Source of the DNA: Desulfosarcina sp. BuS5
GTDB taxonomy: Bacteria > Desulfobacterota > Desulfobacteria > Desulfobacterales > BuS5
DNA length: 64,000 nucleotides
Direction: 5' to 3'
Assembly: GCF_028752835.1 (NCBI RefSeq)
Contig: NZ_CP087952.1
Coordinates: 3,594,501 to 3,658,500, forward strand
Part shown: positions 1-64,000 of the stretch, in pieces
Layout of the letters: every line of letters starts with the position of its first letter
Position numbering within the stretch: the first letter of the stretch is position 1
Translations under genes and position numbers: made by a program
Notes under the pieces: model-generated
What the model was told of the DNA's origin: nothing
The model's database searches: none
The model's input: the letters and a program-made list of their open reading frames with translations, nothing else

Positions 1-351
1 GCCTTGAGAAAGAGTAGTGTTAAAGAGAAAGGTGATGCAAGAATACTCGGCAGCGGAAAATTTGTATCAGAATTGATCAATCAGGCAGAAGAAAAAGTCA
101 AATATCAGCTGCCGGCCAAAAATTTACAAAACTGTATCAAGGAAGAAATAGAAAAGCTATGTAAACAGGAAAAGATAGAAGTTTCCATGCTTCGATCAGG
201 CAGTCGTCGAAGGCCCTTACCAAATATCAGAAAAGAGCTTACAGTAAAATTAGTAAATAAATATGGCGTCTCATTAGCCGAAACAGCAAGGCAGTTAGGC
301 GTGTCAACTTCGGGAATAGCCCAACTGTTGCGGAGAAATAAGAATGTATAA
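1..351 (+). CDS. C-terminal part of a REP-associated (Y1) transposase, 5' end outside window
   Basis: The frame is open to the left edge, so the TTG at position 4 is probably not the start; only the tail of a longer protein is seen. It contains a basic linker followed by a helix-turn-helix (around residues 80-110, VSLAETARQLGVSTSGIAQL). This layout resembles the DnaA-like C-terminal extension of long IS200-like Y1 / RAYT transposases in Desulfobacterota. The catalytic HUH domain would lie to the left. A separate short copy of the catalytic part occurs at 12029-12505. Family assignment rests on recall of the tail pattern. Confidence 0.5.
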   Translation, partial: ALRKSSVKEKGDARILGSGKFVSELINQAEEKVKYQLPAKNLQNCIKEEIEKLCKQEKIEVSMLRSGSRRRPLPNIRKELTVKLVNKYGVSLAETARQLGVSTSGIAQLLRRNKNV

Positions 352-434
352 TTTTTCAACAACGTTTTCCTATCTTCTGTTTTCGTATCATGCAAACGAT
401 GAAAACGTCCAGTATCTTGCAGTAAAATTTTCAC

Positions 435-1745
435 TCAGCTATTACTTCCCCGCGTAGCTGAAAAGGCAAAATACAACGGCATAAACACGATTTTTTTTTC
501 TATTGGTTCAGCATAAGGCCGCATTGAAAACACAATGCCTTTTGGAGAGTTTTTATACTTTTCCAGGAAGAGATGCAGGCTTTTCAACCTGCCGGAAGCT
601 CCGCTTTTTACTTCTACAGGATGTATTCTGCCGTCAATAACTGCCACGTAATCCACTTCTGCCGAACTGCTCTTTGCCCGTCTCGACCAGTAATAAAGAT
701 TCTCTTTCTGAGATAATGCCATTTCCTGTCCGACAAACTGTTCCGCCACAGCTCCGCGATAGATGTTGAGCAAATCCGCTTTCCTGTATTCAACCTTTAC
801 CGGCATGCCAGTAAGATGTCTCATAAGACCAATATCAACCATCAGCGTTTTAAAAATCTTTGCAGAGGCAGCAGCCCCCAAAGGCAGTCCGGACGGATCA
901 ACCGAAGGGACTTTCCTGATAACGTTTGCAAGGCAGAGCAAGTTAAAGGCTTTTTTCAGAGTTGGATTTGAGTAACTATCGGCAAGCCTGGAATACTTTA
1001 TCTGTTGTCCAACACTTTGCGCTACTGTTGTAAGCACAGCATTGAGACAATATTTATCGGCTTGCGGACTATATTTCGAGAAGTCCAGCCGATAGGTATC
1101 GCAGATCTCCGCCTGCACCTCGAAAGATTCCCGTATTGACCCGGTTTCAACATAAGCGAGTATGCTTTCGGGCATCCCGCCTACAAAAAAATACCGGCGG
1201 AGTTCTTCACAAAGAAATTCATGAATTGTTTGCGAAACAGTTCGTGGAGAGCCAAGAACGATATTTGAAGCTTCATTATTGCCGGTTGCCTGAAGATATT
1301 CGGCAAAACACAAGGGGTGAAGTCTGGAAAATTGTACTCTGCCTACCGGAAAAGAAATATTCTTCATGGCAAATTCAAGTAGCGAACCGGCTGCAATCAC
1401 ATGCAGATCAGGCAATTCCTCATAGAAATAGCGAAGAGCCGTAATCGCCCTTGGGCAAGCCTGGATTTCGTCAATAAAAAGAAGCGTTTTGCCTGAAACT
1501 ATCTTCTGCTGCAACACGATTTCTAAATCCGCACAAATACGTTTCGGGTGCAGATTGCCCTCAAAAATGCGATGCCAGTCCGGATTACGTTCCAGATCCA
1601 CAATTGCAAGGGCCTCAAAGTAATCTTTCCCGAACTGTCTCACAGAATAAGTTTTTCCGACCTGTCTGGCGCCACGGACAATGAGAGGTTTTCGGCGCCC
1701 GGCTTTTTTCCATTTTTTGAGTTCCTGATCAATAAATCGCTTCAC
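435..1745 (-). CDS. ATP-binding protein, AAA + DUF4143 type
   Basis: A 436-residue protein of the large family of accessory AAA ATPases carrying a DUF4143 C-terminal domain; cellular role unknown. Visible are Walker A GARQVGKT (about residues 25-32), Walker B LLFIDEIQ, and the sensor segment AAGSLLEFA. Near the C-terminus EVDYVAV followed by HPVEVKSG matches a PD-(D/E)xK nuclease-like core. The ATG at 1745 precedes the family-typical start MKRFIDQELKKW. It stands alone beside palindromic repeats. Related but distinct ATPases lie at 2901-4163 and 37152-38933, a sign of accessory DNA. Confidence 0.8.
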   Translation of the reverse strand: MKRFIDQELKKWKKAGRRKPLIVRGARQVGKTYSVRQFGKDYFEALAIVDLERNPDWHRIFEGNLHPKRICADLEIVLQQKIVSGKTLLFIDEIQACPRAITALRYFYEELPDLHVIAAGSLLEFAMKNISFPVGRVQFSRLHPLCFAEYLQATGNNEASNIVLGSPRTVSQTIHEFLCEELRRYFFVGGMPESILAYVETGSIRESFEVQAEICDTYRLDFSKYSPQADKYCLNAVLTTVAQSVGQQIKYSRLADSYSNPTLKKAFNLLCLANVIRKVPSVDPSGLPLGAAASAKIFKTLMVDIGLMRHLTGMPVKVEYRKADLLNIYRGAVAEQFVGQEMALSQKENLYYWSRRAKSSSAEVDYVAVIDGRIHPVEVKSGASGRLKSLHLFLEKYKNSPKGIVFSMRPYAEPIEKKIVFMPLYFAFSATRGSNS

Positions 1746-1913
1746 AATTCAATACCAACATAGACCTGCTTAGAGCTTTATTTAAAACACAAGGTTAAAT
1801 TATGGTTTATCTTTTAAAAAAGCAAGGGTTTTATTGAAAAATTATTATCATGGCCAAGCCGGTATGGGGAAAGAAGTCAAATCAATGAATTTTTAACCCG
1901 GATGGAAAGATTC

Positions 1914-2039
1914 CGATGCATCCTGCCTGGCTGCGTTACGAAAGCGTAGAAATATCTTGATATTCCTACGCTTTACGTGCCTTGCCAGCCAGGCGCCTCA
2001 ACACTTAAAATTGCTAACTTATTTTTGTGCGAACCCTAA
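1914..2039. repeat. Partial copy of long palindromic repeat (family R4)
   Basis: The gap 1746-2126 holds no gene. Its right half (1914-2039) is nearly identical to 4318-4439. It contains an imperfect hairpin built from CCTGGCTGCG / CCAGCCAGG arms and an inner AAAGCGTAGAAATATC / GATATTCCTACGCTTT pair. The left outer arm of the other copy is missing, so this is a truncated copy. Nothing else is recognised in 1746-1913 or 2040-2126. Confidence 0.8.
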
Positions 2040-2126
2040 CCGCTGGAATTATAATCAGTGATCCTTCCCCCTAATTCCCTGGACATCCCACATTCCTCGC
2101 CCTTAATGGGTAGCACCCGTTGCCTC

Positions 2127-2357
2127 CTATATGGTGGCTGTTTTGTTCAATCTCTCCGCCAGCCAAATTTTAATAATGGATTGCCGAGGGACGCCAAGAC
2201 GTTTAGCTTCTTTATCTAAAGACTGAATCATCCATATAGGAAAATCGACATTAACCCTTTTTTGCTCCTGGTTCAGCCGTCTTGCTTTTGAGAAGTCAAA
2301 ATTCTTTAAAATACTTTTTCCTTCATCAAACTTTTTATCTAATTCTTCAGCTTTCAT
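2127..2357 (-). CDS. brnA: BrnA-type antitoxin
   Basis: A 76-residue antitoxin of the BrnA / CopG-like family, which neutralises BrnT and represses its own operon. The C-terminal half has the ribbon-helix-helix pattern RVNVDFPIWMIQSLDKEAKR followed by LGVPRQSIIKIWL. The ATG at 2357 is chosen because upstream in-frame codons lie inside brnT. It overlaps the last 11 bases of brnT, so translation is coupled. The order toxin then antitoxin is normal for this family. Confidence 0.82.
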   Translation of the reverse strand: MKAEELDKKFDEGKSILKNFDFSKARRLNQEQKRVNVDFPIWMIQSLDKEAKRLGVPRQSIIKIWLAERLNKTATI

Positions 2358-2607
2358 AAAGCTCAATCTCCTCATCTCTGGCACGCCGTGCTGAGATAAT
2401 TCGAATATTATTATTTCGATAAGTGGTAATCCCAGCCCAGTGCTTTTCGCCTATTTTACCAATGACCAAGAAGCGCGATTCATCGATTGTTTTTGCTGGG
2501 ATCTCCAATAAATCAACATCATTCAAAAGCTCTTGAGCCTCAACAAAATCAATCCCATGCTTGATTTTGTTAGTATCCGATTTTTTCTGGTCAAATTCAA
2601 AGCTCAT
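2347..2607 (-). CDS. brnT: BrnT family ribonuclease toxin
   Basis: An 86-residue RelE-fold ribonuclease of the BrnT family. Family features are the N-terminal FEFDQKKSDTNKIKHGIDF, the central VIGKIG and the terminal IRIISARRARDEE. The ATG at 2607 is preferred over one at 2625 because the -10 box covers 2617-2622, so the upstream ATG would not be transcribed; the message would then be almost leaderless. All conserved blocks are present, so the toxin looks functional. Confidence 0.85.
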   Translation of the reverse strand: MSFEFDQKKSDTNKIKHGIDFVEAQELLNDVDLLEIPAKTIDESRFLVIGKIGEKHWAGITTYRNNNIRIISARRARDEEIELYES

Positions 2608-2608
2608 G

Positions 2609-2644
2609 GTATAATTATTATACATATTTGGTATATATTATCAA
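2609..2644 (-). promoter_or_regulatory. brnTA promoter with palindromic operator
   Basis: On the minus strand TTGATA (2639-2644), a 16-base spacer and TATAAT (2617-2622) form a near-consensus sigma-70 promoter. The -10 box lies inside a perfect 7+1+7 palindrome, GTATAATTATTATAC (2609-2623). This is the expected geometry for autorepression by the BrnA-BrnT complex; repressor binding itself is inferred. Confidence 0.65.
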
Positions 2645-2680
2645 CTGGAATGTCACCGGCACTCTGAAACTGGGGAAGAG

Positions 2681-2893
2681 GGGAGGAGACGTCCATAAGT
2701 AAGAAACTCAAGTCTTCAACAAAGTTATTTAGTATCCTATTCAAATTTCGGGGTAAACGCTGTTTAATCTTAAAAATTAAATTATGAGCATTAATAAAAA
2801 CAGTAAGTTATAATAATATTTATTGATATCATAAAATTCTACCCCGGAATTTGAATAGGATACGTTATTTACTTATTTATGGACGTCCCCGCC
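2681..2893. repeat. Nested inverted-repeat element
   Basis: Two concentric inverted repeats fill the space between brnT and the next ATPase. The outer arms carry GACGTCCATAAGTAA (left) and TTATGGACGTCC (right). The inner arms, 2732-2755 and 2840-2863, are about 24 bp with few mismatches (GTATCCTATTCAAATTTC). The GGGACGTCC-like tips recur at 4229-4240. Such tips resemble REP sequences found near RAYT transposases; that link is inference. Confidence 0.65.
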
Positions 2894-2900
2894 TACCCCC

Positions 2901-4163
2901 TTATAAAACAAACAACAACCTGTCATATCCGGCAATATATTCGTTCAGTCCTTTTTTTAGCAGAACTCCAGGCTGGTTGACAACTTGCACTATCGGGAAA
3001 TCCACGCCATAATTATGCCGTAGTTGTATAAGCTGGGGTGGAATATTTTTGGACATGATTTTGGATTCAACAGCAAGAATCGGTTTTTTATTTAAAAAAA
3101 GTATGAAATTAATTTCTTTTTTATCATATGTCTTTAAGTAGTGAAGTTTGACTTCAGGCCAGCCCCTGTCGCTTAAACTTACAACAAAACGATACAACGA
3201 AGTTGCAATCATGTTTTCAAATCTGCTGCCTTCATTACCTGCATAAATCCAGTTTAAAAAATACCACTTGGGCTCTTTTCTGATAGTACGCTGAAATTTG
3301 GCGGAATGGGGACGAAGGGGCCAGAGAAGATACAGCTTTTGCAAAGCAAGCAGCCAGTTTTTTACTGTTGAATGATTGGCTTCCAAATCTCCTGCCAGAC
3401 TTCTGAGAGAAAGAGGTGAGCCAATTCTATCGGGCAAAAGTTCAACAAGGTGTGAAACACGGTCAAGTTCACGAATACCGGAAAGATCCCTCAAATCTTC
3501 CCTTATAAGCAATGAGATATAATCTCTGTGCCATTTCCGGGAACGCTGCATCGATCCTGATATAAGAGGAGCCGGAAAAGGACCGAATGTAAGATAGGCC
3601 CCAGCGATATCCTTAAAAACCGGTGATGTTCCTGAAAGCTTTTTGCTAAAGGCAGCGGCAGGATCCTTCCAGTCTTCTTCTTCATGCAGCCATGGAAATG
3701 AAGCGCCTGTTATCTGTGCCCATTCTCTAAACGAAAAAGGAAAAAGATTAACAAGAGTATAACGTCCGGCAAGAGAATCCCCGCTCCTTCTGAAAAGATC
3801 AAGACGAGCGCTGCCGGTGACAATTATATTTATGGCTTGATTGAATTCATCGAAAAGCCCTTTCAGAATATTTTTCCACCTGGTCAGCTTATGTATTTCA
3901 TCTAAAACCACATACGGCTTTTTTATTTCAAGCCTGGATGCTTCTTTTATAATAAAATCGGGATCATTACGGTATCTTCTTCTTATTTTTTCAACGTCCA
4001 AGTTAAAATAAAGGGAAGAACACTTTTTTTCATCAAGAAACTTGCGGGTCAGAGAGGTTTTTCCACACTGGCGAGCGCCGGCGATAAAAAGCATGGCTCC
4101 GCCAAGCCATTCACCGGAAAAAGCAAAATCAGAAACCTCTCTGCTTATAAATTTAGATACCAT
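2901..4163 (-). CDS. ATP-binding protein, AAA + DUF4143 type (second)
   Basis: About 420 residues starting at the ATG at 4163 (MVSKFISREV), which fits the family better than an upstream ATG at 4199. Walker A is GARQCGKT, Walker B YVVLDEIHKL, and the sensor segment GSARLDLFRRSGDSLAGRY is diagnostic of this family. The C-terminal EINFILF and ILAVESKIM segments match a PD-(D/E)xK-like core. Function unknown; it may be a membrane-less accessory or defence ATPase. It diverges from the ATPase at 435-1745 in sequence, so the two are not a recent duplication. Confidence 0.8.
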   Translation of the reverse strand: MVSKFISREVSDFAFSGEWLGGAMLFIAGARQCGKTSLTRKFLDEKKCSSLYFNLDVEKIRRRYRNDPDFIIKEASRLEIKKPYVVLDEIHKLTRWKNILKGLFDEFNQAINIIVTGSARLDLFRRSGDSLAGRYTLVNLFPFSFREWAQITGASFPWLHEEEDWKDPAAAFSKKLSGTSPVFKDIAGAYLTFGPFPAPLISGSMQRSRKWHRDYISLLIREDLRDLSGIRELDRVSHLVELLPDRIGSPLSLRSLAGDLEANHSTVKNWLLALQKLYLLWPLRPHSAKFQRTIRKEPKWYFLNWIYAGNEGSRFENMIATSLYRFVVSLSDRGWPEVKLHYLKTYDKKEINFILFLNKKPILAVESKIMSKNIPPQLIQLRHNYGVDFPIVQVVNQPGVLLKKGLNEYIAGYDRLLFVL

Positions 4164-4280
4164 GCAAGCCAAATTAAGCCAAATATTGATATAGGTCAAG
4201 CCATTTTAATTTGGGACGGGATGAGGGACGTCCCCCTAATTTTTGTCAAATGTGTAGGTCTGACCCCTTTATTTACCCTA

Positions 4281-4439
4281 AGGGCTCGCGCAAAAATAAC
4301 TTTACATTTTAAGCGTCGATGCATCCCGCCTGGCTGCGTTACGAAAGCGTAGAAATATCTTGATATTCCTACGCTTTCGCGCCTTGCCAGCCAGGCGCCT
4401 CAACACTTAAAATTGCTAATTTATTTTTGTGCGAACCCT
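4281..4439. repeat. Full-length palindromic element (family R4), invading the uvrA 3' end
   Basis: Almost the whole 159 bp folds on itself. The left end AGGGCTCGCGCAAAAATAA pairs with the reverse complement of the right end, and the pairing continues through CGCCTGGCTG / CAGCCAGGCG to the inner GAAAGCGTAGAAATATC arms. A second, left-truncated copy is at 1914-2039. The right end supplies the last codons and the TAA stop of uvrA at 4421. Confidence 0.8.
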
Positions 4440-7249
4440 AAGGCTTTTTTCAAGTACTTCCCGGTATAGGATTCATTGACCATGACTATATCTTCAGGCG
4501 TGCCGCAAGCAACAATATATCCTCCTTCATCACCGCCTTCGGGGCCAAGATCTATTATATAATCAGCGGTTTTAATTACATCCAGATTGTGCTCGATCAC
4601 AATAATTGTATTTCCTGATTCAACTAACCTGTTAAGCACATTTAAAAGCTTTTTTATATCATCTATGTGAAGACCTGTTGTCGGTTCGTCAAGAATATAA
4701 ACTGTTCTGCCGGTGCCTCTTTTGCTGAGTTCTTTTGATAGTTTAACACGCTGGGCTTCGCCTCCGGAAAGGGTTGTGGCAGGCTGGCCGATGTGTATAT
4801 ATCCAAGTCCCACATCAACCAGGGTTTCAAGTTTCAGACTGATGGTCTTTATGCTTTTAAAAAAATTCAATGCCTGGTTAACAGTCATATCAAGTATTTC
4901 GGAAATATTTTTCCCTTTGTACCGGATTTCAAGGGTTTCCCGGTTATACCTTTTCCCATGGCAAACATCGCAGGCAACATAAACATCCGGCAAAAAATGC
5001 ATTTCTATCTTGATAATACCGTCACCCTTGCATGCTTCGCACCGTCCGCCTTTTACATTAAAACTGAAACGTCCGGGCTTGTATCCCCGCATTCTTGACT
5101 CTGGTGTTTTGGAAAAAAGTTCCCTTATAAAAGTAAAAGCCCCTGTATATGTTCCAGGGTTGGAGCGGGGGGTTCTGCCTATGGGAGACTGATCTATATT
5201 GACAACTTTGTCCACATGTTCAAGGCCGAAAACTTCAGTGTGGGGAGCAGCAGGAATCCTTGCGTAATAAAGTTTCCGGGCAAGAATATTATTAAGAGTT
5301 TCAAGGAGAAGAGTCGATTTGCCTGAACCTGATACTCCTGTTATACAAATAAAACATCCAAGAGGAAATTCAGTATCAATATTTTTGAGATTATTACCTG
5401 ATGCGCCGTTTATTATAAGTTTTTGGCCGTTGCCGGTACGACGTTCGGCAGGAATTTTTATAAATTGTTTTCCTGAAAGATAGCGGCCTGTTAATGAATT
5501 ATCGTCCTGCAGCAACTCTTCAGCAGTTCCTGCAAAAACCACCTCACCGCCTTTTATGCCTGCGCCCGGTCCCATATCTATGACATAATCCGCAGCGAGG
5601 ATTGTCTCTTCATCATGCTCCACGACAAGAACCGTATTGCCAAGATCGCGCATCCTGGCAAGTGTTTGTAAGAGTCTCTGATTATCTCTCTGATGCAGCC
5701 CTATGCTTGGTTCATCAAGCACATAAAGGACCCCGGTCAATTTTGAACCTATCTGGGTTGCCAGGCGGATTCTCTGGCTTTCACCTCCTGAAAGAGTCGA
5801 TGCCGACCTGTCCAGGGTCAAATAAGAGAGTCCTACATTTTTCAGAAATCCCAGACGCTCGATTATTTCTTTTAAAATCCGCCTGGCTATTACTTCCTGT
5901 TTGGCTGTCAGCCTGAGATTTTTAAAAAAAGAATAAGCTTTTTCCACTGAAAGCGCAGTAATATCCGATATGGTAAAGTCTGCCAACTTTACAGATCTGG
6001 AAATCCGGTTTAATCTTTCACCCCCGCATTCAGGGCAGGGCCGAAAATTCATATATCGTTTTACTTCCTCTCTTGATTGATATGAATCCGTTTCAAGATA
6101 TATGCGCTCTATTCGCGGTATAATACCTTCGAATGTTTTTTTGTAGGTGAAACGACGATTATTACGTTCAAAGTAAAAACTTATCTGTTCATCTTTAGAC
6201 CCGTAAAGAAGTACCTCTTTAAAAGAATCGGGAAGATCCTTATAAGGCGTGTAGATATCGACGCCGTAATGGCCGGTAAGAGCATCCAGGAATTCGATAA
6301 AGTGGACTGAATTCCTGTTGGCCCATAAATCTACGGCACCCTCTCTTAAAGAAAGAGCCTGATTCGGTATGACAAGATCAGGATCAAATTCCGTTGTGGT
6401 GCCGAGGCCGTCGCATTTGGGGCAGGCGCCAAGGGGAGAATTAAATGAAAAAGCGGCCGGAGTAAATTCCGGGTAACTAATGTTGCATTTAATGCAGGCT
6501 GCTTTTTCACTGAACAGCATCGGTTTAGCATTGAGAACATCTATAGTTACAAGGCCGCCGGATTGGGCCAGGGCCAGTTCAAGCGAATCGGTCAGGCGGT
6601 TTATTATACTTTCTTTTAGAACAAGGCGATCCACAACAACATCTATAAAATGCTTCTTGTTCTTATTCAGCTTACCTACCTCTTCGATTTCCAATATTTT
6701 TCCATCGATGCGAACCCTTGCAAAACCCTCTTTTTTAAGCTGTTGAACAAGCTTTTCATGGGAGCCTTTCCGTCCGGAAACCAAAGGCGCCATAATAATT
6801 ATCCTGGTTCTTTCAGGCAGTGACATTATACGGTCTATAAGCTGATCCAGAGTTTGGGAAGTAATCGGCATCCCGCATTTATAACAGTGGGGAATACCGA
6901 TTCTGGAAAAAAGAAGCCGAAGATAATCGTAAATTTCGGTAACCGTCCCCACCGTCGATCTGGGGTTGTGACTAGCGGTTTTCTGTTCTATGGCAATTGC
7001 CGGAGAGAGCCCCTCTATCATTTCAACGTCCGGCTTGTCGAGCCGCTCGAGGAATTGACGGGCGTAAGTTGAAAGGGATTCCACATACCTGCGCTGTCCT
7101 TCAGCGTAAAGAGTGTCGAATGCCAGGGTTGATTTGCCTGAGCCGGACAAGCCTGTCACCACTATCAGCTTGTTACGCGGCATTTCTACATCAATATTTT
7201 TCAGGTTGTGCTGTTTAGCGCCCCTGATAATTATTTTTTCTGATTCCAT
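4421..7249 (-). CDS. uvrA: Excinuclease ABC subunit A
   Basis: UvrA, 942 residues, the damage-recognition ATPase of nucleotide excision repair, acting as a dimer with UvrB. It has two ABC modules: Walker A GLSGSGKS near residue 33 and GVSGSGKS in the second half, with signatures [12 protein letters not shown] and [12 protein letters not shown]. Zinc-finger cysteine pairs are visible at CIKC...CPKC and at CEAC...CDVC. The ATG at 7249 starts [11 protein letters not shown], typical of the family. It follows moaC by 5 bp. The extreme C-terminus (LGFAQK) and stop codon are encoded by an invading palindromic repeat. Confidence 0.97.
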
Positions 7250-7254
7250 GTTAT

Positions 7255-7737
7255 TTACGGGGTGGGTCTGACAAATTTTCCGCTTTTACCGCCTGATTTT
7301 TCCAGAAGTAATATATCGGAAATAGTCATCTTTCTGTCGTAGGATTTACACATATCGTAAATTGTTAAAGCGGCAACGGAAACAGCGGTCAGGGCCTCCA
7401 TCTCCACCCCGGTCTGACCTGTAACCCGCGCCAAAGCTTCTATCCTGATTGAATTTATTGCTTTATCAGGACAAAAATCGACCGAAACATGTGAAATTAA
7501 CAGGGGATGACACATGGGTATAAGTTCGCTGGTCTTTTTTGCGGCCATAATACCGGCAATCCTGGCCGTTTCAAGAACATTCCCCTTTTTTACAGACTGA
7601 TCGCGTATCTTTTCAAATGTCTCCGGATTCATAGAAACCACTCCCTGCGCAACGGCAACGCGCTGGCTATGCTCCTTATCCGTAACATCGACCATTCTGA
7701 CACGGCCTTCTTTATCTATATGGGTAAATTCAGGCAA
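7255..7737 (-). CDS. moaC: Cyclic pyranopterin monophosphate synthase MoaC
   Basis: MoaC, 160 residues, converts the GTP-derived cyclic intermediate to cyclic pyranopterin monophosphate in molybdenum-cofactor synthesis. Conserved blocks are [30 protein letters not shown] and [20 protein letters not shown]. The start is taken as the TTG at 7737 (LPEFTHID), because GAGGAGG lies 6 nt upstream and the length then equals the family norm; the frame stays open further upstream without a better start. It probably forms an operon with uvrA. Confidence 0.93.
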
Positions 7738-7932
7738 ATGTCGCCTCCTCGCTAAAAAACGTGGACGAAATCTATAGTTGAATTTTTTAAGATAACATAT
7801 ATTATTGTTATTCGCCACTGGTTTTCAGGGGGAAATACGGAACGTCTGTTTTGCCCGGGTATTTGGTTTTGCTAAAAATGACACCTATTATTTTATAAAC
7901 CCGTCCTCGTTCCCGGGCTCTGCTGTATCCGC

Positions 7933-8142
7933 TATAGACCGTCACATAAATAATTTCACTGCGTTATCAGTCGGAGATATACGATTATAGCACGTTTCGG
8001 AAGTCTTGATACTGGTTATGCAAATTTTTGGCAGTAAACATGCGTCACAAGTTGCTTTCTACGAGTATCAAGATTTACGGGACACGCTATAGTATTATCT
8101 CCTCGCTCTATCCTTGTGAAATGAATTATGTGACAGTCTATA
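7933..8142. repeat. MITE-like element, family R1 copy A, with an inner nested palindrome
   Basis: The gap between moaC and abiEi holds this 210-bp element. Its ends are 27-bp inverted repeats (7933-7959, TATAGACCGTCACATAA; 8116-8142, TTATGTGACAGTCTATA; 24 of 27 positions pair). Inside lies a second inverted repeat, 7986-8091, with TATAGC tips and TCTTGATACT arms. Ends abut TA on both sides, as with Tc1/mariner-IS630 elements; that class is inferred. Copies B and C are at 18268-18344 and 27766-27890. Confidence 0.75.
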
Positions 8143-8156
8143 TACTGAATCAATGC

Positions 8157-8198
8157 TTGACGTACAACCAGTAAGTTCGTAAAATAATAACATACTGG
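8157..8198 (+). promoter_or_regulatory. abiE promoter and inverted-repeat operator
   Basis: TTGACG (8157-8162), a 17-bp spacer and TAAAAT (8180-8185) form a sigma-70 promoter. CCAGTA (8168-8173) and TACTGG (8193-8198) are an inverted repeat flanking the -10 box and start point, ending in the GGAGG ribosome-binding site. AbiEi antitoxins are known to repress through inverted repeats in their promoters; use of this repeat is inferred. Confidence 0.55.
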
Positions 8199-8209
8199 AG
8201 GTATTTGTA

Positions 8210-8836
8210 ATGCTCCCCGCCCTGAGAAATTTGTCTTTAATTGAAGAATTTGATTATAATTTTATTAAGCATGCGCTTTATAAATACAAGAATCCACGTA
8301 TCAAGATAAATGATCTTCTGAAAAAAGGTAAAATCATACGCGTCAAAAAAGGGCTTTACGTATTTGGCCCTGAACTGGCGCGCGAACCTTATTCAAAGGA
8401 AACACTTGCTAATCTGATTTACGGCCCTTCATATATTTCACTTGAGTATGCTCTTTCTTTTTACGATCTTATTCCTGAACGTGTAGAAATAATTACCAAT
8501 GTGACAAACAAAAGAAATAAATCTTTTAATACACCCATCGGCATTTTCTCCTACAGATATATAAACCCTTCAATTTACTCTTATGGCATTACTCTTTGTG
8601 ATGTTGACAAATATCATTCAATCTTAATAGCCACCAGGGAAAAGGCGCTTTCAGACATTCTCTATTTTTTGGATAAGATGACCGATGAATCTCAAATAGA
8701 AAAATATCTGTCTGAAAATTTGAGATTAGACATGGAAGCTCTTACAGATTTGAATCTGGGGAAAGTTGAAAAGCTGGGCGGCCTCTATGGACATAATGTA
8801 AATCTTTTTTATCATTTTTTGAAGGAAATGAAATGA
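8210..8836 (+). CDS. AbiEi-type antitoxin / transcriptional repressor
   Basis: A 208-residue type IV antitoxin of the AbiEi family. The N-terminal winged-helix region (LLKKGKIIRVKKGLYVF) and the following PSYISLEYALSFYDLIPE block are characteristic. The family represses its operon and counteracts the nucleotidyltransferase toxin AbiEii. ATG at 8210 has GGAGG 10 nt upstream. Its stop overlaps the toxin ATG (ATGA). The antitoxin appears intact while its toxin is broken. Confidence 0.85.
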   Translation: MLPALRNLSLIEEFDYNFIKHALYKYKNPRIKINDLLKKGKIIRVKKGLYVFGPELAREPYSKETLANLIYGPSYISLEYALSFYDLIPERVEIITNVTNKRNKSFNTPIGIFSYRYINPSIYSYGITLCDVDKYHSILIATREKALSDILYFLDKMTDESQIEKYLSENLRLDMEALTDLNLGKVEKLGGLYGHNVNLFYHFLKEMK

Positions 8837-9114
8837 ATGATGCAGTAGGTATAATGCTTGATCGGTATAATTGCAAAAGCATAAATGACTATGAAAATGC
8901 GCTAAAGGAGATTATCCAGGAAATAGCCCTGCTTGGCCTCTGGCGATCAAAATTTTTTGAGAAAGCCGCTTTTTATGGGGGATCTGCATTAAGAATATTA
9001 TATGGTCTTGATCGATTTTCTGAAGTTCTTGATTTTTCGCTTCTTAAAAAAGATGAGGATTTTTCGCTGACTAAGGTACTCCCCATTGTCAAGACAAAAA
9101 ACAAGGTTTTTTAA
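8833..9114 (+). pseudogene. AbiEii nucleotidyltransferase toxin, truncated and catalytically damaged
   Basis: Only the first about 80 codons of a normally roughly 250-300-residue toxin remain. The nucleotidyltransferase block FYGGSALRILYG is present, but the family SEDLDF motif reads SEVLDF: codon 9025-9027 is GTT where GAT is expected, removing the first catalytic aspartate. From about 9077 the frame runs into sequence resembling an IS3-type left end (ACTCCCC...TTTAAGGTG, as at 11045-11085 in reverse) and stops. The toxin is therefore inactive on two counts. Confidence 0.8.
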
Positions 9115-9194
9115 GGTGCGCTTTTGAGCTATAAATAATCCTGAAAATTAAAAAAATAATAGTAAATAAAAAAAATATGTTTCTGTTTATCATA

Positions 9195-9342
9195 AAAATG
9201 TTCATAAACAACTTAACTAATTGATTTAATAAATCAATAATACCATTCTAAAATGTTCATAACTTATTGATAAAATGTTTATAACTTTTTTGTATCTCAT
9301 TAACATACTGTTAAAATTCAATATTAATATGTTTATAACTTA
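9195..9342. repeat. Four iteron-like direct repeats in AT-rich DNA
   Basis: The gene-free stretch 9115-9450 is very AT-rich and carries four direct repeats of the type AAAATGTTYATAACTTA, starting at about 9195, 9250, 9272 and 9325 (the first has an insertion, ATAAACAACTTA; the last begins TAATATG). Spacing is irregular (22-55 bp). They could be operator sites or relic plasmid iterons; no Rep gene is seen. Confidence 0.55.
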
Positions 9343-9450
9343 TGCCGCACGTTGAATAGGGCATTCACCAAAATATATTATTTTTACAACCTCACATTGA
9401 TCACCATTGCTGATAAATCTTGCCTGTTACTTCCTTTAATTTGTCCGATC

Positions 9451-9648
9451 TTAACTATCAATTTCGTAATCATCCGGCAAATTCAAAAAATCTTTTTTCG
9501 CCAATTGACTCTCAATTAAATAACCAATTTGACCATTCCTCTTGAGCTGTGAAATCATCCACTGTGGTAATCTAATTGTCACAAGCTCTCGTTTCAAATG
9601 GTCTGGTTTCTTTTTTCGACCAGCCCCTGCACGTTTTCCTCCTCTCAT
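9451..9648 (-). CDS. Small ribbon-helix-helix-like DNA-binding protein
   Basis: 65 residues beginning MRGGKRAGAGRKKK at the ATG at 9648, chosen because GGAGG lies 7 nt upstream. After the basic N-terminus, LVTIRLPQWMISQLKRNG resembles the ribbon-helix-helix strand and first helix. The GKRxGAGRKKK leader is common in small plasmid and phage-encoded DNA-binding proteins. No partner toxin is adjacent. The iteron-like repeats lie just beyond its 3' end. Specific function unknown. Confidence 0.6.
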   Translation of the reverse strand: MRGGKRAGAGRKKKPDHLKRELVTIRLPQWMISQLKRNGQIGYLIESQLAKKDFLNLPDDYEIDS

Positions 9649-9882
9649 TTTTTTACCTCCAAAACATATAGTATGTTGAATTAAGTGCAACGCTATTCAA
9701 AAAATCATCCTAAAAATACGCTATATATTTGATTAGCGTTATGCAATATTCAAACAAACTCTACTACCAACTGATTATGTGTTGGATAGTACGCTTTTAT
9801 CTTGTTTGCAGCAGGAAACATTTTTTATAATATCAATACGACTTAATGGTATTCTAATTAATTATACAAAGTGGTTCTGAAA

Positions 9883-10677
9883 TTACCCTGGAAAAGTTTT
9901 AAAATATATCTCTGCCGGGGTCTGGTAATCCAAAGATTGATGGAGTCGTTCATTATTGTAAAAGCCAAAATATTCTCCAATGTTTTGAATAGCCTCCCTG
10001 ACGGTCTCATAATTGTGAAGATAAACACGTTCATATTTCACGGTACGCCAAAGGCGCTCTACGAAAATGTTATCCAGAGCACGGCCCCGGCCGTCCATGC
10101 TGATCTTCACATCGGCTTTTTTTAAAACGCCGGTAAAGGCATCACTGGTAAACTGACTGCCTTGATCCGTGTTAAAAATCTTAGGTTTTGCAATTTTTAA
10201 GGCACCCTGTAAGGCTTTTATACAAAAATCCTTATCCAATGTGGTTGAAAATTCGTAGCTCAGGACATACCGACTAAACCAGTCTATCACTGCTACAAGA
10301 TAGATAAAACCTGAATTCAAACGGATATAGGTAATATCCGTTGACCACACCTGGTCAACTTGCTCAATGGAAACGCCTCGCAGCAAGTATGGATAAATTT
10401 TATGCTCTTTTGATGCTTTGCTCAAATTTGGTTTTGGATATATAGCTTCAAGTCCCATAAGCCGCATCAAACGTCTTATTCGTTTAGGATTAACAGTGTG
10501 CCCTTGTCGCTTTAATACGGCCGTCATTTTTTCAACACCGTAGAACGGATATCGGGTATATTCTTCGTCTATCAATCGCATGAGAGCCAGGTTATAGCTC
10601 TCATCTTTGCAGGATTGATAGTAATAGGTTGATCTGTTTATTCCCAAAAGATCACACTGGCGCATTACCGGTATCAA
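9883..10677 (-). CDS. IS3-family transposase OrfB (DDE integrase core)
   Basis: 264 residues from a TTG; probably translated only as an OrfAB fusion. The rve-type DDE core is visible: VWSTDITYI (first D), IFNTDQGSQFTSDAF (second D), and the E of NIFVERLWRTVKYE. The HTH_21-like segment precedes it. In-frame coding continues upstream to about 10737, overlapping the A10 tract at the orfA end. Relative to orfA it lies in the +1 (equivalently -2) frame, unlike the -1 shift usual for IS3; one A fewer would fuse the two genes in frame. Confidence 0.9.
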   Translation of the reverse strand: MIPVMRQCDLLGINRSTYYYQSCKDESYNLALMRLIDEEYTRYPFYGVEKMTAVLKRQGHTVNPKRIRRLMRLMGLEAIYPKPNLSKASKEHKIYPYLLRGVSIEQVDQVWSTDITYIRLNSGFIYLVAVIDWFSRYVLSYEFSTTLDKDFCIKALQGALKIAKPKIFNTDQGSQFTSDAFTGVLKKADVKISMDGRGRALDNIFVERLWRTVKYERVYLHNYETVREAIQNIGEYFGFYNNERLHQSLDYQTPAEIYFKTFPG

Positions 10678-10711
10678 AGAATGATTCGGCTCAATGTATT
10701 GACGCTTTATA

Positions 10712-11002
10712 TCAATTGAGAAGGTTAGATTTTTTTTTTAGCCAGTCCAATTCGACCTTTAATTGGCCGATTTGTTGGTAAAGCTCCGCCTGGAATTCTT
10801 CAGCGTCTTTTTCTTTTTTTTGACGCTTTTTTGAAAATATATCGGGCAATTCTTCTAATAGACGCTTTCGCCATTGATTTATTTGATTTGAATGAACTCC
10901 ATATTCACTAGATAGTTGAGAAATCGTCTTTTCCTTTTTAACCGTTTCAAGCGCTACTTTAGCTTTGAATGATGCACTGTAATTTTTTCGAATTTTACCC
11001 AT
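10712..11002 (-). CDS. IS3-family transposase OrfA (helix-turn-helix)
   Basis: 96 residues: helix-turn-helix (FKAKVALETVKKEKTISQLS, SEYGVHSNQINQWRKRL) followed by a leucine-zipper-like coiled coil (LYQQIGQLKVELDWLKKK). It binds the element ends and supplies the N-terminus of the fusion transposase. It ends just after an A10 tract (10730-10739), the expected place for slippage into orfB. ATG at 11002 follows GGAGG. Confidence 0.88.
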   Translation of the reverse strand: MGKIRKNYSASFKAKVALETVKKEKTISQLSSEYGVHSNQINQWRKRLLEELPDIFSKKRQKKEKDAEEFQAELYQQIGQLKVELDWLKKKSNLLN

Positions 11003-11137
11003 TGATGAGCCTCCTTTTTGTTGATCAGGATATACTCATTTTACACCTTAAACAACTGTCCAGTTTTTGGGGAGTATTATACTATCTGAGGAATCATCAA
11101 ATTCATTTAAAAACACCAGTAAATTGGCGATAATAAA

Positions 11138-11539
11138 TCAAGGCTCCTTTCGGTTAATGTTGAACTTGTCGAAATCGCGATCGTAACTATAAAGTAGATT
11201 CTGTGAATCACTTTCCAATATGGCAATCAGATAGCAGTCAACAATATCCAATTTTTTATTGTACCACATTTCCATCATACGGCGAATCATCGTTTTATTT
11301 TTAATGACAATTCCTTTGTATTTGAGAAGATCGGTTATACCCTTTGCAATTTGATCTTTTGGCACTTTGTAGAAGCTTTTTAGAACAAAAAGAACCTGAA
11401 ACAGAACGATCAGCTTTAGTTCAACCTTCATTTTTCCATATTCCAGGGATTTAAAAAACGAATAGAGGTTTTTATATTTGGGAGATTGATCTGATACCAA
11501 AAAGCGGACGATAACGTTTGTGTCCAATAATGCGATCAT
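11138..11539 (-). CDS. PIN-domain toxin (VapC-like)
   Basis: 133-residue PIN-domain ribonuclease. It opens MIALLDTNVIVRFL with the first catalytic Asp. Further acidic residues come at KLDIVDCYLIA and YSYDRDFDKF, giving the expected metal-binding set. VapC toxins cut tRNA or rRNA; the target here is unknown. The start codon overlaps the stop of the upstream AbrB-type antitoxin (TAATG), so the two are translated together. It appears intact. Confidence 0.85.
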   Translation of the reverse strand: MIALLDTNVIVRFLVSDQSPKYKNLYSFFKSLEYGKMKVELKLIVLFQVLFVLKSFYKVPKDQIAKGITDLLKYKGIVIKNKTMIRRMMEMWYNKKLDIVDCYLIAILESDSQNLLYSYDRDFDKFNINRKEP

Positions 11540-11829
11540 TATATACCACCTTCAGTGAAGCCTTTTTCGACTGCTTTTTTAATATCTACTTTGGTAAGAT
11601 CTGGTTTTCCAGTTGCATATCTGTTGAAAACACCAAAAAGTCGATCAGTTAGAGATTTGTCAATCATCCTTTTGGTTGTAGGTTTTAAAAGGATTCCATT
11701 TGATTCCGGAATTACATCAATCTGATCTCCAATATCAATGCCATATTTTTTCCTTAAGGCAATGGGAATGACAACCTGACCTTTTGGGAAGACCTTCATC
11801 GTAAATGCCTTTTTTATAATTTCACGCAT
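11539..11829 (-). CDS. AbrB/MazE-type antitoxin of a VapBC-like pair
   Basis: 96 residues. The SpoVT/AbrB swapped-hairpin DNA-binding domain is at about residues 10-55 (MKVFPKGQVVIPIALRKKYG, then IDIGDQIDVI). The C-terminal tail would bind and block the PIN toxin. ATG at 11829 has AGGAG about 8 nt upstream. It also acts as operon repressor in this family; a matching operator lies upstream. Confidence 0.85.
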   Translation of the reverse strand: MREIIKKAFTMKVFPKGQVVIPIALRKKYGIDIGDQIDVIPESNGILLKPTTKRMIDKSLTDRLFGVFNRYATGKPDLTKVDIKKAVEKGFTEGGI

Positions 11830-11851
11830 ATATTTTCTCCTACCCAGATAA

Positions 11852-11891
11852 GTTATACTAATATATTAACGAGGTATAACTACAATGTCAA
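11852..11891 (-). promoter_or_regulatory. vapBC-like promoter with inverted-repeat operator
   Basis: Minus strand: TTGACA (11886-11891), 17-bp spacer, TAATAT (11863-11868). The inverted repeat GTTATAC (11874-11880 read on minus) / GTATAAC (11852-11858) brackets the -10 box. The predicted start point gives a leader of about 27 nt with a normal ribosome-binding site. Confidence 0.65.
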
Positions 11892-12028
11892 GAATTTTGC
11901 GGCGGAATGGGGGTCGGGCCGCAGTAACATATTAAGATAATACATAAAACGTTAAAATTTAGCGTCAGATAAGGCCTTAAATGGCCATTTTCAGGGCAAA
12001 AAACGCACTTTTAGGAAAAGAGCACGGG

Positions 12029-12505
12029 CAGATGGCAAGAGCAAAACGGCATTTCCTTCCAGGTCACGTTTGGTATATAACGCACCGGTGTCATAAAAAA
12101 GAATTTTTGTTTAAATTTACCAGAGATCGACGCCGATGGTTGCAATGGCTGTTTGAGGCAAAGAAGCGATATGGAATCCGTATATTGACCTATATGGTTA
12201 CTTCAAACCATATCCATCTTTTAGTCTTTGACGGTGGTGAACGAGATGTCATTCCAAAATCTATTCAGTTGGTTGCCGGTCGAACCGGTCATGAATACAA
12301 CCAAAGAAAGAATCGAAACGGTGCGCTTTGGGAAGACCGTTATTATGCAACTGCTGTATCAAGTGACCTACACCTGATTCAATGCATTGCATATATTGAT
12401 TTGAATATGGTTCGTGCCGGAGTTGTCGATCATCCATCGAAATGGAAATCCCGATTTATCGGAGAAAGCAAGGATGTTAGGAAGCTTTTAGGCGAAAAGA
12501 AATAA
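12029..12505 (+). CDS. Short REP-associated tyrosine transposase (Y1, IS200-like)
   Basis: 158 residues from the ATG at 12029 (MARAKRHFLPGHVWYITHRCHK), a start that matches the common form of this family better than an ATG at 11981. The HUH metal site is TSNHIHLLV, and the catalytic tyrosine is probably in the helix GRTGHEYNQRKNR. LWEDRYYAT and IAYIDLNMVRAGVV are family blocks. It ends just after the catalytic domain, without the DnaA-like extension seen in the fragment at 1-351. RAYTs move REP palindromes; several lie nearby. Confidence 0.87.
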   Translation, partial: QMARAKRHFLPGHVWYITHRCHKKEFLFKFTRDRRRWLQWLFEAKKRYGIRILTYMVTSNHIHLLVFDGGERDVIPKSIQLVAGRTGHEYNQRKNRNGALWEDRYYATAVSSDLHLIQCIAYIDLNMVRAGVVDHPSKWKSRFIGESKDVRKLLGEKK

Positions 12506-12630
12506 TAGTTTGTAGAAGAATTGATAGCGATTGCACGCCTTGTGATCATTCCGGCTCTCAAACCGGGCCATGGGATTTACTATAACGTGACTACGTTTGT
12601 ATATGACATGTTTTGATGTCAATAAAAAAG

Positions 12631-12657
12631 TTGACCAGGATGCTTTAAGGCTATAAT
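12631..12657 (+). promoter_or_regulatory. Candidate promoter of the small coiled-coil protein
   Basis: TTGACC (12631-12636) and TATAAT (12652-12657) with a short 15-bp spacer lie just before a strong AGGAGGT ribosome-binding site at about 12667. The short spacer lowers confidence. Confidence 0.4.
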
Positions 12658-12678
12658 TTGATAGATAGGAGGTGAGCC

Positions 12679-12930
12679 ATGACATCACTTGCTTTTGATA
12701 CGTTTGAAAATGTAAAAAGATTAAAAGCTGTTGGTTTTACCGAAGAGCAGGCCGCCGAACAAACTAAAATTATTGCCGAATTGGTTGAAGAACGCCTTGT
12801 CACCAGGCAATACCTTGACGAACGGCTTGCTGTATTGGAAGCCGATGTTACTTCAAAAATCATTAAATGGGTAGCCGGTATGCTTGTAGTCCAGGCCGCT
12901 ATTGTAGCGACTTTAGTTAAGTTGTTGTAA
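12679..12930 (+). CDS. Small coiled-coil membrane protein (DUF1640-like)
   Basis: 83 residues. The N-terminal half (FENVKRLKAVGFTEEQAAEQ) and the TRQYLDERLAVLEADV coiled coil precede one C-terminal membrane segment (VAGMLVVQAAIVATLVKLL). The pattern recalls small DUF1640/CCDC90-like proteins common in bacteria. AGGAGGTGAGCC before the ATG is an excellent ribosome-binding site. Function unknown; it sits alone among mobile elements. Confidence 0.65.
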   Translation: MTSLAFDTFENVKRLKAVGFTEEQAAEQTKIIAELVEERLVTRQYLDERLAVLEADVTSKIIKWVAGMLVVQAAIVATLVKLL

Positions 12931-13127
12931 TCAGCTGTCAATTTTTCCAGCTAACCGACGGTACCAGTGGGGGATAATGCATATATTAGGCAAAAAGACC
13001 ATTTATGGATGGGCACTACTATGAAAAAGCTTTAAAAAAATCTTGCAAATATACTATTTTGGCGTTGAGAGTACATGTGGAATGGAAGCAAAGTTTTTTT
13101 TTCGCTTAAAAAATGGAGAATTTTATA

Positions 13128-13329
13128 ATGAATATTATCGAAGAAATTTGCCGAGAAGCGCAACATCTGCCGGAGCCTTTGGCCCGAGAGGCCTTGAATT
13201 TTATCAGCTTTTATAAAAACAAGGTATGAAACAAAAGATATGCAGATGGATTATTTAAAACAGGCTCAATCAACTGTAATGGATCATATTTGGAATAACA
13301 AGGAAGATGAGGTATGGGATGCTCTGTAA
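13128..13329 (+). pseudogene. Frameshifted antitoxin of a MazF-like pair (DUF2281-like)
   Basis: The frame from ATG 13128 reads MNIIEEICREAQHLPEPLAR, a typical small antitoxin N-terminus, and stops at TGA 13227. The rest continues in another frame from 13228 (ETKDMQMDYLKQAQ ... NNKEDEVWDAL) to TAA 13327-13329. One indel near 13225 thus splits an about 67-residue gene. Its end overlaps the ATG of the toxin gene at 13319. Confidence 0.75.
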
Positions 13330-13953
13330 ACCCAGCGAAATTATAGGCATTCCTTTCCCATTTACTGACCTGTCTACCAGGAAGAGACGTTCTGTGCTTG
13401 TGCTGACGAATCCGGATAGGCGGGGAGATTTTATATGATTAGCTGTTACATCTGTTTTGACAAAAGAATGCGCAGTTGGAGTTGATGTAAAATCTATGGT
13501 GACCAGCTATCTGCCAAAACCGAGCTATGTACGCTACGATAAGATTTTTACACTGAATGATTCTATTATCGTTAAGTTCTATGGAACAATTGGAGAAGCA
13601 AAGTTGCAGGAAATTGTATGGCACTACATTTATTGTAACCGTTCACGGTTTACGGTTGAAAATAGAACGGTAACGCCGGCAACACCGGTTATATGGGAAT
13701 CAATGGTAACAGTGGCAACACCGTAGAGACAAGGCATGCCTTGTCTCTACAGTCCGGCCGCCATCACCACAATTTCAACAACAGCTCAACCATGGGAACG
13801 GAAACAGAAACTCTGACAAAAATGTCAGCCGTAAACCGGCAACCGTGAACGGTTACCATTTATTTTTAATAGTACAATTATTTCAATTTGTTGTTTCACT
13901 TGAAGTTGTCCATATGGCACTACATTGATAAATCTGGAGCTAATTATTTTTAA
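13319..13953 (+). pseudogene. MazF/PemK-like toxin gene, inactivated by a stop and an insertion
   Basis: From ATG 13319 the protein begins MLCKPSEIIGIPFPFTDL and continues STRKRRSVLVLTNPDRRGDF, the start of a PemK/MazF ribonuclease. TGA at 13436-13438 interrupts it in frame; coding resumes LAVTSVLTKECAVGVDVKS through IVKFYGTIGEAKLQEIVWHY. At 13631 a 282-bp insertion breaks the gene; after it (13913 on) the same frame ends WHYIDKSGANYF and TAA 13951-13953. Removing the insertion and one repeat copy restores a normal C-terminus. Confidence 0.82.
13631..13912. mobile_element. Non-coding insertion in the MazF-like gene, 14-bp direct repeats
   Basis: A 282-bp insert flanked by perfect direct repeats TATGGCACTACATT at 13617-13630 and 13913-13926. 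Inside are inverted arms GTAACCGTTCACGG (from 13635) and CCGTGAACGGTTAC (to about 13857), and a perfect 28-bp palindrome at 13723-13750 (GTAGAGACAAGGCA arm). The same arms bracket another region at 43191-43421. No transposase is encoded; it is a miniature element or recombinational insertion. Confidence 0.75.
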
Positions 13954-14190
13954 CCTATTAAAATCATTAAAATTAAATTTTTAAAAATTCAAAAATGAGG
14001 CTTATTTTGAGCATTTGCCTATCAAAATCAAAAAGATGGGTTAGGATTTTTAATACAAAGATCCATGACCAGTGTTATAAAAATGTAACACGCGATATAT
14101 ACGAAAAGATAAAATCAGGCTGGAAGCAAGGAAGGGGGGGGATAAGGTAAGTACCCATAGTTTTACGATCATAGCGGATTTCTGAAATTT

Positions 14191-14475
14191 TTATTGAACA
14201 ATTACGCGTTTATTGATTTGTGAATACACACTTTTTCGATTCATTATACCCAAAATGAATATATCATATCCTGATATTTTGAAAATAACACGGTAGTCGC
14301 CAACACGTAATTTCCAATATCCTTTAAGGGTTCGCCGTAAAGGACTTCCATATTTTTCCGGATGTATAGCCAAGCGTTCTTTTATGGCTCTTTTAATCAT
14401 TACCTTGTTTTTGTTGTCTATTTTAGGCAAATCGGTATTTTTTACGTCAATATGATAAATTAGTTTATATGCCAT
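14191..14475 (-). CDS. RelE/ParE-family toxin
   Basis: 94 residues with the RelE fold pattern: KVMIKRAIKERLAIHPEKYG, then LRRTLKGYWKLRVGDYRVIF and the terminal IFILGIMNRKSVY. RelE toxins cut mRNA on the ribosome; ParE relatives poison gyrase, and the split cannot be made by eye, though the WKLRVGDYRVIF strand fits RelE. Its ATG overlaps the antitoxin stop (TAATG). Intact. Confidence 0.87.
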   Translation of the reverse strand: MAYKLIYHIDVKNTDLPKIDNKNKVMIKRAIKERLAIHPEKYGSPLRRTLKGYWKLRVGDYRVIFKISGYDIFILGIMNRKSVYSQINKRVIVQ

Positions 14476-14702
14476 TATGACCAGACTTCTTCGTGAGTCA
14501 GAGCTGAGGTTATATCAAATGTCCTCTCTCTCTCTTCGGCAATATCGGACAAATAAATATCCTCATGAATTTCCATGGCCTCTTTAAGTAGTTCTCTAGC
14601 TTTTGAGGAAAGAGACATACCATCCTTCTCAGCAAGCAATTGCACGTTTTTATATAAAGACATATCAAGGACAATATTGATTCGTGGATTTTTAGCAGGC
14701 AT
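14475..14702 (-). CDS. Ribbon-helix-helix antitoxin of the RelE-type toxin
   Basis: 75 residues. INIVLDMSLYKNVQLLAEKD and MSLSSKARELLKEAMEI form a ribbon-helix-helix domain; the acidic C-terminal tail would wrap the toxin. ATG 14702 (MPAKNPRINIV) is preferred over an upstream codon at 14744, which lies before the predicted transcription start. An AGGGAG ribosome-binding site precedes it. Confidence 0.85.
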   Translation of the reverse strand: MPAKNPRINIVLDMSLYKNVQLLAEKDGMSLSSKARELLKEAMEIHEDIYLSDIAEERERTFDITSALTHEEVWS

Positions 14703-14734
14703 TTTGTTTTTTCTCCCTTTCAAATTTTTATCAT

Positions 14735-14763
14735 AATATACCACAAGTGGTACACCTTGTCAA
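14735..14763 (-). promoter_or_regulatory. relBE-type promoter with palindromic operator
   Basis: Minus strand TTGACA (14758-14763), 17-bp spacer, TATATT (14735-14740). A perfect palindrome TACCACAAGTGGTA (14739-14752) sits between the boxes and touches the -10. This is classic toxin-antitoxin autorepression geometry; binding by the antitoxin is inferred. Confidence 0.7.
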
Positions 14764-15020
14764 TCAATCGCGATCGCGAACAGCAATTCTAATTTTAGAA
14801 ATAACGGCCATCGGCAGTATTATTAAAAATTTATTTTTCAACGGGTTTAAGAAAGAGAAGAAGATTTTTTGTGGGTATGGTAAGTTTCTGGTTTACCGAG
14901 AACTACTTTTTTGACCTTTGGCCGATACGCAGCATATTTGCCGCATTTTTTTGCATATACCAGGCCATTGATGCTCTGAAATCATCTTGTTTTAACCGAA
15001 CTTACGAATTGCAGTAACCA

Positions 15021-15749
15021 TTAACTTGTATCCGGAACCTCCAGTTCGAGGCCATGGAGCATAAAAATTAACATCGCATCCCAGCTTTCGAAGTAAAGAT
15101 AGCGAGTCAACGCGCGTATGTCATCGAAAAAGGTTTTCCGTGTTGGAAGGTTGCGACGAATAAGTTTATATTTTTTATCCATCATTTCAAGAACGGTATG
15201 AAACAAGAAGGTCAAAAGATTCAGTGTCATCATAAGTTGAGATAAATACTTCTTTCCATGACCAAAGTTGTGTGCAAGATGATATCTTCTGTTTTTTAGT
15301 ATGTTATTGTTTTCGTTTTCAATTTTCCAGCGAGCCCGACCATCTGCTACAATCTGCTTTACATTGTTCTTTGAAATTTTGAAATTGGTTGCAAAAGCGT
15401 TCTTGTATATAATAGTACCATCGGGCAGCGTTGTTGTAAGTTCACACCAATTGACCATCTGAGCATCTTTACCATCACGCAAAGGGACTTGATTTACAAA
15501 ACGATAGGTATAAATATGATGGGTTTTGCCTGTCTACCTTTTTTTCACTACCGTTTCAACAGCTTGCAGGCCATCAAGTTCTTCAACCCATTGGTAAAGG
15601 GTTTTATGAGAATCGGGTTTGCAAACAAGAATGAAATCAAGCCCGTTCTGCAAAATCAATTGAGTGTAACCAAAATTGAACATACCGTTAAAGTTAATAT
15701 TAAGCAATGATATAAAATAGCTATAGACATTCGATACGGTGCGTGCCAT
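15021..15749 (-). pseudogene. Decayed DDE transposase (5'-truncated, one nonsense codon)
   Basis: One frame of about 240 codons reads as the middle and C-terminal part of a transposase (FILVCKPDSHKTLYQWVEEL; ARWKIENENNNILKNRRYHL; HNFGHGKKYLSQLMMTLNLL). A TAG at 15534-15536 interrupts it, and the N-terminus is missing where the next element begins. The W-K-I-E-N-E block resembles the YREK region of IS4/ISNCY-type enzymes; exact family not resolved. The stretch 14764-15020 on its downstream side shows nothing recognisable. Confidence 0.7.
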
Positions 15750-15789
15750 ATTAATTTTCTAATAAATTAATCAACATTGGAGGATTAAA

Positions 15790-17299
15790 ATGGTACATGT
15801 TATCAAAGGCACTGTAGCTGCTCAAAAAAAACACTCTTCTGAGATTGAACAATGTTTGGATAGTTGCAAAGAAAAGTTCAACCAAATATTGCTTGGTGTT
15901 CTCAACGAAGGAAATCAGGATGCTCATAAAATGGAAGCATCAATTTTCAAGCAATTGATGAAGTTGGGGTTTATTTTAATGCAGTTGTTCTTTGCTATCC
16001 AAAATAAAGGTAATTATGGTAAAATAATAGAAACCGCACAAGGAATTGCCAAAAGAGGCAGAACAAGTGTAAAGTCATATTTTTCAATTTTTGGAAAGAT
16101 GAAAGTGGCTCGCTATCTTTATCATATAGAAGATGTAAGTTTTGTGCCTTTAGATATTGTATTAAATCTGCCAGTACGTTGTTACTCATATTTTTTATCC
16201 GAATTCGCTAATTTACTGAATATTAACGGAGCTTATAAAAATACATCCGAACTTTTAACGAAGTTTTTTGGTGTAAAACTTTCAATTTCAGCTTCGGAAA
16301 TTATTTCCAGTGAAAGTTCAGATTGTTATGAGGATTATTATGATCTAAAAAACAGACTTCCAAAGCTGGAAAGCGAAGAAGATTATGTTGTAGTTAGCTT
16401 TGATGGCAAAGGCGTACCGATGATTAAGGCAGAAGCAGCTAAAATCGTAGTAAGACAAGGTAAAGGAAAAAAAGCAGAAAAAGAAAGAAGCGTTGGTGGG
16501 AGTTAAATATGATGTTAATGCTAATGTCCGAATTGCTAAAGAAGTTGCTACTAACCTGGTATATCCGGATAACAAAGAAGATAAAAATGAAACCGATAAA
16601 CCAGTAAAAGCCCAAAACATCAGATATATAGCCAGCGTTGAGAAAACCAAGAAAAAAGTAATGGAGGAAATCCATGAAGAAGTAAAAGGTGAAAACTTCA
16701 ATGGCAAGCCATTGGTTTGTGTAATGGATGGAGCATTGTATTTATGGACTTTGTTTAAAGATGTTTTTAAAGATATAGAAAATAAAGTTCTTATTTTAGA
16801 TATTATTCATGTTCTGGAATATATTTGGATTATTGCCCATATAAAGCACAAAGAAGGAAGTGCTGAGAGCAGAAAGTATGTATATAATAAGCTATTGCTC
16901 ATACTACAAGGAAAGGTCGCTTCATATATTATGGAGTTGCAGAAAGAAATGTTGAGCAAAAAGTGGGAAAAAGTCCAAAATGATAAATTTTTAAAAGTAA
17001 TAACCTACTTGAAAAACCATAAAGAATATATGAACTATGATCAGTATCTATCAAAAGGTTATCCAATAGGTTCCGGTGTTGTTGAATCGGCCTGTAGTCA
17101 CATAGTTAAGGATAGAATGGAAATATCAGGTGCCCGGTGGGGAATTAACGGATCAGATTCAATTCTGAAATTACGCTCAGTGGCAAAAAGTAAGGATTGG
17201 GATGAATACTGGGAATTTTTCACAGCACAAGCTCAAAATAATATATTTTTTCCTGATAAATATAACTTGATAAATGTACAGAAAAAAATGGTTGCTTAA
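15790..17299 (+). pseudogene. ISKra4-type transposase split by a frameshift
   Basis: The first frame (15790-16506) gives the N-terminal part with VVVSFDGKGVPM, the first catalytic Asp region. The second (from about 16470 to 17299) continues EALVGVKYDVNANV, LVCVMDGALYLW, ILDIIHVLEYIW and PIGSGVVESACSHIVKDRME, all ISKra4 hallmarks. The frames join at an A-rich run near 16460-16490 with a one-base offset. This could be decay or recoding. GGAGG precedes the ATG at 15790. Element ends are not resolved, but the right end is near 17331 where host sequence resumes. Confidence 0.78.
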
Positions 17300-17331
17300 T
17301 TTTGGTTACACTCATATACATTTCCCTGTTT

Positions 17332-17510
17332 ATTCTGTTTAATTACGTATGACTGACCGTCCTGGTCAACAATCTGATTGTCATCCATTATTGTCCTACA
17401 ATAATAGATTCTTCAGCGGGAATAACAGCTTTTTCAGAGGCAATCGCGACGGCAGACAGAAAAGCAATCATTGCCAAACAAATTAATCCTGTGAGCATTC
17501 TTTTTTTCAT
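17332..17510 (-). pseudogene. Truncated duplicate of the small exported protein gene
   Basis: This is a near-identical tandem copy of the first half of the gene at 17578-17883: same signal peptide (MKKRMLTGLICLAMIAFLSA). A one-base loss (GTCCTACAATAAT versus GTCCCTACAATAAC) shifts the frame after IIVG. The 3' half is missing because the transposase-bearing element ends at about 17331. Confidence 0.8.
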
Positions 17511-17577
17511 ATTTCTCTCCTTTTTTAGAAAAATATGGCATCCTTCATATGGGGATGCCATAAATATTATTATAAAG

Positions 17578-17883
17578 TTATTTTTGTTCTTCAACCAGTT
17601 CATAAGAGACCATTTCAATAGTCTTTTTACCGTCGGCTTCTAAAACGGTTCCTTTGATCTGTACTTTTTTCCCGACGAGTTCGATGATATCATCTCCCTC
17701 TTTAATCTGTTTAATTACGTATGACTGACCGTCCTGGTCAACAATCTGATTGTCCTGCATTATTGTCCCTACAATAACAAATTCTTCAGGGGGAATAACA
17801 GCTTCTTCAGAGGCAATCGCGACGGCAGACAGAAAAGCAATCATTGCCAAACAAATTAATCCTGTGAACATTCTTTTTTTCAT
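17578..17883 (-). CDS. Small exported protein, OB-fold-like, unrecognised
   Basis: 101 residues with a clear signal peptide (residues 1 to about 24, ending AVAIASE). The mature part (VGTIMQDNQIVDQDGQSYVI, then ELVGKKVQIKGTVLEADGKK) alternates short strands as in small periplasmic OB-fold proteins. The exact family is not recognised. AAGGAG lies just before the ATG at 17883. A broken duplicate follows at 17332-17510. Confidence 0.65.
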   Translation of the reverse strand: MKKRMFTGLICLAMIAFLSAVAIASEEAVIPPEEFVIVGTIMQDNQIVDQDGQSYVIKQIKEGDDIIELVGKKVQIKGTVLEADGKKTIEMVSYELVEEQK

Positions 17884-18267
17884 CTCTCTCTCCTTATGCT
17901 TAAAGTTACAAAGACATTCAATATTGCCTTTGTGGTTAAATTAACAGCAAGGGTATGCAAGTGACGTGCCATTTACGGCATATCTATATATATACTTGAT
18001 TTTATTGATATTATCTATTGACAAACAATCGCCGATTATTTTTTTGTGACGGAAAATACATACATTAATCGATTGTTTTTACAGTAAAACGCTCCTAAAT
18101 GTTTGTAATTATAATATTTTTTGTGAATGTTTTTTACTCCACTTTTTTTGAAAAATCAAAAACCTGTTCCTTCATCCCGAAATTCTTATCTATTCGTCAT
18201 GGCTGCCCCTTGAAAGAGTTTGACATAATTCTTTTAAATACATACATAAATTTAAACTGTAACAATA

Positions 18268-18344
18268 TATAGATTTCCACATAAATAATTTCATTAGATT
18301 TGTCCCTCTATCCTTGTGAAATTAATTATCTGACAATCCCTATC
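18268..18344. repeat. MITE-like element, family R1 copy B, before trpE
   Basis: The 480-bp stretch 17884-18363 has no gene and is AT-rich. At its end lies a short version of the R1 repeat: left arm TATAGATTTCCACATAAATA, right arm GTGAAATTAATTATCTGACA. It ends 20 bp before the trpE ATG, so trpE leader DNA is partly repeat-derived. No trp leader peptide or attenuator hairpin was recognised. Confidence 0.65.
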
Positions 18345-18363
18345 TAAATTGGACAAATGAAAA

Positions 18364-19884
18364 ATGTTTATTAAAAGATTTCCTAATATAACAGAATTCA
18401 GAAGACTTGCTGAAAAGCATAATGTGATTCCGGTATCTGTTGAAATTCTTGCCGATACGGAAACACCGGTCTCTATTTTAAAAAAATTATATAATAATGA
18501 TGGGCCTATTTTCCTGTTCGAGAGCGTGGAGGGGGGCGAACGATGGGGCAGATACAGCTTTATCGGCGCTTCTGCCCGCTGTAAAATAAGAATTTATTCA
18601 ACATTTGTTGAAATTGAAGAAAAGGGTTCCTCAAAACATATCCCCCATCATGGAGATCCTCTATCAATCCTGAGGAATTTTATGAAACGCTTTGTCCCTG
18701 CGGATGTCCAAGGCCTCCCCAGGTTTTGGGGTGGTATGGTTGGTTATTTAACATATGAAATGGTTTCATTTTTTGAGAAGATCCCGAATAATATGCCGGA
18801 AGACAAGCCCTTGGCCAATTTTATAATACCTGACGAACTGCTGATATTTGATAATATCCGTAATACGTTAATGGGATTGTCAGTCGTTTTTTTAGAACGT
18901 AATTACACAAGGGATGAAATAGATACCTTATTTAAATCCGCCAATAAAAAGATACTCTCTATACTTGATACAATAAATCAGTCAAAACAGGAAGAATATG
19001 AATATCCGGAGAGCAAAGATTACAGTCTTAAGCCTGTTAAGAGTGACGATGAATACAGGGGATATGTAAAAAAAGTAAAGGAATATATCCTTGCCGGAGA
19101 TGTTATTCAGACTGTCATAGCGCAGCCGTTTGTATCTCCCGATACACCTGACCTGTGGCATCTGTACCGCGCTCAAAGATATGTCAATCCTTCTCCCTAT
19201 CTTTATTTTATGCATATGGACGATATGGCTCTGGTCGGGTCATCTCCGGAAACAATGGTGCGCCTGGAGGATGGGACAGCCAATCTGCGTCCCATCGCGG
19301 GAACACGCCCCAGGGGATCGGATAAAAAAGAAGATGACAACCTGGCTGAAGAGCTGCTTGCAGACGAGAAAGAAAGGGCGGAGCATCTTATGCTGGTTGA
19401 TCTCGGGCGTAATGATCTGGGAAGAGTTGCTCAAACAGGCACTGTTAATGTGACTGACCTTATGATTGTGGAACGGTATTCCCATGTAATGCATATTGTA
19501 TCGAATATTACCTGTAAGTTAAAGCGGGATTGCGATGCCTGGGATCTTGTTAAGGCGACTTTTCCGGCCGGAACTTTGTCCGGCGCGCCCAAGGTTAGAG
19601 CCATGGAGATAATATCCGAACTGGAAGATGAACCGAGAGGTCCTTATGGAGGAGCAGTCGGTTACATATCTTTTAACGGCAATATGGATTTGGCCATAAC
19701 AATAAGAACTGCATGTATTGAAAACGGCAGGCTGACCGTGAGAGCGGGAGCCGGGATTGTGTATGATTCAGATTCTGAAAAAGAGAGGGTTGAGACTGTA
19801 AATAAGGCCATGTCCATCCAGAAAGCTTTGGAGCTACTGAAGTATGGATCAGGCCGACTGGATCAAGGGAGTGAAAAATTATGA
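18364..19884 (+). CDS. trpE: Anthranilate synthase component I
   Basis: TrpE, 506 residues, makes anthranilate from chorismate using ammonia from TrpG. The chorismate-binding half is clear: NPSPYLYFMHMDD, LVGSSPETMVRLEDG, PIAGTRPRG, VDLGRNDLGRV, FPAGTLSGAPKVRAMEII and IRTACI near the end. The N-terminal domain ends with the hinge near residue 220. Its stop overlaps the trpG start (ATGA). First gene of trpEGD; trpCFBA are not in the window. Confidence 0.96.
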   Translation: MFIKRFPNITEFRRLAEKHNVIPVSVEILADTETPVSILKKLYNNDGPIFLFESVEGGERWGRYSFIGASARCKIRIYSTFVEIEEKGSSKHIPHHGDPLSILRNFMKRFVPADVQGLPRFWGGMVGYLTYEMVSFFEKIPNNMPEDKPLANFIIPDELLIFDNIRNTLMGLSVVFLERNYTRDEIDTLFKSANKKILSILDTINQSKQEEYEYPESKDYSLKPVKSDDEYRGYVKKVKEYILAGDVIQTVIAQPFVSPDTPDLWHLYRAQRYVNPSPYLYFMHMDDMALVGSSPETMVRLEDGTANLRPIAGTRPRGSDKKEDDNLAEELLADEKERAEHLMLVDLGRNDLGRVAQTGTVNVTDLMIVERYSHVMHIVSNITCKLKRDCDAWDLVKATFPAGTLSGAPKVRAMEIISELEDEPRGPYGGAVGYISFNGNMDLAITIRTACIENGRLTVRAGAGIVYDSDSEKERVETVNKAMSIQKALELLKYGSGRLDQGSEKL

Positions 19885-20447
19885 TCGTAATGATTGACAA
19901 TTATGATTCATTTACTTACAACCTCGTGCAATATTTGGGGCAGCTTGGAGCAGATGTAACGGTTTTTAGAAATGATGCAGTAACAATTGAGGAGATTGTT
20001 GCTCTATCTCCTTCTGGAATAGTGATTTCTCCTGGTCCCGGCAGGCCGGAATCCGCTGGATTGTCTGTTCCTGCGATTCAGTATTTTTCCGGCAAAATAC
20101 CAATTCTGGGAGTCTGTCTCGGGCACCAGTCGATAGCCTTTGCTTTTGGCGGTAAAATTGTTCCGGCCAAATATATAATGCATGGTAAAACCTCTATAGT
20201 AAAATCAGACGGAAAGATTTTATATAAGGGTCTGGAAAAACAATTCGCGGCAATGAGGTACCATTCTTTGGCTGTATCACGGGATGTCTTGCCGGATTGC
20301 CTTGAAATAACGGCGGAATCGGATGATGGAGAGATTATGGGCTTAAGACACAAAAAATATTTTACAGAAGGGATCCAGTTTCATCCGGAATCTATAATGA
20401 CAGCCGCAGGCATGCGGCTTTTAGAAAATTATTTGAATTATGTTTAA
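19881..20447 (+). CDS. trpG: Anthranilate synthase component II (glutamine amidotransferase)
   Basis: TrpG, 188 residues, class I glutamine amidotransferase that feeds ammonia to TrpE. It opens MIVMIDNYDSFTYNLVQYLG. The nucleophile Cys is in LGVCLGHQSIAFAFGG; the His-Glu pair is in EGIQFHPESIMT. SPGPGRPESAG forms the oxyanion region. It overlaps trpE by 4 bp and trpD by 8 bp. Confidence 0.96.
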   Translation: MIVMIDNYDSFTYNLVQYLGQLGADVTVFRNDAVTIEEIVALSPSGIVISPGPGRPESAGLSVPAIQYFSGKIPILGVCLGHQSIAFAFGGKIVPAKYIMHGKTSIVKSDGKILYKGLEKQFAAMRYHSLAVSRDVLPDCLEITAESDDGEIMGLRHKKYFTEGIQFHPESIMTAAGMRLLENYLNYV

Positions 20448-21450
20448 AAAATATCTTAATCAAATTATCAGTCGTACAGATCTGAACGAAACAGAGATGT
20501 ATACCATGATAACGGAAATTTTTTCAGGTAATATTACGGATGCCCAGATCGGCGCATTCATGGCTGCTTTGGCGACCAAGGGGGAGACATTTGAAGAGGT
20601 TGCCGGAGCCGCAAAAGCGATGCGTGACAAGGCGCGTCATATTAAAATATCAGGTTTTGAAGTAATAGATACCTGCGGAACCGGAGGAGACGGCGCCGAA
20701 ACATTTAATATATCCACCACAACGGCTTTTGTTGTGGCCGGGTGCGGGTTAAAAGTAGCCAAACATGGCAATCGTTCTGTTTCCAGCAGGTGCGGGAGCG
20801 CTGAGTTGCTTGAAATTCTGGGAGTAAAAATTGACGCTGATCCTGAAACTGCGGCCAGGGCGGTTTCGGAAATCGGAATAGGCTTTTTCTTTGCTCCCCT
20901 GTTTCACGGCGCCATGCGATATGCGACTAAAGCAAGAAAAGAGATCGGGGTTCGCTCAATATTCAATATGATCGGACCCTTAACCAATCCGGCCAATGCG
21001 GATCGTCAGCTAATAGGAGTTTATGCGCCGGAACTGACCGGGCTGATGGCCAATGCTCTTAGGCTGCTTGGCAGCAAGCGGGCTTTTGTTGTGCACGGAC
21101 ATGACGGCCTTGATGAAGTTTCAGTCTGCGCTCCCACTAGGATTTCAGAGTTGAAAGAGCACAAGATCAAGACTTATGATGTTTTTCCGGATGAGTTTTT
21201 CAGTACATCCGCAAAACCTGAAGATATTATGGGAGGAACTCCCAGGGAAAATGCAGAAATTACGCTTCAAATTCTTAATGGAGAAAGCGGTCCAAAACGT
21301 GATATTGTAATATTAAATGCCTCCTTTGCTCTGGTTGCGGGGGGTAAGGCAAAAAATATTTCAGAGGGCATTCTGCTTGCATGCTCTTCCATCGATAATG
21401 GGTCTGCCATACGAAAGCTGGATGAGCTTGTACGGTTTTCGCAACAATAG
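20440..21450 (+). CDS. trpD: Anthranilate phosphoribosyltransferase
   Basis: TrpD, 336 residues, transfers the phosphoribosyl group of PRPP to anthranilate. Diagnostic blocks are VIDTCGTGGDGAETFNIST, KHGNRSVSSRCGSAELLE, FFFAPLFHGAMRYA, RSIFNMIGPLTNPA and VVHGHDGLDE. ATG at 20440 overlaps the end of trpG. PRPP would come from prs at 28986. Confidence 0.96.
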   Translation: MFKKYLNQIISRTDLNETEMYTMITEIFSGNITDAQIGAFMAALATKGETFEEVAGAAKAMRDKARHIKISGFEVIDTCGTGGDGAETFNISTTTAFVVAGCGLKVAKHGNRSVSSRCGSAELLEILGVKIDADPETAARAVSEIGIGFFFAPLFHGAMRYATKARKEIGVRSIFNMIGPLTNPANADRQLIGVYAPELTGLMANALRLLGSKRAFVVHGHDGLDEVSVCAPTRISELKEHKIKTYDVFPDEFFSTSAKPEDIMGGTPRENAEITLQILNGESGPKRDIVILNASFALVAGGKAKNISEGILLACSSIDNGSAIRKLDELVRFSQQ

Positions 21451-21480
21451 ATTTGGATGCCGGCTTGACAAACGGCCTGA

Positions 21481-22359
21481 ATGTCGTTATTTTTTTTAAA
21501 ATTTAAATTTAAATTAATTGTTTTTATAAACAACAGTAGAGTAAAAGATAATATTTTGGGCGACTCTGTTATAACAAAAAATCCTTTTTCTATTCTTGGC
21601 GGACTGGTTCTGTTGCTGCTTCAGGGGATAGGGAGAACATCTATTTTTTTTATAAAAGGTTTTTTCTCCATATTTTTCCCGCCGCTGCAGTTTGCAAAAG
21701 TCCTGGAGCAAGTCTATTTTATAGGGGCGAAATCTATTTTTGTTATTGCTCTTACCGGAGCTTTCACGGGCATGGTTTTGGGACTTCAAGGTTATTATAC
21801 ATTGGTGAAATTCGGCTCGGAAGGGATGCTTGGCGCTGCTGTGGCCTTGTCTCTGATCCGTGAAATGGGACCCGTACTGGCGGCGATTATGGTAATCGGA
21901 AGGGCCGGTTCCGCCATGGCGGCCGAAATTGGAATTATGCGTATCTCAGAACAAATCGATGCTCTGGAAACCATGGATATCGATCCGGTGCGATTTCTTT
22001 TCAGTCCCCGGCTTACGGCTGCTATAATCAGTTTTCCCATTCTGACGGCTCTTTTTGATGTTATCGGTATCCTGGGCGGGTACCTCACCGGATCTCTCCT
22101 GCTTGGTATAAATTCCGGAATCTATTTTGCGAGGGTGGAATCCAGCGTTGTAATGGATGATGTTTCCGGAGGCTTTATTAAATCTATAATTTTTGCCATG
22201 GTGGTTGTGACAATCTGTTCTTCCCAGGGGTATTATACCCATACCAGGACAGATGGATTCGGGGCCAAAGGGGTAAGCCTTTCAACAACATCGGCAGTGG
22301 TTATTTCCTGTGTGCTTGTCCTTGTTACAGACTATGTACTGACATCTTTTTTGATATAG
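21481..22359 (+). CDS. mlaE: MlaE-type lipid transport permease
   Basis: Inner-membrane permease of the Mla phospholipid ABC transporter, 292 residues with five or more hydrophobic segments. Family blocks: GAFTGMVLGLQGYYTLVKFG, IREMGPVLAAIMVIGRAGSA, EIGIMRISEQIDALETMDID and ISFPILTALFDVIGILGGYL. The first about 25 residues from ATG 21481 are Lys/Phe-rich and unusual; the true start may be a downstream TTG near 21555. It is 7 bp before mlaF. Confidence 0.92.
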   Translation: MSLFFLKFKFKLIVFINNSRVKDNILGDSVITKNPFSILGGLVLLLLQGIGRTSIFFIKGFFSIFFPPLQFAKVLEQVYFIGAKSIFVIALTGAFTGMVLGLQGYYTLVKFGSEGMLGAAVALSLIREMGPVLAAIMVIGRAGSAMAAEIGIMRISEQIDALETMDIDPVRFLFSPRLTAAIISFPILTALFDVIGILGGYLTGSLLLGINSGIYFARVESSVVMDDVSGGFIKSIIFAMVVVTICSSQGYYTHTRTDGFGAKGVSLSTTSAVVISCVLVLVTDYVLTSFLI

Positions 22360-22365
22360 ATAATT

Positions 22366-23601
22366 ATGGATCAACCGTTGATACAATTTAAAAATGTTTG
22401 CAAAAAATTCGGTCAAAATGTTGTCTTGCGCAATGCAAATTTAAACATATACAAGGGAGAAATAACAACCATTATAGGAAAAAGCGGAGGCGGTAAAAGT
22501 GTGCTTCTGAAGCATATTATCGGTCTGATGGAACCTGATTCAGGACAGATTCTTTTTAATGGGCGGCAGGTTTCGGAGATGGATAAAAAAGAGCGGCATA
22601 AATTTAAAAAAAAATTCAGCTATATGTTTCAGGGTACGGCCCTATTCGATTATATGACGGTTTTGGACAATATTGCCCTTCCTCTTCGTGAAACAACATC
22701 TATGCGTGAATCTAAAATCCTGGATCAGGCGCACAATATGCTGGCGCAGCTCGATCTCCATGAAATTGACGACAAATATCCGTCACAGCTTTCAGGAGGT
22801 ATGAAAAAACGTGTGGCCATGGCACGTGCTTTGATTACAGAACCGGAAATTGTTCTTTTTGATGAGCCTACCACTGGTCTCGACCCGATACGGAAAAATG
22901 CGGTACACAGCATGATCTCCGGTTATCAGAAAAAGTTTGAATATACAGGGGTGCTTGTAAGTCATGAGATACCGGATATTTTCTATATTTCCCAGAGGGT
23001 TGCAATGCTGGATAACGGAACCATACTTTTTGAAGGCACAGCCGATGAGCTCCAGAGGTCGGCAGAGCCTGAAATTCGGCAGTTTATACATGGTTTTGAC
23101 ATAAATATAAAGCAGGACAAGCTGACCGGTATGGGGACAAAAATAGATGTCGACCAGAGCTTCATGGAGTCAATGGAGAGGCTTCAGGAAGATAAACTTG
23201 TATTTTCCATTATCATTTTTTATGTTGATAATATGGATAAAATCAATGAAACGGCAGGACATGTTGCCGGTCAGACTGTAGTCAAGAATTTTTCGATACA
23301 GTTAAAAGAGTGTCTCAGGTTTGGGGATACATGTATAAGATACGGATTGGACAAGGTTTTATTAATTTTACCGGGAGCAAACAAGGCTCAGGCCCAGGAA
23401 TTCTGCTCGAAACTGGCAGACAAGGTAAAATGGAATAAATATACGGAACTGCTGTCTTGCAAGGGACTTCGCGTATCAATCAGCGCCGGTCTGGCAGAGG
23501 CTGACAAACTGAGTCGTTTTGATCATTTACTTTCATCAGCAGAATTACAAAGGATCAGACTGGATGAATTTTGTGCTATATCTGAAGCGGAGGCGCCATG
23601 A
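22366..23601 (+). CDS. mlaF: MlaF-type ABC ATPase fused to a degenerate GGDEF-like domain
   Basis: Residues 1 to about 245 are a complete MlaF ATPase: Walker A GKSGGGKS (38-45), signature QLSGGMKKRVAMARAL (141-156), Walker B IVLFDEPTTGLDP, and switch His 200. MlaF proteins are normally about 250-270 residues; this one has 411. Residues about 251-395 follow GGDEF-domain order: DKLTGMGTK, YVDNMDKINETAGHVAGQ, RYGLDKVLLILP, VSISAGLAEA. The active-site GGDEF reads GLDKV, so cyclase activity is unlikely. No mlaB (STAS) gene is present. Stop overlaps mlaD (ATGA). Confidence 0.88.
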   Translation: MDQPLIQFKNVCKKFGQNVVLRNANLNIYKGEITTIIGKSGGGKSVLLKHIIGLMEPDSGQILFNGRQVSEMDKKERHKFKKKFSYMFQGTALFDYMTVLDNIALPLRETTSMRESKILDQAHNMLAQLDLHEIDDKYPSQLSGGMKKRVAMARALITEPEIVLFDEPTTGLDPIRKNAVHSMISGYQKKFEYTGVLVSHEIPDIFYISQRVAMLDNGTILFEGTADELQRSAEPEIRQFIHGFDINIKQDKLTGMGTKIDVDQSFMESMERLQEDKLVFSIIIFYVDNMDKINETAGHVAGQTVVKNFSIQLKECLRFGDTCIRYGLDKVLLILPGANKAQAQEFCSKLADKVKWNKYTELLSCKGLRVSISAGLAEADKLSRFDHLLSSAELQRIRLDEFCAISEAEAP

Positions 23602-24047
23602 AAAAATTTTCCCTTGAAACATCTGTGGGCATTTTTGTGCTGATCGGAATTTTATGTATAGGATATCTTGCCATCAAACTTGGCAAAATGGAATGGCTGG
23701 GAAATAATAATTATGAGCTTACAGCCAGATTCGAGTCGGTTTCAGGTTTAAAGGTAGGCGCGCAGGTTGAAATGGCGGGTGTCCCTATCGGGCAGGTCGA
23801 TTCCATAAATCTTGACAAGGATCGTCAGATTGCACTTGTAAAATTTAAAATTCAGAATGGGATTGTACTTACGGATGATGTTATCGCCTCGGTTAAAACC
23901 TCCGGTTTGATCGGAGACAAGTTTGTCAAGATATCTCCAGGCGGCTCTGAAGAGATTTTGCACAATGGAGATACCATTACAGAGACGGAATCATCTCTGG
24001 ATATTGAAGACTTAATCAGCAAATATGCCTTTGGCAGTGTGGAATAG
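23598..24047 (+). CDS. mlaD: MlaD-type MCE-domain protein
   Basis: 149 residues: one N-terminal membrane anchor (VGIFVLIGILCIGYLAIKLG) and a single MCE domain (ELTARFESVSGLKVGAQVEM; GVPIGQVDSI; VKTSGLIGDKFVKI). It forms the periplasmic hexameric ring that receives lipid for the MlaFE complex. Length agrees with MlaD. It overlaps mlaF by 4 bp. Confidence 0.94.
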   Translation: MKKFSLETSVGIFVLIGILCIGYLAIKLGKMEWLGNNNYELTARFESVSGLKVGAQVEMAGVPIGQVDSINLDKDRQIALVKFKIQNGIVLTDDVIASVKTSGLIGDKFVKISPGGSEEILHNGDTITETESSLDIEDLISKYAFGSVE

Positions 24048-24059
24048 GAGGTATTTCGG

Positions 24060-24689
24060 ATGACTCTGAACAAAATAATACGGGTATCTGTTTTGCTTCT
24101 CCTGGTCGCTTTTGTTTCAATGGCTTATGGCCGGCAGCCGCTGGAAACGTTGAAGCCGCCTATTAATAATATTCTCATGATACTTAAAGACCCTCAATAC
24201 AAGGATGCCTGTAAAAAAAACCTGCAACGTGACAAAATTTTTGAAATAGTGCGTGGTTTGTTTGATTTTCCAACAATTACAAAGCTGGCTCTCGGAAAAT
24301 ACAGGAAGTCCTTTACGCCTGAACAGTTGAAGGATTTAACCGATGTTTTTACCGACCTCCTTGGCAAAACATATATCAATAAAATGCTTTCGGAATTTAA
24401 CAATGAGGAGGTTCTTTATATAGCCGAGGATATGCTGACCGCAAAAAAAGCAATTGTAAAAACCAAGGTCCTCCGGGAAAAAGGTGAAATGGCGGTGAAC
24501 TACCGAATGCATCTTCACGGCGGAGTCTGGTCTGTTTATGATGTAAAGGCGGAGGGTGTGAGCCTTGTAAAAAATTATCGCACGCAGTTCAGTCAAATTC
24601 TTTTTAAGGAAAAGCCTGAGATATTGATTCAAAAACTCCAGGAAAAATTAAAAGGACAAGAGACAGAAACCGATGCTTCACAGCCTTAA
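24060..24689 (+). CDS. mlaC: MlaC-type periplasmic phospholipid carrier
   Basis: 209 residues with a signal peptide ending near residue 25 (LLLVAFVSMAYG). The MlaC/Ttg2D domain shows FDFPTITKLALGKYRKSF, LTDVFTDLLGKTYINKML, VNYRMHLHGGVWSVYDVKAE and VSLVKNYRTQFSQIL. It shuttles phospholipid between MlaA and MlaFED. AGGAGG precedes ATG 24060. The end overlaps mlaA by 17 bp. Confidence 0.94.
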   Translation: MTLNKIIRVSVLLLLVAFVSMAYGRQPLETLKPPINNILMILKDPQYKDACKKNLQRDKIFEIVRGLFDFPTITKLALGKYRKSFTPEQLKDLTDVFTDLLGKTYINKMLSEFNNEEVLYIAEDMLTAKKAIVKTKVLREKGEMAVNYRMHLHGGVWSVYDVKAEGVSLVKNYRTQFSQILFKEKPEILIQKLQEKLKGQETETDASQP

Positions 24690-25461
24690 GATTTTGTTAT
24701 CGATTTTTATTCTGTTTTTATTTGGTTCTCCGGCTTCTATCCATGCGTCGGAATCTTCTTTGCCGGCCTGCAGTATAAATAATGATAGCGTACCGGATGA
24801 TGATTTGGCGGACGAAGAGCTTGATCTGCTTGATGAAGTTGGTGATTCGGAAAACTATCGGATTGCGGATCCTGTCAAGTACTGGAACATTACCATGTAT
24901 CATTTTAATGACAAGCTCTACTTTTGGGGTCTCAAACCTTTGACTAAAGGTTATATTGCGGTTACATCCAAAAGTATACGTTCTGGGGTGAAAAATTTTT
25001 TTTCCAACATTGCCACACCGATACGACTTGTGAGCTGTATCCTCCAATTGAAAATTAAAAACGCCGGAACGGAAACAGCAAGATTTGCCATCAACAGCAC
25101 AGTGGGTATACTCGGTTTTGGAGATCCTGCCAAAAAGTATTACAGCCTGAAACCTAAAGATGAAGACCTCGGTCAGACATTTGGATTTTATGGTATAGGG
25201 AATGGTTTTTATATAGTCTGGCCGTTTTTGGGGCCCTCATCTATGCGTGATTCAGTCGGCATGATTGGTGATATATTCCTTGACCCTATATTTTATGTTA
25301 AACCCCGGGAAGCGTCCATAGGCATTACAAGCTATAAAACAGTAAACGAGACATCTTTTAAAATAGGTGATTATGAAAGCATTAAAGCTGCGGCCATAGA
25401 CCCTTATGAAGCCCTGAAGGATGCATATATACAGAATCGTATAAAAAAAATAAATGAATGA
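24673..25461 (+). CDS. mlaA: MlaA/VacJ outer-membrane lipoprotein-type protein
   Basis: 262 residues, VacJ family, the outer-membrane donut that extracts mislocalised phospholipid. A signal peptide (LKILLSIFILFLFGSPASIHA) lacks an obvious lipobox cysteine, unlike classical MlaA lipoproteins. Core blocks: DPVKYWNITMYHFNDKLYFW, RFAINSTVGILGFGDPA, DEDLGQTFGFYGIGNGFYIV and PFLGPSSMRDSVGMIGD. Unlike in E. coli it is encoded in the same operon as mlaEFDC. Confidence 0.93.
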   Translation: MLHSLKILLSIFILFLFGSPASIHASESSLPACSINNDSVPDDDLADEELDLLDEVGDSENYRIADPVKYWNITMYHFNDKLYFWGLKPLTKGYIAVTSKSIRSGVKNFFSNIATPIRLVSCILQLKIKNAGTETARFAINSTVGILGFGDPAKKYYSLKPKDEDLGQTFGFYGIGNGFYIVWPFLGPSSMRDSVGMIGDIFLDPIFYVKPREASIGITSYKTVNETSFKIGDYESIKAAAIDPYEALKDAYIQNRIKKINE

Positions 25462-25634
25462 GCCGTTTTCAAAACGCCCCCTTTTGCCCGATCTCTGCGT
25501 CAGACAACCAAATCTTAAATTGGGTTTAATCCTCGAAATACGTCAGTGTATTCCTGTGGTTAAAACTTTTGCCTTTCTTGACCTCGAACAAAATTGAACA
25601 TTTTGAAACCGGCTCGAATGAATGAGGAGATTCA

Positions 25635-27215
25635 ATGAAAGTACTGGTCAGTGATAATCTCGGTGAAATTGGGATTGAGATGTTTAGGAAAGAAGAGAAT
25701 ATTGACGTTGATGTTAAAACAGGGCTTGCTCCTGATGAATTAAAAGATATCATATCCGGATATGACGCTCTGGTTATTAGAAGCGCTACCAAAGTAACTG
25801 AAGAACTTATTGAAGCCGCAAGCAGATTGAAAGTAGTGGGTCGGGCCGGCATAGGCCTCGATAATGTCGATATCCCCGCTGCTACAAAGCAGGGCGTGGT
25901 TGTTATGAACACGCCGGGCGGCAATGTTGTTACCACTGCTGAACATGCAATCGCAATGATACTCTCCCTGACGCGTAATATACCGGCAGGAACTTCATCA
26001 CTAAAGAGCGGCCTGTGGAACAAAAAAAAGCTCCAGGGCAGAGAGGTCTATAACAAAACATTGGGGTTGATCGGTTTTGGAAAAATCGGTTCAATAGTTG
26101 CAGATCGCGCCCAGGGCCTTAAGATGAAGGTTATAGTATATGATCCCTTTGTTACCCTTGAGTTAATTGAAAAAGCAGGCCTTGAACCCGTTTCCCTGGA
26201 GGAGCTTTACAGCAGATCCGATTATATTACTATTCATGTTCCAAAATTGAAAGAGACTATCGGCATGCTGAATGAAGAGGCCTTTAATCGGATGAAGGAC
26301 GGTGTAATGCTGGTAAATTGCGCACGAGGCGGGATTGTTGATGAAACAGATCTTTATAACGCCATGAAATCCGGCAAAGTGGCAGGCGCTGCCCTGGATG
26401 TTTTTGAATCCGAACCTCCAGGTGAATCTCCTCTTTTTGAATTCGACAGGTTTATATGTACTCCCCACTTGGGCGCATCCACCAAAGAGGCCCAAACGAA
26501 TGTAGCAGTTGCGGTTGCAGGCCAGATAATAGAATATTTGAAAAACGGAACAATACTTAATGCCGTCAATGTTCCTTCTGTTACAGGAGACCTGCTTGAC
26601 AAATTGGGTCCGTTTTTGACAATAGCAGATCGTATGGGCTGCTTGCAGGCGCAGCTTATAGATGGCCCTTTAAAAGAAGTTGTCATTGAATATCGCGGCG
26701 ATTTCCAGGGGCTAGATATGTCTCCGGTATCTACTGCGGTTTTAAAAGGAATTCTTTCTTCAGCCGTTAAAGATGATGTGAATTTTGTTAATGCAAGTGT
26801 TATTGCAAAAGAAAGGGGCATAAAGGTTCTGGAAACCTCCAGCTCCGAATCCGAAGACTATATAAATCTGATTACCATTAAAACAATAACGGCCAGTAAT
26901 ACAATTACTGTTGCAGGCACTATCGTCGGCAAACATGATCCTAGAGTTGTAAAAATAAATAATTTCAGGCTGGAACTTATTCCAAGGGGGCATCTGGCTT
27001 TGATACATAATATTGATAAGCCCGGCGCCATAGGCAGCATTGGAACAGTTCTAGGTGAGCATAACATTAATATAGGAAGGATGCATGTGGGCCAGGAAGA
27101 GGATGGTGAAAGAAATATTATATTTCTGCGCACAGACACTCCTTTTACTGATGAAGTGATAGAATGCCTCAGAAGTCTGCCCCTGGTCAAGACGGTAATT
27201 CCTCTTGAGCTTTGA
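25635..27215 (+). CDS. serA: D-3-phosphoglycerate dehydrogenase (long form)
   Basis: 526 residues; first step of serine synthesis. NAD-binding Rossmann motif GLIGFGKIGSIVA, catalytic Arg in VNCARGGIVDE and His in CTPHLGASTKEAQ. The C-terminus has the intervening (ASB) domain and an ACT domain (LIHNIDKPGAIGSIGTVLGE), the usual site of serine feedback in this form. ATGAGGAGATTCA precedes the ATG at 25635. The 173-bp gap before it (25462-25634) holds an imperfect palindrome (GTTTAATCC / GGTTAAAAC arms) and nothing else. Confidence 0.96.
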   Translation: MKVLVSDNLGEIGIEMFRKEENIDVDVKTGLAPDELKDIISGYDALVIRSATKVTEELIEAASRLKVVGRAGIGLDNVDIPAATKQGVVVMNTPGGNVVTTAEHAIAMILSLTRNIPAGTSSLKSGLWNKKKLQGREVYNKTLGLIGFGKIGSIVADRAQGLKMKVIVYDPFVTLELIEKAGLEPVSLEELYSRSDYITIHVPKLKETIGMLNEEAFNRMKDGVMLVNCARGGIVDETDLYNAMKSGKVAGAALDVFESEPPGESPLFEFDRFICTPHLGASTKEAQTNVAVAVAGQIIEYLKNGTILNAVNVPSVTGDLLDKLGPFLTIADRMGCLQAQLIDGPLKEVVIEYRGDFQGLDMSPVSTAVLKGILSSAVKDDVNFVNASVIAKERGIKVLETSSSESEDYINLITIKTITASNTITVAGTIVGKHDPRVVKINNFRLELIPRGHLALIHNIDKPGAIGSIGTVLGEHNINIGRMHVGQEEDGERNIIFLRTDTPFTDEVIECLRSLPLVKTVIPLEL

Positions 27216-27249
27216 TTTTTTGAACGGGAGATAAGAGCGGGAGATAAAG

Positions 27250-27555
27250 ATGTCCGATGAAAAAGGTTTTGTATTAAAAGGGGATAAATCGGCAGAAAAT
27301 CAAAAGGATGTGATGCCGGGGATTGATTTTTCCACATTCATGATGTCCTTGAATGCATCTGTTCTGGTAAATTTTGGCATAATGGATGATCCTGTGACCG
27401 GAGAAAAAAGTAAAAACCTGGTTATGGGTAAACAGACCATAGATGTTTTGAGTATGCTGCAGGAAAAGACCAGGGGTAACTTGACCCCTGAGGAGGACAA
27501 CCTGCTGAAACATCTTCTCTATGAACTGCGCATACTTTATCTCAAACAACAATAG
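27250..27555 (+). CDS. DUF1844 family protein
   Basis: 101 residues. IDFSTFMMSLNASVLVNFGI, then a DPVTGEKSKNLVMGKQTIDV block and the LEEKT-like helix before LLYELRILYLKQQ identify the DUF1844 family, small conserved proteins of unknown function in Deltaproteobacteria and Planctomycetes. GGGAGATAAAG precedes the ATG. It closely follows serA and is probably cotranscribed. Confidence 0.85.
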   Translation: MSDEKGFVLKGDKSAENQKDVMPGIDFSTFMMSLNASVLVNFGIMDDPVTGEKSKNLVMGKQTIDVLSMLQEKTRGNLTPEEDNLLKHLLYELRILYLKQQ

Positions 27556-27571
27556 AAACTATGGTTTTATA

Positions 27572-27757
27572 GGCATCCTTCATTCTCAGTTTACATTTAT
27601 TTTGTATAAAAAATTAAATTTTACCGCCGAGAACGCAAAAAACGCAGAGAAAACTACTTGATTTTTAATGTAATATCTCAGCGAACTTTGCGGTAAAATA
27701 CTGATTCTGACATTAAAAAAAAGTGTTAACTACTTTTGGGCATTAATGAAAGATGCC
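27572..27757. mobile_element. MITE-like element, family R2 copy 1, with 8-bp target duplication
   Basis: 186 bp with terminal inverted repeats GGCATCCTTCATT / AATGAAAGATGCC. Perfect direct repeats GTTTTATA flank it at 27564-27571 and 27758-27765. The core has the widespread TACCGCCGAGAACGCAAAAA-like motif. Its right target repeat abuts the R1 element at 27766. It matches the copy at 29944-30130 in reverse orientation over its whole length. No coding capacity. Confidence 0.85.
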
Positions 27758-27765
27758 GTTTTATA

Positions 27766-27890
27766 TATAGATTTTCACATAATTAATCTCACAGGGATAG
27801 AGGAAAAAATTTGGGTGAGGCGTACTGGCAGTATGTCGACCGAAGATTTTGACCGATAGCGTAGTGAAATTATTTATGTGACAATCTATA
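27766..27890. repeat. MITE-like element, family R1 copy C
   Basis: 125 bp with 27-bp inverted ends: TATAGATTTTCACATAATTA (27766 on) and TTATGTGACAATCTATA (to 27890). Sited 20 bp before ispE, so it includes any promoter there. Together with the R2 element it fills the gene-free gap 27556-27910. Confidence 0.75.
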
Positions 27891-27910
27891 ATCTATAGCG
27901 TCCATTCATA

Positions 27911-28813
27911 ATGATTATTTCTCAAGAGCCTCTTATTGATGTTTCAGGGCGGATCAAGGTTTTTTCACCGGCCAAAATCAATCTTTTTTTACATATTACA
28001 GGGAAAAGACCGGATGGATTTCATGATCTGGTCTCCCTGATGTGTTGCATTAATCTTTATGATACACTCTATATCAATTTGGGCGCTGGGAAGACAGCCG
28101 TTACCTGCACCTATCCCGGAGTTCCATTAGATAGGCAAAACATAGCCCTTCAAGCCGCAAGCGCCTTCCTCAACTCAATAGATATTTATGAAAAAGTTGG
28201 AATTCATATAATAAAACGAATACCTGTCGGTGCAGGCCTGGGCGGAGGCAGCAGCAATGCCGCCGCAGTCCTTCGGGCCTTGAATTATTATTATGGTTAT
28301 CCTTTTTCCAAAGATGAATTATTTTCAATTGGGCTCTCCCTTGGAGCCGATGTACCTTTTTTAATTTTCCGTAAGCCTGCCATTGTTTCCGGGATAGGTG
28401 AAAAGATAGAATCGTTTTATGGTTTATCAAACAGGTATCTTTTATTGATATATCCGGGCTTCAGCATATCGACTGCGGAGGTATTTAAAAAATACGATTT
28501 AAGATTGACAAAAATTAAAAAAAAAATTAAACTTAAACTTTTATTAAAGGACAAAGTCAGAATTGAGTCCTTGTTATGGAACGATCTTGAAGAAGTTGCG
28601 GTTGCAGGGTATCCTGAAATATCTTATGCAAAAAAGGCTCTTTTGAGTCAGGGTGCGCAAGGGGTACTTATGACAGGAAGCGGATCCGCTGTTTTTGGCC
28701 TTTTTTCTGATTTTCGTAGAGCAAAAATAGCCCATGATGCCCTTTCGCATAATATTAACTGGAAGCTTTTCCTTACTGATTTGATTGTTTATCAGGGGCA
28801 CGATGCCAAGTAA
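27911..28813 (+). CDS. ispE: 4-diphosphocytidyl-2-C-methyl-D-erythritol kinase
   Basis: 300 residues, GHMP kinase of the MEP isoprenoid pathway. Motifs: SPAKINLFLHITGKRPDGFH, the ATP-binding RIPVGAGLGGGSSNAAAVLR, GADVPFLIF, and MTGSGSAVFGLF. The first about 15 residues before KVFSPAK are longer than usual, so the start could lie slightly inside. The stop TAA is the first triplet of a perfect 26-bp palindrome. Confidence 0.95.
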   Translation: MIISQEPLIDVSGRIKVFSPAKINLFLHITGKRPDGFHDLVSLMCCINLYDTLYINLGAGKTAVTCTYPGVPLDRQNIALQAASAFLNSIDIYEKVGIHIIKRIPVGAGLGGGSSNAAAVLRALNYYYGYPFSKDELFSIGLSLGADVPFLIFRKPAIVSGIGEKIESFYGLSNRYLLLIYPGFSISTAEVFKKYDLRLTKIKKKIKLKLLLKDKVRIESLLWNDLEEVAVAGYPEISYAKKALLSQGAQGVLMTGSGSAVFGLFSDFRRAKIAHDALSHNINWKLFLTDLIVYQGHDAK

Positions 28814-28836
28814 GGGCACGATGCATCGTGCCCTTA
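28811..28836. repeat. Perfect 26-bp palindrome at the ispE stop codon
   Basis: TAAGGGCACGATG and its exact reverse complement join without spacer. No T-run follows, so it is not a standard intrinsic terminator. Its centre (ATGCAT) and form resemble widely scattered intergenic palindromes; the 28-bp palindrome at 13723-13750 is of similar type. Confidence 0.8.
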
Positions 28837-28849
28837 CCCATAAATTTAC

Positions 28850-28924
28850 TGGGGCGTCGTCAAGTGGCAAGACACAGGATTTTGGTTCCTGCATTCGGAG
28901 GTTCGAATCCCCCCGCCCCAGCCA
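28850..28924 (+). tRNA. tRNA-Gln (anticodon TTG)
   Basis: The acceptor arms TGGGGCG / CGCCCCA pair fully, followed by G and an encoded CCA. The D arm is GTC-AAGTGGCAA-GAC; the anticodon stem CAGGA/TCCTG encloses loop TTTTGGT with anticodon TTG; the T arm is GGAGGTTCGAATCCCCC. U1 at the acceptor end is typical of tRNA-Gln. Its place between ispE and prs is a known arrangement in this group. Confidence 0.95.
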
Positions 28925-28985
28925 TATGATGTTTTGAGAAATGATTTCTGTGTGGAGATGTTAATTTTATAAATGGAATGACCTT

Positions 28986-29924
28986 ATGAATGGAATGTCA
29001 TTATTTGCTGGAAATTCAAATTCCGATTTAGCAAAAAAAATATCTGTTTACCTTGATAAGCCCCTTGGCTCAGCCACGGTTAAGACCTTTAGCGATGGTG
29101 AGATTCAGATTGAAATCAAGGAAAATGTAAGGGGAAAAGATGTTTTTTTGCTTCAGTCTACCTGTGCTCCCGTAAATGACAACCTGGTAGAACTGTTGCT
29201 TATGCTGGATGCTTTCAAGCGTGCTTCGGCCAGCAAAATTACAGCCGTAATCCCTTATTACGGGTACGCAAGGCAAGACAAAAAAGTAGCTCCGAGGGTA
29301 CCTATCAGCGCAAAATTGATCGCAGATTTGTTGACCATTTCGGGTGCCACCAGGGTAATCACGATGGACTTGCATGCTGGTCAGATCCAGGGTTTTTTCA
29401 ATATTCCGGTTGACAATCTTTATGCAGCTCCTGTGATCATTGAATATGTTAAAGAAAAATTTGACCATGATCTAGTGATAGTCTCGCCTGATGCCGGAGG
29501 CGCTGAAAGGGCCAGAGCCTTTGCCAAGCGGCTTAAGGCCGGACTGGCAGTTATTGACAAGCGGAGAAGCGCTCCCAATAAGGCTAAAGCCATGGCGGTT
29601 ATAGGTGATGTAAAGGGAAAAATAACGATAATTCTTGATGATATGGTTGATACTGCCGGTACATTGACCGAGGCTGCGGCAGCATTGCATGCAAATGGAG
29701 CTCGTGAGGTTCACGCCTGTTGTTCTCATCCTGTTCTGTCAGGCCCGGCCCTTCAGCGTATTAATGATTCGGTCTTGAAAAGCCTTTTGGTGACCGATAC
29801 AATTCCGCTAAGTAAAAATGCAGCCGAGTGCGATAAGATTAAGGTCATTACCATAGCCGACATAGTCGGGGAAGCGATGATCCGATGTCATAACGGTGAT
29901 TCTGTAACTTCTCTTTTTATTTAA
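28986..29924 (+). CDS. prs: Ribose-phosphate pyrophosphokinase
   Basis: 312 residues; makes PRPP from ribose-5-phosphate and ATP for nucleotide, His and Trp synthesis. Motifs: [63 protein letters not shown] and the PRPP loop [16 protein letters not shown] at 28986 ([10 protein letters not shown]). Confidence 0.97.
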
Positions 29925-29943
29925 ATTTTTTTTACGAATTTTA

Positions 29944-30130
29944 GGCGTCTTGCATTGGGGCGTAAAAGTATTTAACACTTTTTTTCCATGTTAAAATCGG
30001 TATTCTTACCGCAGAGGACGCAGAAAGCGCAGAGGCACTGCTTAAAATTTAATGTAATATCTTAGCGTTCTCAGCGTTGAAATTTAGTTTTTTGTACAAA
30101 GTAAATGTAAGCTGAAAAGTGAAGAATGCT
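29944..30130. mobile_element. MITE-like element, family R2 copy 2, with 8-bp target duplication
   Basis: 187 bp lying between prs and rplY. Perfect direct repeats GAATTTTA are at 29936-29943 and 30131-30138. Ends GGCGTCTTGCATT (left) and the reverse complement of the right end AGCATTCTTCACT. It aligns end to end with the element at 27572-27757 on the opposite strand, including the core TACCGCAGAGGACGCAGAAA. Confidence 0.85.
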
Positions 30131-30161
30131 GAATTTTATATTATTTTAGGAGGTTCTTTTT

Positions 30162-30812
30162 TTGGATTTTGTTGAATTAAAAGCAAATATTAGAAAAACA
30201 TCCGGTTCCGGCGTTGCCCGGACATTGCGATCTGCCGGAAAAGTCCCCGGGGTGCTTTACGGCCCGTCAGTGGATCCGATTTTACTCTCTCTCGACGTTA
30301 ATGAATTGGAGACGAGCTTAAAAAAGGGCAAAATGGGCATGTCCATCTATAATTTGGCCATTCAGAATGGAAATACCACTAACAGGTCTGCAATGATTAA
30401 AGAGTTGCAAACCGATCCCATTACAAGAATGTTTCTGCATGTTGATTTTTATGAAATCGCATTGGATCGCAAAATAAAGGTCAACGTTCCGCTTATTCCG
30501 ATAGGCAAGTCAAAAGGCGTGGAACTTGGAGGAATTTTGCAGGTAATCAGGCGTGAACTCGAGGTATTCTGCTTGCCGAATGAAGTTCCCAATAGTATTG
30601 AGATAGATGTGACAGATCTTGAGATAGGTGATTCAGTTCATGTTGAAGATATTTCTTTGGATGGAGGTATTGAAATTCCGGCGGAAGTAAATTTTACAGT
30701 TATTACTGTAATAGGAGCAAGGGTTGATGAAGAATTAGAGGAAGAGGCAGAAGAAGTCGAAGGAGAAGGGGCTGAAGAAGGAGATGCTTCTGAAAGCAAG
30801 GGAGATGAGTAA
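30162..30812 (+). CDS. rplY: 50S ribosomal protein L25/CTC
   Basis: 216 residues, the long CTC form of L25, which binds 5S rRNA. N-terminal FVELKANIRKTSGSGVARTL, then KVPGVLYGP; the C-terminal TL5 domain is followed by an acidic tail rich in Glu/Ala. The start is the TTG at 30162, with AGGAGG 8 nt upstream. The R2 element lies directly before this leader. Confidence 0.95.
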   Translation: MDFVELKANIRKTSGSGVARTLRSAGKVPGVLYGPSVDPILLSLDVNELETSLKKGKMGMSIYNLAIQNGNTTNRSAMIKELQTDPITRMFLHVDFYEIALDRKIKVNVPLIPIGKSKGVELGGILQVIRRELEVFCLPNEVPNSIEIDVTDLEIGDSVHVEDISLDGGIEIPAEVNFTVITVIGARVDEELEEEAEEVEGEGAEEGDASESKGDE

Positions 30813-30815
30813 TCT

Positions 30816-31403
30816 TTGGCTGATGAAATCCGTCTTGTGATCGGTCTTGGCAATCCCGGCGAACAGTACAGAAAAACACGTCATAATGCCGGTTTCATGG
30901 TTATCGATGCTATTTCGAATACTTTCGCGATTGCCCTTGATAAAAAAAAGTTCGATGCTGAATTCGGGCGTGGCTCCATAGAAGGAGTTGAAGTTATTCT
31001 GGTAAAGCCTCAATCCTTTATGAACAGAAGCGGCCCCCCGGTGCAGAAACTGGCGGCCTATTTTAAAATATCAACTCAGGATATTCTGGTCATTCATGAT
31101 GATATTGACCTCAACTTAGGAAGATTAAAAATAAAAGAGAAAGGAGGGGGTGGCGGACATAATGGTATAAAATCGCTGATCAATGCTTTAAATGGCGTTA
31201 ATTTTTCAAGACTTAGGATAGGAATCGGACGCCCCAATGAGCATATGGGCATTATTGACCATGTTCTTGGCAGATTCACGTCTGGAGAGTCTGAAGTCAT
31301 GGAACTGACCATTGCCAGGGCAAAGGAGGCGGTTGTTGAGATACTTTGTAATGGTATCAAAGAAGGAATGAACAGGTTTAATGTAAATTTTATTGACTGT
31401 TAA
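30816..31403 (+). CDS. pth: Peptidyl-tRNA hydrolase
   Basis: 195 residues; recycles tRNA from drop-off peptidyl-tRNAs. LVIGLGNPGEQYRKTRHNAG carries the catalytic His and substrate Asn; KPQSFMNRSG and HDDIDLNLGRL with GGGGHNGIKS complete the family signature. The start is the TTG at 30816, 3 nt after the rplY stop, so the two are coupled. Confidence 0.96.
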   Translation: MADEIRLVIGLGNPGEQYRKTRHNAGFMVIDAISNTFAIALDKKKFDAEFGRGSIEGVEVILVKPQSFMNRSGPPVQKLAAYFKISTQDILVIHDDIDLNLGRLKIKEKGGGGGHNGIKSLINALNGVNFSRLRIGIGRPNEHMGIIDHVLGRFTSGESEVMELTIARAKEAVVEILCNGIKEGMNRFNVNFIDC

Positions 31404-31500
31404 GAGGCCTTTGCGATTATAAATTTAACTCAGCCGTGTATGGGTTGATAAAATTTTAATTTTGGCGGGGTCTCGCTTTTATTGAAAACGGAGGATAAAT

Positions 31501-33534
31501 ATGGAATCAATGATGGAGAATATTCCATTAATATGTACATTTGCAGGTATTGCCGGTGTTGTATTTGCTTTAATTCTTGCAGGAGCCGTCAAAGCTGCTC
31601 CAGCAGGAGACGCAAAAATGAACGAGATTGCCGCTGCTATCAAGTCTGGAGCGATCGCTTATCTTAATAGACAGATGAAAAGTATGGGTCTTGTGGGTAT
31701 AATTATTGCCATCATACTTTTTTTTGCTCCTGGATACGGTTCCTGGGCTACGCTTGGTTTTGTCATAGGTGCGCTTGCATCCTATCTTGCAGGATATATC
31801 GGTATGCGTGTTTCAGTTCTTGCCAATGTAAGAACAGCGGAAGCATGCAAAAACGGTCTTAATGCAGGTCTTAGGCTGGCATTCAAAGGTGGTTCCGTTA
31901 CAGGAATGATTGTTGCCGGTCTTGCATTAACATCCTGTGCCGGTCTTTACACCATATTGGTAAAAGAGGGGGTAGAGCCGGGCCATATTTCTGTTGCGAT
32001 GGTGGCCCTGGGTTTTGGTGGAAGCCTTATTTCTATTTTTGCGCGGCTCGGCGGCGGCATCTTCACCAAGGGCGCTGACGTGGGCGCTGACCTTGTAGGC
32101 AAGGTAGAAGCAGGAATCCCCGAGGATGACCCGAGAAATCCTGCAACAATAGCTGATAATGTTGGTGATAATGTTGGTGATTGCGCCGGAATGGCCGCTG
32201 ATCTTTTTGAAACATACGCAGTTACTACAGTAGCGGCGATGGTACTTGCGCATCTTCTTTTTCCGAAAAGCAATGCAGCCGTAGTTTATCCGCTTCTACT
32301 CGGAGCAGTCTCGATTATTGCATCTGCAATTTCAGTCTTTTTTGTCAAACTTAAAGAGGGCGATGATTACATCATGGGCGCTCTTTACAAGGGTATGTTC
32401 GGAGCTGCAATTTTGGCAGGAGTAGCCTTTTTACCTGTAACCAAAAAAATGATGAGCGAGGTTCCGGGTATTTCAGCCATGAGTCTTTATTATTCATGCC
32501 TTGTAGGTCTGGTTTTAACCGTTGTAATAGTTATTATTACGGAATATTATACCGGCGTTCGTAAACCCGTTAAAGATATTGCAGAAGCTTCCACCACCGG
32601 CCATGGCACCAACATAATAGCCGGCTTGGCTGTCAGCATGCAGTCGACCGCACTGCCGGTCCTGGCCATCTGTTGCGCAATACTTGCCTCCAGTTATTTT
32701 GCAGGACTTTACGGTATTGCGATTGCTGCTGTTTCAATGCTTTCCATGACCGGTATGGTAATTGCGATTGATGCTTACGGTCCTATCACTGATAATGCCG
32801 GTGGAATTGCTGAAATGGCTGAAATGGATGAATCCGTGCGCGCAATAACCGATCCCCTGGATGCGGTTGGTAATACCACCAAGGCGGTTACAAAAGGTTA
32901 TGCCATTGGTTCTGCTGCCCTTGCCGCGCTTGTTCTTTTTTCCGCCTACACCCAGGAGTTCAAACATTTAGGAACAACCCTCGAGTTTGATTTATCCAAT
33001 GTCGACGTTCTGGTAGGGCTCTTTATCGGTGGATTGCTTCCTTATCTTTTTGGTTCTTTTGCAATGAAGGCCGTTGGAAAAGCCGGTCATGCTGTTGTTA
33101 AAGAGGTTAGGCGTCAGTTTGCTGAAATTCCTGGAATCATGGAAGGCACGGCAAAACCGGATTATGCTGCCTGTGTTGATATTGTAACCAAATTTGCGCT
33201 TTCAGAAATGATGATACCAGCCCTTCTGCCTGTTATTACACCGATTATAGTAGGTTTCTGTCTTGGCCCGGTAGCTCTCGGCGGACTCCTTATCGGAAGT
33301 ATTGTTACGGGTATTTTTGTAGGTATTTCCATGACAACCGGTGGGGCAGCCTGGGATAATGCTAAGAAATATATTGAAGACGGCAATCTTGGCGGCAAGG
33401 GTAGTGATGCCCATAAAGCTGCCGTAACAGGCGACACAGTTGGCGATCCTTACAAGGATACTGCCGGTCCGGCGATCAACCCGATGATCAAGATTCTTAA
33501 CGTGGTTGCGCTTCTCCTTGTTCCGTTTTTATAA
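31501..33534 (+). CDS. hppA: Membrane-bound H+-translocating pyrophosphatase
   Basis: 677 residues with about 16 membrane segments. It couples pyrophosphate hydrolysis to ion pumping. Substrate-site motifs: [38 protein letters not shown] and, near the C-terminus, [18 protein letters not shown]. In the K+-dependence region the sequence reads [20 protein letters not shown]; Lys after GNTT (rather than Ala) marks the K+-independent, proton-pumping class. GGAGG precedes ATG 31501. A terminator follows. Confidence 0.95.
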
Positions 33535-33560
33535 GAAAGATTTATTTTTTAAGTAGTTTT

Positions 33561-33597
33561 AAAAGGATTGGCCCTTTAAAGGGTCAATCCTTTTTTA
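33561..33597 (+). terminator. Intrinsic terminator of hppA
   Basis: AAAGGATTGGCCCTTT pairs with AAAGGGTCAATCCTTT (one mismatch), followed by TTTTTT. It lies 27 bp after the hppA stop. Confidence 0.85.
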
Positions 33598-33649
33598 TTG
33601 ATTGTCCAAAGGATATATGATATTAGTAACATTAAATAAAATAATTTTT

Positions 33650-33742
33650 GGCGTCCTTTTTTTGGGCGCAATAGAGTAGCTATTACTTTTCTCCATGTTA
33701 TCATCGATACTTTTACCGCAAAGGAACTGCTTAAATTTTATG
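33650..33742. repeat. Decayed R2 element remnant at the carD start
   Basis: GGCGTCCTT, CCATGTTATCATCG, ACTTTTACCGCAAAGG and CTGCTTAAATTTTATG align in order with the left two-thirds of the R2 element at 29944. Internal deletions and loss of the right end make it a relic. Its last bases include the likely carD ATG (33740). Confidence 0.65.
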
Positions 33743-34312
33743 GAAATCAAAATAATAAAGAAACAGACCAGAAAACATACTGAGAATGTATGTAAATTTA
33801 AAGTCGGCGATCTGGCCGTTTATCCGGCCCACGGAGTGGGACTTATAGAGGCAATTGAAGAAAAAGTGATCAACGGAGAACAGCATGATTTTTATATATT
33901 AAAGGTCATAGAAAACGGAATGGTCATTATGATACCGACCTGGAATGTTGACCAGGTTGGGCTAAGAAATGTTGTTGATCCTGATGATATTCCCAAAATA
34001 TATGGTGTCATAAAAGAGGAGCAGGCCTCTGTTGTAGACAAACAGACCTGGAACCGCCGTTACAAGGAATATATGGACAAGATCAAGACAGGCTCTATTT
34101 ATGATGTGGCGGAAGTATTCCGTGATCTTTATCATCTTAAGCTTACTAAAGACTTGTCCTTTGGAGAACGCAAACTTTTTGACACTGCCCGGGTTCTACT
34201 GGTGACAGAGCTGTCAACTGCAAGAAATGTAGATGAGGCTGAAATCAAGTCCGAAATTAATTCTCTTTTTGAAACATTCTCCGATGAAAATTCATCAACA
34301 ATGCCTGATTAA
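33740..34312 (+). CDS. carD: CarD/CdnL family transcription regulator
   Basis: 190 residues from ATG 33740 (MEIKIIKKQT). The N-terminal CarD RNA-polymerase-interacting Tudor-like domain begins FKVGDLAVYPAHGVGLIEAI and includes ENGMVIMIPTWNVDQVGLR; the helical C-terminal domain has the RRYKEYMDKIKTGSIYDVAE signature and LSFGERKLFDTARVLL. CarD stabilises promoter open complexes. The frame extends upstream to 33695, but that part is R2 repeat sequence. Confidence 0.92.
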   Translation: MEIKIIKKQTRKHTENVCKFKVGDLAVYPAHGVGLIEAIEEKVINGEQHDFYILKVIENGMVIMIPTWNVDQVGLRNVVDPDDIPKIYGVIKEEQASVVDKQTWNRRYKEYMDKIKTGSIYDVAEVFRDLYHLKLTKDLSFGERKLFDTARVLLVTELSTARNVDEAEIKSEINSLFETFSDENSSTMPD

Positions 34313-34328
34313 AACTTCTCATAGAATA

Positions 34329-35330
34329 ATGTATAACCATGGCGCTTTTTCCTTTAATGTAACTAAAAAAGATACCGGAAAACGCCTTGATCAGGTCATT
34401 GCATCTACCCTTCCCGAATATTCCCGCACTCTTATAACAAGTCATATCCGCAATGGATATATTCTTGTTGCCGAGACACAAAGAAAGCCCGGATACCGAG
34501 TATCTGCAGGGGAAGAGATAAATGGAATTATTACGCCTCAGGAAGCCTTAACATGCACTCCCGAACCAATCAATATAGATATTATTTTTGAAGATATAGA
34601 TATTATTGTAGTAAATAAACCACCAGGCTTGGTGGTGCACCCTGCGCCGGGACATTATACCGGCACCCTTGTTAATGGACTGCTTTATCATTGCCCCGGC
34701 CTTGTTGATACCGGCGAGCAATTCAGGCCTGGTATTGTGCACAGGATTGATAAGGACACATCAGGCCTGCTGGTTATTGCTAAAAACCGACAGGCTCATA
34801 ACAGGCTTGCCGATCAGTTTAAATCAAGAACAATAAAGAAAAATTATCTTGCCCTTGTGCACGGTAAAATGGAATCCCAACACGGTAGAATCTCACTTCC
34901 CATAGGCAGGCATCCTGTTCAGAGAAAGAAGATGTCGACAATCAGCAGAAATAGCAGGGAAGCTGTAACGATATGGAAGGTCAAAGAGTGTTTTGAAAAC
35001 GCAACACTTATTGAAGTTAATCTAAAGACCGGCAGGACGCACCAGATTCGCGTTCATACAGCTGTATTGGGGCATCCGGTTTTAGGCGATCAGATATATG
35101 GCGGGAAAAAAAGGGATAAGTTTGTTGAAGAAAAAACATCCCGACAAATGCTGCATGCCTGGAGACTTGAATTTTTGCATCCCATAAAAGGGAATAGAAT
35201 TTTTCTTGAAGCGCCTATTCCTTCCGATATGGAGCAGGTACTTAGTGCTCTGCGGTCCGGGGTTAAGCTTACTGCCGGCACGTCGATCGAACCCTTACCT
35301 TTCCATCGAATCCGGCCGAAGCGGTTCTAA
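34329..35330 (+). CDS. rluD: 23S rRNA pseudouridine synthase, RluD type
   Basis: 333 residues from ATG 34329, 16 nt after carD. An S4 RNA-binding domain (RLDQVIASTLPEYSRTLITS) precedes the catalytic domain: GIVHRIDKDTSGLLVIAKN with the catalytic Asp, KNYLALVHG and KTGRTHQIRVH. The last about 22 residues after LSALRS are atypical and run into a hydantoinase-like remnant, so the natural C-terminus was probably altered by a deletion. Confidence 0.93.
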   Translation: MYNHGAFSFNVTKKDTGKRLDQVIASTLPEYSRTLITSHIRNGYILVAETQRKPGYRVSAGEEINGIITPQEALTCTPEPINIDIIFEDIDIIVVNKPPGLVVHPAPGHYTGTLVNGLLYHCPGLVDTGEQFRPGIVHRIDKDTSGLLVIAKNRQAHNRLADQFKSRTIKKNYLALVHGKMESQHGRISLPIGRHPVQRKKMSTISRNSREAVTIWKVKECFENATLIEVNLKTGRTHQIRVHTAVLGHPVLGDQIYGGKKRDKFVEEKTSRQMLHAWRLEFLHPIKGNRIFLEAPIPSDMEQVLSALRSGVKLTAGTSIEPLPFHRIRPKRF

Positions 35331-35686
35331 ACGGGATCGCACATATTGCCGGCCGCCGGGATGTCCGCATCGTGCATGGATCCACCGTAGCTACAAATGC
35401 TATTCTTGAAAGAAAGGGCGCTGTAACAGCGCTTATAACAAACAAGGGTTTTGAGGATGTGATCGAGATCGGAAGGCAGAACAGGCACAACCTGTACGAG
35501 CTTTTTTATCGAAAACCGGCGTCGCTTGTGGCGCAGCAACTGCGTTTCGGCGTCAATTGCAGGGTCAACTCTGATGGCACGGTTCTCCAGGAACCTGATG
35601 ATAAAGAATTACACGAAATAATCAAAAGAATAGAAGCATCAGGTGCGGAATCGGTTGCGGTATCATTCTTGTTTTCTTTTAAAAAT
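35285..35686 (+). pseudogene. Hydantoinase/oxoprolinase N-terminal fragment
   Basis: One frame reads LTFPSNPAEAVLNGIAHIAG, VRIVHGSTVATNAILERKGA, then LITNKGFEDVIEIGRQNRHN and AESVAVSFLFSFKN, an internal part of a hydantoinase A-type N-terminal domain. The true N-terminus is missing (stop at 35264-35266) and the gene is cut by the insertion sequence at 35687. Only about 130 of several hundred codons remain. Confidence 0.8.
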
Positions 35687-37015
35687 CGGTGCTCTCCCGC
35701 TACTACATTGATTATAAACCGAGCAGGTTTAATGTTTTAATTGAAAGTTAACATAGCTTTTTGTTACATACTGTTTATTTTTAATTCTGATTTGATGCTT
35801 ATTTTTAAAACAAACAAGGACTCATTTTTGCTTCTTGCTACCCAGTTTGGGAGGAAAAGATTATGAGAAAATCATCAGATTGGAATCAACCTTGCCCGAA
35901 CAAAAATTGTAAGTGCTATGGGCAAGTAAATCAAAGAAATATTAGTTCTATCAGTACTTATATGACAAAAAGTGGTAAAAGGCGTATTTTTAAATGTTCT
36001 ATCTGTGGCGAAAGATTTTCCGAAACACGTGACACTGCTTTTTTCGATCTAAAAACTGAAGAAGAAAAGGTAATGATGGCATTGAAGATGATCCTGGTAA
36101 ATGTTGGAATAAGTGGAATCGCTTTCGTGCTTGGTATTAAAGAGGATACCGTTTTGTTCTGGTTGGATAAAGCATATAAAAACGCAGATGCAATTAACAA
36201 AGCGCTTCTCAAGGAACTTCCTGTAACTCATGTGGAATTGGATGAAATGTGTAGCTTTGTCAGGCGAAAAGTAAGTAAAAAATCTGAGAATACGAAACCT
36301 GAGAGCAGTCAAGAAGCAGAAGATGGTCGACAATGGATCTGAATCAGTTATGCTCCGCAATTCCGTCTTATTCTGGCTATGGTTGTTGGCCCCAGGACAT
36401 TTGAAACCGCTCTTTCACTCATTGCAATGACTGCTGGCATAGTATTGGGAGTTCTCTGCTTCTTTAGCGACGGGTTTAGCTGCTACTTCAATGCTCTGCT
36501 TGAATACTACCATGAAATAAAAATCTTCCCAAAAACCGGACAAAGGGGACATCCGAAAGAGCCTGTTAAAGAGCCTCATTCTGAGTTGGTATATGGCCAG
36601 ATGGTAAAAGAGAAGAAAAATGGAAAACTCCTCAAGATCACTTACCGCATCAGGTGTGGAGCAGAACGACTTGCTAAACTGGGGTTCAAAATAGGCACCA
36701 GTTTCCTTGAAAGATTGAACCTTACCATCAGGCAATCTCTCTCTCCTCTGAAACGAAAGACTCTTGGCTATAGCAAAAATAGAGAAAATCTTAAAAAACA
36801 AACTGTTTTTTTTCAAGCATTTTATAACTTTGCTCGTTCACATATGAGTCTCCGGGAAAGGATCTGTGATTCTGAAGAACGTTTTCAAAAAAAATGGAAT
36901 CAAAAAACTCCAGGTATGGCAGCCGGAATTACTGACCACGTTTGGACGTTTAGAGAACTCTTAACTGTAAAAATTGCTACTGATTTATAATCAATGTAGT
37001 AGCGGGCGAGCACCG
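35687..37015 (+). mobile_element. IS1-like insertion sequence
   Basis: 1329 bp with 32-bp terminal inverted repeats (CGGTGCTCTCCCGCTACTAC... at 35687-35718; complement at 36984-37015), differing at one position. No target duplication is apparent, consistent with a deletion of adjacent hydantoinase sequence. It carries one transposase gene with an internal stop. Confidence 0.85.
35863..36990 (+). pseudogene. IS1-like transposase with an in-frame TGA
   Basis: The frame starts at ATG 35863 after GGGAGG. It has a zinc-ribbon region (CPNKNCKCYG and CSICGERFSETRD), a helix-turn-helix and the first DDE block HVELDEMCSFV. TGA at 36340-36342 follows DGRQWI, then the same frame continues ISYAPQFRLILAMVVGPRTF, CFFSDGFSCYF and SFLERLNLTIRQ. 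Tryptophan is usual at the stop position in relatives, so a TGG to TGA change is likely. Exact IS family is by pattern only. Confidence 0.78.
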
Positions 37016-37151
37016 TTTTTCCTGGTATTGCAAGAAAAACATCCCTGGATTCCGGCTAAATACATGCCGGAATGACGACGTTAAAAAAGTATTTCACGGA
37101 AGTGTCGCTGTAGTGTTAATTTATCATTTTCATATAAAAAAGAGGATCATA

Positions 37152-38933
37152 ATGAGATTCCCTTACGGATTATGCGATTTTAACAAAATTATAACCAAAG
37201 GTTATTTTTATTGCGATCGCACAAATTTTATTACCTTGCTCGAAAATACCGGAAATTTCCTTCTTTTTTTGCGTCCCCGCAGATTCGGCAAAAGCCTTGT
37301 GCTTTCGATGCTTGAAAACTATTACGATCTGGCAAGAAAAGATCGGTTCCAGGATCTCTTCGGCCATCTTCTGATCGGCAAAAACCCCACTCCCTCGCAC
37401 AATCAATACTTTATCCTTAAATGGGATTTTTCCTGTGTTGACCCTTCAGGAAACTCAAAAGATATTAAACGCGCATTTCATGGTCATATAAATTCCTGCA
37501 TTGAAGCATTTGCCATGGATTATGAAGATTACCTTGTTCGGGAAATCAAGGTTGACCTTAACGATGCCACCCGCTCAATCAAATCTCTTTTATCTGTAAC
37601 CCGCAAATCCGGGCATCCTGTTTATCTGTTGATAGATGAATATGATAACTTTGCAAATGAAGTCATGATGGGCATACGGAAGAAAAAAGAAGATATATAT
37701 GAAGCCCTTGTTTATGAGGAAGGGCCGCTGAAAACATTGTTTAAGGCAGTAAAGGCCTCAACCGATGGTTCCGGTTTTGACAGAAGTTTCATTACAGGGG
37801 TATCGCCTGTGGTAATGAGCGATATTACAAGCGGCTACAATATCGCAAAAAATATATATTTGAATCCTGTTTTTAACGATTTGTGCGGATTTTATAAAAA
37901 CGAGATAGAAAAAGCCTTGCATGCAATATCAGCAGAATGCGGACTAAAAGAAAAAGATATTGCAGAAGCCCTTGATCTCATGCGTGTTTATTATAATGGC
38001 TATAAATTCGCGGCGGATGCAAAAGAGCCTGTTTATAATCCCACCCTGGCAATCTATTTTATTGAAGCATTTGCCGGAACCTGCAAATATCCCAGGAAAA
38101 TGCTCGATTCCAACCTTGCGGCAGATGAGGCAAAGCTTCAGTATATATCCCAAATACCTAAAGGCGGGCAGCTTTTGCTTGACCTGATAAAAAAACATAA
38201 TTTTCTTGTAATATTTGATCTAAGTGATCGTTTCGGGATTCAGCAGATGCTGACGGACAAAAGTAAAGATTTTGTTTTTGCAATCTCTTTTTTATATTAT
38301 TTTGGAGTGTTGACAATAGCCGGTGAAACAGACGAAGGTGAGTTGATTTTGCAGGTTCCGAACCTGGTAACCCGCGGTCTTTATGTGGAGCGGATTCAGC
38401 AGATGCTTCTGCCGGAACCTGTTGACCGGGATGACGGGGTTTTTGCTGCAAGGCAGCTTTATACCAAAGGAAATATGCAGCCGTTATGCGAGTTTGTCGA
38501 ACAGAGATTTTTTAAGGTATTTCACAATCGGGATTATAGATGGGCAAACGAATTTACCGTCAAAACGGCTTTTTTAACACTCCTTTATAATGATATATTA
38601 TATATTATTGATTCTGAAAAAGATGCAGGCGGCGGTTATGCCGACCTGACCATGATCATCCGTCCCGACATGAGGCGGTTCAAAATTCTTGATGTTTTGA
38701 TAGAATTTAAATATGCAGGGCTTAAAGAAGCCGGTTTAACAGGAGCAAAAGCAAAAGCCCTGACCATGGACGAACTTCGCCTTATTCCCGCAATGCAGGC
38801 CGGGATGGAAGAGGCCAAAAAGCAGATCAGGCAATATGGCGATGCGCTGGAGAAAAAATACAGTGATCTACGGCTTAAACGATACGCCGTGGTGTCGCTT
38901 GGCTTTGAAAGATTGTTGTGGGAAGAAGTGTAA
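37152..38933 (+). CDS. AAA-ATPase-like protein with C-terminal PD-(D/E)xK nuclease domain
   Basis: 593 residues from ATG 37152 (MRFPYGLCDFNKIITKGYFY), the usual start of this family. The N-terminal AAA-ATPase-like domain has a Walker A-like RPRRFGKSLVLSML and Walker B-like PVYLLIDEYDNFANEV. The C-terminal DUF1703 domain shows the nuclease pattern AFLTLLY, GYADLTMII and ILDVLIEFKYA. Proteins of this kind are abundant in genomes rich in accessory DNA; their role is not established. AGAGGATCATA precedes the start. Confidence 0.85.
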   Translation: MRFPYGLCDFNKIITKGYFYCDRTNFITLLENTGNFLLFLRPRRFGKSLVLSMLENYYDLARKDRFQDLFGHLLIGKNPTPSHNQYFILKWDFSCVDPSGNSKDIKRAFHGHINSCIEAFAMDYEDYLVREIKVDLNDATRSIKSLLSVTRKSGHPVYLLIDEYDNFANEVMMGIRKKKEDIYEALVYEEGPLKTLFKAVKASTDGSGFDRSFITGVSPVVMSDITSGYNIAKNIYLNPVFNDLCGFYKNEIEKALHAISAECGLKEKDIAEALDLMRVYYNGYKFAADAKEPVYNPTLAIYFIEAFAGTCKYPRKMLDSNLAADEAKLQYISQIPKGGQLLLDLIKKHNFLVIFDLSDRFGIQQMLTDKSKDFVFAISFLYYFGVLTIAGETDEGELILQVPNLVTRGLYVERIQQMLLPEPVDRDDGVFAARQLYTKGNMQPLCEFVEQRFFKVFHNRDYRWANEFTVKTAFLTLLYNDILYIIDSEKDAGGGYADLTMIIRPDMRRFKILDVLIEFKYAGLKEAGLTGAKAKALTMDELRLIPAMQAGMEEAKKQIRQYGDALEKKYSDLRLKRYAVVSLGFERLLWEEV

Positions 38934-39183
38934 CAACGATTATTGTACAGACCTCGTATTTTTATCAATATTAATTAGACGCTATGATATCTAATAATCT
39001 GAATATATTTATAATTAAAGCTATAGTGTAAAGCTGTATAAAAATTGGACACGGCAATTTTCATGCCATCGTTTTGTTTAAATTAATTCAATAAGTTAGT
39101 GGTAAAATTTATAAAAACATTGTCGAACTCAAATACCGAGGTCTGTTGTAGAAAATTTACAGTAAGAAAATAATTGGTTTATC

Positions 39184-39304
39184 GTTTCCACGCTCCAGCG
39201 TGGGAACGCATACCATGTGGGGTTCCCACGCTGGAGCATGGGAACCAGGCAAGGATATATTTTACCTTCGTTCCCTCGTTCCCAGGCTCTGCCTGGGAAT
39301 GAGG
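39184..39304. repeat. Cluster of three dispersed hairpins
   Basis: The 822-bp gene-free stretch 38934-39755 contains this cluster: TTTCCACGCTCCAGCGTGGGAA, GGTTCCCACGCTGG/CATGGGAACC and TCGTTCCCAGGC/GCCTGGGAATGAG. The same CCCACGCTGGAGCATGGGAACC unit sits inside the R2 element at 42818-42950. These are common dispersed repeats; no gene is seen in the rest of the stretch. Confidence 0.75.
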
Positions 39305-39344
39305 GAAAAAATCTCCAGCTTTTTTTAATCATAGCCCATCATTT

Positions 39345-39397
39345 AATCATATAAATCACAGTTCAGATAATTGTCTGAACTGTGATTTTATATGATT
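39345..39397. repeat. Strong isolated stem-loop
   Basis: AATCATATAAATCACAGTTC and its complement GAACTGTGATTTTATATGAT form a stem of about 23 bp with one bulge, loop AGATAATTGTCT partly paired. T-rich sequence follows, so it could terminate transcription or be a REP-like unit. Confidence 0.6.
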
Positions 39398-39755
39398 TTG
39401 GGATTTCCCTGATTAGAAACGATGACGAAATAACTTCTCCTCAGGCGCTATTGAGCCTCAGGGGTTCTGGTGTTCCCGCCGCCGAAGATGAACATAATTA
39501 GATCATGCCTGGTTCCAATACTCCGGCGTAGGAACCCATTTTTTTTAAACCCTTAACTGCCGGAACAGATATAATCAGCTTTACAGTTATCAATCTTTTT
39601 GCTAAATTTATAAGAAGTAAGGAAAATTCAAAAAAGTGATCTCGGAACAATTTCCAGTCAACCCCAAAGAGGTAGTGGCATTCTTGATTTTGAAGCATGG
39701 GAAAAAATAAAGTCATAATCACCGGCATCCTCACACATTAACGGGAGAATTAATT

Positions 39756-40208
39756 ATGGAAAATGAAATAAAACAGCAGGAGCAGATGAAACTGCCGCAG
39801 GATTTCCAGACTCTTATCGCCGGTTTTTTCCCTAATACAAAATATTTTGACAGCCGGTTTGATCTTTTACAGGTTCAAATCGATGAATCAAGAAGAAATC
39901 AGGAACAGATCAAGGAGCAACTCAGAGATTTTAAAGGAGATACTGATAAACGCTTTGATAAGGTGGATCAAAGGTTTCAGCAGGTAAATCAAAGGTTTGA
40001 TCAGATTGATCAAAGGTTTCAGCAGGTGGATCACAGATTTCAGCGGCTTGAAGACAAAATAGACAATCTGATTGAACGTATTGATGTCAAGATTGATAGA
40101 GGTTTAAAAGAAAACCGGAATATGACTGTAAGACTTTTCACATTTGCGCTCTCTTTCTCTCTTGTTGCGGTAATCGGGATGTTTGGAAAACTTTTTGGGT
40201 TGTTTTAA
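39756..40208 (+). CDS. Coiled-coil protein with C-terminal membrane anchor
   Basis: 150 residues. A heptad block of near-identical units (RFQQVNQRFDQIDQRFQQVD) spans about residues 65-95; then VRLFTFALSFSLVAVIGMFG forms one membrane segment. Repeats at DNA level (AAAGGTTTCAGCAGGTGGATC) suggest recent expansion. GGGAGAATTAATT precedes the ATG. Similar small anchored coiled coils are widespread in mobile regions; function unknown. Confidence 0.7.
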   Translation: MENEIKQQEQMKLPQDFQTLIAGFFPNTKYFDSRFDLLQVQIDESRRNQEQIKEQLRDFKGDTDKRFDKVDQRFQQVNQRFDQIDQRFQQVDHRFQRLEDKIDNLIERIDVKIDRGLKENRNMTVRLFTFALSFSLVAVIGMFGKLFGLF

Positions 40209-40551
40209 AAAGTAGGGACGGATTCTATATCCGCCCTGTCAGTATCCGCCAAAGATACAGGGTCAGGGGTTCCTTTCCGGTCGGGACGGTCATCCTGAAT
40301 GCATAAAAACCTGGTCGCAAACCAGGGCCTGGCTAAGTTCGGGTCTTCCGGATCTTCTCCGAAATCCTGCGGCGCTATCCCGAGATCCGGATAAAAAAAA
40401 TCGGTTATACTTTTTTTTATATTATACATCTCTTCAATGGCGGTATTTACAGCGGCATTGTCAGTCACGGTACTGAAAGTAGCGGCGACAAAAAAGGCCA
40501 TCATTGACATTATAAAGATAACCACCACGAATTCCAATTTCATGTCGGTAT
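40205..40551 (-). pseudogene. Pseudopilin gene fragment, cut at the prepilin cleavage region
   Basis: Read on the minus strand, LEFVVVIFIMSMMAFFVAATF is the hydrophobic helix of a type IV pilin/pseudopilin with Glu5 retained. It continues MYNIKKSITDFFYPDLG and ARPWFATRFLC, resembling minor pseudopilins. The leader peptide and cleavage glycine are gone because a truncated ISL3 transposase joins in frame at about 40552. The C-terminus also looks replaced. Confidence 0.6.
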
Positions 40552-41404
40552 CTTTATTTTGAAGTCTTCTACGAACTTGATTCATACGTTCGTTTAATTG
40601 TTTCATTACATGAAATCGATCGACAACTACCATTGAACGAGGCAATTTTTTTTTAACGGCTTGTGCGTATGGCCTCCACATATCTATTGATACGTAACGT
40701 ATAGACTTTTTTTGTCTGTAACTTAAGGCCGTTATCCATTTTTCTAATGACTTTTTCTCTCGATCAGGCAAAATTGCGAGAATGCATTTTCTGTCAATAT
40801 CCGAAATAACGAGCACATATTGTTTATACCGTTTTTTTAAAGATATCTCATCAATTCCTAAAACTCTTGTTTCCATTCTATCAATGCAGTTCTTTTGAGA
40901 AGAATAATGTTTTAAAATGTCACATACAGTTGACTGGCTTAAGCTTTCTTTATTAGCTACTTTTTTTCGATTACTTGATAAGCAAGATTCATAAACATGT
41001 CGTTCAAAAGCATGGGTCTGCCTCCGATAGGCATCAATAAAAGACAGCTCCTCAGTGAATACTTTATTACACTGATCACATTTAAAACGGCGGGATATAA
41101 AATGAAGAAAGGTTTTCTTCCCCCAAATGTCTAAATGGCGTACACATCGCTTTTCTTCAGCATGTATATTTTCGCAGATTGCCCCACATTTTGGGCAAAT
41201 AGCAACATCATTTTGATGGATACAGTATAGATGCAATACCTCATAAGTATCTTCACGGCGAACCATGTACATAGTTACAATCAATGCTGAAATACCAAGT
41301 AACTCTGTTAATACGGTATCGTTAGCTTTTTTAAATTCTGCTTTACAAATACGTTTCACTGATCGAGCAGCATCCTTAATAAATGAAATTGGCAAAAGTA
41401 ACAT
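40552..41404 (-). pseudogene. ISL3-family transposase, C-terminus deleted
   Basis: From ATG 41404 (MLLLPISFIKDAARSVKRIC): zinc-binding CPKCGAIC and CDQCNKVFTEEL, HTH LSQSTVCDILKHY, and DDE core VLGIDEISLKKRYKQYVLVI, SIDMWRPYAQAV, VVVDRFHVMKQLN. The normal protein continues about 100 residues to the last catalytic Glu. Here it stops matching after RRRLQNK and runs on into the pseudopilin fragment. Upstream, its 5' flank is interrupted by the IS4-type element at 41478. Confidence 0.85.
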
Positions 41405-41477
41405 CTGGGAATTACTCCTTATTAGGGTTTTTCCCATTGTTAACTATTACAAATAATTGACTTGGTCTACTTTTTTT

Positions 41478-42785
41478 CAGTAGTGTCCGGTTAAGTTTTT
41501 GCATATAGCATTTGCTCTTTGATAATCAGATTATTAGACCATACGTTTTTTTCGTCAGTACGTAATTCGTTCTGGATGGTATTTCTAAGCTGACGAATCC
41601 TCTTTATTGATACAGGTTCATTAAACTGTTCATGGCAGTATATGGCCATAAGCAGGTAGGTTATTAACCCCGCAAGGATTTGAACCATCAGGCCATATCT
41701 ACTGTGAGCAATCAAGTGGTACACTTTTAAATGTTTCTTCCACCATTTGAAAAAAGTTTCGATATCCCATCTAAGCTTATAAACGGTTGCAACCTGCTCG
41801 GCTGTAAGATCATAACGATCAGTTGCCACAAAATATTTGACACCGGCAATTTTATAACCAACCAGTCGAACCGGCTTTCTGGTCTGGTTTACCCCAGGAG
41901 TGCCAAGAAGAACCACAGCATCATAAAAAATATAGCTGTCGGGATCAACAGGCTGCTCTTTGATAATAGTTCTTGTTGTTTTCGCTTTGATGCGGCAAAC
42001 AAAATGTTTTTTTTCATCCTGAAGAAGATCAAAATCCTTATGTGATTGATACCCCCGATCCATGATTCCTGTTTGGCCTTTTGTAAGGATAGACCTGACA
42101 AAGGGGCGTTCAGCGCCATTTCCATTTGTCAGATGAATTTTTATAGGAATCTTGCGATTGACATCAAAGCCGAAATGGCCTTTTGCTTTTTTAGCGCCTT
42201 TTCTGTAATCAGCCCAGTACATGGACAGAACTGCATCAATTAAAGATCCATCAATGGAAACGAGTTCACCGAGATCTGAATAATTTGATGGTAAAGCATT
42301 TTGTGCCTGGCTGCAAAGAGCTTGAAAAACATATTCAAGCTGTTCAAGCCCTCGAGAATTGATAATTTCGGAAAAACTGCTACGACTGATCCCTCCATCT
42401 GGAGCGACACATTCTTTGGCAAAATCGTCTTCTTTAAGGTGTTGAATAAGATCACGAGCTGATTCATGTTCTTGTAGATGGAAAAATATCAGTGCGTGAA
42501 GCTGATCTTCAAAAGTCATTTTCAATGGCCTGTGACCTCGGGATTTAAGCTGTGGCGTGTCAGGAAAAATCTTTTGCAAAGGTTTGAGAAATCGAGCATG
42601 AGATTGGGGATTAAAATTCTTTTTTGGGATATTGAATATGTCCATTTTTGTCTTAACTCCTTGTTATAATTATATTTTATAACAAAACGATAAAAAATTT
42701 TTATTTGGTTTGTCAAGTAAAAAATGAACATTTTTCTAATTTTTTTATCCCATATAACATGCAAAAACCTAACCGGACACTACTG
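41478..42785 (-). mobile_element. IS4-family insertion sequence, complete
   Basis: 1308 bp. Terminal inverted repeats CAGTAGTGTCCGGTTAAGTT (left) and complement of AACCTAACCGGACACTACTG (right). A 9-bp direct repeat ACTTTTTTT flanks it (41469-41477 and 42786-42794), although the T-tract lowers its weight. The element is inserted just upstream of the ISL3 transposase. Confidence 0.85.
41491..42645 (-). CDS. IS4-family transposase
   Basis: 384 residues, intact. DDE residues are in VSIDGSLIDAV (D), GIMDRGYQSHKDF (D) and the YREK-type block TVYKLRWDIETFFKWWKKHLK (E). The N-terminal DUF4372-like region FNPQSHARFLKPLQKIFP is present. AAGGAG precedes ATG 42645. Likely the most recent and active transposon of the window. 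Confidence 0.92.
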   Translation of the reverse strand: MDIFNIPKKNFNPQSHARFLKPLQKIFPDTPQLKSRGHRPLKMTFEDQLHALIFFHLQEHESARDLIQHLKEDDFAKECVAPDGGISRSSFSEIINSRGLEQLEYVFQALCSQAQNALPSNYSDLGELVSIDGSLIDAVLSMYWADYRKGAKKAKGHFGFDVNRKIPIKIHLTNGNGAERPFVRSILTKGQTGIMDRGYQSHKDFDLLQDEKKHFVCRIKAKTTRTIIKEQPVDPDSYIFYDAVVLLGTPGVNQTRKPVRLVGYKIAGVKYFVATDRYDLTAEQVATVYKLRWDIETFFKWWKKHLKVYHLIAHSRYGLMVQILAGLITYLLMAIYCHEQFNEPVSIKRIRQLRNTIQNELRTDEKNVWSNNLIIKEQMLYAKT

Positions 42786-42817
42786 ACTTTTTTTTTAAAT
42801 TTTTTCATATATTTTTC

Positions 42818-42950
42818 GACATCCTTCATTAAAGGCCAAAAGTAGTTTACACTTTTTAATGTAAAATTGCACTTCTCGTTCCCACGCTGGAGCATGGGAA
42901 CCAGGCAAGAACCAGCATCTAAAAAGTGTAAACTAAATTTGAAGGATGTC
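42818..42950. mobile_element. MITE-like element, family R2 copy 3, carrying another hairpin
   Basis: 133 bp between GACATCCTTCATTAAAGGCC and complement of TTTGAAGGATGTC. Ends match R2 copies at 27572 and 29944, including AAAAGTAGTTTACACTTTTT. Flanks TATTTTTC / TATTTTTT agree at 7 of 8 positions. The usual core is replaced by the CCCACGCTGGAGCATGGGAA hairpin. 42646-42817 otherwise holds only the end of the IS4-type element. Confidence 0.75.
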
Positions 42951-43221
42951 TATTTTTTCACACTATTCCGCGATGAACCCTATTGTATCGGAAAAAATAC
43001 CTGTGGATGTGGTTATTAACAAGCTGGAGCAGAATCAGGATGGAAGTTTTTATCTGGACGGCAATGCTTTTACGGGACGTTCGATTATAGAATTTAACAA
43101 TAGCCTTTCGCGGCTTGATCGCTTTAAAACTACCATTCTTGAAACCATAAAGCGGGACGAAGCTTCATCCAGCCCAAGAACAAAGATGCTGCGTAACCGT
43201 TCACGGTTACAAGCGGCATAA
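42946..43221 (+). pseudogene. Possible PilN-like C-terminal fragment
   Basis: The 91-codon frame starts on an ATG inside the R2 element end. SEKIPVDVVINKLEQNQDGS, FYLDGNAFTGRSIIEFNNSL and LDRFKTTILETIKRD follow the order of the PilN/fimbrial-assembly C-terminal domain (IPxDVWLxxLxxxxG...). It ends inside the GTAACCGTTCACGG repeat. Probably a gene remnant trapped between two repeats; assignment is tentative. Confidence 0.4.
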
Positions 43222-43421
43222 TTTCCTGTTTATAAATTGAATCTCAGGCCATCAACGTAAGGCGGGACAGCTACTTTGGTGGATTCGTCGCTTACGCTCC
43301 TTAATCCACCCTACGGTTCAAGAGCAACGTAAGTTTGTAGGGTGGATTAAGCGAAGCGAATCCACTGAAACCCGCTGTATTTTTCAACCGTTAACTGTGA
43401 ACCTATAACCGTGAACGGTTA
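43191..43421. repeat. Inverted-repeat region, same arms as the 13631 insertion
   Basis: GTAACCGTTCACGGTTAC (from 43193) and CCGTGAACGGTTAC (to 43421) bracket the region. Inside is a nested inverted repeat: 43279-43314 and 43337-43364, GTAGGGTGGATTAAGCG arms, a widely dispersed hairpin. It fills the gap 43222-43535; beyond 43421 nothing is recognised. Confidence 0.7.
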
Positions 43422-43535
43422 CGAATATTGAAATCAAACCCGGCTATAGTCCGGCCACTTGCAGGCTACCGGTTATAACCAAAAAGTATCGACAGGATAT
43501 TGATTAATATGGAAATATTCTAATCTATGTGTAAA

Positions 43536-44360
43536 TTACGCATATTTCTTTACAAGCTTCTGATAATGCTCCGCTTCATCATATCTGCCGCGTTTTGCAC
43601 AGCCGGCCCCATATATTTTACATTTTTTCAGAAGCATTTTGACGGCTTTTTTATGCCTGCTGTTTGAAAGCCTGTCGCTTTGCAGCAGCTTCAGTATGGA
43701 CGCAACCCGGTATTTATCGAGTCCCGGAGCCTTTGAAAGCTGATCATCATGGCCGCCTCTTTTTATTACAAGCGGCTTATCCAGCAGAAACACAGGGTAT
43801 TGAAGGCTTGTGCGCAGCCAAAGGTCATAATCCTCACAGGCCGGCAGATTTTCATCAAACATTCCTGTCTCATCAAATAGTCGCCGGTCCATCATCACGG
43901 CTGACGGGCTGACCAGGCATAAAGATAAGGATTGTTCAAAGATATGGCCTGAAATTTTTTTGTGCTTTTTCCCGGGGTTCACCCTGATGCCGTTTCTGAT
44001 CCATATCTCTTCCGTCTGGCAAATCAAAGCTTCCTTATGGGAAGCAAAAAACTCCAACTGGAAGGATAGCTTCTCCGGGCGCCAAAGGTCATCCGAATCA
44101 AGAAAAGCTATATATTGACCGAATGAGTTTTTTATCCCTAGGTTGCGTGCGGCGCTTACGCCACGGTTATCCTGTTGCAAGACCTTTAGTCTGCCTTTGT
44201 ATCCCTGGAGTAAAGCGGTGGTATTATCGGTTGAGCCGTCATCCACTACAATCAGTTCAAAGTCGGTGCAGTACTGGGACAGAACGGAATCAACAGCTTC
44301 TTTTAATACCCAGCCGCGATTATAGGTGGGTATAATTACGCTGATTTGAGGTTTTTGCAT
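43536..44360 (-). CDS. Family 2 glycosyltransferase
   Basis: 274 residues from ATG 44360, whose A overlaps the oleD stop (TAATG), so it is translated as the last gene of the ole operon. GT-A fold: ISVIIPTYNRGWVLKEAVDS, ELIVVDDGSTDNT, GVSAARNLGIK, and the DxD-like IAFLDSDDLW. PACEDYDLWLR holds the likely catalytic base ED pair. No membrane segment. Substrate unknown; a glycosyltransferase is not part of the known Ole pathway. Confidence 0.88.
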   Translation of the reverse strand: MQKPQISVIIPTYNRGWVLKEAVDSVLSQYCTDFELIVVDDGSTDNTTALLQGYKGRLKVLQQDNRGVSAARNLGIKNSFGQYIAFLDSDDLWRPEKLSFQLEFFASHKEALICQTEEIWIRNGIRVNPGKKHKKISGHIFEQSLSLCLVSPSAVMMDRRLFDETGMFDENLPACEDYDLWLRTSLQYPVFLLDKPLVIKRGGHDDQLSKAPGLDKYRVASILKLLQSDRLSNSRHKKAVKMLLKKCKIYGAGCAKRGRYDEAEHYQKLVKKYA

Positions 44361-45370
44361 TATTGTACAGGATATTTTTTTAACCATTCTCCAAGCCTGG
44401 CAAGCCCCTCCCGGGTCGATATTTTCGGCCGAAAACCTAAATCTTTTTTTGCGGCGCTGATGTTAAACCAGTGCGCCGTGGCAAGCTCGTGGGCGACAAA
44501 ACGGGTCATCCGGGGTTCCTGTTTAATTTTAAAAATCTTGTAACAGGTTTCCAGCACAGCCCCGATGGCCCAGGCCATATTTTTGCTTATCGATTTTTTG
44601 ACCTGGTTTAAGCCGGCTGCCTTAAGAATATTATCTACCATATCCCATAAATAGACCGGTTCATCCTGGCTGATAAAATATACCCTGCCGGACAGGCTGC
44701 TATCCTCTTTTAATTGATCCGCAGCCATGATATGCGCGTCAGCGGCATTATCGATATAAATGGTATCGACCAGATTTTTACCGTTGCCCACCCGTACAAG
44801 GCTTGCGGCTCTTTTGATTATCCGGGGGACCAGATTTGTATCTCCCGGCCCCCAGATCAAATGCGGCCTTAAGCTTATGGTTTTTAACCCATACTTTGAC
44901 GCCTCTATAACAGCCTGTTCCGCGAGGGCCTTGGTCGCAGGATAAAAGGCATGATACTTAGCCGGGTAGGGGATGCTTTCATCAACGCCTTCCATATCGG
45001 AACCGTCAAAAATCACACTTGGAGAGCTTGTATAGATCAGCCTGTCAACATTGTTGCTTCGGCATGCTTGTATAATGTTGCAGGTGCCTGTATAATTAAT
45101 ATTATAATAATCTTTATAGCTGCCCCAGACGCCAGTCATGGCGGCGGCATGAAATACAATCTCGATATCTTGACAAGCTTTTTCCACTTCTTCTTTGCTG
45201 CAAAGATCTCCTTTAACCTGGTCAATGCCGGATTTTTCAAGGTTATGATAAAAATTCCGCGAAAAAGTTCGCACATAACAGCCGCGTTTTATCAGTTTTT
45301 TTACTACGGCGCCGCCTAGAAAACCACCGCCGCCTGTAACCAGAACTCTTTGCGCTGATTGTAAACTCAT
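44360..45370 (-). CDS. oleD: OleD-type NADPH-dependent 2-alkyl-3-ketoacid reductase
   Basis: 336 residues of the extended short-chain dehydrogenase (3-beta-HSD) group. Rossmann motif VTGGGGFLGGAV at residues 11-22; catalytic FYPATKALAEQ gives Y-x-x-x-K; RPHLIWGPGD is typical of OleD. It would reduce the OleA product to the 2-alkyl-3-hydroxy acid. Directly downstream of oleC by 4 bp; assignment is strengthened by the full A-B-C-D order. Confidence 0.9.
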   Translation of the reverse strand: MSLQSAQRVLVTGGGGFLGGAVVKKLIKRGCYVRTFSRNFYHNLEKSGIDQVKGDLCSKEEVEKACQDIEIVFHAAAMTGVWGSYKDYYNINYTGTCNIIQACRSNNVDRLIYTSSPSVIFDGSDMEGVDESIPYPAKYHAFYPATKALAEQAVIEASKYGLKTISLRPHLIWGPGDTNLVPRIIKRAASLVRVGNGKNLVDTIYIDNAADAHIMAADQLKEDSSLSGRVYFISQDEPVYLWDMVDNILKAAGLNQVKKSISKNMAWAIGAVLETCYKIFKIKQEPRMTRFVAHELATAHWFNISAAKKDLGFRPKISTREGLARLGEWLKKYPVQ

Positions 45371-45374
45371 AATT

Positions 45375-47045
45375 TCAGTCTATATGGCTGCTGGCCCATT
45401 GTGCGAGCTTTTCCCTGAATATTTTGGAATTATGCCTGATATCCACGGGGAAAGTTTTTTTAAACAAAACCGTTTTTATATTTTTGGTTAAATCATTGCC
45501 AGCCGCAATCTCCAGCAGCTCTTTTTTAAGTAGATTCAAGCCGTTTCGGCTATCATTTTTTTGAAGCTCTATACATATTACAGGTTCCTGGTTGGGGCGG
45601 GTTCCAGCACCCACAAGAGCGCTGCGTAAAACCCTTTTGTGATTGTTAAAAAGAGCCTCGCACGGAATGGTAAACAGTGTTTCTTTTTTGGTGATAACCC
45701 GATGATTCTTGCGGCCGCAAAACCATATACGCCCTTTTTCATCTATTCGCCCCAGATCGCCCATTCTGTGCCATGTTGTGCAATTATGATGTATTTTTGC
45801 ATTTGATTCAGCTTCCGGCCTGCGATAGTAATGCTTTGTGACAATATCACCCTTAACGGTAATTTCTCCGACCTCACCATCCGGGATTATTAAATCATCA
45901 GACCATTGCTCAACAGGATCATCGGTAATTTTTATAATTTTTACTTCTATGTCACCGATCGGTCTTCCTACACATATGCCATGCCCTGCTTTACTCAAGA
46001 CCGCTGTTTCTGAAAGAATTTCATTGCTTCCGATTGATGCGACCGGCATGGCTTCCGTAGCGCCGTAAGGAGTATGAATCTGCGCTCCATTGCACAGCAT
46101 GGAGGCAAAGCGGCCTGAATTTTCAGGAGCAACAGGGGCGCCGGCCGATACAACCCTCTTTAAAGATGGCAGTTTAATACCTTTTTTCTTTATATAAATT
46201 CCCACCCGGTTCAATAAGGCGGGAGAGGCAAACATATTGGTAACACCGTGGTTAGTAATTGCTTCTACTATTTTTCCAGGATTTACAAAGGCGGGTTTGG
46301 TGGGGTCCATATCGGGTATCACGGCCGTAATTCCGAAGGCCGGATCAAATAAGGCAAAAAGAGGAAAGGTGGGCAGATCGACCTCATCGGCAGTTATTTG
46401 AAAATGGTCTTTTATACGGCGCACCTGGTCATCGAAGGTCCCATGAGTATAGACAACCCCCTTGGCAGGGCCGGTGCTTCCGGTTGTAAAAAGAATTGCC
46501 GCAATTTCATTTTGCCCGGTTTTTTTTATTTCAAACGGCTGCCAGGGTTTTATGCAGATATTTTTCAGGTTAAAACCACCCCAGAACCATCGCCGGCCGG
46601 CTGTAATCCAGATTTTTACATCTTTGAAAAAGCCCGGGTAAATTTTTCGGAGAATATGGGCAATCGGAATCCCGATAAAGGCTTCAGGCGCGCATTCCTT
46701 AAAACATCTGACCATCCGGCTTAGACCCATACCCGGATCGACCACAACCGGTACTGCGCCGGTTTTGAAAAGCGCAAAAATCAGACAAAAAAATTCAATG
46801 CCCGGCTTTACCATCAAGACTGTTCTGACGCCCCGTTTGATGCCGGCCCGTTCCAGACCATGGGCCATACAATCGGATTCCCGGTCCAGTTGCTGAAATG
46901 TTAGATGGCTGTAAGCAATCCGTCCATTTTTATCCCTGCCGGCCGGAGAGATTACAGCCTTATGATAAGGCCGCTCATTGGCCATACGCCTTAGATATAA
47001 GGCAACATTAACACCGGTATTCTGTTTATTGTCACATGTACTCAT
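45375..47045 (-). CDS. oleC: OleC-type beta-lactone synthetase
   Basis: 556 residues of the AMP-ligase superfamily. ATP-binding loop LFTTGSTGPAKGVVYTHG, acyl-binding region VSAGAPVAPENSGRF, TPYGATEAMPVASIG, and WHRMGDLGRIDEKGRIWFCG. OleC converts the beta-hydroxy acid to a beta-lactone rather than a CoA ester. Start ATG 47045. Neighbours oleB upstream and oleD downstream fix the role. Confidence 0.92.
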   Translation of the reverse strand: MSTCDNKQNTGVNVALYLRRMANERPYHKAVISPAGRDKNGRIAYSHLTFQQLDRESDCMAHGLERAGIKRGVRTVLMVKPGIEFFCLIFALFKTGAVPVVVDPGMGLSRMVRCFKECAPEAFIGIPIAHILRKIYPGFFKDVKIWITAGRRWFWGGFNLKNICIKPWQPFEIKKTGQNEIAAILFTTGSTGPAKGVVYTHGTFDDQVRRIKDHFQITADEVDLPTFPLFALFDPAFGITAVIPDMDPTKPAFVNPGKIVEAITNHGVTNMFASPALLNRVGIYIKKKGIKLPSLKRVVSAGAPVAPENSGRFASMLCNGAQIHTPYGATEAMPVASIGSNEILSETAVLSKAGHGICVGRPIGDIEVKIIKITDDPVEQWSDDLIIPDGEVGEITVKGDIVTKHYYRRPEAESNAKIHHNCTTWHRMGDLGRIDEKGRIWFCGRKNHRVITKKETLFTIPCEALFNNHKRVLRSALVGAGTRPNQEPVICIELQKNDSRNGLNLLKKELLEIAAGNDLTKNIKTVLFKKTFPVDIRHNSKIFREKLAQWASSHID

Positions 47046-47073
47046 TTTAATTTAGGCTTTCCACCTTCAAACT

Positions 47074-47997
47074 TCAACCTAAATTCCTTATCGGATTGTT
47101 TTTCAAAAAAGTTTTAACTGTTGCGCATATCTTGTCAGGTTCATCTTCAAGCACATAATGACCGGCAGTGGTAAAATAATGGAGAATGGCCTTTGGGAAC
47201 CGCCGCTTCCATTCTTTCAGGTAAGTATCATCAAAAACAAAATCATGTTTGCCCCAGCAGATCAGCATCGGGATGCCGGACAGTTTATAAAGATCATCAT
47301 CGGTTTTTTTTACAATATGATAGCTCGGGTCTTTTTCCGTTACCGGGATATCCTGAACAAACTTTAAAGTGGCAATCCTGTTCTGCCAGGAATTGTAGGG
47401 GGCTTTCAATCCGGCTTTAACATCTCCGGCAAGGCCTTTAAAAGAAGCCATAAACAACGCAGCGTATGAAAAGATATTGAATCCCTGAACAGCAAGCTTT
47501 GATAATATTTTGCAATTACGTATGACCCATAACCTGAAAGGAAGTTTTTTCTTGCCTGGTGGCAGAAAGGCCGCCGTATTCATTATAACCAGGCGTCCGA
47601 TTTTTTTCCAATGCCTGAGTGCAAAGGCCATACCGATCATTCCGCCCCAGTCATGCATAATCAGGGTCAATTTTTTGTTTGGGTTCAGGTGAGCAAACAG
47701 GGCATCCAGATCGTCGATCCTGCTTTTTAACCTGTAACCATACTTGCTGATCTCAGGTTTGTCAGAGAGTCCGCAGCCTATATGATCAACAGCTATTGCG
47801 CGGTAATCTGCGGAAAGTTCCTTGACCAGCCTCCTGAAATAAAAAGACCAGGTCGGATTTCCGTGAATCATTACAACAGGATCGCCGGAGCCTTCGTCCA
47901 GGTAGTGATATTTAAGACCGTTCAAGTCGAAGTAATGAGACTTGAACGGATAAAGCCGGCGAAAACCGGAGATGTTAATCGGGCTGTTTATTACCAT
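47074..47997 (-). CDS. oleB: OleB-type beta-lactone decarboxylase
   Basis: 307-residue alpha/beta hydrolase related to haloalkane dehalogenases. Oxyanion HGNPTWSFYFR, nucleophile Asp116 in LIMHDWGGMIG, and the His in TAGHYVLEDEP. OleB turns the beta-lactone into a cis-olefin with loss of CO2. ATG 47997 overlaps the oleA end by 7 bp. Separate from OleC here, unlike the OleBC fusions of some actinobacteria. Confidence 0.92.
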   Translation of the reverse strand: MVINSPINISGFRRLYPFKSHYFDLNGLKYHYLDEGSGDPVVMIHGNPTWSFYFRRLVKELSADYRAIAVDHIGCGLSDKPEISKYGYRLKSRIDDLDALFAHLNPNKKLTLIMHDWGGMIGMAFALRHWKKIGRLVIMNTAAFLPPGKKKLPFRLWVIRNCKILSKLAVQGFNIFSYAALFMASFKGLAGDVKAGLKAPYNSWQNRIATLKFVQDIPVTEKDPSYHIVKKTDDDLYKLSGIPMLICWGKHDFVFDDTYLKEWKRRFPKAILHYFTTAGHYVLEDEPDKICATVKTFLKNNPIRNLG

Positions 47998-49031
47998 CTT
48001 ATTCCAAGCATAATACAGTTAAGTCCGCTTCCTATCCCGAAAAAACCGACATAATCCCCGGGGATGAGGAATTCACGCTCGGATGCTATGGCGGCGGTTA
48101 TCGGCAATGAAACCGTACCGATATTCCCAAGATACTGAAAAGTTGTAAAATCTTTTTCAGCAGGGATACCTATGGCATTAAGTATTGTTTTCTGATGTGA
48201 AGATCCGACTTGATGACATATTATTTTGTCAGGCTTGTTTTCAGGCCAGCCTATTTTTTGGATAAAGGCCCTGAATGTTTTAACACCCAGGGCGACTCCG
48301 TTATTAAGGACTCCCACAGAATCGGTCTCCATCGCATGCAGACCGCTGGCCGGTATTCCGGTATCGGGTCCCCAGCGGCAAAGTTCATGGTACTCGACGG
48401 CATTTTTTACTATGCCGCCCTCCAGTAAATGACCTTTGCGTGATAAGGATTTGTCACATAATAATACTGCCGCTGCGCCTGATCCACCGGTAAGCGTGGC
48501 TACCGTTTTTTTAAAACTCTCCATGCTTTTTTCTTTAAGCAGCCGCTCAATTGTAATGTCCATGATCTGCCTGGCTGATTCACATGAAAGAACAAGGCCG
48601 GCCCTGATCTGGCCGAGTTCAATGGCATTTGCAACCTGGACTATCCCGTTTAATATTCCCAGGCAGGCATTGGAAACATCGTAAACCATTGCATCCGCGC
48701 CAAGTCCCAGCTCATGCGATACAGCGCAGGCTGTCGCAGGTTCGAGATGATCCCGGCAAACGCCTCCGTAAACGAGCATTCCAATCTGATCAACATCGAC
48801 CGCTGAAGACTTGATCGCTTTTGCTCCAGCTTTAACAGCGCCGGTGCACATTTTATAGCCTTTATCCCAGAATCGTCTTTCACTGATTCCGGTCAGTGCT
48901 TCGAGTTGACCTTTTTGAAAATGAAGCGCCTTATAAAAAGGCTCCAGTCGATTTTCAATATCTTCGGAGGTTATGATATTAGGAGCCAGTTCATAACCGA
49001 AGGAATCCATATAAACTTTAGAATATTTCAT
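47991..49031 (-). CDS. oleA: OleA-type acyl-CoA condensing thiolase
   Basis: 346 residues, thiolase fold. Catalytic Cys123 in VSNACLGILNG, His273 in IICHQVGSSHQ, Asn303 in YLGNIGTVSLP. Glu97 in GVCRDHLEPATA is the OleA-specific base contributed across the dimer, which separates it from FabH. It joins two acyl-CoAs by decarboxylation-free Claisen condensation. First gene of oleABCD-GT; the 115-bp upstream gap is shared with a divergent membrane gene. Confidence 0.94.
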   Translation of the reverse strand: MKYSKVYMDSFGYELAPNIITSEDIENRLEPFYKALHFQKGQLEALTGISERRFWDKGYKMCTGAVKAGAKAIKSSAVDVDQIGMLVYGGVCRDHLEPATACAVSHELGLGADAMVYDVSNACLGILNGIVQVANAIELGQIRAGLVLSCESARQIMDITIERLLKEKSMESFKKTVATLTGGSGAAAVLLCDKSLSRKGHLLEGGIVKNAVEYHELCRWGPDTGIPASGLHAMETDSVGVLNNGVALGVKTFRAFIQKIGWPENKPDKIICHQVGSSHQKTILNAIGIPAEKDFTTFQYLGNIGTVSLPITAAIASEREFLIPGDYVGFFGIGSGLNCIMLGIRW

Positions 49032-49146
49032 ACTGTCTATTAATTAATTTTTAATATATCATAACAAGTAAAAATATCTCAAAGCATAATCTTTTGGCAA
49101 TATTTTTCTTGCTTTCAAACTAAATTTTTCAGATACTTATAAAATT

Positions 49147-49503
49147 ATGGTGAATACCCCGGTTATTATTATTGTTGGTGTCATTATTGGTCTTTGCGCA
49201 GCTTTTTCCGGGCTGGGCGGCGGATTTATGATAGTGCCCCTGCTCATATTTTTTGGGTACTCAGCACAAAAAGCAGTCGGTACATCCTTTTTGGGTGTCC
49301 TGATAATATCAATTTCAGCTTTTTTAGCTCATATCAAGCTATCTAATGTAGATTATAAGGTGGGTCTCCTGCTGGGCGCAGGCGGAATAATCGGTGCACA
49401 GGCAGGTGCGCGCCTGGTTGAATATGTTCCCACTATCTATTTTAAAAAAATCTTTGCTTTAATATTAATCTGCCTTGCTCTCTATTTTTTTTTAAAAAAA
49501 TAG
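49147..49503 (+). CDS. Half-size TauE/SafE (TSUP) membrane protein
   Basis: 118 residues with four membrane segments. GLCAAFSGLGGGFMIVPLLI followed by GTSFLGVLIISISAFLAHIK and GGIIGAQAGARLV is the N-terminal or single TSUP repeat. Full TSUP transporters are about 250 residues with two such repeats, so this would work as a homodimer if functional. It may move sulfur-containing or organic anions; the substrate is unknown. Divergent from oleA. Confidence 0.8.
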   Translation: MVNTPVIIIVGVIIGLCAAFSGLGGGFMIVPLLIFFGYSAQKAVGTSFLGVLIISISAFLAHIKLSNVDYKVGLLLGAGGIIGAQAGARLVEYVPTIYFKKIFALILICLALYFFLKK

Positions 49504-49532
49504 GCGCCTAAAATTATGATGGGGAAAATGCT

Positions 49533-49775
49533 ATGCGGATAGAACAAAATCCTTTATTCAGAAAAGTTATAGTACCCTGGTACGATTCAAAAATAGTATG
49601 CCGGATTATTATTGTATGTACGCTGTTTGCACTCTTGTTCGGTCTTGTCGGAATATCCGCAGCAAACGCAACGGAAATGTATAACGATTACATCTGGGTG
49701 CCTGTAGCGCTGACTGCTGTAAGCGCCGGAGTTCTGATTGCCTCTGTTATACGTCTCGTAAAACAATATAAATAG
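49533..49775 (+). CDS. Small membrane protein, unrecognised
   Basis: 80 residues with two hydrophobic segments (IIIVCTLFALLFGLVGISAA and VPVALTAVSAGVLIASVIRL) and short basic ends. It follows the TSUP gene by 29 bp and is probably cotranscribed. No family recognised. Confidence 0.65.
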   Translation: MRIEQNPLFRKVIVPWYDSKIVCRIIIVCTLFALLFGLVGISAANATEMYNDYIWVPVALTAVSAGVLIASVIRLVKQYK

Positions 49776-49780
49776 AGCCC

Positions 49781-50257
49781 TTAACCCGGCTCAAAAAAAA
49801 GCTCGATAAAATAATGGAGTATTTTTGCAGTTACTCCCCATATTACAACATCCTTAAAAGGATATTCCAGATACTCTATTTCCGGCACCCATCCATGAAA
49901 ATATTTTTCCTTGTGAGTGTGTACAAGTTCCCGCAATGGTATTTCAAGCACCCTTGATATCTCTTTCCGATCGTATATTAACTCTCCTCTTTCACGCCAT
50001 ATTCCTGTAAATACTTCAATATCTCTACAATTAATGGTCTGAAAATGACCGATTGAGCCGATATATTCAACCTGATTTTGTGATATATCAAGTTCTTCCT
50101 TGAGCTCACGAAAGGCAGCCTGTAAACTGCTGACATCATTCGCGTCAACATGACCGCCGGGCAAGGCCACCTGGTTACGCCAGGGATAGCCTTTATTATC
50201 CGACTTTTGAATTGCGAGTATATGCGGGCTTTCCTTATCATACAGCAGCAGAAACAC
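49781..50257 (-). CDS. NUDIX hydrolase, CoA-pyrophosphatase-like
   Basis: 158 residues from GTG 50257. LPGGHVDANDVSSLQAAFRE followed by LKEELDI matches the NUDIX box variant of CoA diphosphatases (Gx..D....ALREAxEE). The coding frame continues upstream to about 50352 with plausible sequence (ELKNIIQNSVHPGPPDDREY) but meets a stop before any ATG, GTG or TTG, so the true start may be a rare codon or the GTG. It lies just downstream of the thioredoxin-like gene. Confidence 0.78.
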   Translation of the reverse strand: MFLLLYDKESPHILAIQKSDNKGYPWRNQVALPGGHVDANDVSSLQAAFRELKEELDISQNQVEYIGSIGHFQTINCRDIEVFTGIWRERGELIYDRKEISRVLEIPLRELVHTHKEKYFHGWVPEIEYLEYPFKDVVIWGVTAKILHYFIELFFEPG

Positions 50258-50358
50258 GGATGTTGGATGATACTCCCTGTCGTCCGGAGGCCCCGGATGA
50301 ACTGAGTTTTGGATAATATTTTTTAATTCTGAACAATGGATAGCGTCAATCCTTATTT

Positions 50359-50808
50359 TTAAAATTTCATAAATTTATTGAATTTTTGGGTTTTGTAACT
50401 GTCAGTAGAAATATATTTCAAAACAGGAAGTAGTTTGCCGGGCGGGATATATCCACCGATATCACTAATAGGTTCACCTTCACCTGTTAAAAACCATGTA
50501 TCAGGCAATCCTTTAACTTTATATTTAACGGCAAGGGCTTTTTCTTTATCCGTATTTACTTTAACAGAAATAAAATTTTTATTCAAATAATCGGCTACGG
50601 ATGCATCCTTAAAAGTTTGGGTTGCCATTTTAGTGCAGTACCCGCACCATGCAGCCCAAAAATGAAGAAACACCTTTTTGTTTTCCGTCTGTGCCAGTTT
50701 TAAACCTTCATCATAAGAATGCCAGTTAATTTTATCCGAATAAGCATTACAACTAATCAAGCATACCAATAAGATCAAGATGGCCATACGTATTATTTTC
50801 AGATTCAT
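50359..50808 (-). CDS. Thioredoxin-fold lipoprotein
   Basis: 149 residues from ATG 50808 with AGGAG 10 nt upstream. The N-terminus (AILILLVCLISCNAYS) is a signal peptide with a lipobox-like LISC. The thioredoxin domain has FLHFWAAWCGYCTKMATQTF, active site WCGYC, and the cis-proline region KGLPDTWFLTGEGE. Probably a periplasmic or outer-membrane thiol oxidoreductase. It is divergent from the U32 gene. Confidence 0.85.
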   Translation of the reverse strand: MNLKIIRMAILILLVCLISCNAYSDKINWHSYDEGLKLAQTENKKVFLHFWAAWCGYCTKMATQTFKDASVADYLNKNFISVKVNTDKEKALAVKYKVKGLPDTWFLTGEGEPISDIGGYIPPGKLLPVLKYISTDSYKTQKFNKFMKF

Positions 50809-50907
50809 TTTTGTATATCTCCTGTTCGGGATTAAAAATTCTCGTTGCAAAACCTGCTTGTAAATTGTATTCGCCATGAATCACTTACAGGAACAATTAT
50901 TGATTTC

Positions 50908-52890
50908 ATGGAAAAAAAATTTAATCCCCCGTTAATTCTTGCCCCGGCCGGAAATAAAGATTCATTTCTAGCGGCTCTGGCAGCCGGCGCTGATGCTATC
51001 TATTGTGGTTTAAAGAGCCTTTCCGCACGTATGGAAGCAAAAAATTTTTCTATTGCCGAATTGATTTCTTTAACGGAACTGGCTCATGAAAAAGGGGCGA
51101 AAATATATATTACCTTTAATTCTCTTTTAAAAACCGATGATATAAAAAAAGCGAGGTTACTTATAAAACAGCTCGCAATTTATGTCAAACCGGATGCACT
51201 GATTGTTCAGGATCTTTCAGTCGTTCAACTGGCACGCGAGACAGGCTGGTTTAAAGAAATACATCTGTCAACCCTGTCGAATGTCAGCTTTCCCGCGGCT
51301 TTGAGCCTGGTTAAAAAAGAGTTGGGGATAAACCGGGTTGTTATTCCAAGGGAGCTGAATATCGATGAAATCAAACAGATGGCCGCTGCCTGTCCTGAAG
51401 GACTCGACCTTGAATTGTTTGTCCATGGCGCTCTTTGCTATGGAGTTTCCGGGCGATGCTACTGGAGCAGTTATCTCGGCGGTAAAAGCGGGCTCAGGGG
51501 CAGGTGTGTGCAGCCCTGCCGCAGACTTTATGTTCAAAACGGCCAAAAGGGTAAATATTTTTCGTGCCGGGATTTAAGCCTGGATCTATTGGTTAAAATC
51601 CTGCTTCCTGTTCCGCAAATACGGATATGGAAAATCGAAGGCCGCAAAAAAGGGCCCCACTATGTATTTTACACTGTGACTGCATACAAAATGCTGCGGG
51701 ATCATGGTAAAGATTCGCAAGTTAAAAAGGCAGCCCTGCAATTGCTGGCCATGGCCCTGGGGCGCCCGGTGACGCGCTTCAATTTTCTGCCGCAAAGGAA
51801 TAAAGATCCGGTTAAAATCAGCGGGCAAACAGGGTCCGGTCTTTTTATCGGGAAAATGACAGGTTCCAGGCACAACCCCTGCCTTGTGCCGAGAGAAGAA
51901 CTCCTTGCCGGTGATATCCTGCGTATAGGATACGAAGGAGAATCTTTCCACGCTGTTAAAAAAGTGACCCGATATGTGCCCAAAAAAGGTCGCTTGCATA
52001 TTAAGGTTGATGCCGACCAAAAAGCTGTTAAAGGCATTCCCGTCTTCCTGATTGACAGGCGTGAAAAAGCGCTTGAGGAGAAGTTGTCGGCTTTAGAACA
52101 AGAGCTGGAAAAAAAACGGAAAAAAGTTCCTGAGCTGCAAGCTCTGACGTTTCAACGCACCAGGGAATCCCGGCCGGCAATCAAGCTGAAAAAACAATAT
52201 AAAGAGATTTTGCTATACCGCTATCCGGGCAAGCAAAGGATAAATCAATATACCGGATTATGGCTATCCGCCAATACCTTAAAATTAAAAAAATCCTTAT
52301 TCGCTGATGTCTGGTGGTGGCTGCCTCCGGTAATATGGCCTGAAGATGAGAAAAAGCTGCTGGAACAGATTTTTTATACCACAAATAAAGGGAGTCGGAA
52401 TTTTGTCCTGAATGCGCCCTGGCAAAGAGTATTTTTTTCTTCTAAAAAAAGGCTGAATTTATGGGCCGGCCCCTTTTGCAATATTGCAAACAGATTATCG
52501 ATCAAAGCGCTTGCTGCTTTAGACTTTTCAGGAGTTATCGTGAGTCCTGAACTCGGGAAAAAAGACTACCTGCAACTGCCGGAAAAGAGTCCGCTGCCGC
52601 TGGGGATCGTTTTATCCGGGTCCTGGCCTCTCTCTATTTCAAGAATTTTTTCAACGAATCTTGAAACAGAAAAACCGGTTACAAGTCCAAGGGGCGAAAT
52701 CTGCTGGATCAGACAATACGGCTCGGATCAATGGATTTATCCTAACTGGAAGATTGATCTGACAAAAAAAAGAAACATTCTAAGCAAAGCCGGATACACC
52801 ATGTTTATAAATATCTTTGAACCTATGTCCAAAGATATCGAAATTAAAAGGAGAAAAGGTCTCTGGAACTGGGATATAGGTTTGTCGTGA
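50908..52890 (+). CDS. U32 family protein (peptidase / RNA hydroxylation type)
   Basis: 660 residues from ATG 50908 (MEKKFNPPLILAPAGNKDSF). The U32 signature ELFVHGALCYGVSGRCYWSS is exact, followed by CVQPCRRLY, the cysteine cluster that in RlhA/TrhP relatives binds an Fe-S centre. The long C-terminal region has the usual beta-rich DUF3656-like part. Members are annotated as peptidases, but several act in tRNA or rRNA hydroxylation; which applies here is open. Confidence 0.85.
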   Translation: MEKKFNPPLILAPAGNKDSFLAALAAGADAIYCGLKSLSARMEAKNFSIAELISLTELAHEKGAKIYITFNSLLKTDDIKKARLLIKQLAIYVKPDALIVQDLSVVQLARETGWFKEIHLSTLSNVSFPAALSLVKKELGINRVVIPRELNIDEIKQMAAACPEGLDLELFVHGALCYGVSGRCYWSSYLGGKSGLRGRCVQPCRRLYVQNGQKGKYFSCRDLSLDLLVKILLPVPQIRIWKIEGRKKGPHYVFYTVTAYKMLRDHGKDSQVKKAALQLLAMALGRPVTRFNFLPQRNKDPVKISGQTGSGLFIGKMTGSRHNPCLVPREELLAGDILRIGYEGESFHAVKKVTRYVPKKGRLHIKVDADQKAVKGIPVFLIDRREKALEEKLSALEQELEKKRKKVPELQALTFQRTRESRPAIKLKKQYKEILLYRYPGKQRINQYTGLWLSANTLKLKKSLFADVWWWLPPVIWPEDEKKLLEQIFYTTNKGSRNFVLNAPWQRVFFSSKKRLNLWAGPFCNIANRLSIKALAALDFSGVIVSPELGKKDYLQLPEKSPLPLGIVLSGSWPLSISRIFSTNLETEKPVTSPRGEICWIRQYGSDQWIYPNWKIDLTKKRNILSKAGYTMFINIFEPMSKDIEIKRRKGLWNWDIGLS

Positions 52891-52911
52891 GATATTTAAA
52901 TTTGGCATGGA

Positions 52912-52929
52912 GATTGCTTGTAATTGCTT
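52912..52929 (+). promoter_or_regulatory. Sigma-54 promoter of the PilZ gene
   Basis: TTGGCATGGAGATTGCTT matches the -24/-12 consensus TTGGCACG-N4-TTGCTT closely; GG (52914-52915) and GC (52926-52927) are separated by exactly 10 bp. The start point would be near 52939, 38 bp before the PilZ start. Confidence 0.65.
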
Positions 52930-52976
52930 GTAGAACTTAATTTCATCCGACTTCCTTACGGCCAAATGGGGGAAAA

Positions 52977-53621
52977 TTGAAAAGACCAAATAATGATCAA
53001 ATCGAAAGCACAAATGTTCCGGGATTGAAAGTTGGTGATTTTTTGCAAATCAGGCCAAAAGAATCCGGCGCGATGCTGAAGGCTGTTTTTGTTGGTGAAA
53101 AAAAAAATGAATATTTTGCCATAACGCGTCCTGAATCCCCGAAATCATTGATGATTACGCTTTCTCCTGAAAAGGAAATAATTGCCCGGCATTTATACAA
53201 CAATAGAGTTTATGAATTTAAGAGCAAAGTTACCAAAACTGTTTCCGAACCTGTGGAATTGATCCTGCTTGCATACCCGGATTCCTGTCACTTGCGTGAG
53301 CTTCGTTCGGTTAAAAGAATTAACTGTTCGGTTTCAACCAGGGTTGAACTTAAAAGTGAAACTGAAACAAAAGGGTTAAGCGGAGTGATAAAGGATATTA
53401 ACAAAAATGGATGCCGCTGTTTATTCACGCTTTCCGGCGCCCAAAAAAATGTGTTTAAAATTGATGAAGAGCTTCTGTTAACATTCCCTTTCCCAGGAAT
53501 AAAAGGTATCCAGGAGCTTCCTGGATATATAAGAAATATTCAGACCGCAGAAGATAAAGCTTCGGTCAGTGTTGGAATTGAATTTTCGAGCCATCAATAT
53601 TGGGCTCCGCCCTATCAGTAA
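52977..53621 (+). CDS. PilZ-domain c-di-GMP receptor with YcgR-like N-terminus
   Basis: 214 residues from the TTG at 52977. The N-terminal half (LKVGDFLQIRPKESGAMLKA) resembles the YcgR N-terminal domain. The PilZ part has LRSVKRINCSV (the RxxxR loop, R-S-V-K-R) and VIKDINKNGCR in place of D/NxSxxG (D-I-N-K-N-G). It would bind c-di-GMP and act on motility or pilus functions. The MSHA-like locus begins 123 bp downstream. Confidence 0.82.
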   Translation: MKRPNNDQIESTNVPGLKVGDFLQIRPKESGAMLKAVFVGEKKNEYFAITRPESPKSLMITLSPEKEIIARHLYNNRVYEFKSKVTKTVSEPVELILLAYPDSCHLRELRSVKRINCSVSTRVELKSETETKGLSGVIKDINKNGCRCLFTLSGAQKNVFKIDEELLLTFPFPGIKGIQELPGYIRNIQTAEDKASVSVGIEFSSHQYWAPPYQ

Positions 53622-53666
53622 TCAATCACCTCCTGTAAGATAATGCACAAAAACATTACCCTGTCT

Positions 53667-53683
53667 CTGGCATTAATATTGCG
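53667..53683 (+). promoter_or_regulatory. Sigma-54 promoter of the pilus operon
   Basis: CTGGCATTAATATTGCG: GG (53669-53670) and GC (53681-53682) with 10 bp between, agreeing with TGGCA-N6-TTGC. It lies about 62 bp before the first pilus gene. Weaker than the PilZ match but with the same spacing. Confidence 0.5.
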
Positions 53684-53744
53684 TTCTCTATTCTTTTAAA
53701 ACACCATCAGCTTCAAATAATTATATTTAACGCCGGAGCCTTAA

Positions 53745-55109
53745 TTGAAAAAACAAGCGGCTGTTTTTTTCCTTAATGAAAAAAAAATCTATTTTGCAAT
53801 GCCGGATTCAGGCGGCAGCCTCAATTTTCAGCAGAGTTATTCAATTGAAGAATTTTTAAGCGGCGACAAAAGGTTTAAACTTTCTCCGGACAGAGCTTCG
53901 AATATTTCCATTGATTTGCTGATCGTGCCGGACTACTGGATTTCCACAAAATCGTATAAATTTAATTCAAAAAACAGGGCTGTAATAGAAAGCTTTATTA
54001 AAAGAAAAATACCCGGGAGTGGAAATTTTTTTGAATATGAACTTTATCATACTGATTCAGCGGAACAATTTCTGCGGGTATATTTTTTTGATGAACCGAA
54101 ATTTTTCCTGGTCTATGAAAAGCTTCTGTCATTCAATATCCAACCCGGAAAAATAACTTCATATGCTTTTTTATGGCAGCAAAAACTTAATACTATCTCA
54201 AATTTCAGCCAGGCTGAAACCGGCTTTATCCATCTTCGCAAGGATGAATGCTCTTTATATTTTTATGAAAAAGGGCAGTTTGTCTTTTCACGCAATATCA
54301 AGCTTGTTTCCGCTGCTGACATTTCCGAAAATTTCGACCTGTTAACCTACGAAATAAATCAATCCCTGCATCTTTTTTCTCAGCAGTCCAAAAAAAATAT
54401 CGATCGCTTTTACCTGTTGTCCGGGAATAAGCAGGACGCCTCTTTGCTGTCGCAAAAACTCGAAACAGAAGTGCTGACAGCAGAATTCAGCATTCCGGAA
54501 CAACCCACTCTGCAAAAAAATGTCGAAGATTTAACTCCTTTTACTTTTTTTAGTGCTGCTGATCTTGACTATTCCGGCAACCTGCTCTGCATTACGCACA
54601 ATGATGTAAAAAATGCTGAAAAATGGGGAATAGTCTTAAAAACAGGTATCATCGTTGGAATCTTTTTTTTCTTACTAATGATCGGCGAAGCGGTTTATAT
54701 ATCAAAAGCGGGCAGATTTCAAATCCAAAACAAAGATATTCAATCCTCAATAGCACTGGAAGAAACAATCAGTAATTTTTCTGAAGCGGTTGATCAACTA
54801 TCCACGGAAATTACCCGCCCGGATTATCAGAATTTGATAATCAAAGTTATTGAGTCTCTTCCCGATAATATCCGTATCAGCGAAATAAAAATTGAAACAG
54901 ATCCGGTTCAACAGGTTAATTTAAAAGGCGTGGTAAAGGCTTCCGGTCATTCTGAACTTCAGGATAAACTTTCAATTTTTTTGTCCGGCCTGAAAAAAAA
55001 TATTAAATCAGCCGCAACTCTATCAATAGATGATATTAATATAAAAGATTTTAAAAGCAGCGCCATAGAAAAATTTTATGATTTTGAATTCAGATTTAAA
55101 CTGTCATGA
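53745..55109 (+). CDS. PilM/PilN-like (MshI-like) pilus assembly protein
   Basis: 454 residues from TTG 53745. The cytoplasmic N-terminal region (about 1-290) is a diverged actin-like PilM/GspL part. One membrane segment (GIIVGIFFFLLMIGEAVYIS) is followed by a coiled coil and a PilN-like periplasmic domain (IKVIESLPDNIRISEIKIET, VNLKGVVKASGHSEL). PilM and PilN are usually separate; here they are fused as in MshI/GspL. It overlaps the next gene by 4 bp. Confidence 0.7.
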   Translation: MKKQAAVFFLNEKKIYFAMPDSGGSLNFQQSYSIEEFLSGDKRFKLSPDRASNISIDLLIVPDYWISTKSYKFNSKNRAVIESFIKRKIPGSGNFFEYELYHTDSAEQFLRVYFFDEPKFFLVYEKLLSFNIQPGKITSYAFLWQQKLNTISNFSQAETGFIHLRKDECSLYFYEKGQFVFSRNIKLVSAADISENFDLLTYEINQSLHLFSQQSKKNIDRFYLLSGNKQDASLLSQKLETEVLTAEFSIPEQPTLQKNVEDLTPFTFFSAADLDYSGNLLCITHNDVKNAEKWGIVLKTGIIVGIFFFLLMIGEAVYISKAGRFQIQNKDIQSSIALEETISNFSEAVDQLSTEITRPDYQNLIIKVIESLPDNIRISEIKIETDPVQQVNLKGVVKASGHSELQDKLSIFLSGLKKNIKSAATLSIDDINIKDFKSSAIEKFYDFEFRFKLS

Positions 55110-55636
55110 AAAATAATATTAAAAAATATTCTATCCGGGTTTCTATCATCTGGGGCGCAAGCTTAATCCTTTTTTTTATAAATATCAGTCAGCTCAGAAT
55201 GCTGACAAAAGAAAAATCAGGTCATTTGCTGCACCTGGCTCAAAAACAATTTACACATGAATATTCCAAAGAGATTGAAACGGCATTTCAAAAAACAGGC
55301 TTGCTCTGCAAGGAAGTCGAAAGCACGAAGATCTGGGTTCTGAATCTGAAAGAGGATTTTACTGCCCTGGCGACAAAATTCGGGCTCTCAAAAATCATCA
55401 TTCAAAGCCCTCAAAATCAGAACTTTAGTATGCAGACTGATGTGCCAATCAGGATACAGACCACTAAAATCACATTATCCTGCGAAGGGCCCTTAAAAGG
55501 CTTTATTGAGCTTATTAATGCCGCGCATAAAAAATATCCGTCGCTTTATTTCAGCAAAATGGAAATTATACTCAACCCGGAGGATATAAACGATAAATTT
55601 AATCTTTGCATGACGTCAAGGTATAAAAAAATATAA
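55106..55636 (+). CDS. PilO-like (MshJ-like) pilus assembly protein
   Basis: 176 residues with one N-terminal membrane segment (VSIIWGASLILFFINISQLR), a helical linker and a ferredoxin-like periplasmic region (TTKITLSCEGPLKGFIELIN, YFSKMEIIL). This is the layout of PilO/GspM. It would pair with the PilN-like domain upstream to form the inner-membrane alignment complex. Overlaps its upstream gene (ATGA). Confidence 0.65.
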   Translation: MKNNIKKYSIRVSIIWGASLILFFINISQLRMLTKEKSGHLLHLAQKQFTHEYSKEIETAFQKTGLLCKEVESTKIWVLNLKEDFTALATKFGLSKIIIQSPQNQNFSMQTDVPIRIQTTKITLSCEGPLKGFIELINAAHKKYPSLYFSKMEIILNPEDINDKFNLCMTSRYKKI

Positions 55637-55637
55637 G

Positions 55638-56180
55638 ATGCTTGCGTTACTTGATAATAAAAAACCGATTTTTATTGGAGGATGGATTTTAGTGGCTGTT
55701 TTGCTGCTTTTATACAATGGTTTTGTGATAAATAATTTTTATAAACCACAGGCTTCAATCGGCATGGAAAATCTGGCGCATCTTAAACTTAAGTGTGAAG
55801 ATTTGTTTAAAAATCAAAATTACGTTGCAAATAATAAAGCTGATCGAATCGACTATGACCGGTTATTTTCAAAATTTACAAAAAAATCAAAAATTACCCC
55901 TAAAACAGCCGCGACCCGGGAAGAGATTCAAAAGGAGGTGATCAAAAAAGTTGAACCAAAGCTTCCCGATCTTACGGGGATTGTTAAAAGTTTTAATGTG
56001 TATGGGAAAATCCGCCTGCTTGCAATGCTTGATGGTCTGGTTCTATCGGAGCAAGGGATAATTAATGAATTTAAAGTTGAAAAAATTACTGAAAAAGGAA
56101 TTACCCTGAAAAAAGGGGAAGACTCCTGGTATATCCAGGCGCCTGAAGTTGTTTTTTCTCTGGGAACACGGACAAAATAA
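55638..56180 (+). CDS. PilP-like (MshK-like) pilus protein
   Basis: 180 residues with one N-terminal membrane segment (GGWILVAVLLLLYNGFVI). The C-terminal domain (LLAMLDGLVLSEQGIINEFK, VEKITEKGITLKKGEDSWYI) has the small beta-sandwich pattern of PilP/GspC homology-region proteins that contact the secretin. One base separates it from the pilO-like gene. Confidence 0.65.
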   Translation: MLALLDNKKPIFIGGWILVAVLLLLYNGFVINNFYKPQASIGMENLAHLKLKCEDLFKNQNYVANNKADRIDYDRLFSKFTKKSKITPKTAATREEIQKEVIKKVEPKLPDLTGIVKSFNVYGKIRLLAMLDGLVLSEQGIINEFKVEKITEKGITLKKGEDSWYIQAPEVVFSLGTRTK

Positions 56181-56197
56181 TAAAAGGTTCAACGCCT

Positions 56198-57715
56198 ATG
56201 TATTTTTCCATAAAATCAATAAAATTTACGGTTTTTATTTCTGCGCTAATATTTGGCAGCTTTGTTTTGCAGGGATGTATCCATCTTTCAAAGCCCGGAA
56301 CAATCGAGCAGCCGGAATTGGAAAGGATAGATCCCAAAAGCAAACTAATCAATGCAAGTAAATCTCATCACCCGGGCTGCCCCGGGCCTCCGCCATTTTT
56401 GGAAAAACTGGAACCTGTGAGTAAAAGCGCAAAAAAAGATTCAAGGCTTTTTTCTTTTGTTTTTAATAAAACAGAGTTTGGAGTTGCGCTTGCAGCACTG
56501 ACAAAAAGTTCAGATTTGAATATATCGGTTGAATCGGGTGTCAATCTTGTAAAACCGGTTACTGTGCGTTTAAAAAATGTAACCCTTAATGAAGCGCTGG
56601 AGATGATTGTTACAAAAGGCGCCGGTTATGTCTGGGATATCAAGGAAGACTGCATTTACATCAAACGATTTGTGGAAAAAATTTATAACTTCGATTATCT
56701 GGATCTGACAGGCACAACTGAAATTGCAGTCGGCGGAGATATGCTTGCATCGAGTGTGGAAGATTCCGGGGTAGCCGGAAAATTTAAAGTAAATGCCGAA
56801 AAAAAAAAAGAAGCCGGCAATATCTGGCAATATTTGCAGGAAATGCTGGAGGGTTTTAAATCACCCGAAGGCCTGCTTCGGGTGAACAGAACCGGAGGGG
56901 TCATCTATATGTCCGATTATCCGGAAAAAGTCGAGGCTATGGTGAATTTTCTGGATTCCATATCGGAGGTTTTACACCGGCAGGTCTATATTGATGCCAA
57001 TATCTATGAAGTGCGTTTAAGCGATAAAAACAAGTATGGCATAAACTGGTCAAACCTTGCGACAACTTTTACGTCCAGCTCCGGTTTCTGGCCTGATTCT
57101 TTTAATTTAAACGTTAACTCCGGCTCAATTGTTTTATCCGGTCAGTCGAGTGTTACTGCTGCGCTCGATTTTTTAAGAACTCAGGGAGATGTAAGTGTTC
57201 TTTCAAACCCGCATCTTTCGGTTATGAACCGCCAATCTGCTTTATTAACGGTCGGATACCAGTTCCCTTATGGTAGCATAGATGGTGTGGACCGTGATAC
57301 GGAAACAGGGATGATTACCTATGGATCTGAAATAAAACGGGCTATTTTAGGCATCCAGCTCGGGATAACCCCGCAAATATCCTCCGGGGGAATTATTACA
57401 CTCCATATAGTGCCGACAATAACCAGAATCCAGAGAGAAGAAGACGTCAGTGTGCCGGTGGCTGCCAATGAGGTGCAGGTCATTTCAAATCCTGTAATTG
57501 ACTTGCAGGAACTCTTTACCACAGTAAGGGTAAAACATGGCCAGACTATTGTTTTGGCAGGTTTGATCAGTCAGGTAAAAGATATAAAGCACGAAGGCCT
57601 TCCTTTTTTAGGAAGCATACCTTTCCTGGGCCGCCTGTTTCAAAACGTGGAAGATAATCTGGAAAACAAGGAACTGGTAATTTTTATTACCCCATATGTC
57701 AGAAATCCGATTTAA
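56198..57715 (+). CDS. mshL: Secretin, MshL/PilQ type
   Basis: 505 residues. Lipoprotein signal with lipobox LQGC near residue 27. An N-terminal STN/secretin short domain (VALAALTKSSDLNISVESGV, NVTLNEALEMIV), N1-like domain and the secretin beta-barrel: DFLRTQGDVSVLSNPHLSVM, GIQLGITPQISSGGIITLHI, VRVKHGQTIVLAGLISQ and GLPFLGSIPFLGRLF. It would be the outer-membrane pore of the pilus. Confidence 0.9.
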   Translation: MYFSIKSIKFTVFISALIFGSFVLQGCIHLSKPGTIEQPELERIDPKSKLINASKSHHPGCPGPPPFLEKLEPVSKSAKKDSRLFSFVFNKTEFGVALAALTKSSDLNISVESGVNLVKPVTVRLKNVTLNEALEMIVTKGAGYVWDIKEDCIYIKRFVEKIYNFDYLDLTGTTEIAVGGDMLASSVEDSGVAGKFKVNAEKKKEAGNIWQYLQEMLEGFKSPEGLLRVNRTGGVIYMSDYPEKVEAMVNFLDSISEVLHRQVYIDANIYEVRLSDKNKYGINWSNLATTFTSSSGFWPDSFNLNVNSGSIVLSGQSSVTAALDFLRTQGDVSVLSNPHLSVMNRQSALLTVGYQFPYGSIDGVDRDTETGMITYGSEIKRAILGIQLGITPQISSGGIITLHIVPTITRIQREEDVSVPVAANEVQVISNPVIDLQELFTTVRVKHGQTIVLAGLISQVKDIKHEGLPFLGSIPFLGRLFQNVEDNLENKELVIFITPYVRNPI

Positions 57716-57834
57716 CCGGAATTATTTTTATCAAAAATACCCCCTGGCCCTAAAGCTTTAAAATTTTCACAGGATAATAAATTACAGGCAATGTTTTTTG
57801 ATTAGCTGTTTTATTTTTATGAGGAGGAAATTTT

Positions 57835-58409
57835 ATGCAATTGATAAACCTTAAAAAAAACCAGTCCGGTTTTACGCTGGTTGAAATCGCAATTGTTCTT
57901 GTTATTATCGGTCTTTTACTGGGAGGCGTTTTAAAAGGCAAGGAGATGATAAAGAGCGCCAAGGTAAAAAAACCGTCAAAATGGCGGATGAACTCCGCGC
58001 GGCAACAATGACCTTTTATGACAAATACGGCGCTTATCCGGGAGACGAAAACAACAAAAAAATTCCACCAAAAGACAAGCACGAGGGCAACGGAAACGGA
58101 TTTATGTCCTACGAGGAACGGTATATGGTATTCGAAGACCTGATGAAAGCAGGTTTTATATCAGGGAGTTATGACGGAGAAAAAAACCTCCCCAAGCATG
58201 CGTTTGGCGGCAATGTTGCGATTTACTGGACGAAGGCCCTTAGTGCGCCTGCTGATCATTATATTGTAATGTGGGGCCTGCCCTGGGATGCCGCCATGGA
58301 GATAGACATGAAATATGATGACGGCAAAGAAAAAACAGGATCAATCCGTTCAAGTGAAAGATATGCTGAATCCAGCGGCCCCATAGGTTATATTATCTGG
58401 GCTCTTTAA
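57835..58409 (+). pseudogene. Type IV pilin gene split by a -1 frameshift at A-AAA-AAA
   Basis: From ATG 57835 (AGGAGG 8 nt upstream): MQLINLKKNQ then SGFTLVEIAIVLVIIGLLLG, a class III signal peptide and pilin helix with Glu5. After KSAKV the zero frame is lost and stops at about 58008. The -1 frame carries on TVKMADELRAATMTFYDKYG to TAA 58409. The junction GTA-AAA-AAA-CC (57964-57974) is a perfect A AAA AAA slippery heptamer. It may be decay, phase variation or programmed frameshifting; joined length would be about 191 residues. Confidence 0.75.
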
Positions 58410-58434
58410 AAATCAGGTTGGCAGGTTATTCAAA

Positions 58435-59307
58435 ATGAACAAGCATCTTTTACCTATTACAAAACAGGATGGTTTTACCCTGATAGAGATTGCCATTGTG
58501 CTGGTAATATTAGGTATCCTGGCAGGGGGCGGCATCTCTTTGCTTTCAGTTCTGACCGAACGGAAAGCCAGGAACGAAACCATTGCTTATTTAAAATCAA
58601 CAAAAGAGGCTTTGATCAGTTTCGCCAATATCAGCGGTCGGCTCCCATGGGCGGATACGGATAATGACGGAAATGAAAATACCGGCTCGGCCCGCGGAAG
58701 GTTGCCCTACCTGACCCTTAATCTCACTCCAACGGATTTTTACAAAAGAGTTTTAATATATGAAACCAACAGCAGCCTGTCAGTCGACAGGCCGACAGGC
58801 TGCCGCACACTTAAAAACGGCCTTTCGGGAAGTCCGGAGATTGTGGATGCAGACGGCAGCGGAACAGCTTTTCCTGCGGCGGCTGTGATTGTCAGCGCCG
58901 GGCCGATGGATGCCGACAATAACGGGAATGTCTTTGATGATATTACCGGCAGTACCCATAACGGCGATAACACCGACGGTGTTCCCAACTATATTCGTCA
59001 TCCTCCGGTTACAGGGTTTGACGACCTTGTTGCATATATAAGCGGAAATGAATTATTCGGCATGATTTGCGGGGATCCGGTTCTTTCAGTTAACAACAAT
59101 TCCACCGCTACTGTTTATGTGCGGGATCAGACCGGCGGCACGGATCTGTGCAGCCTCAATTCTGGCAACATCTTTACCCAGCATATTTTATCCGGAACAA
59201 CTATTACAATCGAAACTGCGCAAAACGGCACAGGCGCTATTGTCCCGACCACGCCGCCCAACCCGGTTACTTTGGCCGGGAACGGGATGAGCATTGATAT
59301 TCCGTAG
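58435..59307 (+). CDS. Prepilin-like protein with large C-terminal domain
   Basis: 290 residues. Leader ending KQDG, then FTLIEIAIVLVILGILAGGG, a prepilin peptidase site with Glu5. The large C-terminal part is rich in Asp/Asn/Gly (DTDNDGNENTG, MDADNNGNVFDDI), which may bind calcium, and ends in Thr/Pro-rich sequence. Probably a minor or tip pilin (MshO/MshQ-like role). 25 bp after the split pilin gene; last gene of this operon. Confidence 0.8.
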   Translation: MNKHLLPITKQDGFTLIEIAIVLVILGILAGGGISLLSVLTERKARNETIAYLKSTKEALISFANISGRLPWADTDNDGNENTGSARGRLPYLTLNLTPTDFYKRVLIYETNSSLSVDRPTGCRTLKNGLSGSPEIVDADGSGTAFPAAAVIVSAGPMDADNNGNVFDDITGSTHNGDNTDGVPNYIRHPPVTGFDDLVAYISGNELFGMICGDPVLSVNNNSTATVYVRDQTGGTDLCSLNSGNIFTQHILSGTTITIETAQNGTGAIVPTTPPNPVTLAGNGMSIDIP

Positions 59308-59440
59308 TCAGTGTCTATCCATAAATGGCTATTTCGCCCGATATCTGCGTTGCTCTAAAAATTTAATCCTCAAATAATTTCTACGAATGGTTTTTTTTTA
59401 CCCAATCCGTGTTTATCTGTGCAAATCCGTGTCCAATAAA

Positions 59441-60655
59441 TTAATAAGCGCTTCCAAATGACCCGATTACATCATAAAGCGGCAGCAAAATAGATAAAAC
59501 AATAATACCAAAAACAGCCCCCAAAAAAATTATGGTGGCCGGTTCAACCGCGTTTATCATGGTCTGAACGCTTCGCTTGACTTCACCATCGTAATAATCC
59601 CCCAGGCGTTTAAAAGAATCATCCAGGGTACCTGTTATCTCCCCGCTTCTGATAGCGCCAAGCAGCAACGGCGGAAAAATATTTACCGTTTCAAAACCTT
59701 CAGCAATCTGATGGCCTTCCTGGATATACTGAAACACAATTTCAAGACGCTTTTCAACATACCTGTTCCCGAGCACATTATTCGCCAGGATATCGAAAAT
59801 ATCGGTTATTTTCATTCCCGACCTGTACATTGTGGCAAAATTGTGGCTTAGCTGGGCAAAAACAGAATTTGCGATAACCGTTCCTATTAAAGGGACCTTT
59901 AGCAGGTATTTGTGAAACCTGATTTTTCCATTTACTGTTTTACAATAAAAAATAGATACGGCCAGAGATCCGAATATCAACCCGATTAAAAATAACCAGT
60001 TGGCCCGGACAAAACCGCTTAGCCCTAAAACCGTCTCTGTTATGCCGGGAAGTTTTACCCCCATCTCAATCAACACTGCGGCCATCTGCGGCAGAACGTA
60101 TCCAACCCAGACACCTATTACAGCAACAATCACAACCATCATAAAAACAGGATACATGGCAGCTCTTTTAAGGGTTGACCTGATATCCTCCTTCCATTCC
60201 AGAAAATCAGCCAAATCACTCATGCATTTCGGCAAAACTCCGGCAAGTTCGCCCATCCTGACTATGCCGAGGTCTAATTTCCCAAATATTTTGTGATACC
60301 GGCTCATGGCTTCATAAAGAGTATTGCCGCTCTCAACGGCAACCCGAACCTCGCCAACCACATCTTTTAATCGAGCCGAAGGGAGTGACCTGGCGTTTTC
60401 ATCCAGGGCAGACATCAACGGAAGCCCCAGGTTCATAGCCTGGGAAAGCCGGTGATAAAATTCGATCAAAATTCTCGGCTTGACATTATTCTTTTTTAAA
60501 AAAAAACTGGAAATATTGCTTTTAACCTGCTTTGCTTTAATCAGAGTCAAGCCATCATTTTGCAGACGATTTTCCAGGTTCTCTTCTCCAATGGCAGCCG
60601 CTGTTCCTTTAACCAGTTTGCCTGATTTATCAATTGCGCTGTATTTATAATTAGG
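59441..60655 (-). CDS. mshG: Type II secretion / type IV pilus inner-membrane protein (GspF/MshG)
   Basis: 404 residues from ATG 60655 (MPNYKYSAIDKSGKLVKGTA). Two GspF domains: FYHRLSQAMNLGLPLMSALD and FAQLSHNFATMYRSGMKITD, each followed by membrane segments; PPLLLGAIRSGEITGTLDDS and VEPATIIFLGAVFG are family hallmarks. It is the platform protein of the pilus motor. The start overlaps the mshE stop. The gap 59308-59440 holds repeat-like text (CCGTGTTTATCTGTGCAAAT) only. Confidence 0.92.
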   Translation of the reverse strand, partial: PNYKYSAIDKSGKLVKGTAAAIGEENLENRLQNDGLTLIKAKQVKSNISSFFLKKNNVKPRILIEFYHRLSQAMNLGLPLMSALDENARSLPSARLKDVVGEVRVAVESGNTLYEAMSRYHKIFGKLDLGIVRMGELAGVLPKCMSDLADFLEWKEDIRSTLKRAAMYPVFMMVVIVAVIGVWVGYVLPQMAAVLIEMGVKLPGITETVLGLSGFVRANWLFLIGLIFGSLAVSIFYCKTVNGKIRFHKYLLKVPLIGTVIANSVFAQLSHNFATMYRSGMKITDIFDILANNVLGNRYVEKRLEIVFQYIQEGHQIAEGFETVNIFPPLLLGAIRSGEITGTLDDSFKRLGDYYDGEVKRSVQTMINAVEPATIIFLGAVFGIIVLSILLPLYDVIGSFGSAY

Positions 60656-62300
60656 CATCTGCAACCACCCTGAAGACCTCTTCCATGGATGTAATACCAC
60701 GGGCTACTTTTTTTAAGGCCTGTTTTATTAAAAGATTTGTTCCTCCCTTTACCGCTGCATCTTCAATAGAGGCTTTCAGAGCTCCAGCATGGATTATCTC
60801 GACTATCGCCCTGTTAACAACCATGATTTCATAGATTCCGGTACGGCCGCTGTAGCCGGACCGGTGGCAGCTGTCGCATTTTCCGGGGCTTGGTATTTTT
60901 GCAGGCGGTTTGATGCCGTGCCGGATAAAGAGCTCTTTTTCGTCTGACGCAGCAGTCCTTACGTTGAGGCATTGCGGGCAAATACGTCGCATAAGCCTTT
61001 GGGCCACAACCATAGAGAGTGAAGACGCCAGGGTGCTGGGATTAATTCCGATATCGATAAGTCTGTTGATCGCGGAAGCAGCGTCATTGGTGTGCAGCGT
61101 TGACAGAACCAGATGGCCGGTGATCGAAGCCCGCATGGCCAGCTCGGCTGTTTCCCGATCCCTGATTTCTCCTACCAGGATTATGTCCGGGTCCTGCCGC
61201 ATGGCTGCTCTTAATGCATTGGAAAATGTAAAATTCGCCTTTGGATTTACCCCGGTCTGCCTTATTGTGGGAATTACATATTCAATCGGATCTTCAACAG
61301 TCATCACATTAATTTCAGGCCGGTTCACTGCCATAAGAGCTGAATAAAGGGTGGTGGTTTTGCCGGACCCGGTCGGGCCGGTTGTAAGGATCAGACCATA
61401 AGGCCTCTTTAAATTTGCCAAAAATCTTGCAAGCTCATCCTTTTCAAAACCAAGATCTTCTATTTCACCGACAACACTGCTGTAAATCAGGAGCCGCATT
61501 ACAACGGTTTCGCCAAGATGAGTAGGAAAGGTGGAAACTCTGAGATCAAATTTGCCGGCCGGGCCCTGATATTTGATGTGGCCGTCATGCGGTATGTTCG
61601 GATTTGAAATATCCATGTCGCCCATAATTTTAAAACGGGTTACAAGACCCTGGTGAAATTTTTTGGGGAAAAGATATTCCTGCAGAAGCACCCCGTCAAC
61701 CCGGTAAAAGACTCTGACCAGATTTGTATCCGGCACTACGTGAATATCACTGGCCCCCAGAACATGCCCTTTTTCCACAAGCAGCCCGGCAAGCCTGATT
61801 ACCCGGTTTTCGTCCTGCGTCCCTTTTTCCGCTCCGCTCCGGGTTATCTCTTCTATTTCACTATCGACCATTGCTGCTGTCTGGTAATAGAGCCTGATTG
61901 ACTTTGCAACCCATTCCGCCGGCGCCAGGTATGTTTTCACCCGGCAGCCGGTCATTCTGGCAATATTGTCTTTGGCAATCACATCAAAAGGATTGGCAGT
62001 GGCCACTTTGATGGTCTTATCGACTCTGGCAAAGGGAAAAACTGAATTTTTTTTTACAAAATCGACAGGTATCTGCGAAATCAGCCCCCGGTCAATCTCC
62101 ACGGTGGAGGTATTGAGCATTTCAGCCCCGCTTTGAACGGCAATAGCCATCTGAAGCTCTTCTTCGCTAATCCAGTCCAGCCTTAACAGGACCTCTCCCA
62201 GCATCAGGCCTGTCTTTTTTGCTTCAACAAAGGCCAATTCTATCTGGTCATTGTCTATAAACCCCATTTCGACCAAAATATCTCCGATTCTTTTTTTCAT
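60651..62300 (-). CDS. mshE: Pilus extension ATPase with MshEN domain (GspE/MshE)
   Basis: 549 residues. N-terminus RIGDILVEMGFIDNDQIELA and LMLGEVLLRLDWISEEELQM give two MshEN-like motifs, known to bind c-di-GMP. ATPase: Walker A TTGPTGSGKTTTLYSAL, Asp box DPDIILVGEIRDRETAELAM, His box GHLVLSTLHTNDAASAINRL, and zinc cysteines CPQC...CDSC. It powers pilus extension. ATG overlaps the upstream stop by 4 bp. Confidence 0.93.
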   Translation of the reverse strand: MKKRIGDILVEMGFIDNDQIELAFVEAKKTGLMLGEVLLRLDWISEEELQMAIAVQSGAEMLNTSTVEIDRGLISQIPVDFVKKNSVFPFARVDKTIKVATANPFDVIAKDNIARMTGCRVKTYLAPAEWVAKSIRLYYQTAAMVDSEIEEITRSGAEKGTQDENRVIRLAGLLVEKGHVLGASDIHVVPDTNLVRVFYRVDGVLLQEYLFPKKFHQGLVTRFKIMGDMDISNPNIPHDGHIKYQGPAGKFDLRVSTFPTHLGETVVMRLLIYSSVVGEIEDLGFEKDELARFLANLKRPYGLILTTGPTGSGKTTTLYSALMAVNRPEINVMTVEDPIEYVIPTIRQTGVNPKANFTFSNALRAAMRQDPDIILVGEIRDRETAELAMRASITGHLVLSTLHTNDAASAINRLIDIGINPSTLASSLSMVVAQRLMRRICPQCLNVRTAASDEKELFIRHGIKPPAKIPSPGKCDSCHRSGYSGRTGIYEIMVVNRAIVEIIHAGALKASIEDAAVKGGTNLLIKQALKKVARGITSMEEVFRVVADA

Positions 62301-63403
62301 TTTGCCTTTTTATTTCCGGTAATTTTCAGGCCGGCATATTCGCGCGGCTTCATAAATCTCTTAATCAAGCCTACCTGTTTTTTAACGGCTTTTTGTTCCT
62401 CATCCGAGAGTAAATCAGCGCCTCCCAAACAGGCTGAATAGTATTTTACCGCCTCGGGATAGATCTTCTGCTTATCAAATAAAATTGCCATGTTAAAAAG
62501 TAAAAGAGAATTTTTCGGAACAAGCTGCTCTGCCTTGCGGTACCACTTTAAGGCTTGATCCGGTTCATTAAGCCGGCTGAAAGCCAACCCGCGATAAAGA
62601 AATATTTCGAATCGCGGGATTTTTATCAGCGCTTCCGCTTCGTCCAGGCAGACAAGGGCTTTATTGAACCGACCCAGTTTGATCTGCGCAACCGCAATGT
62701 TTATCAATCCATCACAAGATCCGGTTTCCAGGGTTTTAAGCTTGTCAAGATATATGATTGCGTTTGAAAACTCGGAAATTTTTATATAGCATGCTCCTAT
62801 ATTTAACAGCGCATCCCGGCGCTCAGGATTATTTTTCAAAACTTCCCTGTACATCCGGATTGCCTGATTGAACCTGTTTGCTTTTTGATATGTTAAGGCT
62901 TTTTTATAAAAAATTTCCTCTGATCTTACCTTTTTTTCATAATTTTCTTTTTGTTTATTTTTTTTGGAGGAAAATTTTTTTTTTGCTAAAAGTTTATTGC
63001 TTGTGTCTTTCTTTTTTACAGGCAAATCAATTTTGGCAATAACTTCCGGCTCAGAAATAACCTTTTCAGCTTGTGATTCTTTTTTTTCAGGCGCGCTTGA
63101 AAAACCGCTTTTTTTCCTGGACGCTATTTCACAGGTTAAAACAGGTTCGACCTTTTCCGGCGTATGTTTTGCCGCATTAAAAAAATTACCAGGCTTTTGT
63201 TCCATGCCGTCGGAATCGGAACAGAAAAAAACCTGCCGGCAGATAAAAAGCGCTAAAAAAAATGCGACCCCGCCACAGGCTGAAAGCTTTAACCAGGTTT
63301 TTATTTTTGACGCGCCGTTTATTTTTAATTCCGGCGCATCGAGTGGTTCCTTTTTTTTACGCCCGGCATTATTTTTTCTCAAGGCATCGTTTAACAGGCT
63401 CAT
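62297..63403 (-). CDS. MshN-like membrane-anchored TPR protein
   Basis: 368 residues from ATG 63403 (MSLLNDALRKN, the usual GspB/MshN-like start, GGAG 6 nt upstream). One membrane segment (LSACGGVAFFLALFICRQVF), a Lys/Ser-rich linker, then about five tetratricopeptide repeats (ALTYQKANRFNQAIRMYREV, PERRDALLNIGACYIKISEF, KALVCLDEAEALI). It would scaffold pilus assembly in the periplasm. Overlaps mshE. Confidence 0.8.
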   Translation of the reverse strand: MSLLNDALRKNNAGRKKKEPLDAPELKINGASKIKTWLKLSACGGVAFFLALFICRQVFFCSDSDGMEQKPGNFFNAAKHTPEKVEPVLTCEIASRKKSGFSSAPEKKESQAEKVISEPEVIAKIDLPVKKKDTSNKLLAKKKFSSKKNKQKENYEKKVRSEEIFYKKALTYQKANRFNQAIRMYREVLKNNPERRDALLNIGACYIKISEFSNAIIYLDKLKTLETGSCDGLINIAVAQIKLGRFNKALVCLDEAEALIKIPRFEIFLYRGLAFSRLNEPDQALKWYRKAEQLVPKNSLLLFNMAILFDKQKIYPEAVKYYSACLGGADLLSDEEQKAVKKQVGLIKRFMKPREYAGLKITGNKKAK

Positions 63404-63429
63404 CCTCAGCTCCATTTTTTCGCAAAAAA

Positions 63430-64000
63430 TTAATAGATTACTCCTTGATAGTTTAGCGATTTTAATCTTGTTTGCGCTAAACGGGCTTGATCAATATCTT
63501 TAAAATAACCGATTCGGATTCTGTGCCGGACGCCTTTGCCCGGAACCTCTTTTTTTTGAGTAAAGGCCTGAAAACCTTTATTTTGAAGTTCTGCAACCAT
63601 TCTATCCGCAGCTTTTGATTTTTTTAAAGAGGCTACCTGTATAACCCAGTTCTTTTCACCTTCAACCTGTTTAACTGCAGTTATCTGATTTTGAAATTTT
63701 TTAGCCCCATCAGTTTTACTATAAATATTTTTCCCATTCTGGTCCGGTATTTTATAAAATCCGGTTTTTGTATTATCAGCAACGTGTTGATTTTTTATTA
63801 CCCATGACGCTATCTCTTGTTTTGTCAAAGCCTTGACGGATAAAATAGTAGAGGGAATAATATCCCGCCAGCAAAGCGCCATCGGTAAAATAATCAGAAA
63901 GAGCAAAACCGGCCAATACTTTACCATATTCCATGAGGAGGCTCGCAATCCAGCGCTTTTAAAAAAATTATTTTTAAAAACAGGACTAAAAAGTTCTTTT
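63430..64000 (-). CDS. Membrane protein with C-terminal SPOR domain, 5' end outside window
   Basis: The SPOR domain (NWVIQVASLKKSKAADRMVA ... RHRIRIGYFKDIDQARLAQT) at the C-terminus binds denuded peptidoglycan. It follows one membrane segment (VKYWPVLLFLIILPMALC). The frame is open to the right edge (KELFSPVFKNNFFKSAG before the TTG at 63948), so this is probably the tail of a longer protein. By position it could be an MshM/ExeA-like ATPase, which precedes mshN in known MSHA loci. Confidence 0.7.
   Translation of the reverse strand, partial: KELFSPVFKNNFFKSAGLRASSWNMVKYWPVLLFLIILPMALCWRDIIPSTILSVKALTKQEIASWVIKNQHVADNTKTGFYKIPDQNGKNIYSKTDGAKKFQNQITAVKQVEGEKNWVIQVASLKKSKAADRMVAELQNKGFQAFTQKKEVPGKGVRHRIRIGYFKDIDQARLAQTRLKSLNYQGVIY

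Follow-up and report, generated by a model that had tools for sequence, protein, structure and literature searches.

A catalytically dead GGDEF-fold domain on the MlaF ATPase of an MCE-type phospholipid transporter in Desulfosarcina sp. BuS5

The mla operon of Desulfosarcina sp. BuS5 poses the question of why the ATPase of a phospholipid transporter should carry a C-terminal domain resembling those of cyclic-di-GMP signalling, and what such a domain could do there. The transporter concerned helps to maintain the outer membrane. To our knowledge little is understood of how MCE lipid transporters are regulated; in E. coli, MlaB and the tail of MlaF are the elements known to influence the ATPase. 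The window analysed here is a stretch of 64,000 nucleotides containing the operon, and its first-pass annotation had proposed a fusion of MlaF to a degenerate GGDEF domain that might stand in for a missing MlaB or allow a nucleotide signal to gate phospholipid transport.

The fusion gene and its operon

Between mlaE and mlaD lies the gene for MlaF, which serves an MCE-type phospholipid ABC transporter as its ATPase and here ends in a catalytically dead GGDEF-fold domain (Table 1). The open reading frame is unbroken, with the Walker A motif GKSGGGKS at residues 38-45, the signature LSGGM at residues 142-146 and a Pfam ABC_tran match on residues 21-170 (E 3.5e-37). Methionine in the ABC signature is typical of Mla-like MCE ATPases (PMC7367683). 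Membership of the MlaF type is indicated by this signature, the other ABC ATPase motifs and the match to solved MlaF chains, as well as by the company of mlaE, mlaD, mlaC and mlaA in the order mlaE-F-D-C-A. The NCBIfam MlaF equivalog model PRK11831 scores 186.8 bits, under its cut-off of 441, which weakens assignment as an E. coli-type MlaF equivalog but not the broader assignment to the MlaF-like ATPases of MCE transporters.

Similarity to solved MlaF structures ends at residue 243-244, and the domain and tail that follow extend to residue 411. This region scores 61.3 bits with the Pfam GGDEF profile PF00990, well over the gathering score (curated cut-off) of 23.8 bits, and it also matches solved GGDEF domains. 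The motifs of a GGDEF domain follow one another at the correct spacing: DKLTGMGTK (251-259), YVDNMDKINETAGHVAGQ (286-303), RYGLDKVLLILP (325-336) and VSISAGLA (370-377). Both the fusion itself and the GGDEF nature of its C-terminal part, as first annotated, are thereby borne out.

Table 1. Features of the mla operon and of the fusion protein (window coordinates; residue numbers are those of the fusion protein)
Feature	Coordinates	Strand	Basis or remark
mlaE, lipid transporter permease	21481..22359	+	Pfam MlaE 255 bits; 292 aa, start codon putative
mlaF::pseudo-GGDEF fusion gene	22366..23601	+	411 aa
MlaF ATPase part, residues 1-243	22366..23094	+	likeness to solved MlaF chains, residues 3-244
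GGDEF-fold domain, residues 250-393	23113..23544	+	PF00990 61.3 bits, E 1.2e-16
YVDNMDKINETAGHVAGQ, residues 286-303	23221..23274	+	aligned to the window genome's own GGDEF domains
RFGD, residues 318-321, c-di-GMP I-site-like RxxD, canonical spacing	23317..23328	+	
GLDKV, residues 327-331, where GG(D/E)EF is expected	23344..23358	+	
mlaD, 149 aa	23598..24047	+	Pfam MlaD 80.7 bits; 4 bp overlap with the fusion gene
mlaC	24060..24689	+	Pfam MlaC 142 bits
mlaA	24673..25461	+	Pfam MlaA 222 bits

The mlaE product, the single MlaE of the whole window genome, has no STAS domain. The operon lies downstream of trpE, trpG and trpD (18364-21450, same strand), which are found immediately 5' of mlaE in the examined genomes of the genus, and it is possible that the tryptophan and lipid-transport genes are co-transcribed. 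Elsewhere in the window, an open reading frame with a TTG start (16493-17299) resembles, as an impression from its sequence, the C-terminal half of a transposase and is perhaps an inactive insertion element.

Distribution and ancestry of the fusion

A second copy, 93% identical and in the same gene context, occurs in an independent metagenome-assembled genome labelled Desulfobacterales, so the fusion is no assembly artefact. This genome was the only match in a scan of genome contigs. When the full protein was searched against whole genomes, and a fusion was counted where the match ran through both domains, at least 95 of the 389 genomes of the order (about 37 family groups) contained it, as did 37 more genomes (12 family groups) outside the order but inside the phylum. 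The fusion is therefore not restricted to one strain, and an assembly error or strain-specific oddity is ruled out by the independent copy together with this spread. Two fused copies are present in several genomes. Matches from a class-wide search all came from the same order, and searches of plasmids and of viral contigs returned no fusion. No published description of an MlaF-GGDEF fusion was found in a literature search that left out preprints and many subscription journals; the combination appears to be new, and its architecture may already be catalogued in domain databases. Its parts are of known kinds, namely MlaF, a degenerate GGDEF domain and a C-terminal regulatory domain on an ABC ATPase.

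The 79 fused proteins extracted for comparison divide into clade A (52, of which 46 form a core) and clade B (27). In one gene cluster (L080, G511:C15:1-12000), mlaE, a clade-B fused mlaF, mlaD, mlaC and mlaA are followed by a clade-A fused mlaF, so that one cluster holds two different pseudo-GGDEF MlaFs. At two other loci (L068, G171:C1:5854500-5870000; L107, G128:C110) a fused mlaF is found with no other mla gene recognised nearby, and these are possible orphan ATPases. Besides the mla genes themselves, no recurrent extra partner gene was found near the operon, and the top neighbourhood clusters were shadow reading frames lying over mla genes.

In a tree of MlaF from which the extra domain was left out, all rows, fused or not, fall into a single clade (99% SH-aLRT), within which the unfused rows are nested at four or more well-supported separate positions. 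The fused GGDEF domains cluster apart from 32 ordinary ones of the same order (97%), which is consistent with a single origin. Both trees were quick reconstructions and lend the ancestry support rather than proof. Remnants of the domain are visible in DNA: in a genome of the same genus (G002) it has gone by an in-frame internal deletion that spared the final codons of the gene as well as its ATGA overlap with mlaD, while in G131 a stop lies just after the linker and the domain's last residues, LYEFRVC-stop, can still be read before mlaD (L036:1657-1730). Nested unfused rows and DNA remnants together point to repeated loss from a fused ancestor, so that the fusion can be taken as ancestral here and lost several times. 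A recent gain within the window genus, which was also considered, is rejected on account of these losses and of the fossil in relatives. In a further genome (L035, G116) the domain is missing, and the gap between mlaF and mlaD is filled by short repeats in tandem, with the form CACCTAACACCTGA, possibly a trace of how the domain was lost.

Loss of the cyclase site and the residues conserved in its place

The fused domains were aligned to the ordinary GGDEF domains of the window genome, using PleD numbering for the catalytic residues; one misaligned reference row (L124) was disregarded. In the window protein the metal-binding D327 is replaced by tyrosine (Y286) and the guanine-binding D344 by glutamine (Q303), and N335 is retained as N294. 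These changes are general. None of the 79 domains keeps D327, mostly having threonine or serine instead, none keeps the second glycine of the GGDEF motif or an intact motif, and D344 has become glutamine in 61 of the 79. Position 370 is asparagine in 48 of 79; position 371 is lysine or arginine in 42 of 52 clade-A domains and glutamate in 19 of 27 from clade B; R366 is retained in 76 of 79. The residues that define an active diguanylate cyclase (D327, GG(D/E)EF and D344) are thus missing from the window protein, an active cyclase is rejected as very unlikely, and cyclase-like binding of metal and guanine by the fused domains is very unlikely from the residues present. The doubt first voiced over cyclase activity is justified both here (Y286, GLDKV, Q303) and across the family.

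The residues that took over are themselves conserved: in clade A, columns 303, 321, 325, 327 and 329 are all among the 22 best conserved of 161. Domain dN/dS is below 1 in all pairs with usable dS and mostly lies at 0.04-0.38, roughly double the value for the MlaF part; the window pair, with little divergence, gives 0.35, and three very close within-genus comparisons, where dS is very low, give 0.45-0.66. Consistent replacement residues and dN/dS below 1 indicate that the domain is not in random decay: it is under continued purifying selection. The same evidence bears on whether the domain is a passive remnant, a former cyclase fusion now drifting to loss with no current role. Clean losses have indeed been repeated, and some copies score at or barely over the profile cut-off (G611 at 23.7 bits, G114 at 27.7 bits). 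Such a remnant is nonetheless improbable, since dN/dS is well below 1 in many pairs, a specific set of new residues is conserved across many families and open reading frames are maintained across the phylum.

Sensing of c-di-GMP, or of another nucleotide, at the RxxD I-site would allow a dead GGDEF domain to gate lipid transport, for which PelD and BcsE offer precedents as degenerate GGDEF domains that sense c-di-GMP via RxxD (PMC7439463). The window protein has RFGD at the canonical position, the aspartate (D321) is found in 46 of 52 clade-A domains and the window genome encodes four strong GGDEF cyclase candidates. GGDEF proteins were present in all 12 further fusion genomes checked, so a lack of c-di-GMP offers no means of discrimination. 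A shared function should, however, preserve the motif, and RxxD persists in no more than 30 of 46 core clade-A domains and in none of the 27 of clade B, compared with 25 of 28 ordinary GGDEF domains. Conservation in the fused family therefore does not centre on the I-site. Nor did a cognate EAL or PilZ gene turn up repeatedly in the neighbourhoods of the fusion, and a nucleotide receptor of this kind is considered unlikely.

What clade A conserves most strongly is cysteine, which after background correction occupies the top four columns (323, 405, 347 and 369). Cys323 is present in 44 of 46 core members and in one of 28 ordinary GGDEF domains, and cysteine is about 17 times commoner in the fused domain than in the MlaF part. 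A thiol- or metal-sensing domain, giving redox- or metal-responsive control of the transporter in these anaerobes, could be imagined on these grounds. Yet all four cysteines occur together in only 21 of 52 clade-A domains, clade B retains mainly the C-terminal one and the excess over ordinary GGDEF domains is less than 2-fold. The window protein has cysteines at 323 (23332-23334), 347 (23404-23406), 365 (23458-23460) and 403 (23572-23574), so that two of the four are displaced in the window genus from the positions (369 and 405) that they hold in most relatives. The chances of a dedicated thiol or metal sensor accordingly appear slim.

Taken more broadly, the phylum-wide presence of a dead GGDEF domain on a lipid ATPase might reflect a genuine signal input that couples phospholipid traffic to the state of the cell without MlaB. 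Under this joint and tentative reading, rated unlikely, some lineages would respond to c-di-GMP through the I-site, or the rebuilt active site would receive another ligand or a thiol signal.

A candidate role at the MlaF dimer

Replacement of the STAS protein MlaB was the function first suggested for the domain, on the argument that it would be required where mlaB is missing. The absence of mlaB is confirmed: the window operon contains no STAS or mlaB gene and no mlaB-like gene was found elsewhere in the genome, whose only two STAS_2 matches lie in chemotaxis-type clusters. The domain, moreover, sits where E. coli MlaF has the segment in contact with MlaB (PMC7367683). Across about 70 genomes, however, no STAS_2 gene was found inside the mla operon whether MlaF was fused or unfused, and the unfused same-genus genome G002 likewise has no mlaB in its operon. 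MlaB is also sparse in diderms and is absent from Veillonella parvula, whose transporter works without it (PMC10665443). The presence of the domain does not track the absence of MlaB; since mlaB is missing in fused and unfused operons alike, its absence does not explain the fusion. MlaB replacement is thus unsupported as the cause, and a functional stand-in for MlaB has little probability. One family (G071, G180) has a STAS gene on the opposite strand, at a distance of about 3 kb from the operon. Many of these genomes also contain a second MCE system (L126-L129 and L132, e.g. L126:4036-5211 in G002:C15), in which STAS is in frame with MlaE and N-terminal to it in a protein of about 385-440 aa, and the MlaF of this system, where found, has no GGDEF domain.

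The explanation that best accommodates the data is a non-catalytic accessory domain that pairs or regulates MlaF ATPases, a proposal judged to stand at about even chances. In E. coli, the C-terminal extension of MlaF (residues 247-269) reaches around the partner MlaF; without it MlaF is non-functional, and an unrelated dimeriser, GCN4, in its place largely restores function (PMC7367683). Other ABC ATPases bear regulatory C-terminal domains, that of MetN being ferredoxin-like (PMC7367683). The fused domain and the E. coli extension share their starting point (QFIHG|FD here, QFLDG|IA in E. coli), from which we infer that the domain pairs or regulates MlaF subunits. Two domains, one per MlaF, would touch each other, or else the partner MlaF, below the nucleotide-binding domains, and this contact would stabilise the MlaF dimer and its attachment to MlaE or modulate both. 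The role would parallel that of the short 'handshake' extension in E. coli, with a mode of action comparable to that of the regulatory C-terminal domains in MetN, MalK or ModC. An AlphaFold model built from two near-identical sequences reached a pLDDT of 31.

In unfused relatives the domain is missing and no E. coli-like extension is obvious, so that pairing of MlaF evidently requires neither. Its clean removal in many relatives that retain the operon makes the domain more probably a modulator than an indispensable structural part. The conserved polar residues and cysteines may also serve to bind a ligand or to provide a thiol function, for which dimerisation alone does not account. A folded extra domain occupies the exact position of the E. 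coli tail in many families and has been naturally deleted in close relatives, and the window genome and G002 provide a natural pair, with and without the domain, for the study of MlaF pairing and the control of its activity.

Several known systems share part of this arrangement. E. coli MlaF in MlaFEDB (PDB 6xgy/6xgz, 6xbd) is a homologous ATPase with the same LSGGM signature, encoded with mlaE, mlaD and mlaC, whose extra C-terminal part begins at the same residue; that part is an unfolded extension of about 23 residues accompanied by a separate MlaB, whereas here it is a GGDEF-type domain of about 150 residues with no MlaB. V. parvula MlaEFD also functions without MlaB but differs in its shorter C-terminal extension, with no GGDEF domain reported, its long MlaD and its lack of MlaA and MlaC. 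The 'ammonium transporter' chains 8qj3 and 8qpf, known here from a sequence match to the PDB chains, likewise combine a transport protein with a GGDEF-type domain, although the protein is a channel or transporter and not an ABC ATPase. In PelD and BcsE a catalytically dead GGDEF domain again serves an envelope transport system, and the window protein shares their RxxD; unlike those c-di-GMP receptors, in which the motif is conserved, the fused family does not conserve it and carries the domain on an ATPase. MetN (ferredoxin-like), MalK and ModC (both TOBE) similarly bear an extra C-terminal domain on the ATPase, and a role in dimerisation or activity would be common to all; the domain described here, with its putative regulatory role, differs in being GGDEF-derived and in belonging to an MCE lipid transporter. 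With this fusion, the ABC ATPase joins the sites at which a dead GGDEF domain has been reused.

Follow-up and report, generated by a model that had tools for sequence, protein, structure and literature searches.

Genes that change frame at a run of A's have several described counterparts. The authors of the GeneTack survey considered its singletons at poly-A/T runs to be probable indels or errors of sequencing (PMC3711429, cited here and below from an excerpt). The tssM1 gene of Citrobacter rodentium, part of an envelope machine, is broken near a run of 11 A's, beyond which it stays open in a different frame; it is rescued by transcriptional slippage, for which a frameshifting of about 20% was measured and a second example exists in Yersinia (PMC4256274, likewise in excerpt). 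Programmed -1 frameshifting of the dnaX type uses the heptamer A_AAA_AAG. The stimulatory Shine-Dalgarno sequence upstream of such sites lies at a distance of about 10-14 nt. Here, we analyzed a split pilin gene in a stretch of 64,000 nucleotides from Desulfosarcina sp. BuS5 (the window). The gene resembles the GeneTack singletons in being the one split member, with an A-run of 7, of an otherwise intact family, and does not differ substantially from what the excerpt gives of them; the change is pinned down here by a congener whose run is longer. With tssM1 it shares a break near poly-A in an envelope-machine gene whose remainder is open in another frame, but the pilin gene has 7 A's, shows no conservation and is known from sequence alone. 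With the dnaX type it shares an A-rich heptamer in the same phase; it differs in lacking a Shine-Dalgarno sequence at the usual distance, structure above chance, and conservation. The surrounding genes resemble MSHA-type pilus clusters in comprising an MshL-like secretin, an ATPase with an MshE-type domain and two prepilin-like genes, although the secretin scores under the MshL cut-off. We propose that a prepilin-like pilin gene of an MSHA-like cluster recently went out of frame by a one-base contraction of its poly-A tract, and we give this reading a probability of roughly 0.5.

The gene and its neighbors comprise the following features.
56198-57715, forward strand: secretin, MshL-like (TIGR02519, 203.9 bits, under the cut-off of 250.2)
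57821-57827, forward strand: Shine-Dalgarno-like GAGGAGG ahead of the pilin start, read from the sequence
57835-58011, forward strand: zero-frame ORF of 58 amino acids with prepilin leader, Glu5 and N-terminal helix (PF07963, E 3e-9)
57966-57972, forward strand: A7 tract, the frame-change point, where the congener has 8 A's (from sequence and alignment)
57972-58409, forward strand: -1 frame continuation, the globular part of the pilin
58435-59307, forward strand: second, longer prepilin-like protein of 290 amino acids (PF07963)
59441-60700, reverse strand: GspF/PilC-type inner-membrane platform protein (PF00482)
60651-62300, reverse strand: GspE/PilB-type ATPase with MshE-type N-terminal domain (PF00437, PF05157; NF053729 over cut-off)

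The split gene thus sits between the MshL-like secretin and the second prepilin-like gene, and the locus is, judging from gene content and domain matches, a predicted MSHA-like pilus cluster. In L004 and L005, the intact pilin likewise has a gene resembling the 290-amino-acid prepilin-like one beside it. The Shine-Dalgarno-like sequence before the pilin ATG at 57835 is strong, and the frame of this ATG reads GTA AAA AAA CC at 57964-57974 and passes, beyond the tract, through 12 out-of-frame codons to a stop. The prepilin N-terminal motif with Glu5 is present (PF07963; TIGR02532 over cut-off), from which the product is predicted to be a type IV pilin-like protein. The -1 frame runs uninterrupted through the tract, open from 57885 to the stop codon at 58407-58409, and contains an ORF of 142 amino acids (57981-58409). 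No Shine-Dalgarno-like sequence was seen by eye before the ATG at 57981, and this 142-codon remainder is therefore unlikely to be made by itself. Together, the two parts match one intact congener ORF of 191 amino acids (L007, 2854-3429), so that the split is real in this assembly. An earlier note, made from the letters of the window, had described a pilin divided between the zero and the -1 frame that would join through this heptamer into an uninterrupted protein of about 191 residues, and both the junction, with its coordinates, and the length agree with our reading. No second copy of the pilin was found in the genome, where each of the 17 other prepilin-motif matches falls within an open frame of 138 amino acids or longer.

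The nearest congener (L003/L007, MAG AUK125) shares 94% DNA identity over 4,563 aligned columns (L026). At the same alignment column its run is one A longer, and its gene is a single ORF of 191 amino acids; between the window's genome and this one sister the tract therefore measures 7 versus 8 A's, with the 8-A state in frame, in line with the length changes of A-tracts that the earlier note had brought up. When 389 genomes of the order were searched with a profile, the pilin family turned up in 28. Besides the window's own gene, whose profile match is limited to positions 44-192, all 27 homologues are single open frames of 191-271 amino acids with no internal stop, including that of G161, which matches profile positions 1-95 only. 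The tract site could be read in 26 of the 28 loci (L127 and L148, the latter being the window itself, gave no readable ORF), and the A-run there is at most 5 in 25 of these, with the congener as the sole exception. Most of the family has Val-Lys-Arg at this site, without an A-run, and among the loci read Val-Lys-Lys is written as an A-run in this genus only. The absence of the tract from 25 of the 26 readable loci indicates that it is genus-specific and recent, and parsimony points to the unsplit gene as the ancestral state. A search for the pilin region in the assembly of a further congener, G002, was negative apart from short matches, most of them repeats; this genome could therefore not serve as a second sister. 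Which congener is closest varied by region: G001 is 94% identical over 54112-58672, the pilin area, whereas over 18347-35302, farther upstream, the nearer genome is G002, at about 92-95% in many stretches versus about 84% for G001.

According to the proposed contraction, the tract would be young, the A-run having arisen within the genus at the family's mostly Val-Lys-Arg site. Replication slippage would then have left it one base shorter and broken the pilin frame. The zero-frame product, consisting of the N-terminal helix only, should not make a pilin, and full-length protein would be expected at most as a small leak through ordinary ribosome or polymerase slippage on A7. We infer that the contraction is present in the cells and not just in the assembly; slippage is its probable cause, and the pilin product is probably lost or nearly so. 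The seven-A state was seen as one base in one genome (an assembly of 2 contigs), which cannot show fixation.

Selection on the gene was estimated against the congener. The dN/dS ratio is 0.19 for the upstream part, on 5 changes only, and 0.32 for the downstream part, with ratios of 0.43, 0.66 and 0.23 for three neighboring genes. The earlier note had counted on purifying selection downstream, and the value of 0.32 in the coding frame, versus 1.02 and 1.54 when the alternative frames are read, bears this out. When polarized by three outgroups, the 19 downstream amino-acid differences divide into 6 derived in the window, 7 derived in the sister and 6 ambiguous ones. By these measures, the downstream part appears still to be under purifying selection, with neither excess change nor decay on the window's branch, which argues that the break is recent or artefactual. 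The absence of decay is compatible alike with a pseudogene whose break is very recent, with an unbroken gene and with continued expression, and a signal of purifying selection would also be expected if the product were still made.

We see a residual consensus error as the main rival and as a serious, if less probable, possibility: the pilin gene would be intact in the organism, with the tract at its greater length, and one A would have been lost in the assembly. One-base homopolymer loss is a classic error of long-read consensus sequences, and would be a candidate here should the 2-contig assembly derive from long reads. Apart from the frame change the gene is undamaged, its branch carries no surplus of changes, and all 27 relatives are intact, as an error would have it. 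However, 186 of 188 coding homopolymers of at least 6 bases had the same length as in congeners over 48,866 aligned coding bases, and 24 of those agreeing were tracts of 8 or more bases. This comparison covered 26,731 bases with 98 tracts in the window (alignments with fewer than 600 columns or less than 83% identity were dropped) and 22,135 bases with 90 tracts in three other stretches of the 20 fetched (limits of 500 columns and 77%), to which L104 (4,043 bases) and L108 (1,736) added few bases, since the greater part of each failed to align. Only at the pilin tract does the length in the window's genome depart from that of all aligned congeners; at the other differing tract (L114, 4462) it equals G001 and differs from G002. 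This agreement indicates that the consensus is generally sound in the stretches compared and favors a real indel, although one isolated consensus error at the pilin tract remains quite possible. A crude scan for genes split at homopolymers in 464 kb, to be taken as a rough guide only, gave 24 events in 4,436 tract tests versus 34 at 13,308 random points. Inspection of 12 of the 24 by eye left the pilin, L100 8193 and perhaps L108 13274 as apparently split, and the presence of these other two at short homopolymers speaks again for consensus errors. Several other events, such as the junctions at window 44450 and L114 11851, proved by eye to be gene starts or overlaps.

A toggling tract was also considered. 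The papers found on phase variation of pilins at homopolymers dealt mainly with Neisseria and other pathogens. In the present case, reversible alternation of the tract between 7 and 8 A's would toggle pilin production in a fraction of the cells. The unequal length between congeners and the preserved downstream frame would suit such a switch, and phase-variable products typically include surface structures, pili among them (PMC3711429, excerpt). Nevertheless, we consider it improbable: the tract was seen in two genomes only, with one length in each, it is not conserved in the family, and coding tracts of at least 8 bases are ordinary here, the comparison in the window including 17 further ones, none of which varies between congeners.

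The earlier note had further suggested that expression may be set by recoding. The heptamer indeed conforms to X_XXY_YYZ and lies in phase at the frame junction, with the -1 frame open, as programmed -1 frameshifting that sets the amount of pilin would have it; purposeful transcriptional slippage at the site could be imagined likewise. The emphasis on a split exactly at a slippery heptamer holds for the phase, but less for its significance. In 464 kb (the window and 20 further stretches, with 366 ORFs), 250 of the 670 A7 heptamers within ORFs are in slippery phase, so that any one-base loss from an A-run has a chance of about one in three of mimicking a slippery split, and the pilin region contains five A-runs of 6 or more. 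The 250 sites of A_AAA_AAA in slippery phase are spread over 151 of the 366 ORFs. After a codon ending in A, 250 of 400 Lys-Lys pairs are written AAA-AAA, versus 211 expected from codon usage; the heptamer is thus not avoided in this genome, unlike an efficient signal. In E. coli, A7 is markedly rarer than expected whatever the frame (PMC4066793, excerpt).

No stimulator was found in the form of downstream structure above chance or a conserved upstream Shine-Dalgarno sequence at about 10-14 nt. The stability of the downstream RNA does not exceed that of shuffled sequences (z +0.38; wider region, z -0.96), and the upstream AAGGAG (57940-57945) lies 20 bases from the heptamer and reads AAACAG in the congener. 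Neither the site nor the split is conserved: none of the 27 homologues is split, and a long A-run occurs in 1 of the 26 readable loci, that of the congener, the only homologue read that has the heptamer and one whose gene is unsplit. An A7 cassette gave 10% frameshifting in E. coli (PMC3711429, excerpt), which makes some leak plausible and speaks for recoding; in another assay, stimulator-free heptamers did not exceed ten times the background, which was about 0.055% (PMC4066793, excerpt). The known rescue by transcriptional slippage uses a longer run, the 11 A's of tssM1 (PMC4256274, excerpt). With intact relatives, an unconserved and unavoided heptamer, no stimulator and, in the excerpt of PMC3711429, singletons usually put down to indels or errors, we do not retain the earlier suggestion and regard programmed recoding as very unlikely. 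Scarcely more credible is a variant in which the cells keep a genuine seven-A allele and -1 slippage of a few to ten per cent yields enough full-length protein of a low-abundance pilin, the chance frameshift thereby serving as a dosage setting. In-frame A_AAA_AAA occurs in about 4 of 10 sampled ORFs of this A-rich genome; at so commonplace a heptamer, a split ORF alone is no sign of recoding, which calls for caution elsewhere. If the contracted allele is real and still expressed, the locus would constitute a clean natural test of incidental slippage rescuing a gene.

Some further observations were made along the sampled stretches. A 7-state Viterbi gene model run on the 464 kb mistook ordinary overlapping genes for frameshifts and missed the pilin, and it was abandoned. 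At L100 8193, a transposase-like frame is apparently split at an A6 run. At L108 13274, a 183-codon frame gives way, at a C5 run, to a differently phased one of 1,547 codons, possibly a split large protein. Dispersed repeats of about 40-160 bp are numerous in the genus, with matches at tens of sites in the assemblies of the congeners; they were located in the window at 4277-4443, 7931-7973, 25457-25615, 27766-27890 and 59305-59374, with copies in G001 and G002, and at L104 7543-7660, and they look like small mobile or REP-type elements. The N-terminal domain of the ATPase at 60651-62300 is of the cyclic-di-GMP-type MshE class, which suggests that the pilus may be under c-di-GMP control.
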